From Turbatrix aceti (lineage: Eukaryota > Nematoda > Chromadorea > Rhabditida > Panagrolaimidae), in the NCBI GenBank assembly GCA_963969345.1, contig OZ017766.1, positions 7,254,001-7,318,000 on the forward strand: a DNA stretch of 64,000 nucleotides. The letters are read 5' to 3'. The position numbers and the translations under genes are program-made. The notes beneath the pieces were generated by a model that made no database searches, was not told where the DNA came from, and saw only the letters and a list, made by a program, of their open reading frames with translations. This document shows positions 1-64,000 of this stretch, in pieces; within the stretch, counting starts at the first letter, position 1; each line of letters opens with the position of its first letter.

Positions 1-1075
1 ATTTAATCAAAAAACAGAAAAAAAATAATTGGAAAAGAATAAAATTTTATAAAACGCAAAAATCGTTTTTTTTTTGATAAAAAAAGCCTCCTAATTGACA
101 TCTGACATCCACCCCCTGTTCTACGTTTTTTTATGTGCCAACAAAGTGAGAAATTATAGATCACTAATTTTTTATTCATTGCTGCTTTTCGGTTTTCAGC
201 GACACTTTTTTTGGGGGACGTTTGCATCAGAATATCCAAAAAAGGAGGCAATTTGGCGCGCTATTAAAAATAGGATTTTTTTAGGTAACAGGTTAATGAT
301 CACTAAAGATACCAAAAAGGATGAGCAAAAAAAAACTTGCACATGTCTTTAGAATTTTTTTTTCTATAATATTTTTTTGCAAAATTGCATGCCAAAGTTC
401 ACCGGGGTCTGCTGACATTTTTGAAATTCCTTCGAGGTTTGGCTTCTGAAGGGAGTGGGATTGTGACCGTGATTCACTATCACAAGGGTAATTACGGTAA
501 CTTTGAGGGGGCAAATGGCAGCTTGACATGCAATGATGACAATCCAGGCGCAGAAAAAGAAAAGAACAATGGGAGCAAATTTAAAAAAAAAAAAAATTTT
601 TTTTGTTCCAGAAAATTTTTCTAGATTTCAAAATAGCTTTTTTTTTGTTTTTCTTTCACAAAAAATTTTTTTTCAACTTTTTTGTATACTTTTTTGTATT
701 CACAAAAATTGCATTTTTTTGGGTTTTTGTCTCAGAAATTTTTTTATACCCAAAAATCGCATCTTTTTCTGGACTTCGAACCAATACAAATGTTTTGCAG
801 AAAATTTTTTTGAGTTTTTTTTTCACGCCATAACTACGGCAGCGGTGGTTATTACGGTATTACGGTAGCCAGGTGCACAAAACGAAGAAAAAACAAGAAT
901 TTTTGGGGGCACTTAGATGACGCAAATGGCGCCTTGAAGACCAATATTGTTGTTTGGGAGTCAAAAAATGCACATTGCACCCTACCAGACAGGTTGAGAC
1001 AGGTAATATTGCTTCCGAGAACCCATAAATTATAATTCTATATATAAAAAAAATGGACAGGTAATATTCACCAAC

Positions 1076-1657
1076 CTGGATTACCCACGGCAAGAGTGCC
1101 ATTGGAACGGCAATGAACAGGTACTGCTGTCGCTCGTAACTCTTGTAGAGCACGGTTGCGACGACTCGTTCGGCAACGACGATTGGGAAGCCCCAATTAG
1201 CGGTATCCAGCGGGGCAGAGTTGATGATACCCTCAATTTTGCAGTATCTCGAGTTTTTGAGAAGTGCGCAGTCGTCGTCCTATAATCGACCAAGAATAGT
1301 AAGAAAAAAAGAGAGAAATAATAACACCTTTCCTCCGACGTCGGAAAAAGAAAAAAAAAATTGAAAAAAATTTACCCCAGCAAAAACAACGTCGGCAAGC
1401 ATCCGAAAAGCTCGGATAAAGGTGAGACTATTTCTGACGACAAGTGTCAAAGTAACGCTGGCGACCATGGCCCGGTAGTTTGGGTGAAGGGCCTTGTTGA
1501 AGACGTAGCAGTGCGCGAAGACGGATAATAAAAAAAGGCTTGTCGCGTCGAGAATCATGACACAGGTTAGCGCGGATGCGAGGACGGCATTTCGGTTGAT
1601 AATTCCGGCAGCGGTACAGTTCCCAACCCACGTCGACTCCATTTGGTTTAACGCCAT
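1076..1657 (-). CDS. Sra-superfamily chemoreceptor, copy 1 (5' exons only)
   Basis: Two coding exons are seen on minus: 1376-1657 (94 codons, from ATG at 1657) and 1076-1279 (68 codons). The 3' exon would lie left of the window. The protein has an N-terminal Cys-containing stretch, TM1-TM3, the block AERVVATVLYKSYE, which is the hallmark of nematode Sra/Srab/Sre receptors after TM3, and the start of TM4. Both intron junctions are phase 0 with GT-AG ends. It is nearly identical to the complete copy at 16033-19231. Products of this family are seven-helix G-protein-coupled chemoreceptors of sensory neurons; ligand unknown. Confidence 0.75.
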
Positions 1658-1993
1658 GCTAAAGACGGAAAAAACGACAACGGTAAATAGTAAATATTAG
1701 ATTCGACGTCCGATGTCCCCGAAAAAACACGCACACGTAATATTAAATAGAACAGTATGTAACACACCTTTTTTTTCACATCGTAATTTTTTTCTCTTTC
1801 CTTTTTCTTTTCTTTTCAATGCTGCTTGTTTTATCCAACAGACAGACACCACGCGGGGTGGGCATTAGCGCCGCCTTAAATGGCACCTTTTCCGTCGGCC
1901 AACAAAAACCAGGTATCAGGTACATTTCAGGTAAATATTTTATGTCCGGCGTTAAAGAGCAGTCAAAAATTTACTATTTAGAAAAATTACAAA

Positions 1994-4900
1994 TTACAAA
2001 TTTTGAATGATGCACGAAGGTTCTTCCCATTCGAAAACATTGACGTATCCACACCTGGCCAGGTGATTATTCGAGTTAAAAGGCGCGGAGCCCCCGACGT
2101 TACCGGTGCAGGTCGTCTGCTGGATATCCGGCTCCCAGCCAATTCCGTTGTTTTCAAATGCCTGAAAAACAGGAAAAAATAATTTTTTTTACAAAATAAA
2201 AAGGAAAAAAAACAAAAATTAAAAAACAAAAAAAGAAAGAAAACAAAATTTTTTGATTAAAAAAAATAAAAAAAGAAAAGAAAAAAAAGAATAATAAAAA
2301 AAACGTACAAACAAAAAAAAGAAAGGAAAAAAATTTTTTTAATAAAAAAAATAAAAAAGGAAAAAAAGAAAAAGAAAAGAGAAAAAAATGAAAAAAAAGA
2401 AAGAAAAAAGAAAGAAAAAAGAAAAGGAAGAAAAAAATGAGAAAAAAATGAAAAAAATGAAGAAATGAAAAAATGAAAATGAAAAAAAAACGAAAAAACA
2501 AAAAAAATATTTTTTTTGTCATCAACAAATTATTTCAAAATAACAAAAAAACGTCATGTCTCACCTTAAACTCAAGCCATCCACTGGACGTCGAAGCGCA
2601 GTCGACGAGTAACTCAACGTACCAGTAATCCGCGCCGTACGTATTTTCCTTCCTGTACTCGGGTTGTTTTGCGTCATTTGTGGTCCAAAAAGCGGGAGTG
2701 CCAACAGCCTGCGTGCCATCGTGGGTGCCCTGTTGTCGCTCGGCGCCCTCAAAATCCAGGTAGGTATCTCCCTGCCGCCACATATTATAACCTGCGTAGA
2801 AAAACGATGCATTGGAATCATGCTTGATGGGAATGGCACACCGGTCTTCGGGTTGGTCAAAATCACCGACAGCACAACTTCCGTGCTGGGTATTTCCGCC
2901 ACGGATGAAAATTGCCTGGCCGGGTTTTGTTGGTCGACGGATCATCAGAATTGTCCGTTTCCAGGACGCTGGTACAACCGGTGGGGTTGGCACCCCTCCG
3001 ATACGGGCTTCAACGTGGATGGCGGTTATTGAGTTGCCGGGTACTGTAATTGTTGTTTGTCCGTTGGAAGATACGGTAATTTTAGCTCCTGTGCAGGCGT
3101 TGTTGTTTATGTCTCCGTTGTAGACGTCGCAGTAATCTCCCGGAGGCAGTGAAGTCGGAACCGTTATTTGAGAATCTCCATTTTGGGTATTCAAAGCGAA
3201 AAAGCCTTTTTGAAATCTCGCAAAAGCGACGATTCCATTATTAGCGTAGAGCAAAGTCGGCGCAGTCCCAGAAACTGCCTGTCGGAAAAGTGCCATCTTC
3301 CGAATTTCGGGCCAACGATGCTCACAAACCCATCCAGAATCCAAAGAACAAGTTTGTGTACCCGAATCAAAAGTTGGGGATTTTGTCTTGAAATCCGGGG
3401 CCCCGTAATTCGGAGGACCCTGTGCAGAGGTAGAAAAGTTGTACGAACTCATGACCCGAGGCAGTCCGTAGCTCCAGGCAAGCATGAAAGCCACAGCGTG
3501 CTTGTATTTGTCTCCGTCTTTGTACGTCGCGACGTAGGGATTTGTATCACGCTGATTATCGTGGTTATCAATGAAATTGAGAACGTCAAAATCATCCAAA
3601 TTACCGTATCCGAATCCTGGACCCAATTTTAGGAGGTCTGACCACGAAGATTGTCCCTTCGCGGCAGCGGATACCGCAGCGCCGAAATTGAAATTTGTAT
3701 ACCGACCAATTCCGATGTATTCGCTGACCTTGACGGCTTCTCCGCCACGATCGATGACTTCATGGACGACCAAGGGACGAACATTGTTCCCGAAAATGTC
3801 AGCGCGAAGGTTGTTGACACCGGTCAGGATGTTATCGAGGTCAGTTGGCCACATGTGCTTGGAAGCGTCAAAACGAAAGCCTGCGACACCGTAGCTGACG
3901 AGGATATTGAGGTATTCCTGGATCTTGGTACGCACGTACGCGTTGCCCTGGTCGAGATCGATGAGACCGACGAGGCGACACATTCGGACGTCGTATGCGC
4001 TGTTTTGGTAGTCGCTGTCCTGGATATCGTGATCGCATTCTTTGTAGTGGGTGTGTTCTTTTGTGAACGGCACTCCCGGGAAGGATTGAACAGGTGCGGT
4101 TGCGTCAAAGTCAGAATCACCGGATGAGCCGACTCCGTTGACGCCTTTTTTCTGACCAATGCCTACCATGTGGTTCAGCACGACGTCTACGATTATTCTG
4201 AAACAGGTGTTTTTTTAAGGATTAAAAATAGTATTTGGCAGAATTTTTTTTAAATTTGGATTTTAGAATTGTGCCCAGGTGATCTCACTTGCTTTTTTGT
4301 AACAATTTTTGTCAAATTTTTTTTTCTAATAAATTAATGTTTTTTCACATATTTTTTTTTAAATTCTAGTTAAAAAAAAATAATTTTTTGATTTCGGGGT
4401 CCAGGTGACCGACCACCGGACAATAAAAAATTTTTTTTTTCGATTATTGGTTTTTTTCAGCTGTTTCTCTACAATCATTTTTGTAAAAAAAATTTTTTTT
4501 TTAATTTTGGTCAGGTAACTTCACCTGTGTTTTTTCAAAATTTTTTGTAAATTTTTTTTCAATTTAAATTTTTTTACTTTTTTTTAAACAAAATTCGTAA
4601 AAAAGTTATTTTTCTGTTTTTGGGTCAACGAATTTTGCACAGGTGACCTCACCTGTGTTTTTACAACAATTTTTGTCAAAAAAATAAATTTTTTTCATCT
4701 TTGGTTTTTGACCTTTGACCTTACCTGACGCCGACCTTGTTGCACCGGTTGATCATGTCGATCAATTCCTGCTCATTTCCGCCACGACTGGTGAGCTTGT
4801 AGCTGACCGGCTGGTACCGCACGTACCACGGCAGGTCATTGTTCACGGTGAGCGTGATGTGCTCCTGGGGAGGACTGATCTGGACCGCGCCATATCCGTG

Positions 4901-5092
4901 TTGTTGAAGGAAATTCTCGCATTCGGTCGCGACATCGGTCCATTTCCACTCAAAGAGATGAACGAGGGTTTGCTTGTTGATGAGCGTGGTCACGTGATCG
5001 TAGGCATAGGGATCCTCAGCGGCGACAAAACCCGCGCCAAAGCCAAAAAAGAAGAAGAAGCCGATCACGAGCCAACCAAACTTTAGTCTCAT
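1994..5092 (-). CDS. Secreted alpha-amylase with C-terminal extension, copy 1
   Basis: Three exons (4725-5092, 2565-4197, 1994-2161) join in frame to 722 aa. The enzyme cleaves internal alpha-1,4 bonds of starch and glycogen (GH13) and should be secreted, probably into the gut. A signal peptide covers about residues 1-25. Conserved regions are visible: [15 protein letters not shown] (nucleophile Asp233, chloride Arg231), HEVID (acid/base Glu269) and FIDNHDNQR (Asp336, chloride Asn334); Arg370 in YGLPRVMSS completes the chloride site, so this is an animal-type chloride-dependent amylase. After about residue 523 a proline-rich linker leads to an extra domain of about 200 aa, ending in a Cys-containing tail encoded by exon 3. 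The start at 5092 is preferred over an upstream ATG because a TATA box lies 46 bp upstream. The protein appears identical to that of copy 2. Confidence 0.95.
2162..2564 (-). repeat. Amylase intron 2, long polypurine tract (copy 1)
   Basis: Between 2166 and about 2510 the plus strand is almost pure A/G, with units such as gaaaaaaatgaaaaa. It forms an intron between two in-frame amylase exons. The same tract, with different run lengths, occurs at 19745-20090 in copy 2. Phe-rich open frames across it on minus are an artefact of composition. Confidence 0.8.
4198..4724 (-). repeat. Amylase intron 1 with palindromic AGGTGA..TCACCT repeats
   Basis: The 527-bp intron consists of T/A homopolymer runs punctuated about every 110-130 bp by near-palindromes of the form CAGGTGACCTCACCTG (near 4275, 4403, 4513 and 4637). 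The units look like a diverged tandem array. No coding content is seen. Confidence 0.6.
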
Positions 5093-5137
5093 TATTATCG
5101 GCTGTGGTCTCAGGAAGAATTGTATAATAGTTCCGCT

Positions 5138-5144
5138 TTTTATA
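5138..5144 (-). promoter_or_regulatory. TATA box of amylase copy 1
   Basis: On minus the sequence reads GTATAAAAAGCGG, 46 bp before the chosen ATG. Initiation about 30 bp downstream would give a 5' leader of only about 15-20 nt and would leave out the alternative upstream ATG near 5170. Confidence 0.65.
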
Positions 5145-5380
5145 CTTTTTTTTGCTCTTTCCATGATCACATGCAGACATGCATGGGAGGAGTCAACGTT
5201 GCTGGGCTCCTGATTTTTTTTGTGGAAAGTTTATGGTTTTGATTTTGATTTTGATTTTGATTCCGGAGATGAGATGATGCAGTGTCGAGGGTCGTAAACA
5301 CTCTCCCCAAAAAAAGTGACAGTCATGCTTTTATTTTGCTGTTGGCCACTTTTTTTCAACAACTTTTGCGTAAACAATAC

Positions 5381-5692
5381 TGTAGTAGTTCTCTATGCCA
5401 CTCGCGATAGATACTTTACTCACAAACAAAGACCTGTAACCAATACATATAATACAACATACAACAGGTCCAATCACTACCTCAACAAGGGTGGAGTTCC
5501 GTCGGGTTGAGGTCTTTGGGTTGCTCTGGGCTTGCCTTCGGCCGGGCGTCGATCACGCAGCCAACGAACACGACCGCTCGCGGCGACAGACAAAACAACA
5601 ACTGAGACAATAGGAAAGGGAAATACAGGAAACAATTATTCTACGCGAGATAAGAGTGCGCACGCGTTGCACCAACTCGTACTCGCGTAACA
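5381..5692 (-). repeat. LTR (3' LTR in element orientation), copy A
   Basis: 312 bp, direct repeat of 6619-6930; on minus it begins TGTTACGCGAG and ends CTACTACA. Confidence 0.93.
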
Positions 5693-5704
5693 CTTCCCTC
5701 TCTC
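5693..5704 (-). other. Polypurine tract, copy A
   Basis: On minus the sequence GAGAGAGGGAAG directly abuts the LTR that begins TGTTACG, the expected site of plus-strand priming. Confidence 0.75.
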
Positions 5705-6563
5705 AACAGAAACGGACAATAAGGGCTGAATCATGGGACAGGGGCAAATCTCCTTCCTGAGACGTCGTCGTCGGATTCACCCTGCGACGGGTAGTCGTCG
5801 GGACACGTTTCCTTGCAAACACTCTGCGTCTGCGGCTTCTCGAAATCCGGCGTCGGTTTCGGTTGTCGTCCAAGAGTGCTTCGGCAGGACTGATGTTACC
5901 GGGAACCATCTTGCTGGGACTGGTTCGGATGCTGAGCAGCATCAGGCGGACTGCTTCCTGCAGGTCCACCACATCGGCGTTCATCTTCAGTCCATCCGTG
6001 AGCATGTGCACGTATCGCTCGGCTGGATACGGCAGGGACGGACAATGCTGGATGCTTTGAACATCTTCAATCGTAGGCAATAGTGCTGGGTGCGCTGCCT
6101 TCGCACGTGGCACGCACTTGCCTTCGGTGATAACAGGAACACTCGCTATCACCACTTTCCCCTCCTTTTTGACATTGCACTGGCTTGCAATCGTCTGGGG
6201 TACCGCTTCTGCTCGTCCTTCAAACTTGACTTTCGAGAGCTGGTCATCGTTGGCTGCTTCTGCGATCCGCACGGCAAGGGTCCGACCGGCCTGGTCACCC
6301 TTCCGTTCATGAATGGTCGCTGCACCGATGTGATCCTGGGATCCTGCGAAGTCGTCGAATTGATGGCACGTGCACTCCTTGACATATAGACACGACCATC
6401 GGGTTTTCTGCTGATTGACCCTGGCCTCCTGGATCGATGATCGCTTTGAGACTGCAACCGCTCCGATTGCTGGCCCTGCAGCTTTCGCGGCAAGCGGTTT
6501 GCTCTTCTTCGCATCCTTCTCGGGCTCGGTCGTGAGATCTGTCTTGTTCGGAGTTGCGGGCAT
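5703..6563 (-). CDS. LTR-element ORF with integrase-like C-terminal half, copy A
   Basis: A single 286-aa ORF fills the element interior. The first half is basic, Lys/Ala-rich and unrecognised; it could be a Gag remnant. Around residues 170-235 the motifs PAERYVHML, DLQEAVRLMLLSIRTSP and ISPAEALL follow the pattern of the C-terminal part of Ty3/Gypsy integrase cores (AERFV..LK, DLQ..L..YRTTP, SPAELL). The two N-terminal catalytic Asp residues of integrase are missing, so it cannot be an active integrase. A Ser/Arg-rich segment follows. The frame is open in both copies, with three amino-acid differences noticed, which fits either recent spread or constraint on the protein. Confidence 0.7.
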   Translation of the reverse strand: MPATPNKTDLTTEPEKDAKKSKPLAAKAAGPAIGAVAVSKRSSIQEARVNQQKTRWSCLYVKECTCHQFDDFAGSQDHIGAATIHERKGDQAGRTLAVRIAEAANDDQLSKVKFEGRAEAVPQTIASQCNVKKEGKVVIASVPVITEGKCVPRAKAAHPALLPTIEDVQSIQHCPSLPYPAERYVHMLTDGLKMNADVVDLQEAVRLMLLSIRTSPSKMVPGNISPAEALLDDNRNRRRISRSRRRRVFARKRVPTTTRRRVNPTTTSQEGDLPLSHDSALIVRFC

Positions 6564-6600
6564 GGCTTGGATCGGCTTCTCGTCACCTCTGTAGGTCGCC

Positions 6601-6618
6601 GAATCCTCTCGTCACCAA
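6601..6618 (-). other. Primer-binding site, copy A (3-nt deletion)
   Basis: Next to the LTR the plus strand reads GAATCCTCTCGTCACCAA. Copy B has GAATCCCACTCTCGTCACCA here, which looks like the T-arm, acceptor stem and CCA end of a tRNA. Copy A has lost 3 nt of it. Confidence 0.65.
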
Positions 6619-6930
6619 TGTAGTAGTTCTCTATGCCACTCGCGATAGATACTTTACTCACAAGCAAAGACCTGTAACCAATACATATAATACAACATAC
6701 AACAGGTCCAATCACTACCTCAACAAGGGTGGAGTTCCGTCGGGTTGAGGTCTTTGGGTTGCTCTGGGCTTGCCTTCGGCCGGGCGTCGATCACGCAGCC
6801 AACGAACACGACCGCTCGCGGCGACAGACAAAACAACAACTGAGACAATAGGAAAGGGAAATACAGGAAACAATTATTCTACGCGAGATAAGAGTGCGCA
6901 CGCGTTGCACCAACTCGTACTCGCGTAACA
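6619..6930 (-). repeat. LTR (5' LTR in element orientation), copy A
   Basis: 312 bp, direct repeat of 5381-5692; ends abut the target duplication AATAC on the right. Confidence 0.93.
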
Positions 6931-7035
6931 AATACCGAGTGTCTTTTCTTTGTTTCGTTGCGATCGTAAAAAACAAGGCTATACTGCCGCCTGGAATGGG
7001 AATGGGAATGGGAATGGGAATTCGAGGGACAGTAA
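6931..7035. repeat. Remnant of the 0.7-kb dispersed repeat (third copy)
   Basis: Matches the first 105 bp of the repeats at 22946 and 26440, including a run of GGAATG units. It stops at 'gagggac', where copy 2 continues for about 0.8 kb. The simplest reading is a deletion here after the duplication. Confidence 0.75.
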
Positions 7036-7510
7036 TTCCACTCAAATCCGAGCTCATCTGTGACTACGCTCTAAACTGCACCCGCGCAGCCAAGGACATG
7101 CCAGGCAAAATCACGAATGCCAAAATCGCGGTTCTCGACATGAACCTGCAAAAGGCAAAAATGCTGCTGGGCATTTCGATCAAAGTCAGCGATCCGGAGA
7201 AACTCGAGCAAATTCGTCGCAAAGAAATCGAAATCACCAAACGCCAGATCGTGAAAATCCTCGCAAAAATCCAAACTCGACGATGCTCGGCGAAATGAAG
7301 CGTTCGATGCACGATGTACTCTGTATCGTGAAACGCGTCCTCAAAAGCATTTCTTTTTTCTGCGCTGGCCTCGATCTGATCCACGGCGACATCGTCGACA
7401 ACAAAGAAACCGGCGTCTTCGAGCCACTCATAAGCAAAATCAAGAGCATCAAATTCGCGAGCATCAAATTCAAAGAATTGAACGAATGCGAACATTTTTT
7501 GCAGTGTTAA
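7026..7510 (+). pseudogene. Unknown gene remnant, two overlapping frames (copy 1)
   Basis: Two open frames overlap by 16 bp: 7026-7298 and 7283-7510. The first encodes a Lys/Glu/Ile-rich stretch (SDPEKLEQIRRKEIEITKR), probably helical, and the second includes GVFEPLISKIKSIKF. Both frames recur with the same frame break in copy 2 (23861-24337). This suggests one ancestral ORF broken by a frameshift before the duplication, or two short exons. I do not recognise the family. No signal peptide or membrane segment is apparent. Confidence 0.4.
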
Positions 7511-8040
7511 CAAAAGAACATCGAACAGAATTTTTTATCAGTTTTGCAAAAATTTGTTCCCCCGAGTAAAAAAACGAAAAATTGTGCAGTCCGCGTTTTC
7601 ACATTTTTGATAACAGTTTTCCTACGTCTTTTCATAAACGTTATTTGCCAATTTCTGATCAAAGAACATCAATTTTTACAGTTTTTTTTCAATTTTACCC
7701 CAATTTTTTGTTCGTTTTTATTTGTTCTGACATGAAAATTCAACATTGTTCGCAAACAAATAAATTTAAGAAAATTCTGTTCGCGAATGTTCGCCCAACC
7801 CTGTTTGGAATGTTCTCCCTTGCAATGATGATCGATGACGATAGAGGGAGAAGGGTAAAAAGTCATACCGATTTTGCGATAACGCAAATAATTCCCGGAT
7901 GAATCCTTATCACATCTCATGTCAAGCAGAACTCTCCTGAAAAATTATTTTTATGCTCAAGATCATCAGTCTGCTCGACAGTTCTTTCCAGAAACGGTTG
8001 TGTACTTTATTTTTTTTGTGATTGCGATATTCTAGTCAAC

Positions 8041-9151
8041 ATGGCAAATTTGACGACATCCTTCGACGATGTAAAAAATGCGATTGCAGTACTCCGATGG
8101 TTTGTATTTTTTTTAATTAGCTGGTATATTTTATATACAAATTTCAGACCAAATGGCAGCTTTGGACCCCAATTCTGAGATGCACGACGAGCTTCTGAAC
8201 GAATTTGTTGTCTTGATTAAAAGAAGAAAAATGCTGGAGAATTACGACCTCTGAACGAACAGCGCGAGATTGACGGCGTCAACAAAGATATCGATGCGAG
8301 ACTGAAAAAGGTGACTGAAGAGCTCGAAGACGAAAGGAAAGAACGTGTTGCCAGCATGTGACCACTTTGACTACGAAGACAAAATCAAAGAACTGCCTAA
8401 ATTGTCCTTGTCCGATAGAAAGTTACTGTAGTACCAATGTTGAAACCGCAAAATTGGTGGTACGACACATGCAAAGATATACGATGGATTTTGAAGATGT
8501 TCCGAAAGAAAGGAATTTCTTTCATGCCGCTGCTTGCTCAAATTGGAGGAAGTATGTTTCAACAGAATTCGAAGGCAGATTCGACGAATTGAACAATGAT
8601 TTATGGTCAGCAGCCAACCTTCCAAACGACACCAAATATCCACTGACACTTGCCGACGTCGATCGCATTATTCACTTGCCGAGTTACAATGAACATATTC
8701 TTGTCGTCTTGGACACATCGCTCCGAGTCATCCTGACGAATGCCGGGTACAGTAAAGAACAGAGATACCCCTGTCTTGTGGTTTACGACTCCATTACCCA
8801 TAAATTTGCTCCTATTTCCAGTGGAAAACAAAAACGTGAGTTCAAAACTTGAAACTTTATAAATTATTTTTTTCGATTTTTTAGAACAAATGGTTTCACA
8901 GGAAGTGCTTCCGTTATGAAACGTATCCGTGGGCCTGCCATGGCAAGTGGTGGTGCCCGATCTGTCTGCGCACAGGAGACGACGTCAAGTGCTCCAAGCC
9001 ATCTTCCGAATCCAAGTTCCAAATCTGTCCAAAATGCAATGCTCACTGTCAAACCGACGATTGCTTCCAAACTCATCAGAAAGTTTGCCCTCGTCCTGTT
9101 TCTGGGCTTCATGACGACATTGTTGAACTTTTACGCAGCATCGCAGTTTAA
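8041..9151 (+). pseudogene. Cys/His-rich zinc-binding protein gene, copy 1 (broken)
   Basis: Three exon-like blocks are homologous to 24866-25968: 8041-about 8099, 8148-8835 and 8885-9151. A splice-acceptor-like TTCTAG ends 5 nt before the ATG. Lesions are an extra base near 8095, a frameshift giving TGA near 8252 and another near 8355. The second half of exon 2 (about 8358-8835) and exon 3 remain open. Exon 3 encodes a Cys-rich region with KCFRYE, CPICLRTG and then C-x2-C-x3-C-x4-C-x3-H-x3-C (CPKCNAHCQTDDC...), resembling MYND or HIT treble-clef zinc fingers. Exon 2 is acidic and helical upstream and has no family I recognise. A poly(A) signal lies at 9247-9252. Confidence 0.55.
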
Positions 9152-9622
9152 ATTTATTTTAAATTTAGAATAAGTTTTTTGTGTTTCATTTTCAATGTTT
9201 TGTTTTAAAGTATACTTTCTATAGAGTGCCTAATATGTATGTAATCAATAAAAAAAATCATGAATGCTTTTAGCCATTTTCTCATCACATATGTAACATC
9301 AATTTTGACACCGTTAACCTAAAATAAACTCTATTTTGTTCGCTTTATCTGTTCGGAAAACTTCATTTTGTTCGCGAACAAACGAGAACAACGAAATTAG
9401 AAAAATGCGCTCGCGAATGAACACAAACAGGAAAATCCGAAAACGACAAAAACAAAGTTTTTCTTGCATTTTTTTCTTTCCGGGACCAAACCGTAGTTTT
9501 TTATTTCACCAGCATTACGATGTATCGTAAGTCACATTGCATACAATAGATTGTTTTTGCATCGAAAAATCTTCGTACGCAGACCGACAGGAAATCGCTG
9601 TTTATTTGTCAGATTTTGTTTC

Positions 9623-9624
9623 AG
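9623..9624 (+). promoter_or_regulatory. Putative spliced-leader acceptor of arginine kinase
   Basis: GTTTCAG ends at 9624, only 6 nt before the ATG, with no in-frame upstream exon. Similar sites precede the ATGs at 8041, 24866, 32594, 39708 and 45841. Confidence 0.45.
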
Positions 9625-9630
9625 GGTAAC

Positions 9631-11339
9631 ATGGCGCACGTTCTTCGCAATCGTCTCGTTGTCGGTGGACTTGTAGGCCTCGGCGCTGGCGCTGGTACCT
9701 ATTTCTACGGATATCCCTACGTGAGTCTATCTATTTATCTGGCTTCCCTGACTGAGTGTTGATATTTTTTTGCAGGTTCGCGATATCGTACTCGTCAACA
9801 AGCAACAGGGAGAAGTCGATGCGTACACCGTCAAAAAGATTGAAGATGGATTCAAAAAGCTGCAGGATCATCCTGAGTGCAAATCGCTTTTGAAGAAGCA
9901 TCTCACCCAGCAGGTCGTCGATCAGCTCAAAACAAAGAAAACTCGTCTCGGTGCAACGCTTTATGACGTCATCAGTTCCGGTGTTGCGAACCTGGACGCG
10001 GGAGTCGGCGTCTACGCTCCTGATTACGAATCGTATCACACGTTCGCAGCGCTTTTTGATCCTATCATCGAGGAATACCATGGATTTGGGCCTACGGATC
10101 GTCAGCCTCCTGTTGACCTTGGAATTGGCCGTACCGGTGATTTGCCTCCTCTCGATCCTAAGAATAAGTATATCAAGTCTACTCGGTGAGTTTTTTGTAC
10201 TGTTTTTATATACATAAATTAGGGGAACCCGCGCAAAGACTTTTAAAAAACATTAAAAAAGGGTGTCACCTGCGCAAAATCGTAAAAACAACAAAAAAAA
10301 GTATCGTTTTAGGAAAAAAATGTTGTAAAAGTTATGTATCGTAAAAAAAAGTAACAACAAAATCCAAGCAAAAAATGTTACTTCTGTGTTCATGGTTTCG
10401 CAACGAAAATTCCAAAACGATCGTTTCCTTCTTTTGTATTGTTTTTCCCCCAAAAATACTATTTTTGTTACGTTTTTCATTAATTTGAAAATCTGAGAAC
10501 TCTATATTTTTATGTTTTTCACAAATTCTTCATCAAAAATCACGTCGATCAATTTTGTAAAGCGATTTTCGGCATACGTACTCTTTTGGAAAAATTTCTT
10601 GATTTCCAAAATATTCCCTTACAAATTCCTTTTTAGGATTCGCTGCGGTCGAACTCTCGCCGGGTATCCGTTCAACCCCCTTCTCACCTCCGATGATTAC
10701 CTAATCATGCAGGCAAAGGTGAAGAAGGCTCTCGAGAGCGTCCAGGACAAGGAAATCAAGGGCACGTACTACCCGCTGGAAGGCATGTCCAAGACGACCC
10801 AGCAGAAGCTCATCGCTGACCACTTCCTCTTCAAGGAGGGCGATCGGCACCTGCAGCACGCGAACGCGTGCAACTTCTGGCCCAAGGGTCGCGGAATCTT
10901 CCACAACAACAACAAGACCTTCCTTGTCTGGGTCAATGAGGAAGACCACCTCCGCATCATCAGCATGCAGGAAGGCTCGAATGTCGGCGAGGTCCTTGAC
11001 CGCCTTATCCGGGGCCTTCAGGCCATCGAAGCTGTCGTGCCGTTCTCGCGGGATCCCAGACTGGGTTTTTTGACCTTCTGCCCGACGAATCTGGGAACGA
11101 CGGTTCGAGCTTCGGTGCACATTGCGTTGCCAAAGACTTCTGCACGCAAGGATTTTAAGAAAATCTGCGATGAACTCAATCTCCAGATTCGCGGAATCCA
11201 CGGCGAACACACCGAAAACGAGGGAGGCGTCTACGATATCTCGAACAAGCAGCGACTCGGGCTGAGTGAGTACCAGGCGGTCCGGCAGATGTACGACGGT
11301 GTCAAGAAACTCATCGAACTTGAGGAAGCTGCACATTGA
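9631..11339 (+). CDS. Arginine kinase with N-terminal hydrophobic extension
   Basis: Three exons (9631-9720, 9776-10185, 10637-11339) join in frame to 400 aa. The enzyme transfers phosphate between ATP and arginine, the invertebrate counterpart of creatine kinase. The substrate-specificity loop region ([16 protein letters not shown]), the [12 protein letters not shown] block, and the reactive Cys315 in CPTNLGT are all present. The core matches a usual 355-aa arginine kinase; about 44 extra N-terminal residues include a Gly/Ala/Val-rich hydrophobic stretch (residues 9-26) after Arg5 and Arg8. That could be a mitochondrial targeting signal or a membrane anchor. The ATG lies 6 nt after the acceptor-like TTTCAG at 9624, which supports this start and suggests trans-splicing. 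Intron 2 holds a foldback fragment. Confidence 0.96.
10525..10625. repeat. Foldback-family fragment in arginine kinase intron 2
   Basis: Contains the right-arm motif CATCAAAAATCACGTCGATC followed by a diverged core. Only about half an element remains. Confidence 0.6.
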
Positions 11340-11409
11340 GTGGAAGTTATTTGGATCACTTTTGGTTGTTGTTAGTAAACTGTTTCAAGATGCATGTGTT
11401 GCGAGACAT

Positions 11410-11800
11410 GATCTGATAGAGTTACGCTTGCCGAAAAAAATCGCGTTTTCGCTATTTTGACGATTTTTGACACGTAGCAAAAAACAACGGTATTTCCAAG
11501 CCGATGTGCATTTTGATCGACTGACTGGATTTTTGATTGAAAATCGGAATAATATAAAAAAATGGGTTATCACCTTGAAAAATGCCGAAAAGTGCATTTA
11601 AAAAATGATTCCGTTTCGCCATTTTTCAAGGTGATAACCCAATTTTTTTATATTTTTCCCAGATTTTCAATCAAAAATCCCGTCGATCAAAATGCACACC
11701 GGCTTTGGAAATGCCGTAGTTTTTTAGCTACAAAGTGCCAAAAATCTTCAAAAATGGCAAAAACGCGATTTTTTTCGGCAAGTGTAACTCAAATTCGTTT
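11410..11800. repeat. Foldback (long palindromic) element 1
   Basis: The left arm runs from 'gagttacgcttgccg' through 'gggttatcaccttgaaaaa'. The right arm is its inverted complement, 'tttttcaaggtgataaccc' through 'cggcaagtgtaactc'. The arms are separated by about 45 bp, so the whole could fold into one hairpin. No ORF. It belongs to the family described at 59864-60462. Confidence 0.88.
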
Positions 11801-12455
11801 TTTTCCGTTCAAGACCGAACAACGATTTTTTTCTTCAGTTTTTCTTGAAAAGCAAAATTTTTAGGTTCGTCTTGTAAAATAAAATTGATTTATTTTTCCA
11901 GCGTTTGTGTCTTTTACAAACCGAACCCACTCACTTAGCCGAAGCGCGGGTTCGTAAAAGACGTCGTCGTACGCAACCAGGGTAGGTACCCCACCCCGTT
12001 GGGGACGCCCAGGGGAGAGAGGGGGTTGGTCTACGCACGGGCACAACCGTTGGATGGATTTATGGCCTGTGTCCCGCAAAAAACAACGTAGTACACGATG
12101 AAGAGAGAAGAGAGAGGAGCGTTGAAAGAGGAAAGAGAAATATAGCGTCTAAAAAAGAGAAAAAAGAAGAAACCAAAAACGCGCGCGCGCTCGCAGCGTT
12201 GATGATTTCTGTGACTGACCCCTCCGCTGCCTCGGTGGGTTGGTTGGCGGCGGTTCTCTGTTCTCTGTCCGGCGGCAACGACGACGAGGGGGGCTGTGTC
12301 AGTCAATCGTCCTTCAGTCGCGCTTTGGTCAGTCGTGTCAGAATTGTCATCGTCCGCGTTTTTTGGTGAAAAAAAAGAGGGGATTTATCGAGTTTTTCCA
12401 ATTTTTTTAGGCTTGTCGTTGTCGTTGCCAACTCATCGGTCCTTCTCCGTCAACC
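11801..12455 (+). promoter_or_regulatory. Upstream region of alpha-tubulin
   Basis: After the foldback element the sequence becomes GC-richer (11900-12350), unlike the AT-rich surroundings, with GCGCGCGCGC near 12180. No clear TATA box is seen. The acceptor-like TTTTTTTAG ends at 12410, 45 nt before the tubulin ATG, and may be a 5' UTR intron or a spliced-leader site. Confidence 0.4.
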
Positions 12456-15118
<2,663 letters not shown>

Positions 15119-16032
15119 GAATCTGTGATTCTGGAAAACCTGAAATTCTGCATCTTGTGAATAATTTTTTTTTACATTCTGTCATGTTTTTTGATCGTAT
15201 TTATTGAATGGACAATAAATTCAGCGAACGTCCGAAAATGGAAAATTGAATTTTGAAAAAAAAAATAAAACCAAAAAATTGTTTTTTCGTTCAAATTTTT
15301 GTTTTTTATGTATAAAAAAAGTTTTTTTCACCCAAAAAATTGTATTCATCCGAAATTAGCGTTTTTTGGTTTTCCAATTGCAAAAACAATTTTGAATAAT
15401 TATGCAACAAATTTTTTATTCATTTTTTAAAATATAGCTAAATTTTAAAAATAAAAAATATAAAAATTTTTTTTACGAATATTTCATTTTCCGTAAAAAA
15501 AGTTATTTTTTTATTTATTTTTTTTCAGCGAACATTCAAACATTTTTTTTCAGCAAACATTCAAAGATAAAAATGAGCGTTGAACGACCGAATTTTTGAA
15601 AGAAATAAAAAAAAATAAACAGTGAAAAAATCCAAAAATAGTATTTTAGGATTTTTTATCCGCACAAAAAATTTTCTGTAAATATTTGTATTATAATTTT
15701 TTTTGGATGATTTCCATTTTTGTGTTTCCGAATTGTTTTTTTTTGCAAAAATTGCTTTTTTTGGATTTTTTGTCCCCGAAATTTTTTTTTTGGAGTAAAC
15801 TTTTTTTGGATAAAAATCTTTGAATTTTCAAATTTTTTTCCAATTTTCTATTTTTTTTTGTTTTTTGGCATAAAAATCGAATAAGCGATCAAAAAAAGTG
15901 CCGTGCTTGTTCAAATTGTTTCACCCGGAACGCATTATTTTAATTTTTGTTTGTTAGAACGAATTTTTTTTTAAAACACATTTATTTACATATTTACATA
16001 ATTACCCGTAATGTGCCAATAAAAATTCAAAA
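15119..16032. other. AT-rich intergenic stretch
   Basis: It holds the tubulin 3' UTR, homopolymer-rich DNA, and on minus the 3' UTR of the receptor gene (AATAAA complement near 15980). No gene is seen. Confidence 0.7.
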
Positions 16033-19000
16033 TCATGCCCACTGTTTATGGTACATGTTAAAATAATCCTGTGGCGAAGCGAGCGGTGTCACCTTTGTGT
16101 GCATACACCTGGCCGATGCAGGTGTGATCCGTTTGATGACCGGATGATCAAAAAAACGCTGTCTAAATCTCGAAGAAACGAGAAGAGCAATGATGACGTA
16201 TAAATTTCCGTAGAGAGGAAAAATAAGCGCCGACGCTTCTTTCGACGCCGCCTGGAGTCCGACATCCGTGATTCCCGTGATGTAATAAGCGACGACGGAG
16301 AGATTAATCGTACTGCAAGATGTAAAAAATACGGTATAAATTGTGATGAGTTTGGTTGCCTCGACGATTTCCAGTCGCTGGAACCTGGCTGACAGGTGCA
16401 TGCTCCCGGAAGCGTTGTTGGTACCAAAGAGACTCGCTTTCCGGTTGATAAAGTAGATGGGGATGCCGACGCCGATGGTTATAGCGGCGATGGGAAGTTG
16501 GTATTTGAGGATTTCAAAGGGGTTCACAGCTTTGTTGCCCAGCGAGGAACAGTAGGGAATGCGGGTCACCGGCATGCTGATGGTGTTGGCGATTGACATT
16601 ACCACCATGGAACCCTGAAAATCGATTCGTTAAAAATGGCAAAAAAATGAATTGTTGAGTATTTATTCCATTTTATTTATTTTTTTTAATTTATTTTTTT
16701 GTGAAAATTTAGTTTTCATCGAATAAAAATCGAACAAAATTTAGTTTTTATGTAAAAAAATTGTTAAAATTTTGTTTTTAAAGTGTTAAAAAATTTTAAA
16801 TTTTTGATTTTTACAAATTTAAATTTCTATTTTTTAAATTTTGAGCGAGCGGTAAAAAAAACTGAAAAAATCGGAGCGCAATTGAAACAAAACAAAATAA
16901 ATTTTTTTATTAAATATGCATCCAAAAACGTGCATTTTTTAATTTTCGATTTTTTTATGTTTTGCGATTTTTTGAACTTTTTTTTGTGCAAGAATAGCAT
17001 TTTTTTGATTTTTCGTTCCAAAAAATAAAAAAATTTTGAACCAAAATTTAAAAATTTTCTGAACCAAAAAAACGCATGTTTTTGAAATTTTGAACCTCAA
17101 CAATTTTTTTTCAGAATTTTTTTGTTTTTTTTATTACGTCACAAAATTTTTCGCACGTTTTTTATAATATAAAAAATTATTTTCTCTGTTTGTGGAGCAT
17201 GTGAGAAAAAAAAAGTAATTTGGACCTAATTTGGACATGCGAACCAATTTACGATTCCTCGTGTGTATTTTTTTTGCTTTTTGCGAAGTTTGCAGCGAGT
17301 TTTGCCACCGTAAAATACTATTTATAGTTTGGTAGCAAAACCGTAACGCAACAGTACCTTTTGTGAGCTATGTTCTCTAGAGTTTATTCCCTTGTGTCAG
17401 AAAACGTGGCGAGTTACAGAAAACGTGGTACGCGGGATTGCGTATATTCGAAAAAGGGAGTTTAATCCAATTTATACGTTCGTTTAACGGCAAATGTCAG
17501 AAAATTGAGTTCCCACCTTTTTTTTTCTTTTCCGCGTATGACTAATAAACAAAGTTCGCAGTCGATTTAATCAAAAAACAGAAAAAAAATAATTGGAAAA
17601 GAATAAAATTTTATAAAACGCAAAAATCGTTTTTTTTGATAAAAAAAGCCTCCTAATTGACATCTGACATCCCCCCCTGTTCTACGTTTTTTATGTGCCA
17701 ACAAAGTGAGAAATTATAGATCACTAATTTTTTATTCATTGCTGCTTTTCGGTTTTCAGCGACACTTTTTTTGGGGTACGTTTGCATCAGAATATCCAAA
17801 AAAGGAGGCAATTTGGCGCGCTATTAAAAATAGGATTTTTTTAGGTAACAGGTTAATGATCACTAAAGATACCAAAAAGGATGAGCAAAAAAAAACTTGC
17901 ACATGTCTTTAGAATTTTTTTTTCTATAATATTTTTTTGCAAAATTGCATGCCAAAGTTCACCGGGGTCTGCTGACATTTTTGAAATTCCTTCGAGGTTT
18001 GGCTTCTGAAGGGAGTGGGATTGTGACCGTGATTCACTATCACAAGGGTAATTACGGTAACTTTGAGGGGGCAAATGGCAGCTTGACATGCAATGATGAC
18101 AATCCAGGCGCAGAAAAAGAAAAGAACAAGCATGGCAGCAAATTTAAAAAAATAAAAAAAATTTTTTTTGTTGCAGAAAATTTTTCTGAGATTTCAAAAT
18201 TGCTTTTTTTTCGTTTTTCTTTCACAAAAAATTTTTTTTTGCAACTTTTTTGTACACTTTTTTGTATTTATTTTCAAAAATGGCATTATTTCTGATTTTC
18301 TGTCCCAAAAATTTTTTTGTACCCAAAAATCGCATTTTTTCTGCACTTCGAACCAATACAAATGTTTTGCAGAAAATTTTTTTGAGTTTTTTTTTCACGC
18401 CATAACTACGGCAGCAGTGGTTATTACGGTATTACGGTAGCCAGGTGCACAAAACGAAGAAAAAAACAAGAATTTTTGGGGGCACTTAGATGACGCAAAT
18501 GGCGCCTTGAAGACCAATATTGTTGTTTGGGAGTCAAAAAATGCACATTGCACCCTACCAGACAGGTTGAGACAGGTAATATTGCTTCCGAGAACCCATA
18601 AATTATAATTCTATATATAAAAAAAATGGACAGGTAATATTCACCAACCTGGATTACCCACGGCAAGAGTGCCATTGGAACGGCAATGAACAGGTACTGC
18701 TGTCGCTCGTAACTCTTGTAGAGCACGGTTGCGACGACTCGTTCGGCAACGACGATTGGGAAGCCCCAATTAGCGGTATCCAGCGGGGCAGAGTTGATGA
18801 TACCCTCAATTTTGCAGTATCTCGAGTTTTTGAGAAGTGCGCAGTCGTCGTCCTATAATCGACCAAGAATAGTAAGAAAAAAAAGAGAGAAATAATAACA
18901 CCTTTTCTCCGACGTCGGAAAAAGAAAAAAAAAATTGAAAAAAATTTACCCCAGCAAAAACAACGTCGGCAAGCATCCGAAAAGCTCGGATAAAGGTGAG

Positions 19001-19231
19001 ACTATTTCTGACGACAAGTGTCAAAGTAACGCTGGCGACCATGGCCCGGTAGTTTGGGTGAAGGGCCTTGTTGAAGACGTAGCAGTGCGCGAAGACGGAT
19101 AATAAAAAAAGGCTTGTCGCGTCGAGAATCATGACACAGGTTAGCGCGGATGCGAGGACGGCATTTCGGTTGATAATTCCGGCAGCGGTACAGTTCCCAA
19201 CCCACGTCGACTCCATTTGGTTTAACGCCAT
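16033..19231 (-). CDS. Sra-superfamily chemoreceptor, complete copy 2
   Basis: Exons 18950-19231, 18649-18852 and 16033-16614 join in phase 0 to 355 aa, normal for this nematode receptor superfamily. About seven hydrophobic segments are visible. Diagnostic blocks are AERVVATVLYKSYE after TM3 and LSARFQRLE before TM6, the pattern of Sra/Srab/Sre proteins. The protein should sit in sensory cilia and couple to G proteins; its ligand is unknown. The 2-kb intron 2 spans the left limit of the visible duplication, so only exons 1 and 2 can be compared with copy 1; these are nearly identical. An acceptor-like TTTAG directly precedes the start codon. Confidence 0.82.
16615..18648 (-). other. Long intron 2 of the chemoreceptor
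   Basis: About 2 kb of A/T-rich DNA. The part from 17565 on is duplicated at 1-1075. Two short stretches are well kept in both copies: one around 18040 and one around 18405, with plus-strand reading NYGSGGYYG in copy 1 and NYGSSGYYG in copy 2. No flanking exon structure supports a gene there. Confidence 0.5.
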
Positions 19232-19567
19232 GCTAAAGACGGAAAAAACGACAACGGTAAATAGTAAATATTAGATTCGACGTCCGATGTCCCCGAAAAA
19301 ACACGCACACGTAATATTAAATAGAACAGTATGTAACACACCTTTTTTTTCACATCGTAATTTTTTTCTCTTTCCTTTTTCTTTTCTTTTCAATGCTGCT
19401 TGTTTTATCCAACAGACAGACACCACGCGGGGTGGGCATTAGCGCCGCCTTAAATGGCACCTTTTCCGTCGGCCAACAAAAACCAGGTATCAGGTACATT
19501 TCAGGTAAATATTTTATGTCCGGCGTTAAAGAGCAGTCAAAAATTTACTATTTAGAAAAATTACAAA

Positions 19568-22500
19568 TTACAAATTTTGAATGATGCACGAAGGTTCTTC
19601 CCATTCGAAAACATTGACGTATCCACACCTGGCCAGGTGATTATTCGAGTTAAAAGGCGCGGAGCCCCCGACGTTACCGGTGCAGGTCGTCTGCTGGATA
19701 TCCGGCTCCCAGCCAATTCCGTTGTTTTCAAATGCCTGAAAAACAGGAAAAAATAATTTTTTTTACAAAATAAAAAGGAAAAAAAACAAAAATTAAAAAA
19801 GAAAAAAAAAAGAAAAAAAAATTTTTTATTAAAAAAAATAAAAAAAGAAAAGAATAAAAAGGAAAATATAAAAAACGTACAAACAAAAAAAAGAAAGGAA
19901 AAAAAATTTTTTAATAAAAAAAATAAAAAAGGAAAAAAAGAAAAAGAAAAGAGAAAAAAATGAAAAAAAAGAAAGAAAAAAGAAAAGGAAGAAAAAAATG
20001 AGAAAAAAATGAAAAAAATGAAAAAATGAAAAAAATGAAAAAAAAAATGAAAATGAAAAAAAAACAAAAAAACAAAAAAAAAATTTTTTTTGTCATCAAC
20101 AAATTATTTCAAAATAACAAAAAACGTCATGTCTCACCTTAAACTCAAGCCATCCACTGGACGTCGAAGCGCAGTCGACGAGTAACTCAACGTACCAGTA
20201 ATCCGCGCCGTACGTATTTTCCTTCCTGTACTCGGGTTGTTTTGCGTCATTTGTGGTCCAAAAAGCGGGAGTGCCAACAGCCTGCGTGCCATCGTGGGTG
20301 CCCTGTTGTCGTTCGGCGCCCTCAAAATCCAGGTAGGTATCTCCCTGCCGCCACATATTATAACCTGCGTAGAAAAACGATGCATTGGAATCATGCTTGA
20401 TGGGAATGGCACACCGGTCTTCGGGTTGGTCAAAATCACCGACAGCACAACTTCCGTGCTGGGTATTTCCGCCACGGATAAAAATTGCCTGGCCGGGTTT
20501 TGTTGGTCGACGGATCATCAGAATTGTCCGTTTCCAGGACGCTGGTACAACCGGTGGGGTTGGCACCCCTCCGATACGGGCTTCAACGTGGATGGCGGTT
20601 ATTGAGTTGCCGGGTACTGTAATTGTTGTTTGTCCGTTGGAAGATACGGTAATTTTAGCTCCTGTGCAGGCGTTGTTGTTTATGTCTCCGTTGTAGACGT
20701 CGCAGTAATCTCCCGGAGGCAGTGAAGTCGGAACCGTTATTTGAGAATCTCCATTTTGGGTATTCAAAGCGAAAAAGCCTTTTTGAAATCTCGCAAAAGC
20801 GACGATTCCATTATTAGCGTAGAGCAAAGTCGGCGCAGTCCCAGAAACTGCCTGTCGGAAAAGTGCCATCTTCCGAATTTCGGGCCAACGATGCTCACAA
20901 ACCCATCCAGAATCCAAAGAACAAGTTTGTGTACCCGAATCAAAAGTAGGGGATTTTGTCTTGAAATCCGGGGCCCCGTAATTCGGAGGACCCTGTGCAG
21001 AGGTAGAAAAGTTGTACGAACTCATGACCCGAGGCAGTCCGTAGCTCCAGGCAAGCATGAAAGCCACAGCGTGCTTGTATTTGTCTCCGTCTTTGTACGT
21101 CGCGACGTAGGGATTTGTATCACGCTGATTATCGTGGTTATCAATGAAATTGAGAACGTCAAAATCATCCAAATTACCGTATCCAAATCCTGGACCCAAT
21201 TTTAGGAGGTCTGACCACGAAGATTGTCCCTTCGCGGCAGCGGATACCGCAGCGCCGAAATTGAAATTTGTATACCGACCAATTCCGATGTATTCGCTGA
21301 CCTTGACGGCTTCTCCGCCACGATCGATGACTTCATGGACGACCAAGGGACGAACATTGTTCCCGAAAATGTCAGCGCGAAGGTTGTTGACACCGGTCAG
21401 GATGTTATCGAGGTCAGTTGGCCACATGTGCTTGGAAGCGTCAAAACGAAAGCCTGCGACACCGTAGCTGACGAGGATATTGAGGTATTCCTGGATCTTG
21501 GTACGCACGTACGCGTTGCCCTGGTCGAGATCGATGAGACCGACGAGGCGACACATTCGGACGTCGTATGCGCTGTTTTGGTAGTCGCTGTCCTGGATAT
21601 CGTGATCGCATTCTTTGTAGTGGGTGTGTTCTTTTGTGAACGGCACTCCCGGGAAAGATTGAACAGGTGCGGTTGCGTCAAAGTCAGAATCACCGGATGA
21701 GCCGACTCCATTGACGCCTTTTTTCTGACCAATGCCTACCATGTGGTTCAGCACGACGTCTACGATTATTCTGAAACAGGTGTTTTTTAAGGATAAAAAT
21801 TAATTTTTTGCAGAATTTTTTTTTCATTTTGTTCAGGTGACATGTAACAATTTTTTTCAAAAATTTTTTTTTCTGAAAATGAATATTTTTTCACATAATA
21901 TTTTTTTAAATTTTAGTTTAAAAATATAAATTTTTTTTTTGATTCCGGGTCTTTGAATATTGTCCAGGTGACCGACCTTACCTGTTTGTTACAAACATTA
22001 AAAATTTTTTTTTTCGATTATTGGTTTTTTTCAGCTGTTTCTCTACAATCATTTTTGTAAAAAAAAATTTTTTTTTAATTTTGGTCAGGTAACTTCACCT
22101 GTGTTTTTTCAAAATTTTTTGTAAATTTTTTTTCAATTTAAATTTTTTTACTTTTTTTTAAACAAAATTCGTAAAAAAGTTATTTTTCTGTTTTTGGGTC
22201 AACGAATTTTGCACAGGTGACCTCACCTGTGTTTTTACAACAATTTTTGTCAAAAAAATAAATTTTTTTCATCTTTGGTTTTTGACCTTTGACCTTACCT
22301 GACGCCGACCTTGTTGCACCGGTTGATCATGTCGATCAATTCCTGCTCATTTCCGCCGCGACTGGTGAGCTTGTAGCTGACCGGCTGGTACCGCACGTAC
22401 CACGGCAGGTCATTGTTCACGGTGAGCGTGATGTGCTCCTGGGGAGGACTGATCTGGACCGCGCCATATCCGTGTTGTTGAAGGAAATTCTCGCATTCGG

Positions 22501-22666
22501 TCGCGACATCGGTCCATTTCCACTCAAAGAGATGAACGAGGGTTTGCTTGTTGATGAGCGTGGTCACGTGATCGTAGGCATAGGGATCCTCAGCGGCGAC
22601 AAAACCCGCGCCAAAGCCAAAAAAGAAGAAGAAGCCGATCACGAGCCAACCAAACTTTAGTCTCAT
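19568..22666 (-). CDS. Secreted alpha-amylase with C-terminal extension, copy 2
   Basis: Exons 22299-22666, 20138-21770 and 19568-19735 have exactly the same lengths as in copy 1 (368, 1633 and 168 nt) and encode 722 aa. All catalytic and chloride-binding residues given for copy 1 are present. I found no amino-acid difference by eye; the substitutions seen, for example near 21657 and 22357, are synonymous. Introns differ more, by homopolymer length and by a diverged block near 21830-21990. Two identical secreted enzymes from one locus suggest selection for dosage, or recent gene conversion. Confidence 0.95.
19736..20137 (-). repeat. Amylase intron 2, polypurine tract (copy 2)
   Basis: Nearly pure A/G on plus between 19745 and 20090; differs from copy 1 only in run lengths and small indels. 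Confidence 0.8.
21771..22298 (-). repeat. Amylase intron 1 with AGGTGA palindromes (copy 2)
   Basis: Same array as 4198-4724. The left third is diverged from copy 1 by substitutions and indels, while the rest is identical. Confidence 0.6.
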
Positions 22667-22711
22667 TATTATTGGCTGTGGTCTCAGGAAGAATTGTATA
22701 ATAGTTCCGCT

Positions 22712-22718
22712 TTTTATA
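22712..22718 (-). promoter_or_regulatory. TATA box of amylase copy 2
   Basis: Same GTATAAAAAG context and 46-bp distance from the ATG as in copy 1; about 330 bp of identical upstream DNA is shared, up to the break at the LTR site. Confidence 0.65.
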
Positions 22719-22945
22719 CTTTTTTTTGCTCTTTCCATGATCACATGCAGACATGCATGGGAGGAGTCAACGTTGCTGGGCTCCTGATTTTTTTTGTGGA
22801 AAGTTTATGGTTTTGATTTTGATTTTGATTTTGATTCCGGAGATGAGATGATGCAGTGTCGAGGGTCGTAAACACTCTCCCCAAAAAAAGTGACAGTCAT
22901 GCTTTTATTTTGCTGTTGGCCACTTTTTTTCAACAACTTTTGCGT

Positions 22946-23662
22946 AAACAATACCGAGTGTCTTTTCTTTGTTTCATTGCGATCGTAAAAAACAAGGCTA
23001 TACTGCCGCCTGGAATGGGAACGGGAATGGGAATGGAAATGGGAATTCGAGGGACCGTATTCGCGAACAAATTCAAAATTTATTTTTCAAGTTTTTTCAT
23101 AAACATTTCTATTTTTTTGAACAAATAAAAGAAACAAAAGGATGCACCAAATTTGGGTATATTTGGAAAATGAAGTCAAAAATGTTGTTATTGATAAAAA
23201 AAATACAAAAAAGTTCATGAAAAAGTTTAGAAAAACTGTTATAAAATGCAAATTACATATTTTTGCTTGAATAAACGAAATTTGACCAAAAAGGTAAAAG
23301 AAATGTTCAATGTTCGTTCGTGTTCGTTCGCGAACGTGGACAAAGTTGTTCATGTTCGTTCGTCTTTGTGAACAAAATTTGAAAAAATAAAATGTTTATG
23401 TTCGTTCAAGAACAAAAAACCGAGTGTTCTGCTTCCATCCTTGGCCGTGTTATCGTGTTATCAGTCGGGACAAAGCCCCTACATCTGACCACGTTATTTA
23501 TTTGACAGTGCAGCTGAAGTTAAGTTGACGTTTGTTTGTCTGACTGCTTGAAGCAAATGAAGTTCTCCCGGCTGACAAGGTTAACTGAAACGAACCCGGA
23601 GAAAAGTTGCCAGAAACGTGTCACGCTGAAGGGCCGGGCCGGGCCCGACAGAGCCGTTAACT
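22946..23662. repeat. 0.7-kb dispersed repeat, copy a
   Basis: Starts at 'aacaataccgagtgtc' and ends near 'gccgttaa'; matched at 26440-27155 with scattered substitutions. It contains GGAATG units, an AT-rich part with GTTCGCGAAC (23326-23335) and a GC-richer end with 'gggccgggccgggc'. No convincing ORF and no terminal repeats were found. Confidence 0.8.
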
Positions 23663-23860
23663 CGAAAACCAATAATTGCCGAAATGAAAAATGATACTTA
23701 TCGATCGTCAATAGTTTCACAAGGAAAATTCCAAAACGATGGTTACCTTTTTATCGTTAGCTAATATTGTCTTTTTGTCCTGTACCGAAAACTGTATGTT
23801 TTTTTAATTAAAAAATTTTTTTTCTGGGTCAGATCATATTTTTAAACAATTGTTTTCAGT
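23663..23860. other. Spacer before the unknown gene (copy 2)
   Basis: AT-rich DNA ending in an acceptor-like 'tgttttcag' just before the homology with copy 1 resumes. This implies that an intron end lies here in the ancestral gene. Confidence 0.45.
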
Positions 23861-24337
23861 AATTCCACTCAAATCCGAGCTCATCTGTGGCTACGCTCTA
23901 AACTGCACCCGCGCAGCCAAGGACATGCCACGCAAAATCACGAATGCCAAAATCGCGGTTCTCGACATGAACCTGCAAAAGGCAAAAATGCTGCTGGGCA
24001 TTTCGATCAAAGTCAGCGATCCGGAGAAACTCGAGCAAATTCGTCGCAAAGAAATCGAAATCACCAAACGCCAGATCGCGAAAATCCTCGCAAAAATCCA
24101 AACTCGACGATGCTCGGCGAAATGAAGCGTTCGATGCACGATGTACTCTGTATCGTGAAACGCGTCCTCAAAAGCATTTTTTTTTTCAGCGCCGGCCTCG
24201 ACCTGATCAACGGCGACATCGTCGACAACAAAGAAACCGGCGTCTTCGAGCCACTCATCAGCAAAATCAAGAGCATCAAATTCGCGAGCATCAAATTCAA
24301 AGAATTGAACGAATGCGAACATTTTTTGCCGTGTTAA
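23861..24337 (+). pseudogene. Unknown gene remnant, two overlapping frames (copy 2)
   Basis: Homologue of 7026-7510, with about the same two frames (to 24125 and 24110-24337). A splice acceptor TTTTCAG lies at its start. The frame break between the two parts is shared by both copies, so it predates the duplication, or the parts are not one protein. Family not recognised. Confidence 0.4.
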
Positions 24338-24865
24338 CAAAAGAACATCGAACAGAATTTTTATCAGTTTTGCAAAAATTTGTTCCCCCGAGTAAAAAAA
24401 CGAAAAATTGGGCAGTCCGCGTTTTCTCATTTTTGATAACAGTTTTTCTACGTCTTTTCATAAACTTTATTTGCCAATTTCTGATCAAAGAACATCTATT
24501 TTTTACAGTTTTTTTTCAATTTTATCCCAATTTTTGTTCGTTTTTAATTGTTCTGACATAAAAATTCAACATTGTTCGCAAACAAATAAATTTAAGAAAA
24601 TTCTGTTCGCGAATGTTCGCCCAACCCTGTTTGGAATGTTCTCCCTTGCAATGATGATCGATGATGAGGAGGGAGAAGGGTATAAAGTCATACCGATTTT
24701 GCGATAACGCAAATAATTCCCGGATGAATCCTTATCACATCTCATGTCAAGCAGAACTCTCCTGAAAAAATATTTTTATGCTCAAGATCATCAGTCTGCT
24801 CGACAGTTCTTTCCAGAAACGGTTGTGTACTTTATTTTTTTTGTGATTGCGATATTCTAGTCAAC

Positions 24866-25968
24866 ATGGCAAATTTGATGACATCCTTCGACGATGTAAA
24901 AAATGCGATTGCAGTACTCCATGGTTTGTATTTTTTTGCTAATTAGCTGGTGTATTTTATATACAAATTTCAGACCAAATGGCAGCTTTGGACCCCAATT
25001 CTGAGATGCACGACGAGCTTCTGAACGAATTTGTTGTCTTGATTAAAAGAAGAAAAATGCTGAAAAATTACACCTCTGAAAGAAAAACGCGAATTTACGA
25101 CGTCAACAAAGATATCGATGAGAGACTGAAAAAGGTGACTGAAGAGCTCGAAGACGAAAGAAAAGAACGCCTTGCCAGCATTGACCACGACTACGAAGAC
25201 AAAGTCAAAGAACTGCCTGAATACTCCTTTCCGATAGAAAGTTACTGTAGTACCAATGTTGAAACCGCAAAATTGGTGGTACGACACATGCAAAGATATA
25301 CGATGGATTTTGAAGATGTTCCGAAAGAAAGGAATTTCTTCCATGCCGCTGCTTGCTCAAATTGGAGCAAGTATGTTTCAACAGAATTCGAAGGCAGATT
25401 CGACGATTTGACCAATAAATTATGGTCAAACGAGCCAACCTTCCAAACGACACCAAATATCCACTGACACTTGCCGACGTCGATCGCATTATTCACTTGC
25501 CGAGTTACAAGAAAGAAATTTTTGTCGTCTTGGACACATCGCTCCGAGTCATCCTGACGAATGCCGGGTACAGTAAAGAACATAAACACCCCTTTCTTGT
25601 GGTTTACGACTCCATTACCCATAAATTTGCTCCTATTTCCATCAGAGAACAAAAACGTGAGTTAAAAACTTGAAACTTTATAAATGATTTTTTCCGATTT
25701 TTTAGAACAAATATTTTTGCGATAAGTGCTTCCGTTACGAACCGGATCCGTGTCCTGCCAGGGCCGATTGTGCCCGATCTGTCTGCGCACAGGAGACGAC
25801 GTCAAGTGCTCCAAGCCATCTTCCGAATCCAAGTTCCAAATCTGTCCAAAATGCAATGCTCACTGTCACACCGACGATTGCTTCCAAACTCATCAGAAAG
25901 TTTGCCCTCGTCCTGTTTCTGGGCTTCATGACGACATTGTAGAACTTTTACGCAGCATCGCAGTTTAA
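24866..25968 (+). pseudogene. Cys/His-rich zinc-binding protein gene, copy 2 (broken)
   Basis: Exons 24866-24923, 24974-25656 and 25706-25968 are suggested by GT-AG junctions. From the ATG (5 nt after TTCTAG) through about 25428 the frame is open; it encodes a charged helical region (KKVTEELEDERKERL) and then a globular part (MQRYTMDFEDVPKERNFFHA). A net 2-nt difference from copy 1 near 25430 shifts the frame. In exon 3 an indel near 25760 separates FCDKCFRYE from CPICLRTG. The lesions differ from those of copy 1, so the common ancestor was probably intact and both copies decayed independently. Exon 3 ends with the C-x2-C-x3-C-x4-C-x3-H-x3-C zinc-finger-like pattern. Confidence 0.55.
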
Positions 25969-26439
25969 ACTTAAATACACTTTTGAATAATTTTTTGTGC
26001 CCTATTTATCGATGTAAGTAGAGTGCCTAATCTGTAATCACTAATAAATAAATAAAAATTATAAAAGATGCCTTGCCACCTTCTCTAATAAAAATCACGA
26101 GTTCGCATTTCCGCTTGTGTTTTGCGTTGTCTTTTTTTTTCAATTTCAATATTTCCGTCGTTAAAAAAATCGATTGCGTGTCTTCACCGTTTGATCAGTT
26201 CAAATCAGTTTATAAATCAGCTTAGTTCGTAGATCATTTAGGTCACAATTTCATCCTTCCGACCCGTGCTACAAAATGTAAAAAAGTTGTCACATTTTTC
26301 AAAAATAAAAAATAAAAAATAAAAAACGGATTTTTTGGAGCGTAACAGTGAACAATTTTTCTTCCGATATTTTTTGTTGACACGAAACTTTTTTTGTTTT
26401 TTTTGGCATTCTTGGGTTTTTCGACTCGACACAGGCTCG

Positions 26440-27155
26440 AAACAATACCGAGTGTCTTTTCTTTGTTTCATTGCGATCGTAAAAAACAAGGCTATACTAC
26501 CGCCTGGAATGGGAACGGGAATGGAAATTGGAATTCGAGGGACCGTATTCGCGAACAAATTCAAAATTTATTTTTCAAGTTCGTTGATGAACATTTCTAA
26601 TTTTTTTGAACAGATAAAAGAAACAAAAGGAGGCACCAAATTTCTGTACATTTTGAAAATTAAGTCAAAAATGTTGTTATTGATAAAAAAAATACAAAAA
26701 AGTTCATGAAAAAGTTTAGAAAAACTGTTATAAAATGCAAATTACATATTTTTGCTTGAGTAAACGAAATTTGACCAAAATGGTAAAAACTCGAATGTTC
26801 GATGTTCGTTCGTGTTCGTTCGCGAACGTGGACAAAGTTGTTCATGTTCGTTCGTCTTTGTGAACAAAATTTGAAAAAATAAAATGTTTATGTTCGTTCA
26901 TGAACAAGAACTCGAGTGTTCTGCTTCCATCCTTGGCCGTGTTATCGTGTTATCAGTCGGGACAAAGCCCCTACATCTGACCACGTTATTTATTTGACAG
27001 TGCAGCTGAAGTTAAGTTGGCGTTCGTTCGTCTGACTGCATGAAGCAAATGAACTTTTCCCGGCTGACAAGGTTAACTGAAACGAACCCGGAGAAAAGTT
27101 GCCAGAAACGTGTCACGCTGAAGGGCCGGGCCGGGCCGGACAGGGCCGTTAATCC
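26440..27155. repeat. 0.7-kb dispersed repeat, copy b
   Basis: Second full match of 22946-23662, about 3.5 kb away and outside the large duplication. Boundaries are set by loss of similarity on both sides ('aacaataccgag' and 'gccgttaa'). Confidence 0.8.
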
Positions 27156-28559
27156 GGTTTCCCGTTTTTTTCAAGATGTTGTATGCATGCAGGACGAGCG
27201 ATAAGTCCTCCGTCGGCCGTCGTATGTAGTCGTTCGAGCCATTAGACTGCATTTCACAGCGATACATACGACAACGGTTAACGGGGTGGTCAAAGGGCAA
27301 CAAGCAGGCAGGCATGCGTCTTACAGAAGATAAATACACATGTATAAGTTTCTAAGTTTTAGCGCCCTTTAAATGTCCGTGCGGGCATTGAAACGGAAAG
27401 TTTAGTATTTAATTGCGCCGTCTTTGGCCTGAATTAGAAGCACAAATGAGAAAAAAAACATGATTCATGATGCTTGGTCTGTCGGTTCAATTCTGATACG
27501 TACATGCATGCGTCCACAAAAAACATCTGTTCAGGAACGACTTTCATAAATCAATCTTCAAACATCCGAAATTTCCGAAGATACGATGTACACGATTGAT
27601 TGCGTGTTAACCAGAAATTTCAAAAAAATAGCCAACAAGTTTGTTGTTTTCGTTTCCATTTCAGGCAACAACCTGTGTTGTAATTTGATTTGCTTGTCTG
27701 TCGGCGCGACTCGGCTTAAAAACAGATTCTTAGAACAAAAAGTCCGGGTAAATTGGTATAAGACTTTTAAAAGTTTTTTAAGTAGGACCTTCCCTCCTTC
27801 AAGTTGTTCAATTTGTACTATGTGTATGTAAAACACACCAAAGTTTAGAAAATTTTGGTAACCCCAACGACATCGAGATTGACATCGTGCGGAATGTTCA
27901 TCAGCCTAAAAGCGCCCATCAACTTGAAAATTCCGCCTTTTGCATGCCTGGTGGTTGGTGGAAGAAGTAGGGACCCTATAGGGTGTCATTACAAATGTCG
28001 GCACACGCAATATACATATTTTTTGGGGGCTGACTCCTGCGCAAAGCTTATTGTACATTAGAGAATCGAAGAATTGTACATACGTGCGTGGTTGTCTTTT
28101 TTTTTGAGATTTCTTGAAACGACCAAAGCTTCAACCGGAAGCATTTATACCTACATACATCGTCAGAGAATCAATCAGCATCTTCACCGTGCATGCTAAC
28201 CCGCTCACCTGTGCACCGCAATAACTACTACGGCCGACGGCCGACATCTTCGAGAGGTAGGTGGTGAAGAGGGGTCGTAAATCATATAGTATATAGGAAG
28301 AAATGATCTTTGCCTGTCGCACATGGTAGCCAGGCGGCGGGCGCGACTGCTGTTGCTCTTGCTTTTGCCCCGGCGCTGGCGCCGCCGCCGGGCGCAGCGC
28401 TTCTTCTTCTTCTTCTTCTTGCATGCCACCGCAACACTTGCAGTTCGTTCCATCATTTGTCTGCCGTTCGTTTGAACGAGAGCACTCGAACGAAGCGGTT
28501 GGCACAATAATATTAGTTGCTGCTTGCGGGCGCGGACTATTTTTTTTTCTCTCTGATGG

Positions 28560-28985
28560 GTGTTTGCGTTCGCTTACGAACAATTTTAATTTTTCATGTT
28601 CGCGTTTGTTCGCGAACAAATTTTTCTCATGTTTATTTATTCGAATTTGTTTTGCAAACAAGCATAAAATTTTTGAACGGATGAAACGAACAAAAATTGA
28701 TGTAGCGCTCCAAAATTTGCGATAAATATTTGACAAAATTTGGCAAATATTATTCATCAAATTTAGGAAAACTTTTATCCAAAAATATTTGAAAAACGTA
28801 AAAAATCCCAATTATACGTTTTTTGGACTCGAAAAACAAAATTTTGCAAAATGAAGCAAAAAATTGTTTAATGTTTGTTCGTGTTCGTTCGCGAACAAAA
28901 TAAAAAAAGTACATTTTTTTCTATTTTTCTAACAAATTTTAAAAAATGTTTGTGTTCGTTCACGAACAAAAAAAAGGTTGTTCGC
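28560..28985. repeat. AT-rich repeat with GTTCGCGAAC palindromes
   Basis: Perfect GTTCGCGAAC at 28608-28617 and 28887-28896, with relaxed forms (gttcgcttacgaac, gttcacgaac) between. Related blocks are at 23290-23430, 26790-26900, 38660-39220 and 44015-44275, and a single site is at 9370-9379. Confidence 0.7.
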
Positions 28986-31900
28986 CTTTTTTTCTCATTG
29001 GATATGTATATGTACTGTAGGTGTTGTACCCAACGTACCCGAGGGCGTAGGACGTCTCTCATTGTGCATTCATGCCGCCGCTGGGTCTTCCTTATCGCGA
29101 TAATGGCATGCCCCACTCACTTCTTCTTCTTTTTTTTTTTATTTGCAACCGATGTCGACCACGCGAGCTGTCACCTCATTCTGGTACACTTTGTATTGTC
29201 TTTTTGAAGCGGTTGGTCTTCCGCCGACGCTTAAGTGCCGGGAAGATGCGGTGCAATGCATTTTCGAAGAATTTTTCTTGGACTTGTCCCGGAGACAACC
29301 AATTCGTTTTGGAACTACTATGTATAATAGTATCAACCGGGAGAGAGAGAAAAAAAAAGAGTGCGAGAGAGAGAGATTAGGCTAGATTGAAACCCTCATT
29401 CCCCTAGCCCGGCTTATCACGTTCTAGGAAAAAAATAAAAATGCCTTCCCTGATCTTGCCAGTTGTCAGTGCCAATGTGGTCATGTGCTACACTAACTTT
29501 GTCTGCTTGTAAAATAGTATGTAACTTTGCCGGCACCTAATCCCGTATTAATTAAATTGCACTACTCGAAGAGCTCGAGAATGTCGTCGACAGCTTGTCG
29601 GGACCTGGACCGGACACTATTGTGTTTCTCGAGACCAATGTCTTTTTTTTTCATTTTCATTTTCGTTTTCGTTTTCGTTTCCGTGCCCTTTTGTTTTTTT
29701 CATAAATGCCACAAGCGGTAACCCCAACGTACGTACGTACGCTTGAGTTTAGTGGTTCTCAAAGGGGTACTGAAGAATCCCCCCCGTCCCCAAAAAATTT
29801 TTTGTGAGGGCAAATTAATTTCTGCTCGTTACATAAATATGTTTTGGCGGAGTTTTGTATGAATGTATATGTATGTTGTGCTTTTATTTTATATATTATT
29901 TTATTTTATTCGTTTTCGTTTTCGTTTTCGTTTTTGGGCCGCGGCGAAACAATTGCTTTTATGCTTGCTATTTTCTTTCTGTTGTGTTCTTTTTTTCATT
30001 CCTGCTCGCTTTTTTCCATGAATTTGACGGGACGCCGCCGGCGGCGGCCAACTTTGGCCGGGAGGAGGAAGGGGAGGGGGAGGACTGATGGATGGTTGTT
30101 TATGACGCCTGCGGGCTGGGATGGGAGGATGGTTGGGGTGGTGGTCAAGCCGACGGATGACACGACACGTGAGCCGTTGTGGCCCTGGATACAGCGTCGG
30201 ATGTGGATGGATCCACGTAGAGATGAGGAGGGGGGGGGTAGGCAGAGAGTGTTGATGTACATACATACGTGCAGGCTTGTTGAAATCTGAGATGAAGTTT
30301 GCATGCTTGTCTTTTCTTGGTTTGGTCTGGTCTGGTATCGTCGGGGCAACCAACATCTTACATGGGAATTCTTAGATAGTACATTAGGATTGACTTTTGA
30401 CTTTTTGAAGGGGTTTGGTTTCACGTGCAATGGATTCGATTCGGTGCTGGTAGAAATTAGGAAATTTCTGCAGTCTGCAGTTTTTTTTATTTAAAATATT
30501 TTAACGTTCAAAAAATCATATCTGAGCATGATTTTGTAACTTTCAAAAAGTTGAACTCCATCCATCTCAGAAGCCGTGCCCGGTGAAGCGTTTGTGCGAA
30601 GCCGAGACGACGTCGAGACGTCGCGCACGAACGAACGCGCCAAGTGCAAGTGCCCCGCCGCCCCGCCCGCGGACCGGCCACGACGGAGGCAAGGCCGCCG
30701 CGTAGGGCAGCAGTGCTTCAAATGGCCTGTACATATGTACTGCTGTGCCGTTTCTGTCTGCAACAATTGAATTGAATTCTCACTGCTCAATTGGATTTGA
30801 TTTGCACATTGCGCTGCTCCATCCCCATCCTCATCCCAGTCCTTGCCGCGCTAAATAGTTACGACACTAGTATATGCCCCCGTCGTTGAGGGTTAACTAA
30901 CTCAGTCAACGCGTACTAGCTTGATTTCATCTGTGCCGTCGCTGACACTTGCCCTGTTTGTTCAAACGCACAAAAGTCGTTTTTTTTAGTATTTTAGTAA
31001 AGTATGAATTTTTATGCATTCTTCGTTTATTCTGGTATGCTTGCTGTTTTTGACGCTTGCGCGCTAGCGCGCGTTGCAGCCTGGCAGTGCCGTGCAAAGC
31101 GCGCGGAATTTTTTAAAATTTTTTTGTCATTAGCATATAGATTGCATAACGGTCTCCTGATTAACGGCATTTGTGCATTTGTGTTGGGGGTGTTTTTTTT
31201 CAGGACGTGGAGTACCTGTAATGTCCATTCATCAGAAAAGTAGACGACCTTGCACGGTACGGTGTATACGTGAACTCTGAGTGAGTGAGTGCCCTTGTTA
31301 AGAGGAAGTCAGATGACTAATGACTAATGTCGCCATCCAGAGACGTACGTGGGTCGTTAAAACGCGTCGTCAATGAAGATACATAATTTCTGAACCATAA
31401 ATTCGTTCTTTCATTCTGTATCGTAACATTTGGCATTTTCGTTTAATTAAAAAAATTTATTTGCTAATTTATTTAATTTTGAACGTTTTTAAAAAAAACG
31501 TTGATCTCGACTCCTGTCTCCTGTCATTCCCACGCCGTGCATTGTAATGTAGATAAAATACATGTATGTATGTATGTAATGAACTTACTTTTCTTCCTGT
31601 CATTTTGTCTGTCATCTGGTGACAGGACTCGTTTCCCAGTTTTTCTTCTTTTTCTCCTTCTGCGTGGTTATTTTACAACTTACATACTTTTTTTTTGTGT
31701 GTGTCTGCTTGACAGATGTGAGAGGAGGAGAGGAGGTCCATGAGTCCCGGTGAGCTACATAGTAGGTTCCGGCGTATTATGCCAGGTGTGCAGCACTCTG
31801 GAGAGGAGATTGCGGTCGGTAGACTGAGTTGGACGTCTAACTTGGATTTTTTGTGTTGTTCATGTTCGTTCTGGTTCTGAATGCCGTTTGGACTCAAGCT

Positions 31901-32577
31901 ACGCAACGAATCACCCCGTGCTTCTCGACCCCGTCGTTGTCGTGCCAAGATCGGTCCTGTGCATCGGAGGAAAGGTTGGTCGTCTGTCGTCCGTCTGGGG
32001 GTGCATGTTTTTTTTTCCCGAGAAACACTTGGTCACGGTAGATAGACATCCCCGGGAAAGGGGGGGGGCATTGGCTCGTAAAAGTGCGTCGGACGTTGGA
32101 CGTTGGATGTGGGATGTTGGGGTCGGTCTTGTTATTGTATACGGACACCACACGCGTAATTGGAATCCCGCTCTTGCTAACTCACTTATTCACTTACTTA
32201 GTTACTTACTTACTTACTTGGACGACTGACTGAGTCGTGGGACCTTTCTGAACTTGCAATATTATATCTGAACCCCAGAAAACCCAGAAAACTTCAGAAA
32301 TCGTATCCAATTTTTTTTGTTTTGCATTTAAAAAAAAAGTGCATGTTATGAGTCGAACAAAAAACGTCCGACAAATTACAAGGTTCTTTGTCCCTATTTT
32401 ATCCTTGTCCTTAGCCGCGACCCCGCCGCCGCGTTTGAACGAGATGATCACGAACACGAACGAACGCGGTGAACGCAACGCGGCTGTTATCAAAAATGAA
32501 TGCACCCTGTCTTCCGCTTGACACAGCGCCTATATTGCAATGCAATGCAATTTAATGCCCTCACTGCTCCTCTTTGT

Positions 32578-32579
32578 AG
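32578..32579 (+). promoter_or_regulatory. Acceptor upstream of the scramblase-like gene
   Basis: TCCTCTTTGTAG ends at 32579, 14 nt before the ATG. It is either a 5' UTR intron end or a spliced-leader site. Confidence 0.4.
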
Positions 32580-32593
32580 GCGGAAAACATCTC

Positions 32594-35500
32594 ATGGCGT
32601 CGGCTGACATAAGTGCCATCTCGATGCGGACCTTCCTCACGCCCAACGGCAAGGAGGAATCGTTTGGCAGTCGCTTTCGGCCTGGAGACCGAAAGATGTA
32701 CGATCTAGAGATCAAGACCCTTCTTGCGAGGACAAATAATCACCAATCAACGAAACCGGAACACGATCACCTCTTTGGCAAGCCGGTCCCGACCGCAGGC
32801 CGGACGTTTGGACTCACAGGTGAGTGCTCCTCCACAGATGTGATTTATGTGCTTTTTTTTAATGAGTTTTGGACCTCCTGGACTAAATGACAAAAAATTT
32901 TTAAAAAATTCATTTAGCGTTAAAAATTTGTTCTGAGCTATCAATCACGTTTTTGTCGGGTTATAATATAACTTCCCTGACGTAAGTGTACAAAAAGTAG
33001 CCTGACTGAGTGGAGGGGCCATAACAAAAAAATGTTTCCAATTGGAAACTTGCTGCCCTACATACATAAATATATATGTATGTAAGCGTCAGCGCCCGAG
33101 CGTGCATGAAGCGATTAGGATATCCGCTCCCTGGGGCATGCACACCTCCTTTCGCAAAAAAAAAAAATTGGCCATGGCCCTGGTCGTGGACAAAAAAAAT
33201 AATTTTGTCGCAGGCGATCCTCATCGCACGTGCATGTACATAGACTCCCGCGGGCGCGAGCAGCAGTGTCCTACGAGCGCTCGCTCCCCCTGCCGAAAAG
33301 AGAAGAGTAAACAAATTTGTGGACTTTTCAAATTTGTCAGTTTTTCCTGCTCAAGACAGCACAAAATATAGTTAGCGGGAGCGGGCGGCGACAACGGCGA
33401 CGATGGCACGAGGCCGAGGGTCGTCGCATGCGTCGTCGCCGGGAATTGTTCCCTAGCTTTTCGTTTGTGCTGGGTTTGGCTGAGTGTTGGCTGTTGGCCA
33501 TCTCCAGACACTGCTTGCTCGAAGCGTTCAAAAGTGGTTCCTGTTTTAAGCACATATGTAGTACGTGGCTTTTTGCCTCTTTGGCAGGATGGAAATTTGG
33601 AAATTATAATAAATAAAAAAAAAAATTTTTTGAACAGACTTCCCTCTTTTTTTGTTTTTTTTGTAAATAGCGCTAAACTGTCACTTTGCCTCCCTTCGCC
33701 CTTCCGGCTCGTTGATGTGGATGTTGATCGCCCGCCTTAGTGCCCTTCTTGGCGAGCGCGCGCGCGCGATGTAATTACCTGCCACCGCCAAAGCCGAAGC
33801 CGAAGCCGAAGCCGTAGTCGACGTCGGCAGCAAAAAAACGACGTCACAGAAAGAAAAAAAAAGTAATTTTGCTCTTGGCAATGGGGCAATTTGCGCTCCG
33901 TGGTTGGGTTTCAAAATAATAACGTAAATATTTAAATAAATAAATTCGTTTATGCCACCACGCAGGTTGTTAAAAATTACACCCGATTCATTTGCATTTC
34001 TTAGCATAATTCTTCGGGGGACACCCAATGCAATGCAATTTCTGGAATGCATAACGCGCTTTTTTTTGTTTGTTCAAGGCATTTGAGAAAAAAAACAAAA
34101 CAAAAAAATTAGTATATTATAATTTCTGGGGGCAAAGGGGTGGTTGGTTTACGTCAAGAAATGCACAAGGGTACAGGTAACCTCACCTGCGTGGGAAATG
34201 GATATGAGAAAGCTACGTGCGCAGAGCGAAAGGAATTCAAGTGCACTTTTCGTCAACAAAATATAAAATTTAGAAATTGAAAAAATTTAGTATTTTGAAA
34301 AAATTTGGTAAAACACAAAAATTTTAATTTTTGTCTTAAAAGAAATTTGAATTTTGAAATTTTGAAAATTGAAATTCAGAAATTTAGAATTTAGAAATTT
34401 GAATTTCTAAATTTTGAATTTTGAATTTTAGAAATATAGAAATATAGAAATTTTAATTTAGAAATTTAGAAATTAGAAATTTCAAAATTTTAAAATTTCG
34501 AAATTTTAAAATTTTGAAATTAGAAATTTTGAAAATTGAAATTTGAAATTTTGAAAATTGAAATTTTGAAAGTTTAAAATTAGAAATTTAAAAATTTTTG
34601 AAATTTGAGTATTTCTTTGTTTTTATGGTCATTTGAATGTAATTACAAAAAAAAGAACAATAAATGGATCAAAAACCGGCAAAAATTAGGAAATTAGGAA
34701 ACTCATTAATTTCAGCCTTTGCGTGGTGGCTTTTTTTTCTATTTTAATTTAATTTACGCGTGAAAAGCCAACACTTGGCCCTTTCCTCTTTTTTTGGCGC
34801 AAAAAGCACAAAACCAATCCGACATTGTATTTTTTCAGAATTGCCGGGCGCAAGCACGTCCTCGGCCCATTCTGGCCTCAACAGGCCTTCGCAACCGACG
34901 ACGACGACAACGACCATCTCTGCGCCGCCGCCGCTTGTCATCGAAAAAGTCGGCACGACGACGAACGGCATCCTGGCACAGACGAGACAACAGCAGCCCA
35001 AAGCCATGATTTCGGACAACGACGCCGACAACGGTGGACGGGCTTCTTCGTGCTCGGATCGTGCAGCGGATAACGAAGTCTCCGAAACCCTAAAATCCTC
35101 TGAGAGCGGTGATCGTCCGATGCAGCACAACACGATGCTTGTACCCAACAAATGGCAGGTCCTATACTTTGTCGCTCATACCAAAGCTCTGAGAATCAAG
35201 AGAACAGGCTGCGAACTACAGGTCACGGATACGGCAAATTTTCCACTCTTTGACGTATTTCAAAAATCACATTGCTTCCGGTGTACCTGGATTCTGGAAT
35301 CATACGGTAAACCTGTTCTCATAATTATCGATGGAAACAAGGGCATTGCCAAGCGAAATGGGCCACCTGTTTTCAATGTCATCAACGCTGAATCCGAGGA
35401 AGTCGGAAATTTTGTCACAGGTGCGTTTTTTTTTGGCCACAAAGTTTTTTTTTACCGTATGACTTTTTACGACCGCTTTCTTAGTCTTGCGGAAAATTTT

Positions 35501-36314
35501 TGAGATTGAAGATTTGAATTATGTATGTTTTGATGGCATAATTAATCACAGCTAAGCTTTATGGCCTATGGCAGAACACAAAATGGCTTATTGGGGATTT
35601 TTATGCTCGAAAGTGCATTTTTTATCATGAAAAAACCAAAATTTAAATTTTCTTTGTGAGACCACATTTTTGCTGCGAGACGCTTTTTTTCGCTGTGAGA
35701 CCCATTTTCAAAAAAAGTGATGCATTTTTTTACAATAAAAAAAGCAAATTCAAGTTTTCTTTTCGAGACCACATTTTTGAGGCGTTAGGTTTTTTTCGCA
35801 GTGGGACTCATTTTCAAAAAAAAACGACGCAATGTTTTATGACGAAAAAAAAATTGTAAGCGTCTCTTTCTTCTCGGGACCATCTTTTCGCCGGGGGACT
35901 TGTTTTTTCGTTGCAAAAGCCATTTTCAACAAAAAACTGCATTTTTTGTCACAAAAAAACAAAATTTCAATTTTCTTCTCGAGACCATCATTTTTGCTGT
36001 GAGACTCGTTTTTTTCGTTTTTTTATAAAAATCCTATTTCAGGTGACCCATTTGTAATCCAAAACGCAGACAAAGCCATCATCGCCCGTTTCGCGTCCTT
36101 CGAAGGCTCCGAACCGAGGCTCCGAAATTGGCAGTGCATCCTGGAAGGCACCGGTCAGGAAATCTGCCTACTCGAACACCGAAAGCCCCAGGTATACATT
36201 GTCCGCTTCTCCGGCCAGATGGGCTTTACGCTCAAGCTTCTCATCCTCGCCGCAGCTGTCCAGATCGCCGCTAGCCCGTCGCCCACGAAGAATCCGTGCT
36301 GTGCTGTCATGTAG
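32594..36314 (+). CDS. Scramblase/Tubby-C-like protein with CaaX box
   Basis: Exons 32594-32819, 34839-35420 and 36043-36314 join in frame to 359 aa. Residues 1-about 145 are polar and low in complexity, with a Thr/Pro/Ser-rich stretch. From about residue 165 a beta-rich domain follows (NKWQVLYFVAH, RCTWILESYGKPVLIII, NWQCILEGTGQEICLLE) and then a hydrophobic helix (GFTLKLLILAAAVQIA). This order, beta-barrel then buried C-terminal helix, recalls phospholipid scramblases and LURP/Tubby-C folds, but I cannot match a strict signature. The end is PCCAVM: CAVM is a CaaX box of the type farnesylated, with a neighbouring Cys that could be palmitoylated, so membrane attachment is likely. Intron 1 is 2 kb. 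Confidence 0.6.
32820..34838 (+). other. Long intron 1 of the scramblase-like gene
   Basis: 2 kb with tatg/tacat microsatellites near 33060, a GC-rich part (33360-33430), a 'gaagccgaagcc' run near 33795, and a 300-bp low-complexity block (34300-34610) made of gaaatttagaaatttt-like units. No exon seen. Confidence 0.55.
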
Positions 36315-36495
36315 CACGTGCTTCACGTATATTCTTTTCCACTCCTACCAACCCCAACGGGCCCATCCGAGGCACGACGATTGTTGGACAGTGCCGGTGT
36401 CTTTTGTACATACAATTCAAACTATTTTGTTTTTTTTTGAGTGCGCTTAGCGAGATCACAGTTACCGTAAATTGAGTATCGAGGTTACAAATTAA

Positions 36496-39400
36496 TTAAT
36501 TAAAGAGCTTCATTGATGGAGATCGACGCCGGAATTCGAGCATGAATGCCATACAGGTTACGATGATTGAAATTGTCTGTAAAGAACAAAATTACGGTTT
36601 ATAAAACGTTTTTTTCCCAAAAAAAAATAAAAAATTTGATTATTAAAAAATTAACTTAATTAGTGTAATTAAATAAAAATTATCCATTGCACTTCCAAAA
36701 CGTTTCAAAAAATGGTTCCGCAAATTATAATTAACAAAAAATTGCAAAGAAGTGAAATCCTTTGTTTTTGTTAATTGGCATAAATTTTCTCTCGCCCTCC
36801 TCATCCGGCACTGTTCCCGGAAGTCCAATAATCATTACCGTAAGAATGAGTGGCTTCGATACTACCGCAAAGCCCCAAACAGAGACTCCGAGGTCCGGCT
36901 GGTTGAGGTGTGTTGCGAGCGAGGAAGCCACGTGATAAACATCTTTGTCGAAGCGTCGCCAAATTCGGATATTTCCATACAGGTGGTGTTTTGATTTATC
37001 CAGCTGAAAAGACTTTGTTGTTTTATTTTCTTGTCCTTTTCTGTCTTTTTGCCTCCCCCGAGAACAAATATTATAGCAAAAATAGATGTAGACACAGACG
37101 GAAAACTGTATTCAGAACGTGTGAACGAACTACACGTGTTTTTTTTATAAAAAAATACAAACAATTCCCACGACTGAATAGTTACAAAAATAGGTCTGTT
37201 TTGATCGTATTTTGCCATCGAGGGATTTTGAAAAAATGTGTTAGAATTCATTTGGAAAATTAAATTTACGGGAAAATGCGTTTTTGCTAATTTGGACGAT
37301 TTTTGGTACTTTGTAGCTAGAAAAATGCGGAATTCCGAAATCCTGGGTACGTTTTGATCGACGTAATTTTTTTGATGGCGATTTTGGGAAAAATATAAAA
37401 ATATAGGGTTTTAACCTTAAAAAATGCCAAAAATATGTTTTCATTGATACACTTTTTTAAATACAAAAATTCAATTTTCGGCATTTTTTAGGGTGGTAGC
37501 CCTAAATTTTTATATTTTTTTCGGCACGTCTGTTAAAAATTAAATAAGTCGATCAGTGTCGCAAGTCGATCAAATGCGATATTTTTTAGCTGCAAAGTGC
37601 CAAAAATCGTCAAAAAACATTTTTTTCTGGAAAAAATTCCTAAAAGTACGCTGAAAGTGTTTTTGGAAATTCTTAAACAACTTTGGCACGTTGCAACCAA
37701 AAAAATCCGGTCAGGACAAGAAAATCCGCATGTTGCGAGCAATGTGCTGAATTTTCATGAACTATGAATTACGGATTTAGAGATCATAAATTCAGAGAGC
37801 ACCCAATTGTTGTTTGTTTTTTTTTGTGCAATAAAACAACAATGTTCTCTCCACGCTCGCCTGCACTTTTGCCAGACATAATATTAGAAACCCTTGTTAC
37901 ACGTTTGACCAATTTTCTGCAAATTTGCAACAAAGGTTTTTTTGGTCCGTCTGGTCGGGGCAGGTGGGTGACGTGTCCTCCAGCGACAACGACTAACTCA
38001 CCGCGTTGTGGAGAAGTGCGGGAATGGCGGTGAGGGAAATTAGCTGCAGTACACAAAACAACACGGACGGCACTGCAGCGACGACATTGATAAAAGGCAG
38101 GTTTCGGGCTGTCATTAAATTGAGCACTGAAAATACGGTAACGGGGATCGTACTCCCGATCATGCAGAAAGCATAAATCTCGCAGGAAGCATCCAATGCA
38201 CGAATCGCTTCGCTCAACTTTGCGTGATCGTGGATGAGTTGGACGAGATTGGCGAGAAGGTGTTCGTCGCTGTCGATACTTGCGAGACGATTATTGAAAA
38301 ATTCAACCTCCAAAACAGCACCGTAGACAAACAACAAATAAAGAAAGAGAACAATGCAGAAAGTGAGTATCGTGTAGAGCATCATCGCGAACGAGAGCAC
38401 CAGCGGGTACTTTTCCTGTTTCGCGGCTTCCATAAACTGACGATCGATAATCTGAAGATCCGAGCCAAGAACTAAAATTGCGTGCTTAAAAATCAGCAGA
38501 ATGACGATGAAGAACATGATCACGTAGAAGAAGCGGATGATGCGCCGGAGCTGGGGTTGCCCCGCGATGCATCCTGCTGAGTTTTGAGCTCGATGGAGGA
38601 GTCGGACAAATTTTTTGAAAGCCTGGGATCGTTGCCAGTAGTAGATGAAGCCCTGAAAAATCAGAATGTTCGTGTTCGTTTGCGAACAGATTTTTTCAAA
38701 TTTGTTTTTTTGCGTTTGTTTGCAAACAAAACAAAATTTTTTTAATCGCTAAAACAGAAACAAAATTGATAAAATTATTTGTATTTTGATAAAAAATAAT
38801 AAAAACTTCGATAAGAAAACATTTTTGCTTAAAAAATAATTTTTTCGCTGTTCGTCTACAAACGCATTCAAAAATGTTCGCGTTTGTTTGATTTCGCAAA
38901 AAAAAATTTGTTTATGTTTGTTCGCGAACAGATTTTTCTTTATAACTTTTTTTATTTTGTTTGAAAACAATCAAATTTTTTCAAATTGCTAAAAAACACA
39001 AAATTTTTGGTAAAATGATCGTAACGATGTCAAAACATTTATTATTTGATAAAAATGATACACAATACTCAAAAAAAACTTTTTTTTAAATTTACTTTAT
39101 TCTTTTTTTTACCAAATATTAAAAATAATTTGTTCGAACACAATCAAAAATGTTTTTGTTTGTTTGATTTTTCAAACAAAATTTAAAAAAGTTTCGTGTT
39201 TGTTTGCGAACAAAAAAACTATTGTAGTTCATCCTAGATCAGAATGCAACCTAATTCAAAAAAAAACTGACCAGATTAGCACAAGTTTGCAAGTTGAACA
39301 CGACGTAGACCATTGAATTTATCAGTGCCTTGTTGTCGATAGAGTAAGATGCAATCTTGAGGATCATTTTAATATTGAAAAAACATCCTGCAGATTTTAA

Positions 39401-39708
39401 CAAACCTAACTAACGTAAACCCCCTCAGAATGAAACTCACGAATCAAAACAACAGAAGTGACAACGATCATGTTGATGATAAAGGTTTTCCTGGGTGTGC
39501 CAGGAAAAAATCGACACCTCAGACATGCGAGCATTTTTCGTACCCGCTCTAATTCGTGAACCAGCGGAATATGAGCTTGCGAATCTTTTCTCGTCGTTTT
39601 TCCATGCGAACGTTCTTCTGTTTCTGTGATTTCGTCGATGGCATCGGCATCAGTTTCTCCTGATATCAGGTGTTCTCCGACGATTTCTACACCTCCTCCA
39701 GGTTCCAT
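36496..39708 (-). CDS. Gustatory-receptor-like 7TM protein 1
   Basis: Five exons (39441-39708, 39272-39387, 38002-38652, 36839-37003, 36496-36576) splice in frame to 426 aa. Seven or so hydrophobic helices are visible, with a long acidic N-terminus before TM1. The PDLGVSVWGFAVVSKPLILT block, then TISIIVTCMAFMLEF, is the TM6-TM7 end typical of the arthropod-type gustatory receptor family. The usual TYhhhhhQ motif in TM7 is changed here to TCMAFMLE. Such receptors are ligand-gated cation channels in insects; in nematodes the LITE-1/GUR-3 relatives sense light or peroxide. The ATG follows an acceptor-like CTTGCAG by 2 nt. Neighbouring paralogues share the exon of 116 nt and the penultimate exon of 165 nt. 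Confidence 0.8.
37248..37640. repeat. Foldback element 2 in receptor 1 intron
   Basis: Diverged inverted arms around 'gggttttaaccttaaaaaatgcc' and its complement 'ggcattttttagggtggtagccc', within the intron 37004-38001. Confidence 0.7.
38653..39271 (-). repeat. Intron with GTTCG-palindrome repeats (receptor 1)
   Basis: The 619-bp intron 2 is mostly the AT-rich repeat family, with perfect GTTCGCGAAC at 38920-38929 and relaxed forms near 38668 and 39205. Confidence 0.65.
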
Positions 39709-39952
39709 GCCTGCAAGGTGAGCTAAAAAAATTGGAAAAAGGTTTTTGACAACCAAAAAAAGTATGACAACCGATGCTACGGTCTTCTGTAGTTCCGACA
39801 ATCTTCATGATTTGATGATTTTTTTGGTACACAATGTTGAGGAAAACATACATAGTTGAACAGGGGAGTGGCATCTTCTGAATATTAAATAAATTTTCCT
39901 TTGAACATCGGATAAAAGAATTCCAAAAACAGGCAAAAAGCGATAGTATACA

Positions 39953-40865
39953 ATGGCTCAAAAAGCGTGGATTGCAACTTTTTTGATTTTCTGCAGCTGC
40001 GTTCTGCAATTCGGCGATTGTTCTCCAAATGTGTTCATTACAGGTGGGTTTTGTTTTCGTTTGAAAACATTCTATAATGAATTAAATTGTAGTGAATACA
40101 AGATCCTGCGATGGCATATTTGTCTCTCCGACGTACATACTAACAAGTGCAAACTGTTTCGTAGAAGATGCATCAGCGTGCAAGCAAGGTAAAAAATTAT
40201 CCATTAAATCTCAGGGCATTACTATGCAGGGCGGAAGCAATTGTGTTGATATTGGAATTTCTCCATGTCCAAATCCATCCTTTAAAATTAACGGTACTAA
40301 AGTTATTATTCCTCAAAAATATTTCATAAATGGTTGTGGCTTGGATTCGGATGTTGCAGCGGTAATGATAAATCCGCTTTTTGAAGCAGAACAATATGTC
40401 ACGTATCCCATAAATTTGCTTCCTATCATACCCGATACCCTGACAAGCTATGTTTATCGGCCGGACTGTGAGTTGAATTTTAAATTAGTATCTGATGTGA
40501 AAAATATTGAGACATTTTTTTCGTGTTCAGCGAAGAGCACGTTGAGACTCTTCAAAAGCATCCGCAACAAAATTAGTAAGTGCGACGCAAAAGCACCCGA
40601 CGGTACAATTTGTGCTTCCGTAAAAGACGCAAAAAAATGCTTTGACATCTCGGGAGCAGCGCTTATGGATGGCATGATGGTTTACGGCATTACCAGTAAA
40701 CAAATCAACTGCGATGCAGATTTAGTTACTTCTAATCATTTTGAGGTTCTTGCAACGAACTTGGCAAATCAGCCGGATATCTATTGCACCGTCCATGAAT
40801 GTGCCAAAACTGAGCCGCGTGCTGTTTTCGAATATGAAATTATTACGAATAATGAATTTATTTAA
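39953..40865 (+). CDS. Secreted S1-type pseudoprotease
   Basis: Exons 39953-40043 and 40093-40865 join in frame to 287 aa. Residues 1-about 24 form a signal peptide (MAQKAWIATFLIFC...). The fold signature of chymotrypsin-like proteins is visible: FVSPTYILTSANCF (family: LTAAHCF), SDVAAVMI (family: NDIALL) and CFDISGAALM (family: GDSGGPL). The catalytic His is Asn51, while Asp117 and Ser217 remain, and the GDSGGP loop is altered. It should therefore be inactive as a protease. Nematodes have families of such trypsin-like secreted proteins, some probably immune-related. It lies between receptor genes on the opposite strand. Poly(A) signal at 40909-40914. Confidence 0.75.
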
Positions 40866-41087
40866 TTCAATGTATATTAAATTGCATTTGTAAAGCATTG
40901 ATTTTGTCAATAAAAAGCAACCGGATCTTTTTGAGGCGGAACGTATCATTTTTTTTGTTTTTGAGTAATAAAAAAAACTAAAGAAACGCGCAACTTTGGT
41001 GCCCCCTAGTGCGCTCCCATCTAACACAATTTTCGATTTTCCAGTGCACTCCAGAAAAATCTTTCATTACCTCGACCCAAGAGACGA

Positions 41088-43468
41088 CTAAAAGCTGTTG
41101 ACCAGCGTGCCATTCCCGAAGGACGACTGCCACGGAGGCGAGAGTTGAAGGAGCAGTGTGAGGTACGTCGCGGTTAGTGAAATGGTCTAAATTTGGCATT
41201 TGTTAATTCATTGAATTCTGTTTGTTTAGTTTCGTCAACCACCTACCGTCAAAATGAGAGGCTTGGTTACGATTGCAAAACCCCAAACAGATATTCCGAG
41301 ATTGCCCTGACGAACGTGTGCGACAAAAGCCTGGATAATGCTGTAGATGCGCTCGTTGTAGGGATACCAGAGACGGGTGTTGTTCAGCAGAATGCTCTCT
41401 ACTTTACAGATCGTGTTATGCAGCTTGGCGGGCACAGCCGTTAATCCTATGAGTTCAATATGAGAAAAAAAGATTCCCGGTAGAGCAAGGAAAAAATTCA
41501 TCCATCCAGCGTAGAAACCGGAAATTAGAGACAAAATGGAAAATACGGTTGTTGGAATGTTTGTACCTATCTGAAAAATGTTACCTTTATATGGACTTTT
41601 TATTCCGATGCAAAAGATAACGTTTTGAAATTTTATCAATTTGAGACACGGTGCGAAAAAGAATTTTCCAGCAAAGTTGCGCGCGCGTAATTCGCATTTT
41701 TGCTGTTTTTGGCACGTAATTACTCAAAAACTAAGAGAATTATCCCAGTCAAAAAAACCTACATTCGACTCAGTTTTCGATAGAGAATCCGTAGATAATA
41801 AAAACATGATAGGTCGCACATCGAAAAATGCCGGAATTTTAAAAAGTTGTTTTTTAAAAAAATTTATGTTTTTGAATTTTTTTTTTATCATTTTTGGCAC
41901 CTCTGTAATTTTTCCAGATCTTTGGTTCAGTAAATTCTGTTTGGTATTGAGTTGGCGGATTTTTGCAAAAATTTCATAATGCTATCTTGTTGTATCAGAA
42001 TGCGAAGCCCCGCCCCCAAAAAATTACCATAACAAAGGTATAAACCTCAAAAGCCGCATCAACATCCTGTACCATTCGTGCGAGATCAATATGCTTCATG
42101 AGATGCTCAACAAGCTGTTCCGCGACGAATTCTTGCTTCTCGCCACGCGCTCCAACTTGGGCCAGTTCAGAGTTGAACTGCTGAAGTTCGAAGAGTACAA
42201 CACGGTTAACAACAACAAATAAGGTCAGCACAACGCCCCAGACAAACAATCCATGCATCGTGATAACAAGTGAAAGAAGCTTGAATTTAGGATTAAAAAA
42301 TATGTTGTAATTATCCAAGTCGAGAACTCCGCTGACGCCGATGTCGAGGTGGTGACAGACGACGAGGCCGACAATGAGCGCGCCTGCGAAGATGAACATG
42401 ACGATCCACAGGGTCATGCAGTGAAGAATTGTTCCACGAATCTTACGATAGTTTTTGGAATGATTTGGGTAGTGTACGGTAGCCAGGATACGACGAACAG
42501 AGCCTTTGTACTGCCAATAAACGAAAAAAACCATAGAACACGTGAATTGAAGCATCCAGGAAAGCAGGACAATATCAACGACGTTGGACGGAGCGTCCAG
42601 GTGGGTAATTAGGTGGTAGGACATGAAGGCAGTCTGGTAGAACCCTGCTCAAACGAGAATCACCTTTTATCGATATTCATTATTTACAAGAAATTTTTTA
42701 AGAGATTTGCAAAAAATTAGGTAAATATAGCTGCCTTAGGCATAATTTGGCAGAATTACGGAAAATTGTGTTAGTGTCATTTTTTGACGTTTTTGGAACG
42801 TTGTTAGCAAAAAAACTGCGGCATTTCTAAAACAGAAGTTCATATTGATCGACGGGATTTTTTATGGAAAATTCAAAAAATATGTAAAAATTTAGGTTTA
42901 TCACATTGAAAAATGCCTAAACAAATTTTGTCATTGTAAATATTTTTTGAATGCGATTTTCGGAATTTTTATAGGAGATTATTATAATTTTCAATATTTT
43001 TTTCAAATTCGCCTGAAAAATTACGCCGATAAATTTTTAAGGTTATCATCTCAAAAAATGCCAAAAAAAACTCATTTAATAAAGTGTCATAACGGCAACA
43101 TTTGTTTCGGAATTTTTCAACATAGTAACCTTATATTTTTAAATTTTTCTCTGATTCTCCATAAAAAACCACGTCGATCAAAAAATTGTTTTTTGATTTG
43201 TGAAATCAACAGTTGGAAAAAAATTTCAAAAAAGTTGTCAAATTTTCAAAAACCAACCTCCCAGACAGAAAATCAAGGCGATAGCAAAACGGACGTAATA
43301 CATGATAGGTTCATTCCGGTGCCTTCCGAAATAAAGCCCGGTGGCCTCCATAAGGCCCATGAGAGATTTAAACTTGAACTGGACGGCATCCTGCTTCTCG
43401 GTGTCTGTCTCGTCAGGTCGAGAAAAACCAAGGAGAAGAAAGTTGGTTGTCTGGAGACCCTCGTGCAT
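41088..43468 (-). CDS. Gustatory-receptor-like 7TM protein 2
   Basis: Four exons (43258-43468, 42028-42644, 41247-41570, 41088-41186) join in frame to 416 aa. Landmarks: FCLGGFYQTAF in TM1-TM2, a long intracellular acidic loop (EKQEFVAEQLVEHLMKHIDL), NLGISVWGFAIVTKPLILT before TM7, and TISLTATYLTLLLQL in TM7, which fits the gustatory-receptor motif TYhhhhhQ. The upstream limit of exon 1 is uncertain; I use the first in-frame ATG at 43468. The gene lacks introns present in paralogue 3 and has one at a shifted place after VYTFVM. Tandem with paralogue 3, only 175 bp away, so co-expression is possible. Confidence 0.8.
42733..43220. repeat. Foldback element 3 in receptor 2 intron 1
   Basis: Left arm from 'ggcagaattacgg' to 'atcacattgaaaaatgcc'; right arm with 'tttttcaacatagtaacc' and 'ccacgtcgatcaaaaaatt'. 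More diverged than elements 1 and 5. Confidence 0.65.
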
Positions 43469-43643
43469 GACTTCCGTCGAAAAGAGACGGTTACTGCTTG
43501 TTGACGCAATTATAAAAATTATTCTCGACCCCGGTCGGCACCAAAGAAACAATTAAAGACACACAACCGAAACGACGGCGAAGCGAACTGGTTGGAAGGC
43601 TAAGAAAATAAAATAAAATAAAAACAGGGGTAGGCGGACCGCT

Positions 43644-45841
43644 TCAAAACTCAAAAGACGTGCTGTTTGTCAGAGTGGAATTTTCAGGAGGTTGTTGTTG
43701 GTATACAATCATCAGGTAAGTCATCATGATTGAAATTGTCTGAAAACGAACAGCGAATGGCACTTTTTACGTCTGAATGACTGAACATGTTGCATATTTT
43801 GAACCAACCGTCATAATTGTGGGCTTCGAAAGCGTCGCAAAGCCCCAAAGCGTGAGTCCGAGGTGCCGGTGACGGATGTGGAAGATGAAGAGTTGCACGA
43901 TGATTGTGACCTTCTCGTTGTAGGGATACCACGGTCGATTGCCTCCGAGGATGAGCTTGTCCATGTTGGAAAGCTGAAATCCAAACATTGTGAATCCATA
44001 AATGGTCAAAATTGGGACGGGCGAACGTTTGTTTGTTTTTTATATTTTTTTGTTTGTTCACAAACATTTTTTTTCTTAAATTTTTGTGTCTGTGCACGTT
44101 TGTAAACAACTCAAAAAAATTATGAACTAACAAAAATTTGGTAAAATTAGAAAAACGATGCCAGAATCGTATTTTTTACCAAAACGAACAAAATTTTGTA
44201 GAAATGTTCGTATTTGTTTGATTTTTCGAACAAAATTGCAAAAATGTAGTTTGCGAAAAAAACATCTGTTCATTCATTTTTGGATCAGATAAACACACAA
44301 TTTTGTGGAGCTTTGCAGGATACACGGTGAGACACAAAAGTTGCATGATGCAAAACGCGACGGAAGGCAGCGTGCGGTGGTACATGTGTGAATTCAAAAT
44401 TGTGTTCATCACGCTCACGATTGTCAGGGGAATGTTAATGGCAATCAGCACAAATGCGTAGACCTAAAATTTGTTTGACGAAACATTTGTTTTACACTGT
44501 CCTAATTTTTTTCAAATTTGTCAAACCTGAAAAAATGCATCGACCTTATCAACGATAGAAGCCAGTCTAATATGCCCAATGTACAATTCCAACAACTGAT
44601 CTTCAAGTTCTTCAGGCGAACAATCAGAAGAAGTCGCTTCCCGGAGTCTTTCGCAGAAAAAAACTGCTTCGTAATAAAGCGTGGTGCTGACGATGACAAA
44701 AAATGTGATGACAACTTGGTAAATTATGACAGCATAGTTGATAAATAGAAGATCGATTGGCATCCAGCCAAACACGGAAATCATGCCGATGATCTCGAAA
44801 GACTCGAACAACCGATCCGAGAACAAATTTGACAGGAAGAAAGAAAAAACATAGGCGGCAAAAAGAAATGAGACAAAAAGGGTTATGTTGATGAATTTTC
44901 TAATTTCGGCGTATTTTTTGGTTTTGTTCGGCCAGTGAAGGAGTTCGAAAAGTTTGGTGATGTTTCCGTTTACCTGCCAGTAGATTAGAAAAATCTAAAT
45001 GTTTTTGAATAAAAAAATTGCTTTGCTGAAACCTACGATGCTGAGAAGCGACTGCCAGTGCCATCCAAGGACAAGCATTTGTTTGTACAACAAAGTGTCG
45101 TCTCGGAGATTTGAAAGAAAGTTCCAGGTTTGGATTCCGAAGAAAACAACATCTGAAAACATTGCACTTTGACTTTGCCTGAATGTACAGAAAATGAACG
45201 CGCCAGGAGACATTTTGAAAATTTTTTATGCAATTTTGTCAAAAGTGTTTACAGTAAAATGTACTGTGCCGAAAATCGCATTTAAAAGTGGCCACAATGA
45301 CAAAATTTGTCTTTGGCATTTTTCAAGGTGATACCCCTAAATTTTTATTTTTTTTGGATTGTCTATCAAAAATCGCGTCGATCAAAATGTACTTGAATTT
45401 TGTAAATGCCGTTGTTTTTTTACGTATACAACATGTCAAAAATGGTCAAAATGACAAAAACGCGATTTCTGGAATCATGAAAAAATTCTAAAATTAACAA
45501 TGCCAAATTTCGTATCAAATGGTGTACTTACAAAATACGACAATAGCAATACAGAATCCCTGATGAATCCATTGCTTCCACTGAGCCTTTCGTTTTTCCG
45601 TTCTACTCATAGGAATTTCAGGCTCCAACGGGAGCTCCCAGTAAAGCCCCGTAGTCTTGAGCAGAAATTTTACCCTGCCAAACTTTCCATTGATAGCCTC
45701 CTGTCGCTCGTTTTCGGTTTCGGTATCCGAAGCCCATCCCCAGCTCGTAAAACTCCGGCGAAGTTGTTGGATTACACATCGCTTGTCTGCGGCACACGCA
45801 TTACGGTACTTAGAGCCTTGTGTAATTGCTTTGAACGCCAT
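43644..45841 (-). CDS. Gustatory-receptor-like 7TM protein 3
   Basis: Six exons (45532-45841, 45037-45152, 44527-44994, 44299-44463, 43809-43973, 43644-43739) join in frame to 439 aa. HLGLTLWGFATLSKPTIMT precedes TISIMMTYLMIVYQQ, a clear TYhhhhhQ gustatory-receptor TM7. It has the most introns of the three and may show the ancestral structure. An acceptor TTTTAG lies 18 nt before the ATG. Intron 1 contains half of a foldback element and intron 4 contains GTTCG-type repeats. Role: probable chemosensory or light/redox-sensing channel; ligand unknown. Confidence 0.82.
45255..45480. repeat. Foldback half-element 4 in receptor 3 intron 1
   Basis: Only the right half is present: 'ggcatttttcaaggtgata' through 'aaatcgcgtcgatcaaaat' to 'aaaaacgcgattt'. 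Confidence 0.7.
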
Positions 45842-48800
45842 GACCGCGGGAAATGGTCCTAAAACGATTTCTATGATAGTTAAAGATAAAAATGTTGGTT
45901 CAGGAAGATCAAAATCCAATTTCACAGGAGAACGGTGGAAAAAGAGAACACAATTTGGAGGTTCGTTGGGACAAATGAAGTCAAAAACCGAAGAATGATG
46001 AACGACGGATCCGCTTTCTTTCTTTTTTGGTATTCTGGGAAGACAATTGTGCATTTGCATTTAATAAATACGAAAACGCCGACTCCGACGCCGACGCTGA
46101 CGCCGAATCCATCCTCTTTGACTCTGTCTGCCTCGAGACATCCACATGATATCAAGTAACCAATTGAGATGGCCGAAAGAAAAAAAAACAATTGAAGAAA
46201 GTGCCATCCGGGTTATCTTCCCTCCTGATGCATTTTTTTCATTTCAAGTGAAATCCGGCAATTTGACCTTTTCTCAGACTGTTTGAAACGTTTTTGAGGG
46301 AAGGAAACCTGATCAAATAATTGGAATTTAGAACATGAGAAAATTTTTGGAAAACAAATAAAACAAAATACAAAATACAAAGTATAATACAAAAACAATA
46401 TATAACTTGATCTTTATTGAAACTTCCGGATGAAAATTATTTTTTATAAAGTCAACAGATCAAATCACATTGCATGTCACGTGCTTTTTCATTTTTCTGT
46501 CATGTTTGTGCTGATAAAAAATCATATGTACATACTCCAAAAGCATTCAGCGAAGAAAAACTTCAAGATGGGGTGACCAGAGTCGAAAATCACGTCAACA
46601 ACATATTTAGATTCTTACATATATTTCCGCTACAAAAACATAATTAGTACTTTGAGAAAGCTGCGTTTAATTCAATGTCCCAAAGGCGTTTGTTGAAATA
46701 ATGTTTATCTAATTACCATCTCTGACTAACACGCCGTGCTAAATATAAAAATATAAAAATCACCCCCAAACACAAAAAATATATTTTAGTACGTCCCCAT
46801 GTGTTCATTTGATTACATTTATTATACCCGGGTCATGTGTACATTTTAGATGACGTGTATTACGATATATAACCACGTCCTGTTTCGTATCTTTTAAATT
46901 GTTATTACAGACATAAAACAATTTTGTACTTGACGTTTGATACATTTAGTACCAATTCATTTTTTTATGACAAATGTCGAGTGTCGTCGTCATGCGTAAC
47001 TTTGTCAAATCTGTTCGTGATTTATGTCCAACACAAAACTCACAAATTGCCGTCAATTATGGGAAATATCCGATTGTGATGCACTTTGGCTGGTCGAACT
47101 AACAAGGCTGATTAATCCCTAGCTCACTCATCTATGAGCTCATCTCCCCTCGTTTAGCCTGCAAATACATTTATCGAAATGCGAGTGTTACCCGGTGTTT
47201 TGATGAATCACGCTCACATTTTTGAGCACATTTGAAATAATGTGTTTTTTTTAGTTTTTAGATATTATTTAGTTTTATTATACTTAATGCTTTTAAAATT
47301 GACTCATATCGTTCTTAAGTGTTTTTAAGTATCTAATCACGATTTTAAAGTATTAAACCCATTATATAAAAATTTTAAATGATGGTAATATCAAAGCAAT
47401 ATTTATATCTAAATTTTTAACATAATGTGTTTAAAATATGACTCAAATACTTAAAAACGCTTTTAAGCGTTGTAAGTATGTATTTTATGTGTTTTTAATT
47501 TGTTCATACAAATGCGATATTATGTATGTATCTTTATATCTTTTTTTAAGCTTAAACAACAAAAAACAAAACGCTTTGTATTATTTTTTCTTTCTCTGCA
47601 ACGAAAAAAAGTATCAAGGTACTAATGATGATGCTATTTGTGGATTTTTGTGTACACCGGATATGCAACCATAAGAGAGTCATTTTTGACTTCTGCGCAG
47701 CGGCGCTGACGTAGACGAATACTAAAACGCAGAACGACGCGTTTCTCGATTTGTGTCGTGTCGTTTAATTATCGTCTATTTACGTTTCTTTTTTTTTGTT
47801 TCACTCCAAATACAACTACCGTTGTGCTTGTTACCGCAAATAACATAAAAGCTCTGGAGTAAGTGGTTGGTTGTGAGTCAGAGTGCATTCCGCGGAATTT
47901 CGCATACAATGATGACAGATATAAAAATTTTTAATGCCGTTCGGCTGACACACTCGTGGAACAAACATAAACGCGCTCATGTCAGTCAGAGTTCTGTTAT
48001 TTTAATCTGTAAGCTTAGCTGATGATAATGATAATAATGATCATGATGATGATAATAATGATGACGGGAAAATTACCACCAATTAATTGCACATGTGTTT
48101 ACAAATACTATATACAAATGTAAAGATTACCGGTGATTTGTTTGTGATTTCTAATAATGGGTGGTAGTGAAAATTACAGAACACCCCTAGACTACAGTAT
48201 GCTTTATGCTTACCTTGAATTCATTGCTCACCGGTTCGGTCGTTCGGTCATATTGCGTTTGTAGATAATTCTAAAGTACACCTAATTTCTCAAAACTTAA
48301 TTAGTGACTGTGTTCGTAATACAAATCATTGGTTATATGTGTTTACCTTTTTTGGACGGACGGGGAAATGGTTTCTCCGATTTGATTACCCCATAGTACC
48401 GGGAACAAATTTTACGATTTTACGGGCCGATGGTGGCGTTTTCTATTTTAAACGTGACGAACTCTCACCTTTGTCACCTGCGTAAGCAAATCTTTATGTG
48501 TTGATTAACCGACGTTGATTAAAAACAAAATAGCTTATATTACATGAATGAGGTATGTATGTAAAAGGAATGAATCCTGTTTACGGTGCTTTAAGGAAGA
48601 CGTAGTAAACTCTGACACTCAAATGCATACATACATACATACATATGCAATCGTCATTATGTACATTAACAAAATGGACGGCTTATGTATTATACGTGAT
48701 TACGGTGATGGTTGGTTTTGATGGATGCCGATAAGTTTGGGCATCTTGCATTACGGGAGGATATGAGATGAAAAAAAAACATTAACGGATTGCCTGTTGG

Positions 48801-51800
48801 TATGTGTACTATTTAATTTGTTATCGCCAATATTTATGCAGCACATTTAGCCCGAAGCAACACCCAGCACAGGATGTGTTTACGAATACGCTTTCTGATT
48901 AATGATATTATATAGTATGCACACGCTGCTGCGCTGTCCAGTGTCGTTAAAAATAGCATACATAGCAGGACGACTAAAAAAGGGGTTTATCCAATTTCAA
49001 ACCAACAAATGCAACATCATTCAGGCGCAGAGGCGTCAGAAGAAGCACCATTCTTGCTCCGAGGGTTCGGTTGACCTTTGTCCGCGCTCCTCCTTCAAAA
49101 TCGCGTCGTGCCATTCATAGTACATATGTATCACCGCTCCCGGTCTTGCGTACGTGCCGGAGATTGGTTATTGCTTGATTGGCACTTTGCTGCCTGCTGC
49201 AGAGTCTTATCTCGCTCTTGCGTAAAAGCAAAAAATTTTGAAGCGTATAAGTACCTCAATCCCCTTCGTCACGGCGATTATGTGATAATTAATTGCGTCT
49301 TCGTTCTTCGTTTTTCGTTTTCATTCAGGGAGTAAAGGAGTACAAATAGCCTCTAAACATCGGCTTTGAATATTAGTTTCCGATTTTTTCTTATTCTTCT
49401 TCTTCTTCTTCCCTCGGCTTTGCCCTTTTGTATCCTTCGGGTCAGTTTTGAACTACTGTATCACCTGGCCGATGTTGGAAAAAATATTCAAACTAGCAAC
49501 GCATTTTTTTCATAATTAACGGTTAGTTACGCTGAATCAGTTGTAAAAATTTCTTTTAAAAAATATGACGCGCAACAATTGCAAATGGGTCATTCATTCA
49601 CCGTGTACTTAAGTACAGGTAATTTTATCACGTCGTTGCCAAAAAGGAAACATACATACACACACATAAATTTTACCTATTCGCACGTCAAAAAAAGTGG
49701 AGTAGTTTATTTATATTAGTGTTTGAACTTTTTTATTAATTAATTCCGGTTTGCGGGGGTTAATCAAACAAAAAAGTGACTCAAGGGTCATAATCGAATC
49801 AGTGAACTATCGCTCAGGGGTGGGAGTGGCAAGAAAAATCAAATCGCTTTTTGCATGTCAATCTTTTAATTGCGCAATGAAACTTTGCTTTTAATTACCC
49901 CAGTGGTAGCGTTTTGATTTTGCGATCTGTGTTTGATAGCTCATTTTGCAAAATCATGATTGATCCCAAAAACTGGGGTTTGGTTGTAGGCAATTTTGTA
50001 AGCGATCATCGTCTGTTGTTATAATGGCCGACCTTGGCACAAGACTTTCCATTTTAATTAGTTCTGCTCTGCGCCGCCTGCAATTTATTTTTTTTGCATG
50101 CTTAATCAGAGCCTATTCAAACAACGTGTTTGCTTGGTTTGTACAAAGTACATACACACATGTATGCAGCAAAAGTGGGGTTTTTTCGTTTCGTTTCATT
50201 TTGTGTGCCAACAATTGCCCGGGGAGGTTTATTTGTGCTGTACACGGAATTATAACAGACCCGATGACAGCATATTTATGTACATGATGGCAAAATTGTT
50301 GCTTAGTATGTTGCTTCGTTAGCATACGACTATGTATCGTTAATAAGGTGCAAGCATTATAGCGTTCATTCACTTCACTTTTATTTGGTAAAATAAGTAT
50401 ACTAAAAATAAAAATAGTAGCAATTTGGCATTAATTATTCTCTCTTCGCGGAGGGAGCAATTGGAATATGATTACAGATCTCTTATACATTATATACGAA
50501 TGCCCAGTGAGTAAGCCGGTATTAAATATATGAGTTACGACATCATTTATTTTTGCTTACTAATACACAATTAGGCTACCAACCCTAAATGGGGTGTTAT
50601 TGTTGCCTGCCCTGTCCTGCAAATCTGTGCTAGTTATATTTAACTAACGACCACCCTCGATGCAAACATCGCGCAATGCCATGACACTCTCTCTCTTTCT
50701 CTCATCCTCAAGTGTTTGTTTGTCAGGATTTTGACAATTGACATTGACAATCGCAATCGTAATTGGCTCCCTTTCTCGTTCAAAACCAATTACCACTTTT
50801 GTAATATATTACATGTGTCAGGCTTGTCATAATTAATGGCGTCTTTGTTGTGCGCTCTGTTCTGGCACACTTTTATACATATGGCCACGCCCCCTTTTTA
50901 AGGGTCTTTGCTCTTTTTTTTCTCATTTCTCAACAGACAACAAATTTCAGAAACTTCTTCTCCGCGTTCTGAACTTGACTTGTTTTTTTTCTTATTTTCA
51001 ACTGATCTGAAAAAAATTTGGAACTCACATCATTTGTGACAAATAACCATTTGCATTCGCTAAATCGTGCAAAGGGGCTTCAATTAGTGCATTACTGTTG
51101 TTGCGTCGTTGCGCCGCCCTTTGTCGGTGTTAATTGAAGTGATTAACGAGTCTCTTCCCATCATCATCCTAAATAACGAACGTCATGAACGATTTAGGGA
51201 TGCCAAGTACCTCTTATATTATACATACATATGCGTGTGCGTGTGCGTGTATAATTCTTCTTTTTTTTTGAATGTGAATCTGTTTACCTGTATGTATAAG
51301 AAGCTCTCCGGAATTGTTTCACTCTTCGTTTTTATGGCGCCAGCGTATAATATGCATTCATGTACATAAGTATCTGACTTGGTTTTGTCTCGGCTAATCC
51401 GCCGTTATCGTCATTCGCGCTCTTTCGCCAAATTAATTTGCTGATTAACTGAAAACCTTGTATTTATGACTTGCGCCATCATTGGCGCTGTCGTATAAAT
51501 GTGTGCAAAACACTTGGATGGATTAGAGGGCGACTGACTATACATACTAGGAGACAGACCCATTCATTCACTTATATACTTTTCCTGCTTGCTTGCATTC
51601 CTTGCTTTTTTTGTTTCCACATCATTTCAAATTTTCTAATTATTCTCGTACATACATAGTATATGTACGAGAAATTGCGAAAATCTCGTTAAATTGCTCC
51701 GGTTGTCGCCGGGCGGGCGGGGCTCGAAAAAAACAGAGGAGAGCACTTGTATTACATATTTAACTTGTTTGTGTTCGTTGATTCTCCTTTGCTTTTCTCG

Positions 51801-52760
51801 CGTACTATCTATCGTATATATATGTGTCATAATGACTATGTATGTATACTCAGCAAAAGTTGTCAGTTATCAAGAAAACCTACATATCTATGTATGTAGC
51901 TCTGCAGAAGGGGAGGGTCATCCTTCTGCAACAACTTCAACTTCCTCACGACTCATGCAGAAGATATGAGAGACTTCCTTTGAAGAATTATAAGAAAAAG
52001 GAAAAAAAAAGTATTAAAATTTATTTATTTCCCAGCGCTGGTTAAGTTCTGATTAGACCACAGGAATTAATAAATATGTATGTATGTATTTTAATAAAGT
52101 TTGTCAGTCAGTTAGTTTCCTAATTAATTAATTACTAATTAATCACGTTGTATCCCCAGAATGAATTGGCACGCGGCCGGTTGTGTTTTTCATGTCCCCG
52201 GGGAATTATGTACATAATTGTACATGCCAAGTGCCAATATAATAGCTTGGTTTTGAACCCTGTCTATGACGTGTGTGTAAAAACGGATGTTGAAATTATT
52301 GCATTATCTAGATACATTTTATGTTAATGTTAACACCTTTTTCGCACGTAAACATTAGATCGGCCTTTACAGTAGGATTGAGATAATAAATATGTATAAA
52401 AAATAAAAAAATAACGGGAAGGTGTGTCCTTGTCTGTATGCTTGTTTTTATTGCCTCTCATTTCCATACAAGTCCTCAATCCGGCTCTGATCGTATGTAT
52501 ATGCCTGCGAAGCTTGGATTTGACAGCTCAGGCGAGGTAACAAAAATTTTCATTTTAAGGAATTCCCCTTGGATGAACAAACATCAGTCATGTATGTCAG
52601 TAGGATACATAATTGCTTCACGACACTTGTTTATCGCGTTCTTATAATTAGGCTTTGTTGCTGCTTTTTGCAATTACACGGGAGTCGTGTTTTTGACGTG
52701 GATTTTGAAAAAAAATCTTGCATGCAAGTTATTTATCCTTCATTACTTGTTTTTTTGCAG
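45842..52760. other. Gene-poor region upstream of the homeobox gene
   Basis: About 6.9 kb without a supported gene. After 46.4 kb the composition changes: fewer homopolymers and many TTAATTA, CATACATA and TGTATG motifs. Microsatellites include gat/aat repeats (48018-48065), catacata (48625-48645) and gtgtgc (51228-51250). Such a gene-free stretch could hold distant enhancers of the homeobox gene; this is inference from layout only. Confidence 0.5.
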
Positions 52761-52782
52761 ATTCAGACCAATCTTGTTGTTC

Positions 52783-53502
52783 ATGTACGACACCATGTCG
52801 ACGGTCACCGACTGTTTTCCTCTCCTCACACTCATGAAACCCACCGATCTCGGATACCATCAGGTGCCGACTACTTTTGGTAGCGTCACCGGAAGTCCGG
52901 TTGCTACGACTTCGGATTTTGTGGAAAAATTCCTCGCGGCGCAAAACATTGATTTCATGACTTATCTGTCTTCTGTGCTGCCAAATGGCACCGGGTCTGC
53001 TGCAGCTGCAGGTACAAATGCAATCCCGGTCCCGGCAATGCCACTTCTGCCCTCGGCACCCCAACAACCCGGCATGCTACCCCTGGCTTTGCACAACACA
53101 TCGGATCCCTCAAAGCCCAGACGCCGGAATCGGACAACTTTCACGTCAGCCCAGGCAAAGGCTCTCGAGCGAGAATACGCTCTCGACCAATACATGCCAA
53201 GATCCCGGCGTGCCATTGTAGCTGATCTGTTATCCCTCAGCGAAAGTCAGGTAAAAACCTGGTTCCAAAATCGTCGAGCAAAAGACAAGCGCACGGATAA
53301 GTTAAACGGAATCATGGCCGCATCCTGCTCGACGGAACACTCGCACCTGGATACGCGCAAGGCTTCGCTCCCGACAACGACGACCTCACCTGTCAACTCG
53401 TACCTTCAGCCGGCGTCTTCGTTGCCGGCTTTTGACCAGGCAACCCTCACCGCGATGTACCTGCGGGCCTTAGAACAACTCAAGCTCTCCGGAGCCGCGT
53501 AG
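52783..53502 (+). CDS. Homeodomain transcription factor (ANTP class, Rough/Eve-like)
   Basis: One coding exon gives 239 aa from the ATG at 52783; the acceptor TTTTTTTGCAG ends at 52760, so upstream exons or a leader are possible. The homeodomain spans residues 113-172 (53119-53298) with Arg5, Phe8, Leu16, Trp48, Phe49, Gln50, Asn51 and Arg53 in place. Gln50 and QVKTWFQNRRAKDKR place it among ANTP-class proteins, and the RSRR in helix 2 together with RRAKDKR recalls insect Rough and, less closely, Even-skipped. Flanking regions are Ser/Thr/Pro/Ala-rich. It should bind DNA in the nucleus and control transcription during development. Poly(A) signal at 53723-53728. Exact orthology is not settled. 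Confidence 0.85.
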   Translation: MYDTMSTVTDCFPLLTLMKPTDLGYHQVPTTFGSVTGSPVATTSDFVEKFLAAQNIDFMTYLSSVLPNGTGSAAAAGTNAIPVPAMPLLPSAPQQPGMLPLALHNTSDPSKPRRRNRTTFTSAQAKALEREYALDQYMPRSRRAIVADLLSLSESQVKTWFQNRRAKDKRTDKLNGIMAASCSTEHSHLDTRKASLPTTTTSPVNSYLQPASSLPAFDQATLTAMYLRALEQLKLSGAA

Positions 53503-56459
53503 ACGATGAACAAGGTGCTATTAATAATATTTTGCTCGTTACATACTTCCCACTAGTCTGTTTCATACCTGTCCTGTCGATTTTTTTTACCCTTACCTTA
53601 AAAGGTTTTTTCACCCAAGTATCATTCGAAAATGTGTAAAATCCCATGATTTGCGTTGTGTGTATTTTTTTTGTAATAATTGTAATACTGTAGACCAGAT
53701 AAATAATTTGGCACAGATTTGTAATAAATAAACTCATCATTTAAATATTTCTGAACTTGACATACTCGACAAAAAAATGTTTTTTTTTTGCTCGCAACAT
53801 TTTAAATTGGTTTTCAGTCGTGTTAATACATGTTTTTTTTCGCTGCTTGATGACATTCAACTTTTCCTTCCGTTTTCCTTTCAAATCGTCACTTTTTCAC
53901 TTTATTTGACCCTGCAAATCCAACAACATCACCTGGATGGCTTCTCACAGGTGTCAACGTCAGAATCATCCGGGAGGAACTCGAAAAGCGTTTTCCAGGA
54001 CCGTAGATGAAGAAACAGCAGAAGTGCCGTCGTTGTTGAAGGGATTCACGGTTGGCGGAGAGGATGAATGACGGCTTAGGAGTTTGACGTAATTAATAGG
54101 TACCAATCCTATGCGTTGTCCATCCGCAGAGCTGAAATCCTCTTTTTTTTATCGTAAACATAGTATATAACTACGTTAAATGACATTGTGTTTGTTGTCA
54201 GCTTTTATTTCCTTAAGTCATTTTTTTTCTATTTTAAGGATACATAATCAAAATAATGAATTTGTAATGTAATCGTAATCCATTATGTAGATATGTATTT
54301 TTAAATGCTGCTTAGATTTGCGTCAGAAATTTGATTTCACAGAGGTCAACGGCGTTAATCCATGTTGTTTTGCAACTGACAAAGGTCATAACAAGCCTAT
54401 ACTAGGCTTTAATTAAACGTTTGTAGTTTTCCGACTGTTATCCTACATACATACATAGTTTATGATTTGATGCCGTAAACCCCAGAAGTTACAAGGAATG
54501 CATCAAGGGAAATTTTGGAAAATTTTCACGAAATTGAATTTTTTTTCAAAAAAATAGCTTTAATAAAAAAAGTTTTGATCGTAAAATATAGTTGCCGAAG
54601 GCATGATTTGGCAGAGTTACGGTTGCCGGAAATCGTGTTTTGCCATTTTTGACAATTTTTGGCACTAAAAAACTACCGGATTTTAAAAGTTAGGGTACAT
54701 TTTGATCGAAGAGATTTTTGATTGAGAATCTGGGAAAAATATAAAAAAATTGGGTTATCACCTTGAAAAATGCCAAAACGTGACATTTTTTAAAATGCGA
54801 TTTTCGGAATTTTTCAAAGTGAAAACCCAATATTTTTGTATTTTTCTCGGATTCTCCGTCAAAAATTACGTTCATGCATTTGAAATGTCATAATTAGGAA
54901 ATTCGAGTTCATATTCAATGACAATGACAAATTTCTTGTTAGCGATGCAAAAAATGTCATCTGTTCAAAAATAGAAAACTCAGTTGTGATAAAACCAAAA
55001 ATGTTTTTGTAAGGTCAATTTGCGTTCTGCGTTCGTTATTCAATCCTCTAGCGACCGTATAATTAGCCAAATTGAGTCTTCGACACTGTCAAAAAAAATT
55101 GTGACGCTTTTTTCGTCAAAAAACATCCGATATTTGCGTCCAGCCTTCGATGAGCCTTTGCCAAACAGAAAACATATTTAGTACGTTGTTAACTAATGTA
55201 AATCTATTTATAGAAACCAAAGTATTATACGTACTTTTATCAACTCGTAAACAACCAGGTAGACCAAACAAGCGTGGGCCAGATTAATTTGATCAAACTT
55301 CACACTTTTTTTTGCCATACTTTGCTTTCCTTCTCGGGTTAATACGTCCGTGTGGGATTTCAAAGAAATTAATTTGACGTTTATTTATGCTTCTGAGTAA
55401 GTTTACAAGAATGCAACGTGTCGTTTCCAGTTCCAGAATATTTTATTTCCCCCTCAATGAACCCAGAAATGCCATTTCAAAAATTTTTTTTTGTCAAGGT
55501 TGGGTTCTGAGTAGAGTGCAATTGTAATTAAGTATTATACAAATGTTTTATCATTACTCACAGATACTTCAATTAGGGAAATCCCCTTGCGTCAGACTAC
55601 AGATGACGTCCGAAATGTGTGTGTGTGCGCGCGCGCGAGATTCTTTAGAAAAAATTTCAGAGAACAGGTTACATGGACTTTGGCACTCGGGCACCGGCCA
55701 ACAATGCAACCGTCACAACAGAAATATGTATGTATAAATACTGAATGATCAAATTCTTGGACATAACAAAAAAAAGAAAAAAAACAAGATTTTAATCCGG
55801 AAATCTCAAATGCGCAACAGAATAATAGTATTTAGTAAATGTCAACTGTGAGCTAATGTCGGAAACTATGTACGCGCGCCTGTAGAAAATGGCAATTTGC
55901 CGGAAAAGATGTCATGCATGACTGCTGGCTGCAGAATGATGTTACACGGAAATTGAAATCTTTTAAAAACAGAATAACAAGAAAAGCATAAAGTCGAGTG
56001 TGTTTACAACCTTCGCTGATTAAAATTAAAATTACAAGGATTAAAAATAAGAGAGGAAACGTCGGATTTGGTTCTTGAAACGAATAAAACAGAAGATATT
56101 AAAAAAATTGAAAAATGAATCATGAAACAAAAAATGTTACAAACGAAAAAATTAATTGAAGGTTCTTGAAACGAAAAAAAATGAAAAAAAAGGCTCTTGA
56201 AGCAAAAAATGAAACAAATTGAAAAAAAAAATTACAGGTTGTTGAAACAGATCAAAAAAGTAATTCTCCTGCAACGAAAATAGATAACCAACACACAAAA
56301 ATAAAAATGCGCACGCTATCCTCCCACAACGAAAAACCGAATTTCGCTGTAAGACCTGCTCATGATCAATGCGCACGCCAATGCGCACGCGGTGGTTTCC
56401 TAGCGATTTTGAATTTTTACAAATAAAACAGAAAAATTGAAAAATGCAAGAAAACAAAC
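53503..56459. other. Intergenic region between homeobox gene and PEX13
   Basis: No supported gene. It holds a foldback element (54597-54870), tacatacata near 54450, a gtgtgtgcgcgcgcgcg run near 55620-55637, and possibly the unseen last exon of PEX13 on minus. Confidence 0.5.
54597..54870. repeat. Foldback element 5
   Basis: From 'ggcatgatttggcagagttacgg' through 'gggttatcaccttgaaaaatgcc' to a right arm with 'ctcggattctccgtcaaaaat'; the right arm is truncated. Confidence 0.75.
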
Positions 56460-58059
56460 CTCGCAAGCAGCCATCCCCGAATCTGGGGCTGATCTGTCTT
56501 TGGCGCCACCCGGAGCCGCTCCTTTGCCTGGAACGACAGCTCAGAAGCCGAAGTTGCTTCAAAATCGTAAACCGCCTCTGCAGAGTAGTGTTCGTGCTCT
56601 CCAGTAGCCCATTTTCGGGATTCTTCGACGCTGGCGACCATCTGGGAGACAGCTTTGTAAATTAGATACGGTCCACCGAGCGCGATGAGCCAGAAAATAC
56701 CGGCAGCCCAGTTGAACGATTTCTTCAACGTCGATCCGGGAAGAAATTGATCAGGTGTGGGATTGCCGGTGCTAATGTCGGTCCAGACAGATTCGGAAGC
56801 TGTGTAGTTTGCTGGCTTGAGTCGGACGTAGACCAGGAAAAGGCGCCACATCCTGCGAACCCATTGAACGAGTGTAACGAAGAAGAAGCCTCCGAGCTGG
56901 GCCCGAAGCAGCGACATCTGCTCGACGACTCCGATCACGGCACGAAACGAGGAAAAGACGGCGTTGTGGGTGGATGAGAGCATGTTGGCAACGGAGGCGA
57001 ACGCGTTGACGACTGCTTCGATGGATTGGAACGCGCCTCTGGATTGTTCTAAAAATTTTATGATAAAATTCGGCCGGCCGGAAAAACATTGGAAAGCACA
57101 TTTTTCAAATAAAATGCGTTTTTTTAATTTTTTTTGTTTGAAATCAAAATTTCCAATTTTTCACCAAACTTTCACATTTTTACGTGTAAAATTTTTACGT
57201 TCACATTTTTACATTTGAACACTTTTTGTTCAAAAAACGTTCAAATTTTCAAAAAATGGTTCTAAAAGCGAAATTTTTTTCCAAAAAAGACACCAAAACC
57301 CGGGTTCTGATTTAAAATTTCGCCGGCCAATCTTTTGTTTAATTCGAAAATGGCAAAATTACGCTTGTCGGAAATCTCGTTTTTGTCATTATGGACGATT
57401 TTTGACGCGATGTAGCAAAAAAACTACGGCACTTCGAAAGCCAAGGTACAAATTGTTCGACGTGATTTTTGATGAAGAATCCGGGAAAAATATAAAATTA
57501 TTGGGTTATCACCTTGAAAAATGCCGAAAATCGCAGTTAAAAAATAGTCACAATGGCAACATCTCAAATGCTCAATCAAAAATCACGTCGATCAATTTTC
57601 CGGCCAAAATTTCATGAAGACATTCCAAAAGTTCAAATTTTCAATTTTTTAATATAAAAAACCCCCAAAAATCCCTCACCTTCAGCAATTCTCACAAAAT
57701 TCGATTCAGCAGACGACGGCGCCGTTGTTCCATAGCTACCGTACGCACCACCGCCACCGTACCCGAATCCACCGCCAAAACCGCTGTATCCTGCCGGCGA
57801 AGAGTACCTGAAAAAAAATTTAAAAAAAAATGGTAAAATGCACCTTTTCACGCCTCGAAGTGATTTCAACTTACATTCCTCCATACGGCGTGACGTAAGA
57901 CTGTCCATAGGGATTGGCAAAAGATTGCCCAAATCCAGGGGCGGCATTTAGGATAGCCGGTGCCGCTCCTGGCCTCGGGGGAAGCGGAGGCGGCTGTGGA
58001 TGTGGTTGTGGTTGTGGTTTGTCAGCGGCGTCACCCGTGTTCGTGTTCGTGTTCAACAT
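56460..58059 (-). CDS. pex13: Peroxin-13 (last exon missing)
   Basis: Exons 57875-58059, 57680-57807 and 56460-57048 join in frame to about 300 aa. PEX13 is a peroxisomal membrane protein that docks cargo receptors. Seen in order: a Pro-rich N-terminus (PPPLPPRPG), a Gly/Tyr-rich low-complexity stretch (GFGGGFGYGGGGAYGSYG), a conserved helical region (SRGAFQSIEAVVNAFASVANM), two hydrophobic segments (around QLGGFFFVTLVQW and AAGIFWLIALGGPYLIYK) and the start of an SH3 domain (EAVYDFEATSASELSFQAKE...GWLLA). The SH3 end, about 15-20 residues, must come from a further exon that I could not place with confidence. The start is the ATG at 58059. Intron 2 carries a foldback element. Confidence 0.9.
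57345..57605. repeat. Foldback element 6 in PEX13 intron 2
   Basis: Left arm 'aaattacgcttgtcggaaat' to 'gggttatcaccttgaaaaatgcc'; then a shortened right arm with 'aaaatcacgtcgatcaattt'. Confidence 0.78.
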
Positions 58060-59863
58060 CACTCGATCGATTGATGTCTGTCACCCCTCCGATAGTTTGT
58101 TGCATGCATTCCGCCCCCGAATGTGTGCATCTATCTTGCCGACAGTTCGGTCGGTCGCCGCGATACACGTGCCCGGGTACCAAGCAACATAATGTGTAGA
58201 TTGCAATACCCGCTCCCAATAATATAATTTTGTTGGAAACTTGGAGTATGTGATTACCCTTTTTGCAAACATGTAAGTTGTCAAAGCAGGTGCAATGGCT
58301 CTCACTTGATTATTCATTCCATCATCATCATCACAACAACATCAGTGGCCTAAATAAATGCCTTGCACAACATCAGTTAATATCGATTTTGGCGTAGTTT
58401 CTGTTATATTATACTTTGTGCCCATTCATAGTGTTTTGTTTATGATATATCGTCTAAAGAAAGAATTACGATGACAATATCGTAACTATCTAAATTGCTC
58501 GTTAGCGATAAAACACGTCGGAAGTAAGTCAGATGACAACCGTTAAAGATAGACACAAAACACAGTTCACCAAATATACTCCGGTCTCGTAACGAATTTA
58601 AACATTCCATACGAGACCCCAAAGCTCTGTTCAACATCTATCGTTTCTAGTTCGGTCCTCTCGCCACGATTTAAAAAATCGTGTCAAGACATCAATCACT
58701 GAACATGATCATTGGTTTGTTACCCCATCCAAAGGTCAGGTCAGTGCACTGTGATCGTATTCATTACCCCTGATTATCGTAGGAAAAAAAATATAAGAGA
58801 ACATTTGCGTCACAAGGCAAGGTCGTATCCCCGTTCACGTATGTATGTACTGCTCTAAAAACCAAAATCAAAACCATGATCATACAAATACATGCATGTT
58901 GCTCCCTTCAGTCACAGGCATTCATTCCAATTCTTGTTCTCGCTCTCACGCTTGCTTTGCGATTTCATCTCATCTGCCTGCAACGGCAGTTGGTTGCGGA
59001 ATACAAGTTTTATCTTATTTCACACGTGAAATCCATGTGATCTTGTTTTGTTCAAAAGTAAAATACGGTATGTTTTTTGAAGCTGCGTTTAGGATTTTCG
59101 CTTTGAGAGTTCTTAGACTAAGACGTTTAGGATTTTCGCTTCGAGATTTTGCACACTTACTACTTTCGCTTCGAGATTTTGCACGTTAACAATTTTCGTT
59201 TCGAGATTTTACAATTTTACAATTTTCGTTTCGAGATTTTTAGAATTGCGTCAGAAATTGCTGGAAACAGTTTTTTTGCACATTGCGTGCAGCATTTGAT
59301 TCAGAACACCGTTTGTTCACTTTTTTAGCCTAAAAAACCACTCAAGATAACTTTTTGTCCCTCACCAAGCCTGGGGTTATGCTGGTCGATTCCTTCGACG
59401 CGCTGGCTGCACCTGACAGGTGTTATATGTGCTTTTAGCGGCTAAAAGGTGGTAGTGGTGGCACGAACTGCCTGCCCATTTTGGCGCAACTGATGGTGAA
59501 GGTGAGAGGAAAAACACCTGTCCGAACGCCTCCTCATCTCCTCATTGCCTCTTTGCCTCGGTCCTGTCGACGGATGGATGAAACCGGACCGGTGATTGAT
59601 TCGTCCGGTGGCGTTGGCGGCGGCGGCACTGACGACCACGACCGACAACCAACTGAGAAGAAGAGTATAGGAGGAGGGAGGATCGAGGACAAACTTTTTT
59701 ATTCGTTTTCATTCAAGTCGTGACTCACTCACATCAGCTTCTTTTTTGTGTTGTCCTTTTCGGTGAGGTGTCGAGGTTGTTTCTCCAGAAGTGAGGTGAG
59801 TCACCGTCACTCCTTTCTTGCTGCTGGCTCACCACCACAAAGTGTGGGCTAACAAAGAAATCT
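58060..59863. other. Intergenic region upstream of PEX13
   Basis: No gene recognised. A short array of 'tttcgcttcgagatttt' units lies at 59095-59245. GC-richer DNA occurs at 59440-59650. Confidence 0.5.
59095..59245. repeat. Short tandem repeat, ~30-bp unit
   Basis: Four to five units close to 'acaattttcgtttcgagatttt' in a row. Confidence 0.65.
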
Positions 59864-60462
59864 GTCATTGAACATCTTAAAAATTTTTCATGGAATTTTG
59901 CCAAAAAGTAACTTTTGTATGTACTAAAAAAAGTTTTTACCGATAAATGTGACTGCTTGAGACATCATTTGGCAGAGTTATTTACGATTGTTGGAAATTG
60001 CGTTTTTGCCAATTTTTGGCGCGTTGCAGCTAAAAAAAATTACGGCATTTCCAAAACCGTGGTACATATTGATCGACGTGATTTTTGATGGAGAATCTGG
60101 AAAAAATATAAAAAATATGGGTTATCACCTTGAAAAATGCCGAAACAAACAGTTGCCATTGTGACACTTTTTTAAATGTAATTTTCGGCATTTTTCAAGG
60201 TGATAACCCATATTTTTTTATATTTTTCTCAGATTCTTCATCAAAAATCACGTCGATCAATGCGTACCACGGTTTTGGAAATGCCGCATTTTTTTAGCTG
60301 CAACGTGCCAAAAATCGTCAAAAATGGCAAAAACCCAATTTCCAACTACCGTAACTCTACCTGACCATGTCTTAGGCTGCTACATTTTAGGTAAAAACTT
60401 TTTAAAGTAAAAGTTACTTTCTTGGCAAAAATCCATGAACAACTTCCAAGATGTTCCCTGAC
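59864..60462. repeat. Foldback element 7, longest copy
   Basis: About 0.6 kb. The left end 'gtcattgaacatctt' pairs with the right end 'aagatgttccctgac'. Arms continue inward through 'tggcagagttatttacg', 'gatcgacgtgatttttgatg' and 'gggttatcaccttgaaaaatgcc', meeting at a short loop near 60165. No ORF. I see no clear target duplication. Confidence 0.88.
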
Positions 60463-60591
60463 CGCTCGTTTGCGGACCTGCGTGGGCTGTTAGATATAAA
60501 CAAACCTCTGAGGGTGGTTTTTATTGCCTCCAGGCGGTCCTGACCGACCGCCTGCGCCGATGAGTCATCAGGAGGAGGCGATCGGACAATG

Positions 60592-60635
60592 CCTCTCCCA
60601 GCCTTCCAGGCTGGGAGGGGGGAAGAGGCTATAAA
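60592..60635 (+). promoter_or_regulatory. GC hairpin next to a TATA box
   Basis: A perfect inverted repeat CTCCCAGCC-TTCCA-GGCTGGGAG is followed about 10 bp later by CTATAAAACTGG. About 90 bp downstream, after a GC-rich stretch, stands GGCGTAAGTAGG, a good splice donor. This looks like a promoter plus first non-coding exon, but I find no matching coding exon before the LTR element. Confidence 0.4.
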
Positions 60636-61134
60636 ACTGGATCACATCGCTTTTTTGCACCGCACAACTCTTTTTTTTTCCACACAACGCCCCGGCCGGC
60701 GGCGGCGGCAGCGACTGCGGCGTAAGTAGGAGGTTGTTATGCTGCAAAAAAAAGCAAAAAAAAAAGTTCTGTTCCAAAGTTCTTGTCGAAGCTGGTGGGT
60801 TGAACTTTTTATATCTCAGATATGTTATGTTGTATGTGAGGGATATGCCACATGTTGTTGTTCGTTCGTTCGTCCCCTTTCGGCAGTTTTACTGCTGCCG
60901 AGGTGGGGGGGGGGAGGGGGGTGGTCTGTGATTGTTGTTTTGCTCAAAACACTCTGTTTTCTATTTATTTTCTATTTTTATGTTCGTTGCAAGATGAAAA
61001 ATGGATTTTTTATTATTTTCCTTTTTTCTACATAGATACATACTTTATTATGCATTTGAAAAAAAAATCGTAATACGCCCAAAGTTAACCATTGGCCTAA
61101 CGAGAAATGTGAAATTTTTCCCAATGGTAGATTT

Positions 61135-61592
61135 TTCTGTGAAAAGTTTTTATGTGCATGTTTTGGCAGAGTTACGGTTGACGAAAATCGCGTTTTTGCC
61201 TATTTTAACAGTTTTTGGCATGTTTAGCTAAAAAAATTACGGCATCTCCAAAGTCCAGGGTACATTTATGATCGACGTGATTTTTGATGGAGAATCTGAA
61301 AAAAATATAAAAATTTAAGGTTATGACCTTGAAAAATGCCGAAACAATTGTGACTTTTTTAAAAGCGTTTTTCGGCATTTTTCAACGTGATAACCCCATA
61401 TTTTGATATTTTTCTCTGATTCTTCATCAAAAATCACGTCTATCAATTTTTACCTCGGCTTTGGAAATGCCATAGTTTTTGAGCTGCAACATGCCAAAAA
61501 TCGTAAAAATTAGCAAAAACGCGATTTCAGGTGATCGTAACTTTACCAGTTCATTCATGTTTCATGAATTTTACGGTAAAAACTTTTTATAG
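61135..61592. repeat. Foldback element 8, interrupted by LTR element
   Basis: From 'gtgaaaagtttttatgtgc' through the inverted core (gaccttgaaaaatgcc / ggcatttttcaacgtgata) to 'acggtaaaaactttttatag', where the LTR element begins. Confidence 0.82.
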
Positions 61593-61904
61593 TGTAGTAG
61601 TTCTCTATGCCACTCGCGATAGATACTTTACTCACAAGCAAAGACCTGTAACCAATACATATAATACAACATACAACAGGTCCAATCACTACCTCAACAA
61701 GGGTGGAGTTCCGTCGGGTTGAGGTCTTTGGGTTGCTCTGGGCTTGCCTTCGGCCGGGCGTCGATCACGCAGCCAACGAACACGACCGCTCGCGGCGACA
61801 GACAAAACAACAACTGAGACAATAGGAAAGGGAAATACAGGAAACAATTATTCTACGCGAGATAAGAGTGCGCACGCGTTGCACCAACTCGTACTCGCGT
61901 AACA
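61593..61904 (-). repeat. LTR (3' LTR in element orientation), copy B
   Basis: 312-bp direct repeat of 62834-63145; the polypurine tract follows at 61905-61916. Confidence 0.93.
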
Positions 61905-61914
61905 CTTCCCTCTC

Positions 61915-62775
61915 TCAACAGAAACGGACAATAAGGGCTGAATCATGGGACAGGGGCAAATCTCCTTCCTGAGACGTCGTCGTCGGATTCACCCTGCGAC
62001 GGGTAGTCGTCGGGACACGTTTCCTTGCAAACACTCTGCGTCTGCGGCTTCTCGAAATCCGGCGTCGGTTTCGGTTGTCGTCCAAGAGTGCTTCGGCAGG
62101 ACTGATGTTACCGGGAACCATCTTGCTGGGACTGGTTCGGATGCTGAGCAGCATCAGGCGGACTGCTTCCTGCAGGTCCACCACATCGGCGTTCATCTTC
62201 AGTCCATCCGTGAACATGTGCACGTATCGCTCGGCTGGATACGGCAGGGACGGACAATGCTGGATGCTTTGAACATCTTCAATCATAGGCAATAGTGCTG
62301 GGTGCGCTGCCTTCGCACGTGGCACGCACTTGCCTTCGGTGATAACACGAACACTCGCTATCACCACTTTCCCCTCCTTTTTGACATTGCACTGGCTTGC
62401 AATCGTCTGGGGTACCGCTTCTGCTCGTCCTTCAAACTTGACTTTCGAGAGCTGGTCATCGTTGGCTGCTTCTGCGATCCGCACGGCAAGGGTCCGACCG
62501 GCCTGGTCACCCTTCCGTTCATGAATGGTCGCTGCACCGATGTGATCCTGGGATCCTGCGAAGTCGTCGAATTGATGGCACGTGCACTCCTTGACATATA
62601 GACACGACCATCGGGTTTTCTGCTGATTGACCCTGGCCTCCTGGATAGATGATCGCTTTGAGACTGCAACCGCTCCGATTGCTGGCCCTGCAGCTTTCGC
62701 GGCAAGCGGTTTGCTCTTCTTCGCATCCTTCTCGGGCTCGGTCGTGAGATCTGTCTTGTTCGGAGTTGCGGGCAT
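61915..62775 (-). CDS. LTR-element ORF with integrase-like C-terminal half, copy B
   Basis: 286 aa, open from the ATG at 62775, same organisation as 5703-6563. I noticed three amino-acid differences (Pro/Arg, Thr/Met and Leu/Phe). The integrase-like part keeps the Glu of AERYV but lacks the preceding Asp residues. Confidence 0.7.
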   Translation of the reverse strand: MPATPNKTDLTTEPEKDAKKSKPLAAKAAGPAIGAVAVSKRSSIQEARVNQQKTRWSCLYVKECTCHQFDDFAGSQDHIGAATIHERKGDQAGRTLAVRIAEAANDDQLSKVKFEGRAEAVPQTIASQCNVKKEGKVVIASVRVITEGKCVPRAKAAHPALLPMIEDVQSIQHCPSLPYPAERYVHMFTDGLKMNADVVDLQEAVRLMLLSIRTSPSKMVPGNISPAEALLDDNRNRRRISRSRRRRVFARKRVPTTTRRRVNPTTTSQEGDLPLSHDSALIVRFC

Positions 62776-62812
62776 GGCTTGGATCGGCTTCTCGTCACCT
62801 CTGTAGGTCGCC

Positions 62813-62832
62813 GAATCCCACTCTCGTCACCA
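62813..62832 (-). other. Primer-binding site, copy B
   Basis: Plus strand reads GAATCCCACTCTCGTCACCA, ending one base before the LTR. It has the form of a tRNA 3' end: T-arm GAATCCC, acceptor strand, then CCA. The acceptor TCTCGTC would pair with GACGAGA, resembling serine tRNAs from memory; not verified. Confidence 0.65.
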
Positions 62833-62833
62833 A

Positions 62834-63145
62834 TGTAGTAGTTCTCTATGCCACTCGCGATAGATACTTTACTCACAAGCAAAGACCTGTAACCAATACA
62901 TATAATACAACATACAACAGGTCCAATCACTACCTCAACAAGGGTGGAGTTCCGTCGGGTTGAGGTCTTTGGGTTGCTCTGGGCTTGCCTTCGGCCGGGC
63001 GTCGATCACGCAGCCAACGAACACGACCGCTCGCGGCGACAGACAAAACAACAACTGAGACAATAGGAAAGGGAAATACAGGAAACAATTATTCTACGCG
63101 AGATAAGAGTGCGCACGCGTTGCACCAACTCGTACTCGCGTAACA
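62834..63145 (-). repeat. LTR (5' LTR in element orientation), copy B
   Basis: 312-bp direct repeat of 61593-61904, with TG...CA ends. Confidence 0.93.
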
Positions 63146-64000
63146 TATAAGACGATGACAACAAAAATTTTTTTTATGAGCTTTTTTTTTGCGCTTATTT
63201 TCAGCGTTTACGTTATTACACCGTAAAATACCTCAAAAAAGCATATTCCATCGAAGTTGCCCCGAAACTCGGATACATTTTCCATGATGCGTAATTCTGG
63301 CAAATTTACTTTTCAGACATGTTCGAGACGCCTAATTGCCTAAAATCTCTTTTTTTCTGATAACCTGAGTCGCGAACGACCTGTTGACGCTTCTTCTCTT
63401 TTTATTCGATAATTTTGAACACCTAGTCCAAACATGAACGTAAATGTTGCGTTTTTATTCAATCTGGTACACGGTGGCAGTTTGACTTAAATAAACGGTT
63501 TTTTCGCATTATTACTTTTTTTATTACTTTTTTCGTGAAAACGCTTTTTATTCTCAATCAACATAAAAACAATAACAAAAACAACAACAAAGTAACGAAA
63601 AAAAGACGGTAGAGGAATAGGGGGATCACCCTGACGCAGTAACAAAACTTGGCTACTGCGCCACCCCGACGCAGTAGTAGCAAAGTTTGGCCATTGCGCC
63701 AGCCCAACGCAGTAGCAAAGTTTGGCCATTGCGTCAAAGAAGAAAGGGAAGCACAAGACGCAAAAGCACAGGCCCGCCGCAATAACGTAACTTGGCTATT
63801 GCGTCGAGATGGGGGTTGAAAAAATTTACACGACGAATACAATTACAAAAAGTGATACTGTATCCGTTGAAGAGCATTGTCCAAGAAAAATGATAAAGAA
63901 TATCCAGAAACAAATCAAAAAAGGATGAGATTAGAGAAACAATTACGGCGACGATGTTAGCTATTCTGGAGACGCTTTTGATTAACTTGGGTCGATTTCC
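63146..64000. other. Right-end intergenic region
   Basis: No gene seen. It contains the tandem repeat at 63625-63810 and otherwise AT-rich DNA. Confidence 0.55.
63625..63810. repeat. Tandem repeat, ~36-bp unit with inverted ends
   Basis: Three adjacent units and one offset unit follow the pattern GACGCAGTAGCAAAGTTTGG, then CCATTGCGCC and a short spacer. Within each unit GACGCA.TAGC and ..ATTGCGTC are imperfect inverted repeats. Confidence 0.75.

What the first reader, a model, noticed from the sequence alone, without database searches (positions are those of the whole stretch)
36496..45841. Tandem cluster of three gustatory-receptor-like genes in a probable nematode
Three full-length minus-strand genes end in the TM7 pattern TIS..hTYhhhhhQ, known from arthropod gustatory receptors. 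From general knowledge the best-known nematodes have only a few such genes (LITE-1, GUR-3, EGL-47 types), so a local expansion is notable. Receptor 1 has lost the TY..Q motif (TCMAFMLE), which may mean altered function.
Basis: partly seen in the sequence, partly recalled or inferred. Interest (0 to 1): 0.75.

Follow-up and report, generated by a model that had tools for sequence, protein, structure and literature searches.

The report
Nematode taste-receptor trio, acidic-gated pore
A roundworm genome carries three neighbouring genes of the insect taste-receptor family, and one of them shares with other roundworms an unusual acidic residue, followed by a basic one, at the predicted pore gate, a change that laboratory mutants of an insect receptor suggest would likely make the channel open more easily.

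Summary

R1 has not lost its pore motif; it has a conserved other one. All 12 R1-lineage proteins with a readable TM7 have TChhhhh[E/D]h[R/K]. The 12 other readable relatives all have TY; 3 have the acid, none acid plus base. In BmGr9 the glutamine at that place turns into the open pore, and Glu or Asp there raises activity (PMC11062906, passages). My reading: R1 is likely a sensitised gate held by a charge pair. Function is untested. New variant of a known kind.

The parts
36496..36576 (-). R1 exon 5: TM7/predicted pore helix TISIIVTCMAFMLEFRRR (acidic variant) and stop
36839..37003 (-). R1 exon 4 (LDKSKHHLYGN...LGVSVWGFAVVSKPLILT)
38002..38652 (-). R1 exon 3
39272..39387 (-). R1 exon 2
39441..39708 (-). 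R1 exon 1 (start Met by model)
41088..41186 (-). R2 exon 4: TM7/predicted pore helix TISLTATYLTLLLQL
41247..41570 (-). R2 exon 3
42028..42644 (-). R2 exon 2
43258..43468 (-). R2 exon 1
43644..43739 (-). R3 exon 6: TM7/predicted pore helix TISIMMTYLMIVYQQ
43809..43973 (-). R3 exon 5
44299..44463 (-). R3 exon 4
44527..44994 (-). R3 exon 3
45037..45152 (-). R3 exon 2 (116 bp, same length as R1 exon 2)
45532..45841 (-). R3 exon 1 (start Met by model)

Best explanation
The three genes encode nematode proteins of the insect gustatory-receptor (7TMIC) family, predicted to be tetrameric cation channels, and R1 belongs to a nematode lineage in which the glutamine of the predicted pore gate is replaced by an acid followed two residues later by a base, a gate that would likely open more easily than the standard one. 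Shown here: gene structure, family (Pfam for R2; fold of the Panagrellus counterparts of R1 and R2), the age of the cluster, and the conserved TC.....[E/D].[R/K] motif. Inferred: that the proteins form tetramers around the last helix as BmGr9, Orco and MhOr5 do; [quoted passage not shown] that in the closed state the acid pairs with the base of the neighbouring subunit, where BmGr9 has the Gln443-Gln445 hydrogen bond, so that the charge pair holds an otherwise over-active gate shut until a stimulus breaks it; and that R2 and R3 are ordinary stimulus-gated subunits that may co-assemble with R1. Ligand and cell type are unknown.
Against: No function, expression or oligomer was tested. R1 itself has no 7tm_7 match and was not folded; its counterpart was. 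The R1-lineage branch is just under the usual support mark (94/92; 91/91 with five rows left out), and R1 is only 24.5% identical to the Mesorhabditis protein P0013 outside TM7, little more than R2 is (21.8%), so convergence of the motif is not excluded. The Mesorhabditis rows were found with an R1-like query. The last aligned residues in the VIA rows for BmGr9 8uvu pair the acid with residue 446 rather than 443, about one helix turn off the sequence register, for both the R1-type and the TY-type model. In Orco the partner of the gate glutamine is Tyr466 of the TY pair (PMC11062906), a tyrosine that R1 lacks, so the charge pair may not form in the way supposed. Acid without the base occurs too (P0006, P0021, P0022), and the R2-type gate is E in Panagrellus but Q in the window, so the site is not fixed in every branch.
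Confidence: 0.6

Rival explanations
1. R1 is a modulatory or co-receptor subunit that works only in heteromers with R2 or R3; its acid and cysteine tune the shared pore rather than make a channel of its own.
For: R1 and R2 are neighbours here and in the Panagrolaimus davidi gene model P0001. R3 and R2 are only 175 bp apart on one strand. Insect ORs work with Orco as heteromers (PMC7746228, passages).
Against: The 9 Mesorhabditis proteins among the 16 rows are all R1-like in the tree and 8 of them show the motif; no R2-type Mesorhabditis protein was among those rows, so an R2 partner is not shown to be needed there. The search was seeded with an R1-like protein, so this is weak.
Confidence: 0.25
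2. R1 is decaying: the motif change is a lesion of a relaxed or dead receptor.
For: R1 lacks a Pfam 7tm_7 match and the canonical Y and Q.
Against: The frame is open with normal splice sites, and the same altered motif is present in 12 of 12 readable members, from the window's species and from Panagrolaimus, Panagrellus and Mesorhabditis, with an acid that in BmGr9 raises rather than destroys activity.
Confidence: 0.04
3. The cluster is of the LITE-1/GUR-3 kind and senses light or an oxidant rather than an ordinary tastant.
For: C. elegans has five named genes of this kind (lite-1, gur-3, egl-47/gur-1, gur-4, gur-5), and lite-1 and gur-3 act in light responses (PMC8331187, passages; PMC11563456, passages and one section).
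Against: Neither shown nor tested: by the names shown no C. elegans protein was among the hits, so no alignment to the LITE-1 residues W77, R222, S226, C300, W328 (PMC11563456) could be made.
Confidence: 0.1
4. The proteins belong to another 7TM family, such as a nematode G-protein-coupled chemoreceptor family.
For: Nematodes have many such families (recalled); an Srab-like piece lies elsewhere in this window.
Against: Pfam 7tm_7 for R2, relatives named gustatory receptor, and best fold matches confined to insect GR/OR/Orco with a wide gap to everything else, GPCRs included.
Confidence: 0.01

Closest known systems
BmGr9 / Gr43a insect gustatory receptors
   Different: 7-10% identity in those structural alignments; the R1 lineage has C for Y437, E/D for Q443 and R/K for Q445; ligand unknown.
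R2-type nematode proteins, many auto-named gustatory receptor (Panagrolaimus, Panagrellus, Steinernema, Bursaphelenchus, Globodera, Toxocara: first part of P0001, P0003, P0004, P0006-P0009, P0011, P0021-P0025)
   Same: TY motif wherever TM7 is readable; R2 pairs with Panagrellus P0006 (98/92).
   Different: R2 is 42-54% identical to two panagrolaimid counterparts. R3 has no close counterpart among the hits (27.7% to P0006; 35.4% to Toxocara P0025 over 246 columns).
R1-like proteins of Panagrolaimus, Panagrellus and Mesorhabditis (second part of P0001, P0002, P0005, P0012-P0020)
   Same: TC.....[E/D].[R/K] TM7 motif in every readable member, 12 of 12 with R1 counted.
   Different: Mesorhabditis shows several (6 rows of M. 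belari, two of them near-identical, and 3 of M. spiculigera); the own-genome searches found one in the window's species.
C. elegans LITE-1, GUR-3, EGL-47, GUR-4, GUR-5
   Same: Same superfamily by literature (PMC8331187, PMC11563456, passages).

Membership tests
Insect-type gustatory receptors (7tm_7 / 7TMIC) | Match to the curated family profile PF08395 above its cut-off | tested here: inconclusive
   R2 met (34.9 bits, cut-off 26.6); R3 23.2 bits, under it; R1 no match to this profile. R1-lineage relatives P0013 and P0017 carry PF08395 as precomputed.
Insect-type gustatory receptors (7tm_7 / 7TMIC) | 7TMIC fold | tested here: met
Insect-type gustatory receptors (7tm_7 / 7TMIC) | TM7 signature TYhhhhhQF | tested here: inconclusive
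   R2 TYLTLLLQL and R3 TYLMIVYQQ have TY and Q but not F; R1 TCMAFMLEF keeps T and F but not Y and Q.
Insect-type gustatory receptors (7tm_7 / 7TMIC) | Phase-0 intron just before the TM7 motif (recalled as typical of the insect genes) | tested here: met
   Present in R1, R2 and R3 at the same alignment column.
Insect-type gustatory receptors (7tm_7 / 7TMIC) | Tetrameric cation channel with cytoplasmic N-terminus | not testable with these tools
   Needs expression and structure work.
LITE-1 / GUR-3 photoreceptor-like group | Residues W77, R222, S226, C300, W328 of LITE-1 | not testable with these tools
   No LITE-1 sequence was reachable; residues named from PMC11563456.
R1 lineage (named here) | TChhhhh[E/D]h[R/K] in TM7, and one side of a branch in the tree without TM7 | tested here: met
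   12 of 12 readable, of 13 rows; branch 94/92, 91/91 with five rows left out, both just under the 95 mark.

The most novel reading that the evidence does not exclude
Nematodes evolved and kept a charged version of the insect chemoreceptor gate: a ring of four acids at the pore mouth locked shut by an intersubunit acid-base bridge, a natural counterpart of the hyperactive BmGr9 Q443E/Q443D mutants that is tamed by its own basic partner and would open to, and be tuned by, protons, calcium or voltage as well as by a ligand.
Probability: 0.3. Interest if true: 0.72.

Novelty: new variant of a known kind. Interest (0 to 1): 0.5.

Why it matters
Gating of this channel superfamily has been worked out on insect proteins and their mutants. 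A lineage that naturally carries the acid that makes the insect mutant more active, in every readable member with a base two residues on, offers a ready experiment: swap the pair in and out and see whether it sets sensitivity, ion selectivity or pH and calcium dependence. It also shows that an apparent loss of the family's signature motif can be a conserved alternative, and that profile surveys can miss such genes (R1 has no 7tm_7 match). And it points to a branch of nematode receptors that did not appear under a Caenorhabditis name in three searches of limited reach.

Tried and rejected
Own-genome search with the Pfam 7tm_7 profile found nothing, but it rang in no control genome either and missed R2, so it says nothing. 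Own-genome searches with R1, R2, R3, P0013 and P0023 found this cluster and no other close copy (counts there are lower bounds). Two weak places (E 0.083 on C4 and 0.137 on C2) are matched by a DUF267-type query, whose source gene, next to the C4 place, scores 45.5 bits against Pfam DUF267; they are not close copies. LITE-1 or EGL-47 counterparts elsewhere in the genome are not excluded. PDB search by sequence gave no gustatory receptor (no row; two rows up to E 10, best mosquito OR10 at E 0.014). R1's only Pfam rows were two below their cut-offs (Rrn7_cyclin_N, TMEM239), taken as chance. Rfam and tRNA scans of the window were empty. That R1 is an EGL-47 orthologue was considered; no Caenorhabditis name among the 5, 11 and 16 rows, and no C. 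elegans sequence to compare, so left open; one search scored only the 7998 candidates sharing most words. Paper searches for nematode GR families or acidic variants of the motif gave listings of 18 of 19, 25 of 199, 2 of 2, 12 of 1387 and 10 of 119 papers; none of the titles and abstracts shown describes this lineage, and subscription papers are not held. Dropped before counts: P0010 (second form of the same locus as P0007); rows without a readable TM7: P0019, first part of P0001, P0004, P0025.

Full report
What is there. The window lies in a 59.9 Mb genome of 28 contigs (C1:7254001-7318000). On the minus strand between 45841 and 36496 I could read three intact genes with GT...AG introns: R3 (439 aa), R2 (416 aa) and R1 (426 aa), in that order of transcription. 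R3 stop and R2 start are 175 bp apart; R2 stop and R1 start are 1379 bp apart, and an opposite-strand gene with a weak trypsin match sits in that second gap. All three share a phase-0 intron directly before the TM7 motif and a phase-1 intron in the first TM region; R1 and R3 share two further phase-0 introns. This gene structure speaks for one ancestral gene.

Age. Without the TM7 columns R1, R2 and R3 are 22-28% identical to each other, while R1 is 41-43% identical to the Panagrellus and P. davidi R1-type proteins and R2 42-54% to the R2-type ones. P. davidi P0001 is one gene model that runs from an R2-type half into an R1-type half, so the R2-R1 neighbourhood is shared. Steinernema carpocapsae has two R2-type proteins with consecutive locus numbers. 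This is an old cluster. In the tree R1 groups with the panagrolaimid R1-type proteins (100/99), R2 with Panagrellus P0006 (98/92); R3 is a long branch of unsure place.

The pore motif. BmGr9, the insect receptor solved in closed and open states, has the signature 436-TYLVILIQF-444 (PMC11100771, passages). When the channel opens Phe444 turns out and Gln443 turns into the pore; closed, Gln443 bonds Gln445 of the next subunit; Gln443 to Ala inactivates, to Glu or Asp raises activity, and the authors suggest that a negative charge there favours the active state (PMC11062906, passages). In MhOr5 the partner is likewise two residues on (Asn469 for Gln467); in Orco it is Tyr466. In the R1 lineage the corresponding letters are TC.....[E/D][F/L][R/K]. 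The count: 13 R1-lineage rows, 12 with readable TM7; 12 of 12 TC; 12 of 12 acid (9 E, 3 D); 12 of 12 base two on (9 R, 3 K). Other relatives: 15 rows, 12 readable; 12 of 12 TY; 9 Q and 3 E (Panagrellus P0006, Bursaphelenchus P0021 and P0022); base two on in 3 of 12 (Steinernema, all with Q); acid with base in 0 of 12. On the tree an acid needs three changes. The named members come from suborders Tylenchina and Rhabditina. R1 thus looks not like a damaged receptor but like one of a conserved kind.

How it would work (inferred). Four acids at the pore mouth in the open state would make the opening hydrophilic and negative; in the closed state each could pair with the base of its neighbour, at the place of the Gln443-Gln445 bond. 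The acid alone should make the gate eager, as in the insect mutants; the base would hold it until a stimulus breaks the bridge. Tyr437, which in BmGr9 touches a lipid head group in the pore (PMC11100771) and whose change to Phe alters the K/Na permeability ratio (PMC9643425, passages), is Cys here, so selectivity may also differ.

Limits. The branch that unites panagrolaimid and Mesorhabditis R1-like proteins has 94/92 support, 91/91 with five rows left out, and outside TM7 R1 is 24.5% identical to Mesorhabditis P0013 against 21.8% for R2; convergence is possible, and the Mesorhabditis rows were found with an R1-like query. The end of the VIA alignments to BmGr9 8uvu pairs the acid with residue 446, three from the motif register, in both models; only end points were given, so I follow the sequence register. 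No function was measured. By the names shown no Caenorhabditis protein was in the rows, but these searches need shared five-letter words.

Verdict. The paper searches (capped listings, seven papers seen in passages and one of these also in a section) showed no description of this lineage.

Noticed in passing
G000 C4:11018425-11023762, C2:10275494-10288374, C2:9235184-9236568, C2:3892558-3893867 (L029, L030, L043-L046): Ten gene-like groups of Pfam DUF267 type (45.5 bits, cut-off 25, for one hand-joined model; places), two of the places with several in a row. Their profile aligns with the GR-family profile over 297 columns (hhalign probability 96%, E 4.7e-9 for this single comparison), so DUF267 may be a cryptic branch of the same superfamily; one paper names DUF267 beside insect chemoreceptors among families set apart from GPCRs (PMC3251606, one passage).
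   Followed up: partly
1-9183 and 17565-25999: Recent-looking segmental duplication: 1-5380 with 17565-22954 at 97.3% and 7030-9183 with 23857-25999 at 95.0%. It carries an alpha-amylase frame and an Srab-like receptor piece twice (frames; Pfam on the first copies).
   Followed up: partly
5377-6934 and 61589-63149: Two copies (99.4%) of an element with 312-bp direct terminal repeats, 99.7-100% alike, probably a recently moved LTR-type element; no Pfam match of use for one frame.
   Followed up: no
39953-40865 +: Opposite-strand gene between R2 and R1 with a weak trypsin match (21.7 bits, cut-off 20.6; 40086-40865 tested).
   Followed up: no
16033-16629 -: Open frame that looks like part of a multi-pass receptor; no Pfam match at a useful level.
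   Followed up: no
P0012-P0020: Mesorhabditis belari and M. spiculigera show several R1-like receptors each, three of the M. belari ones with D instead of E at the predicted gate.
   Followed up: partly
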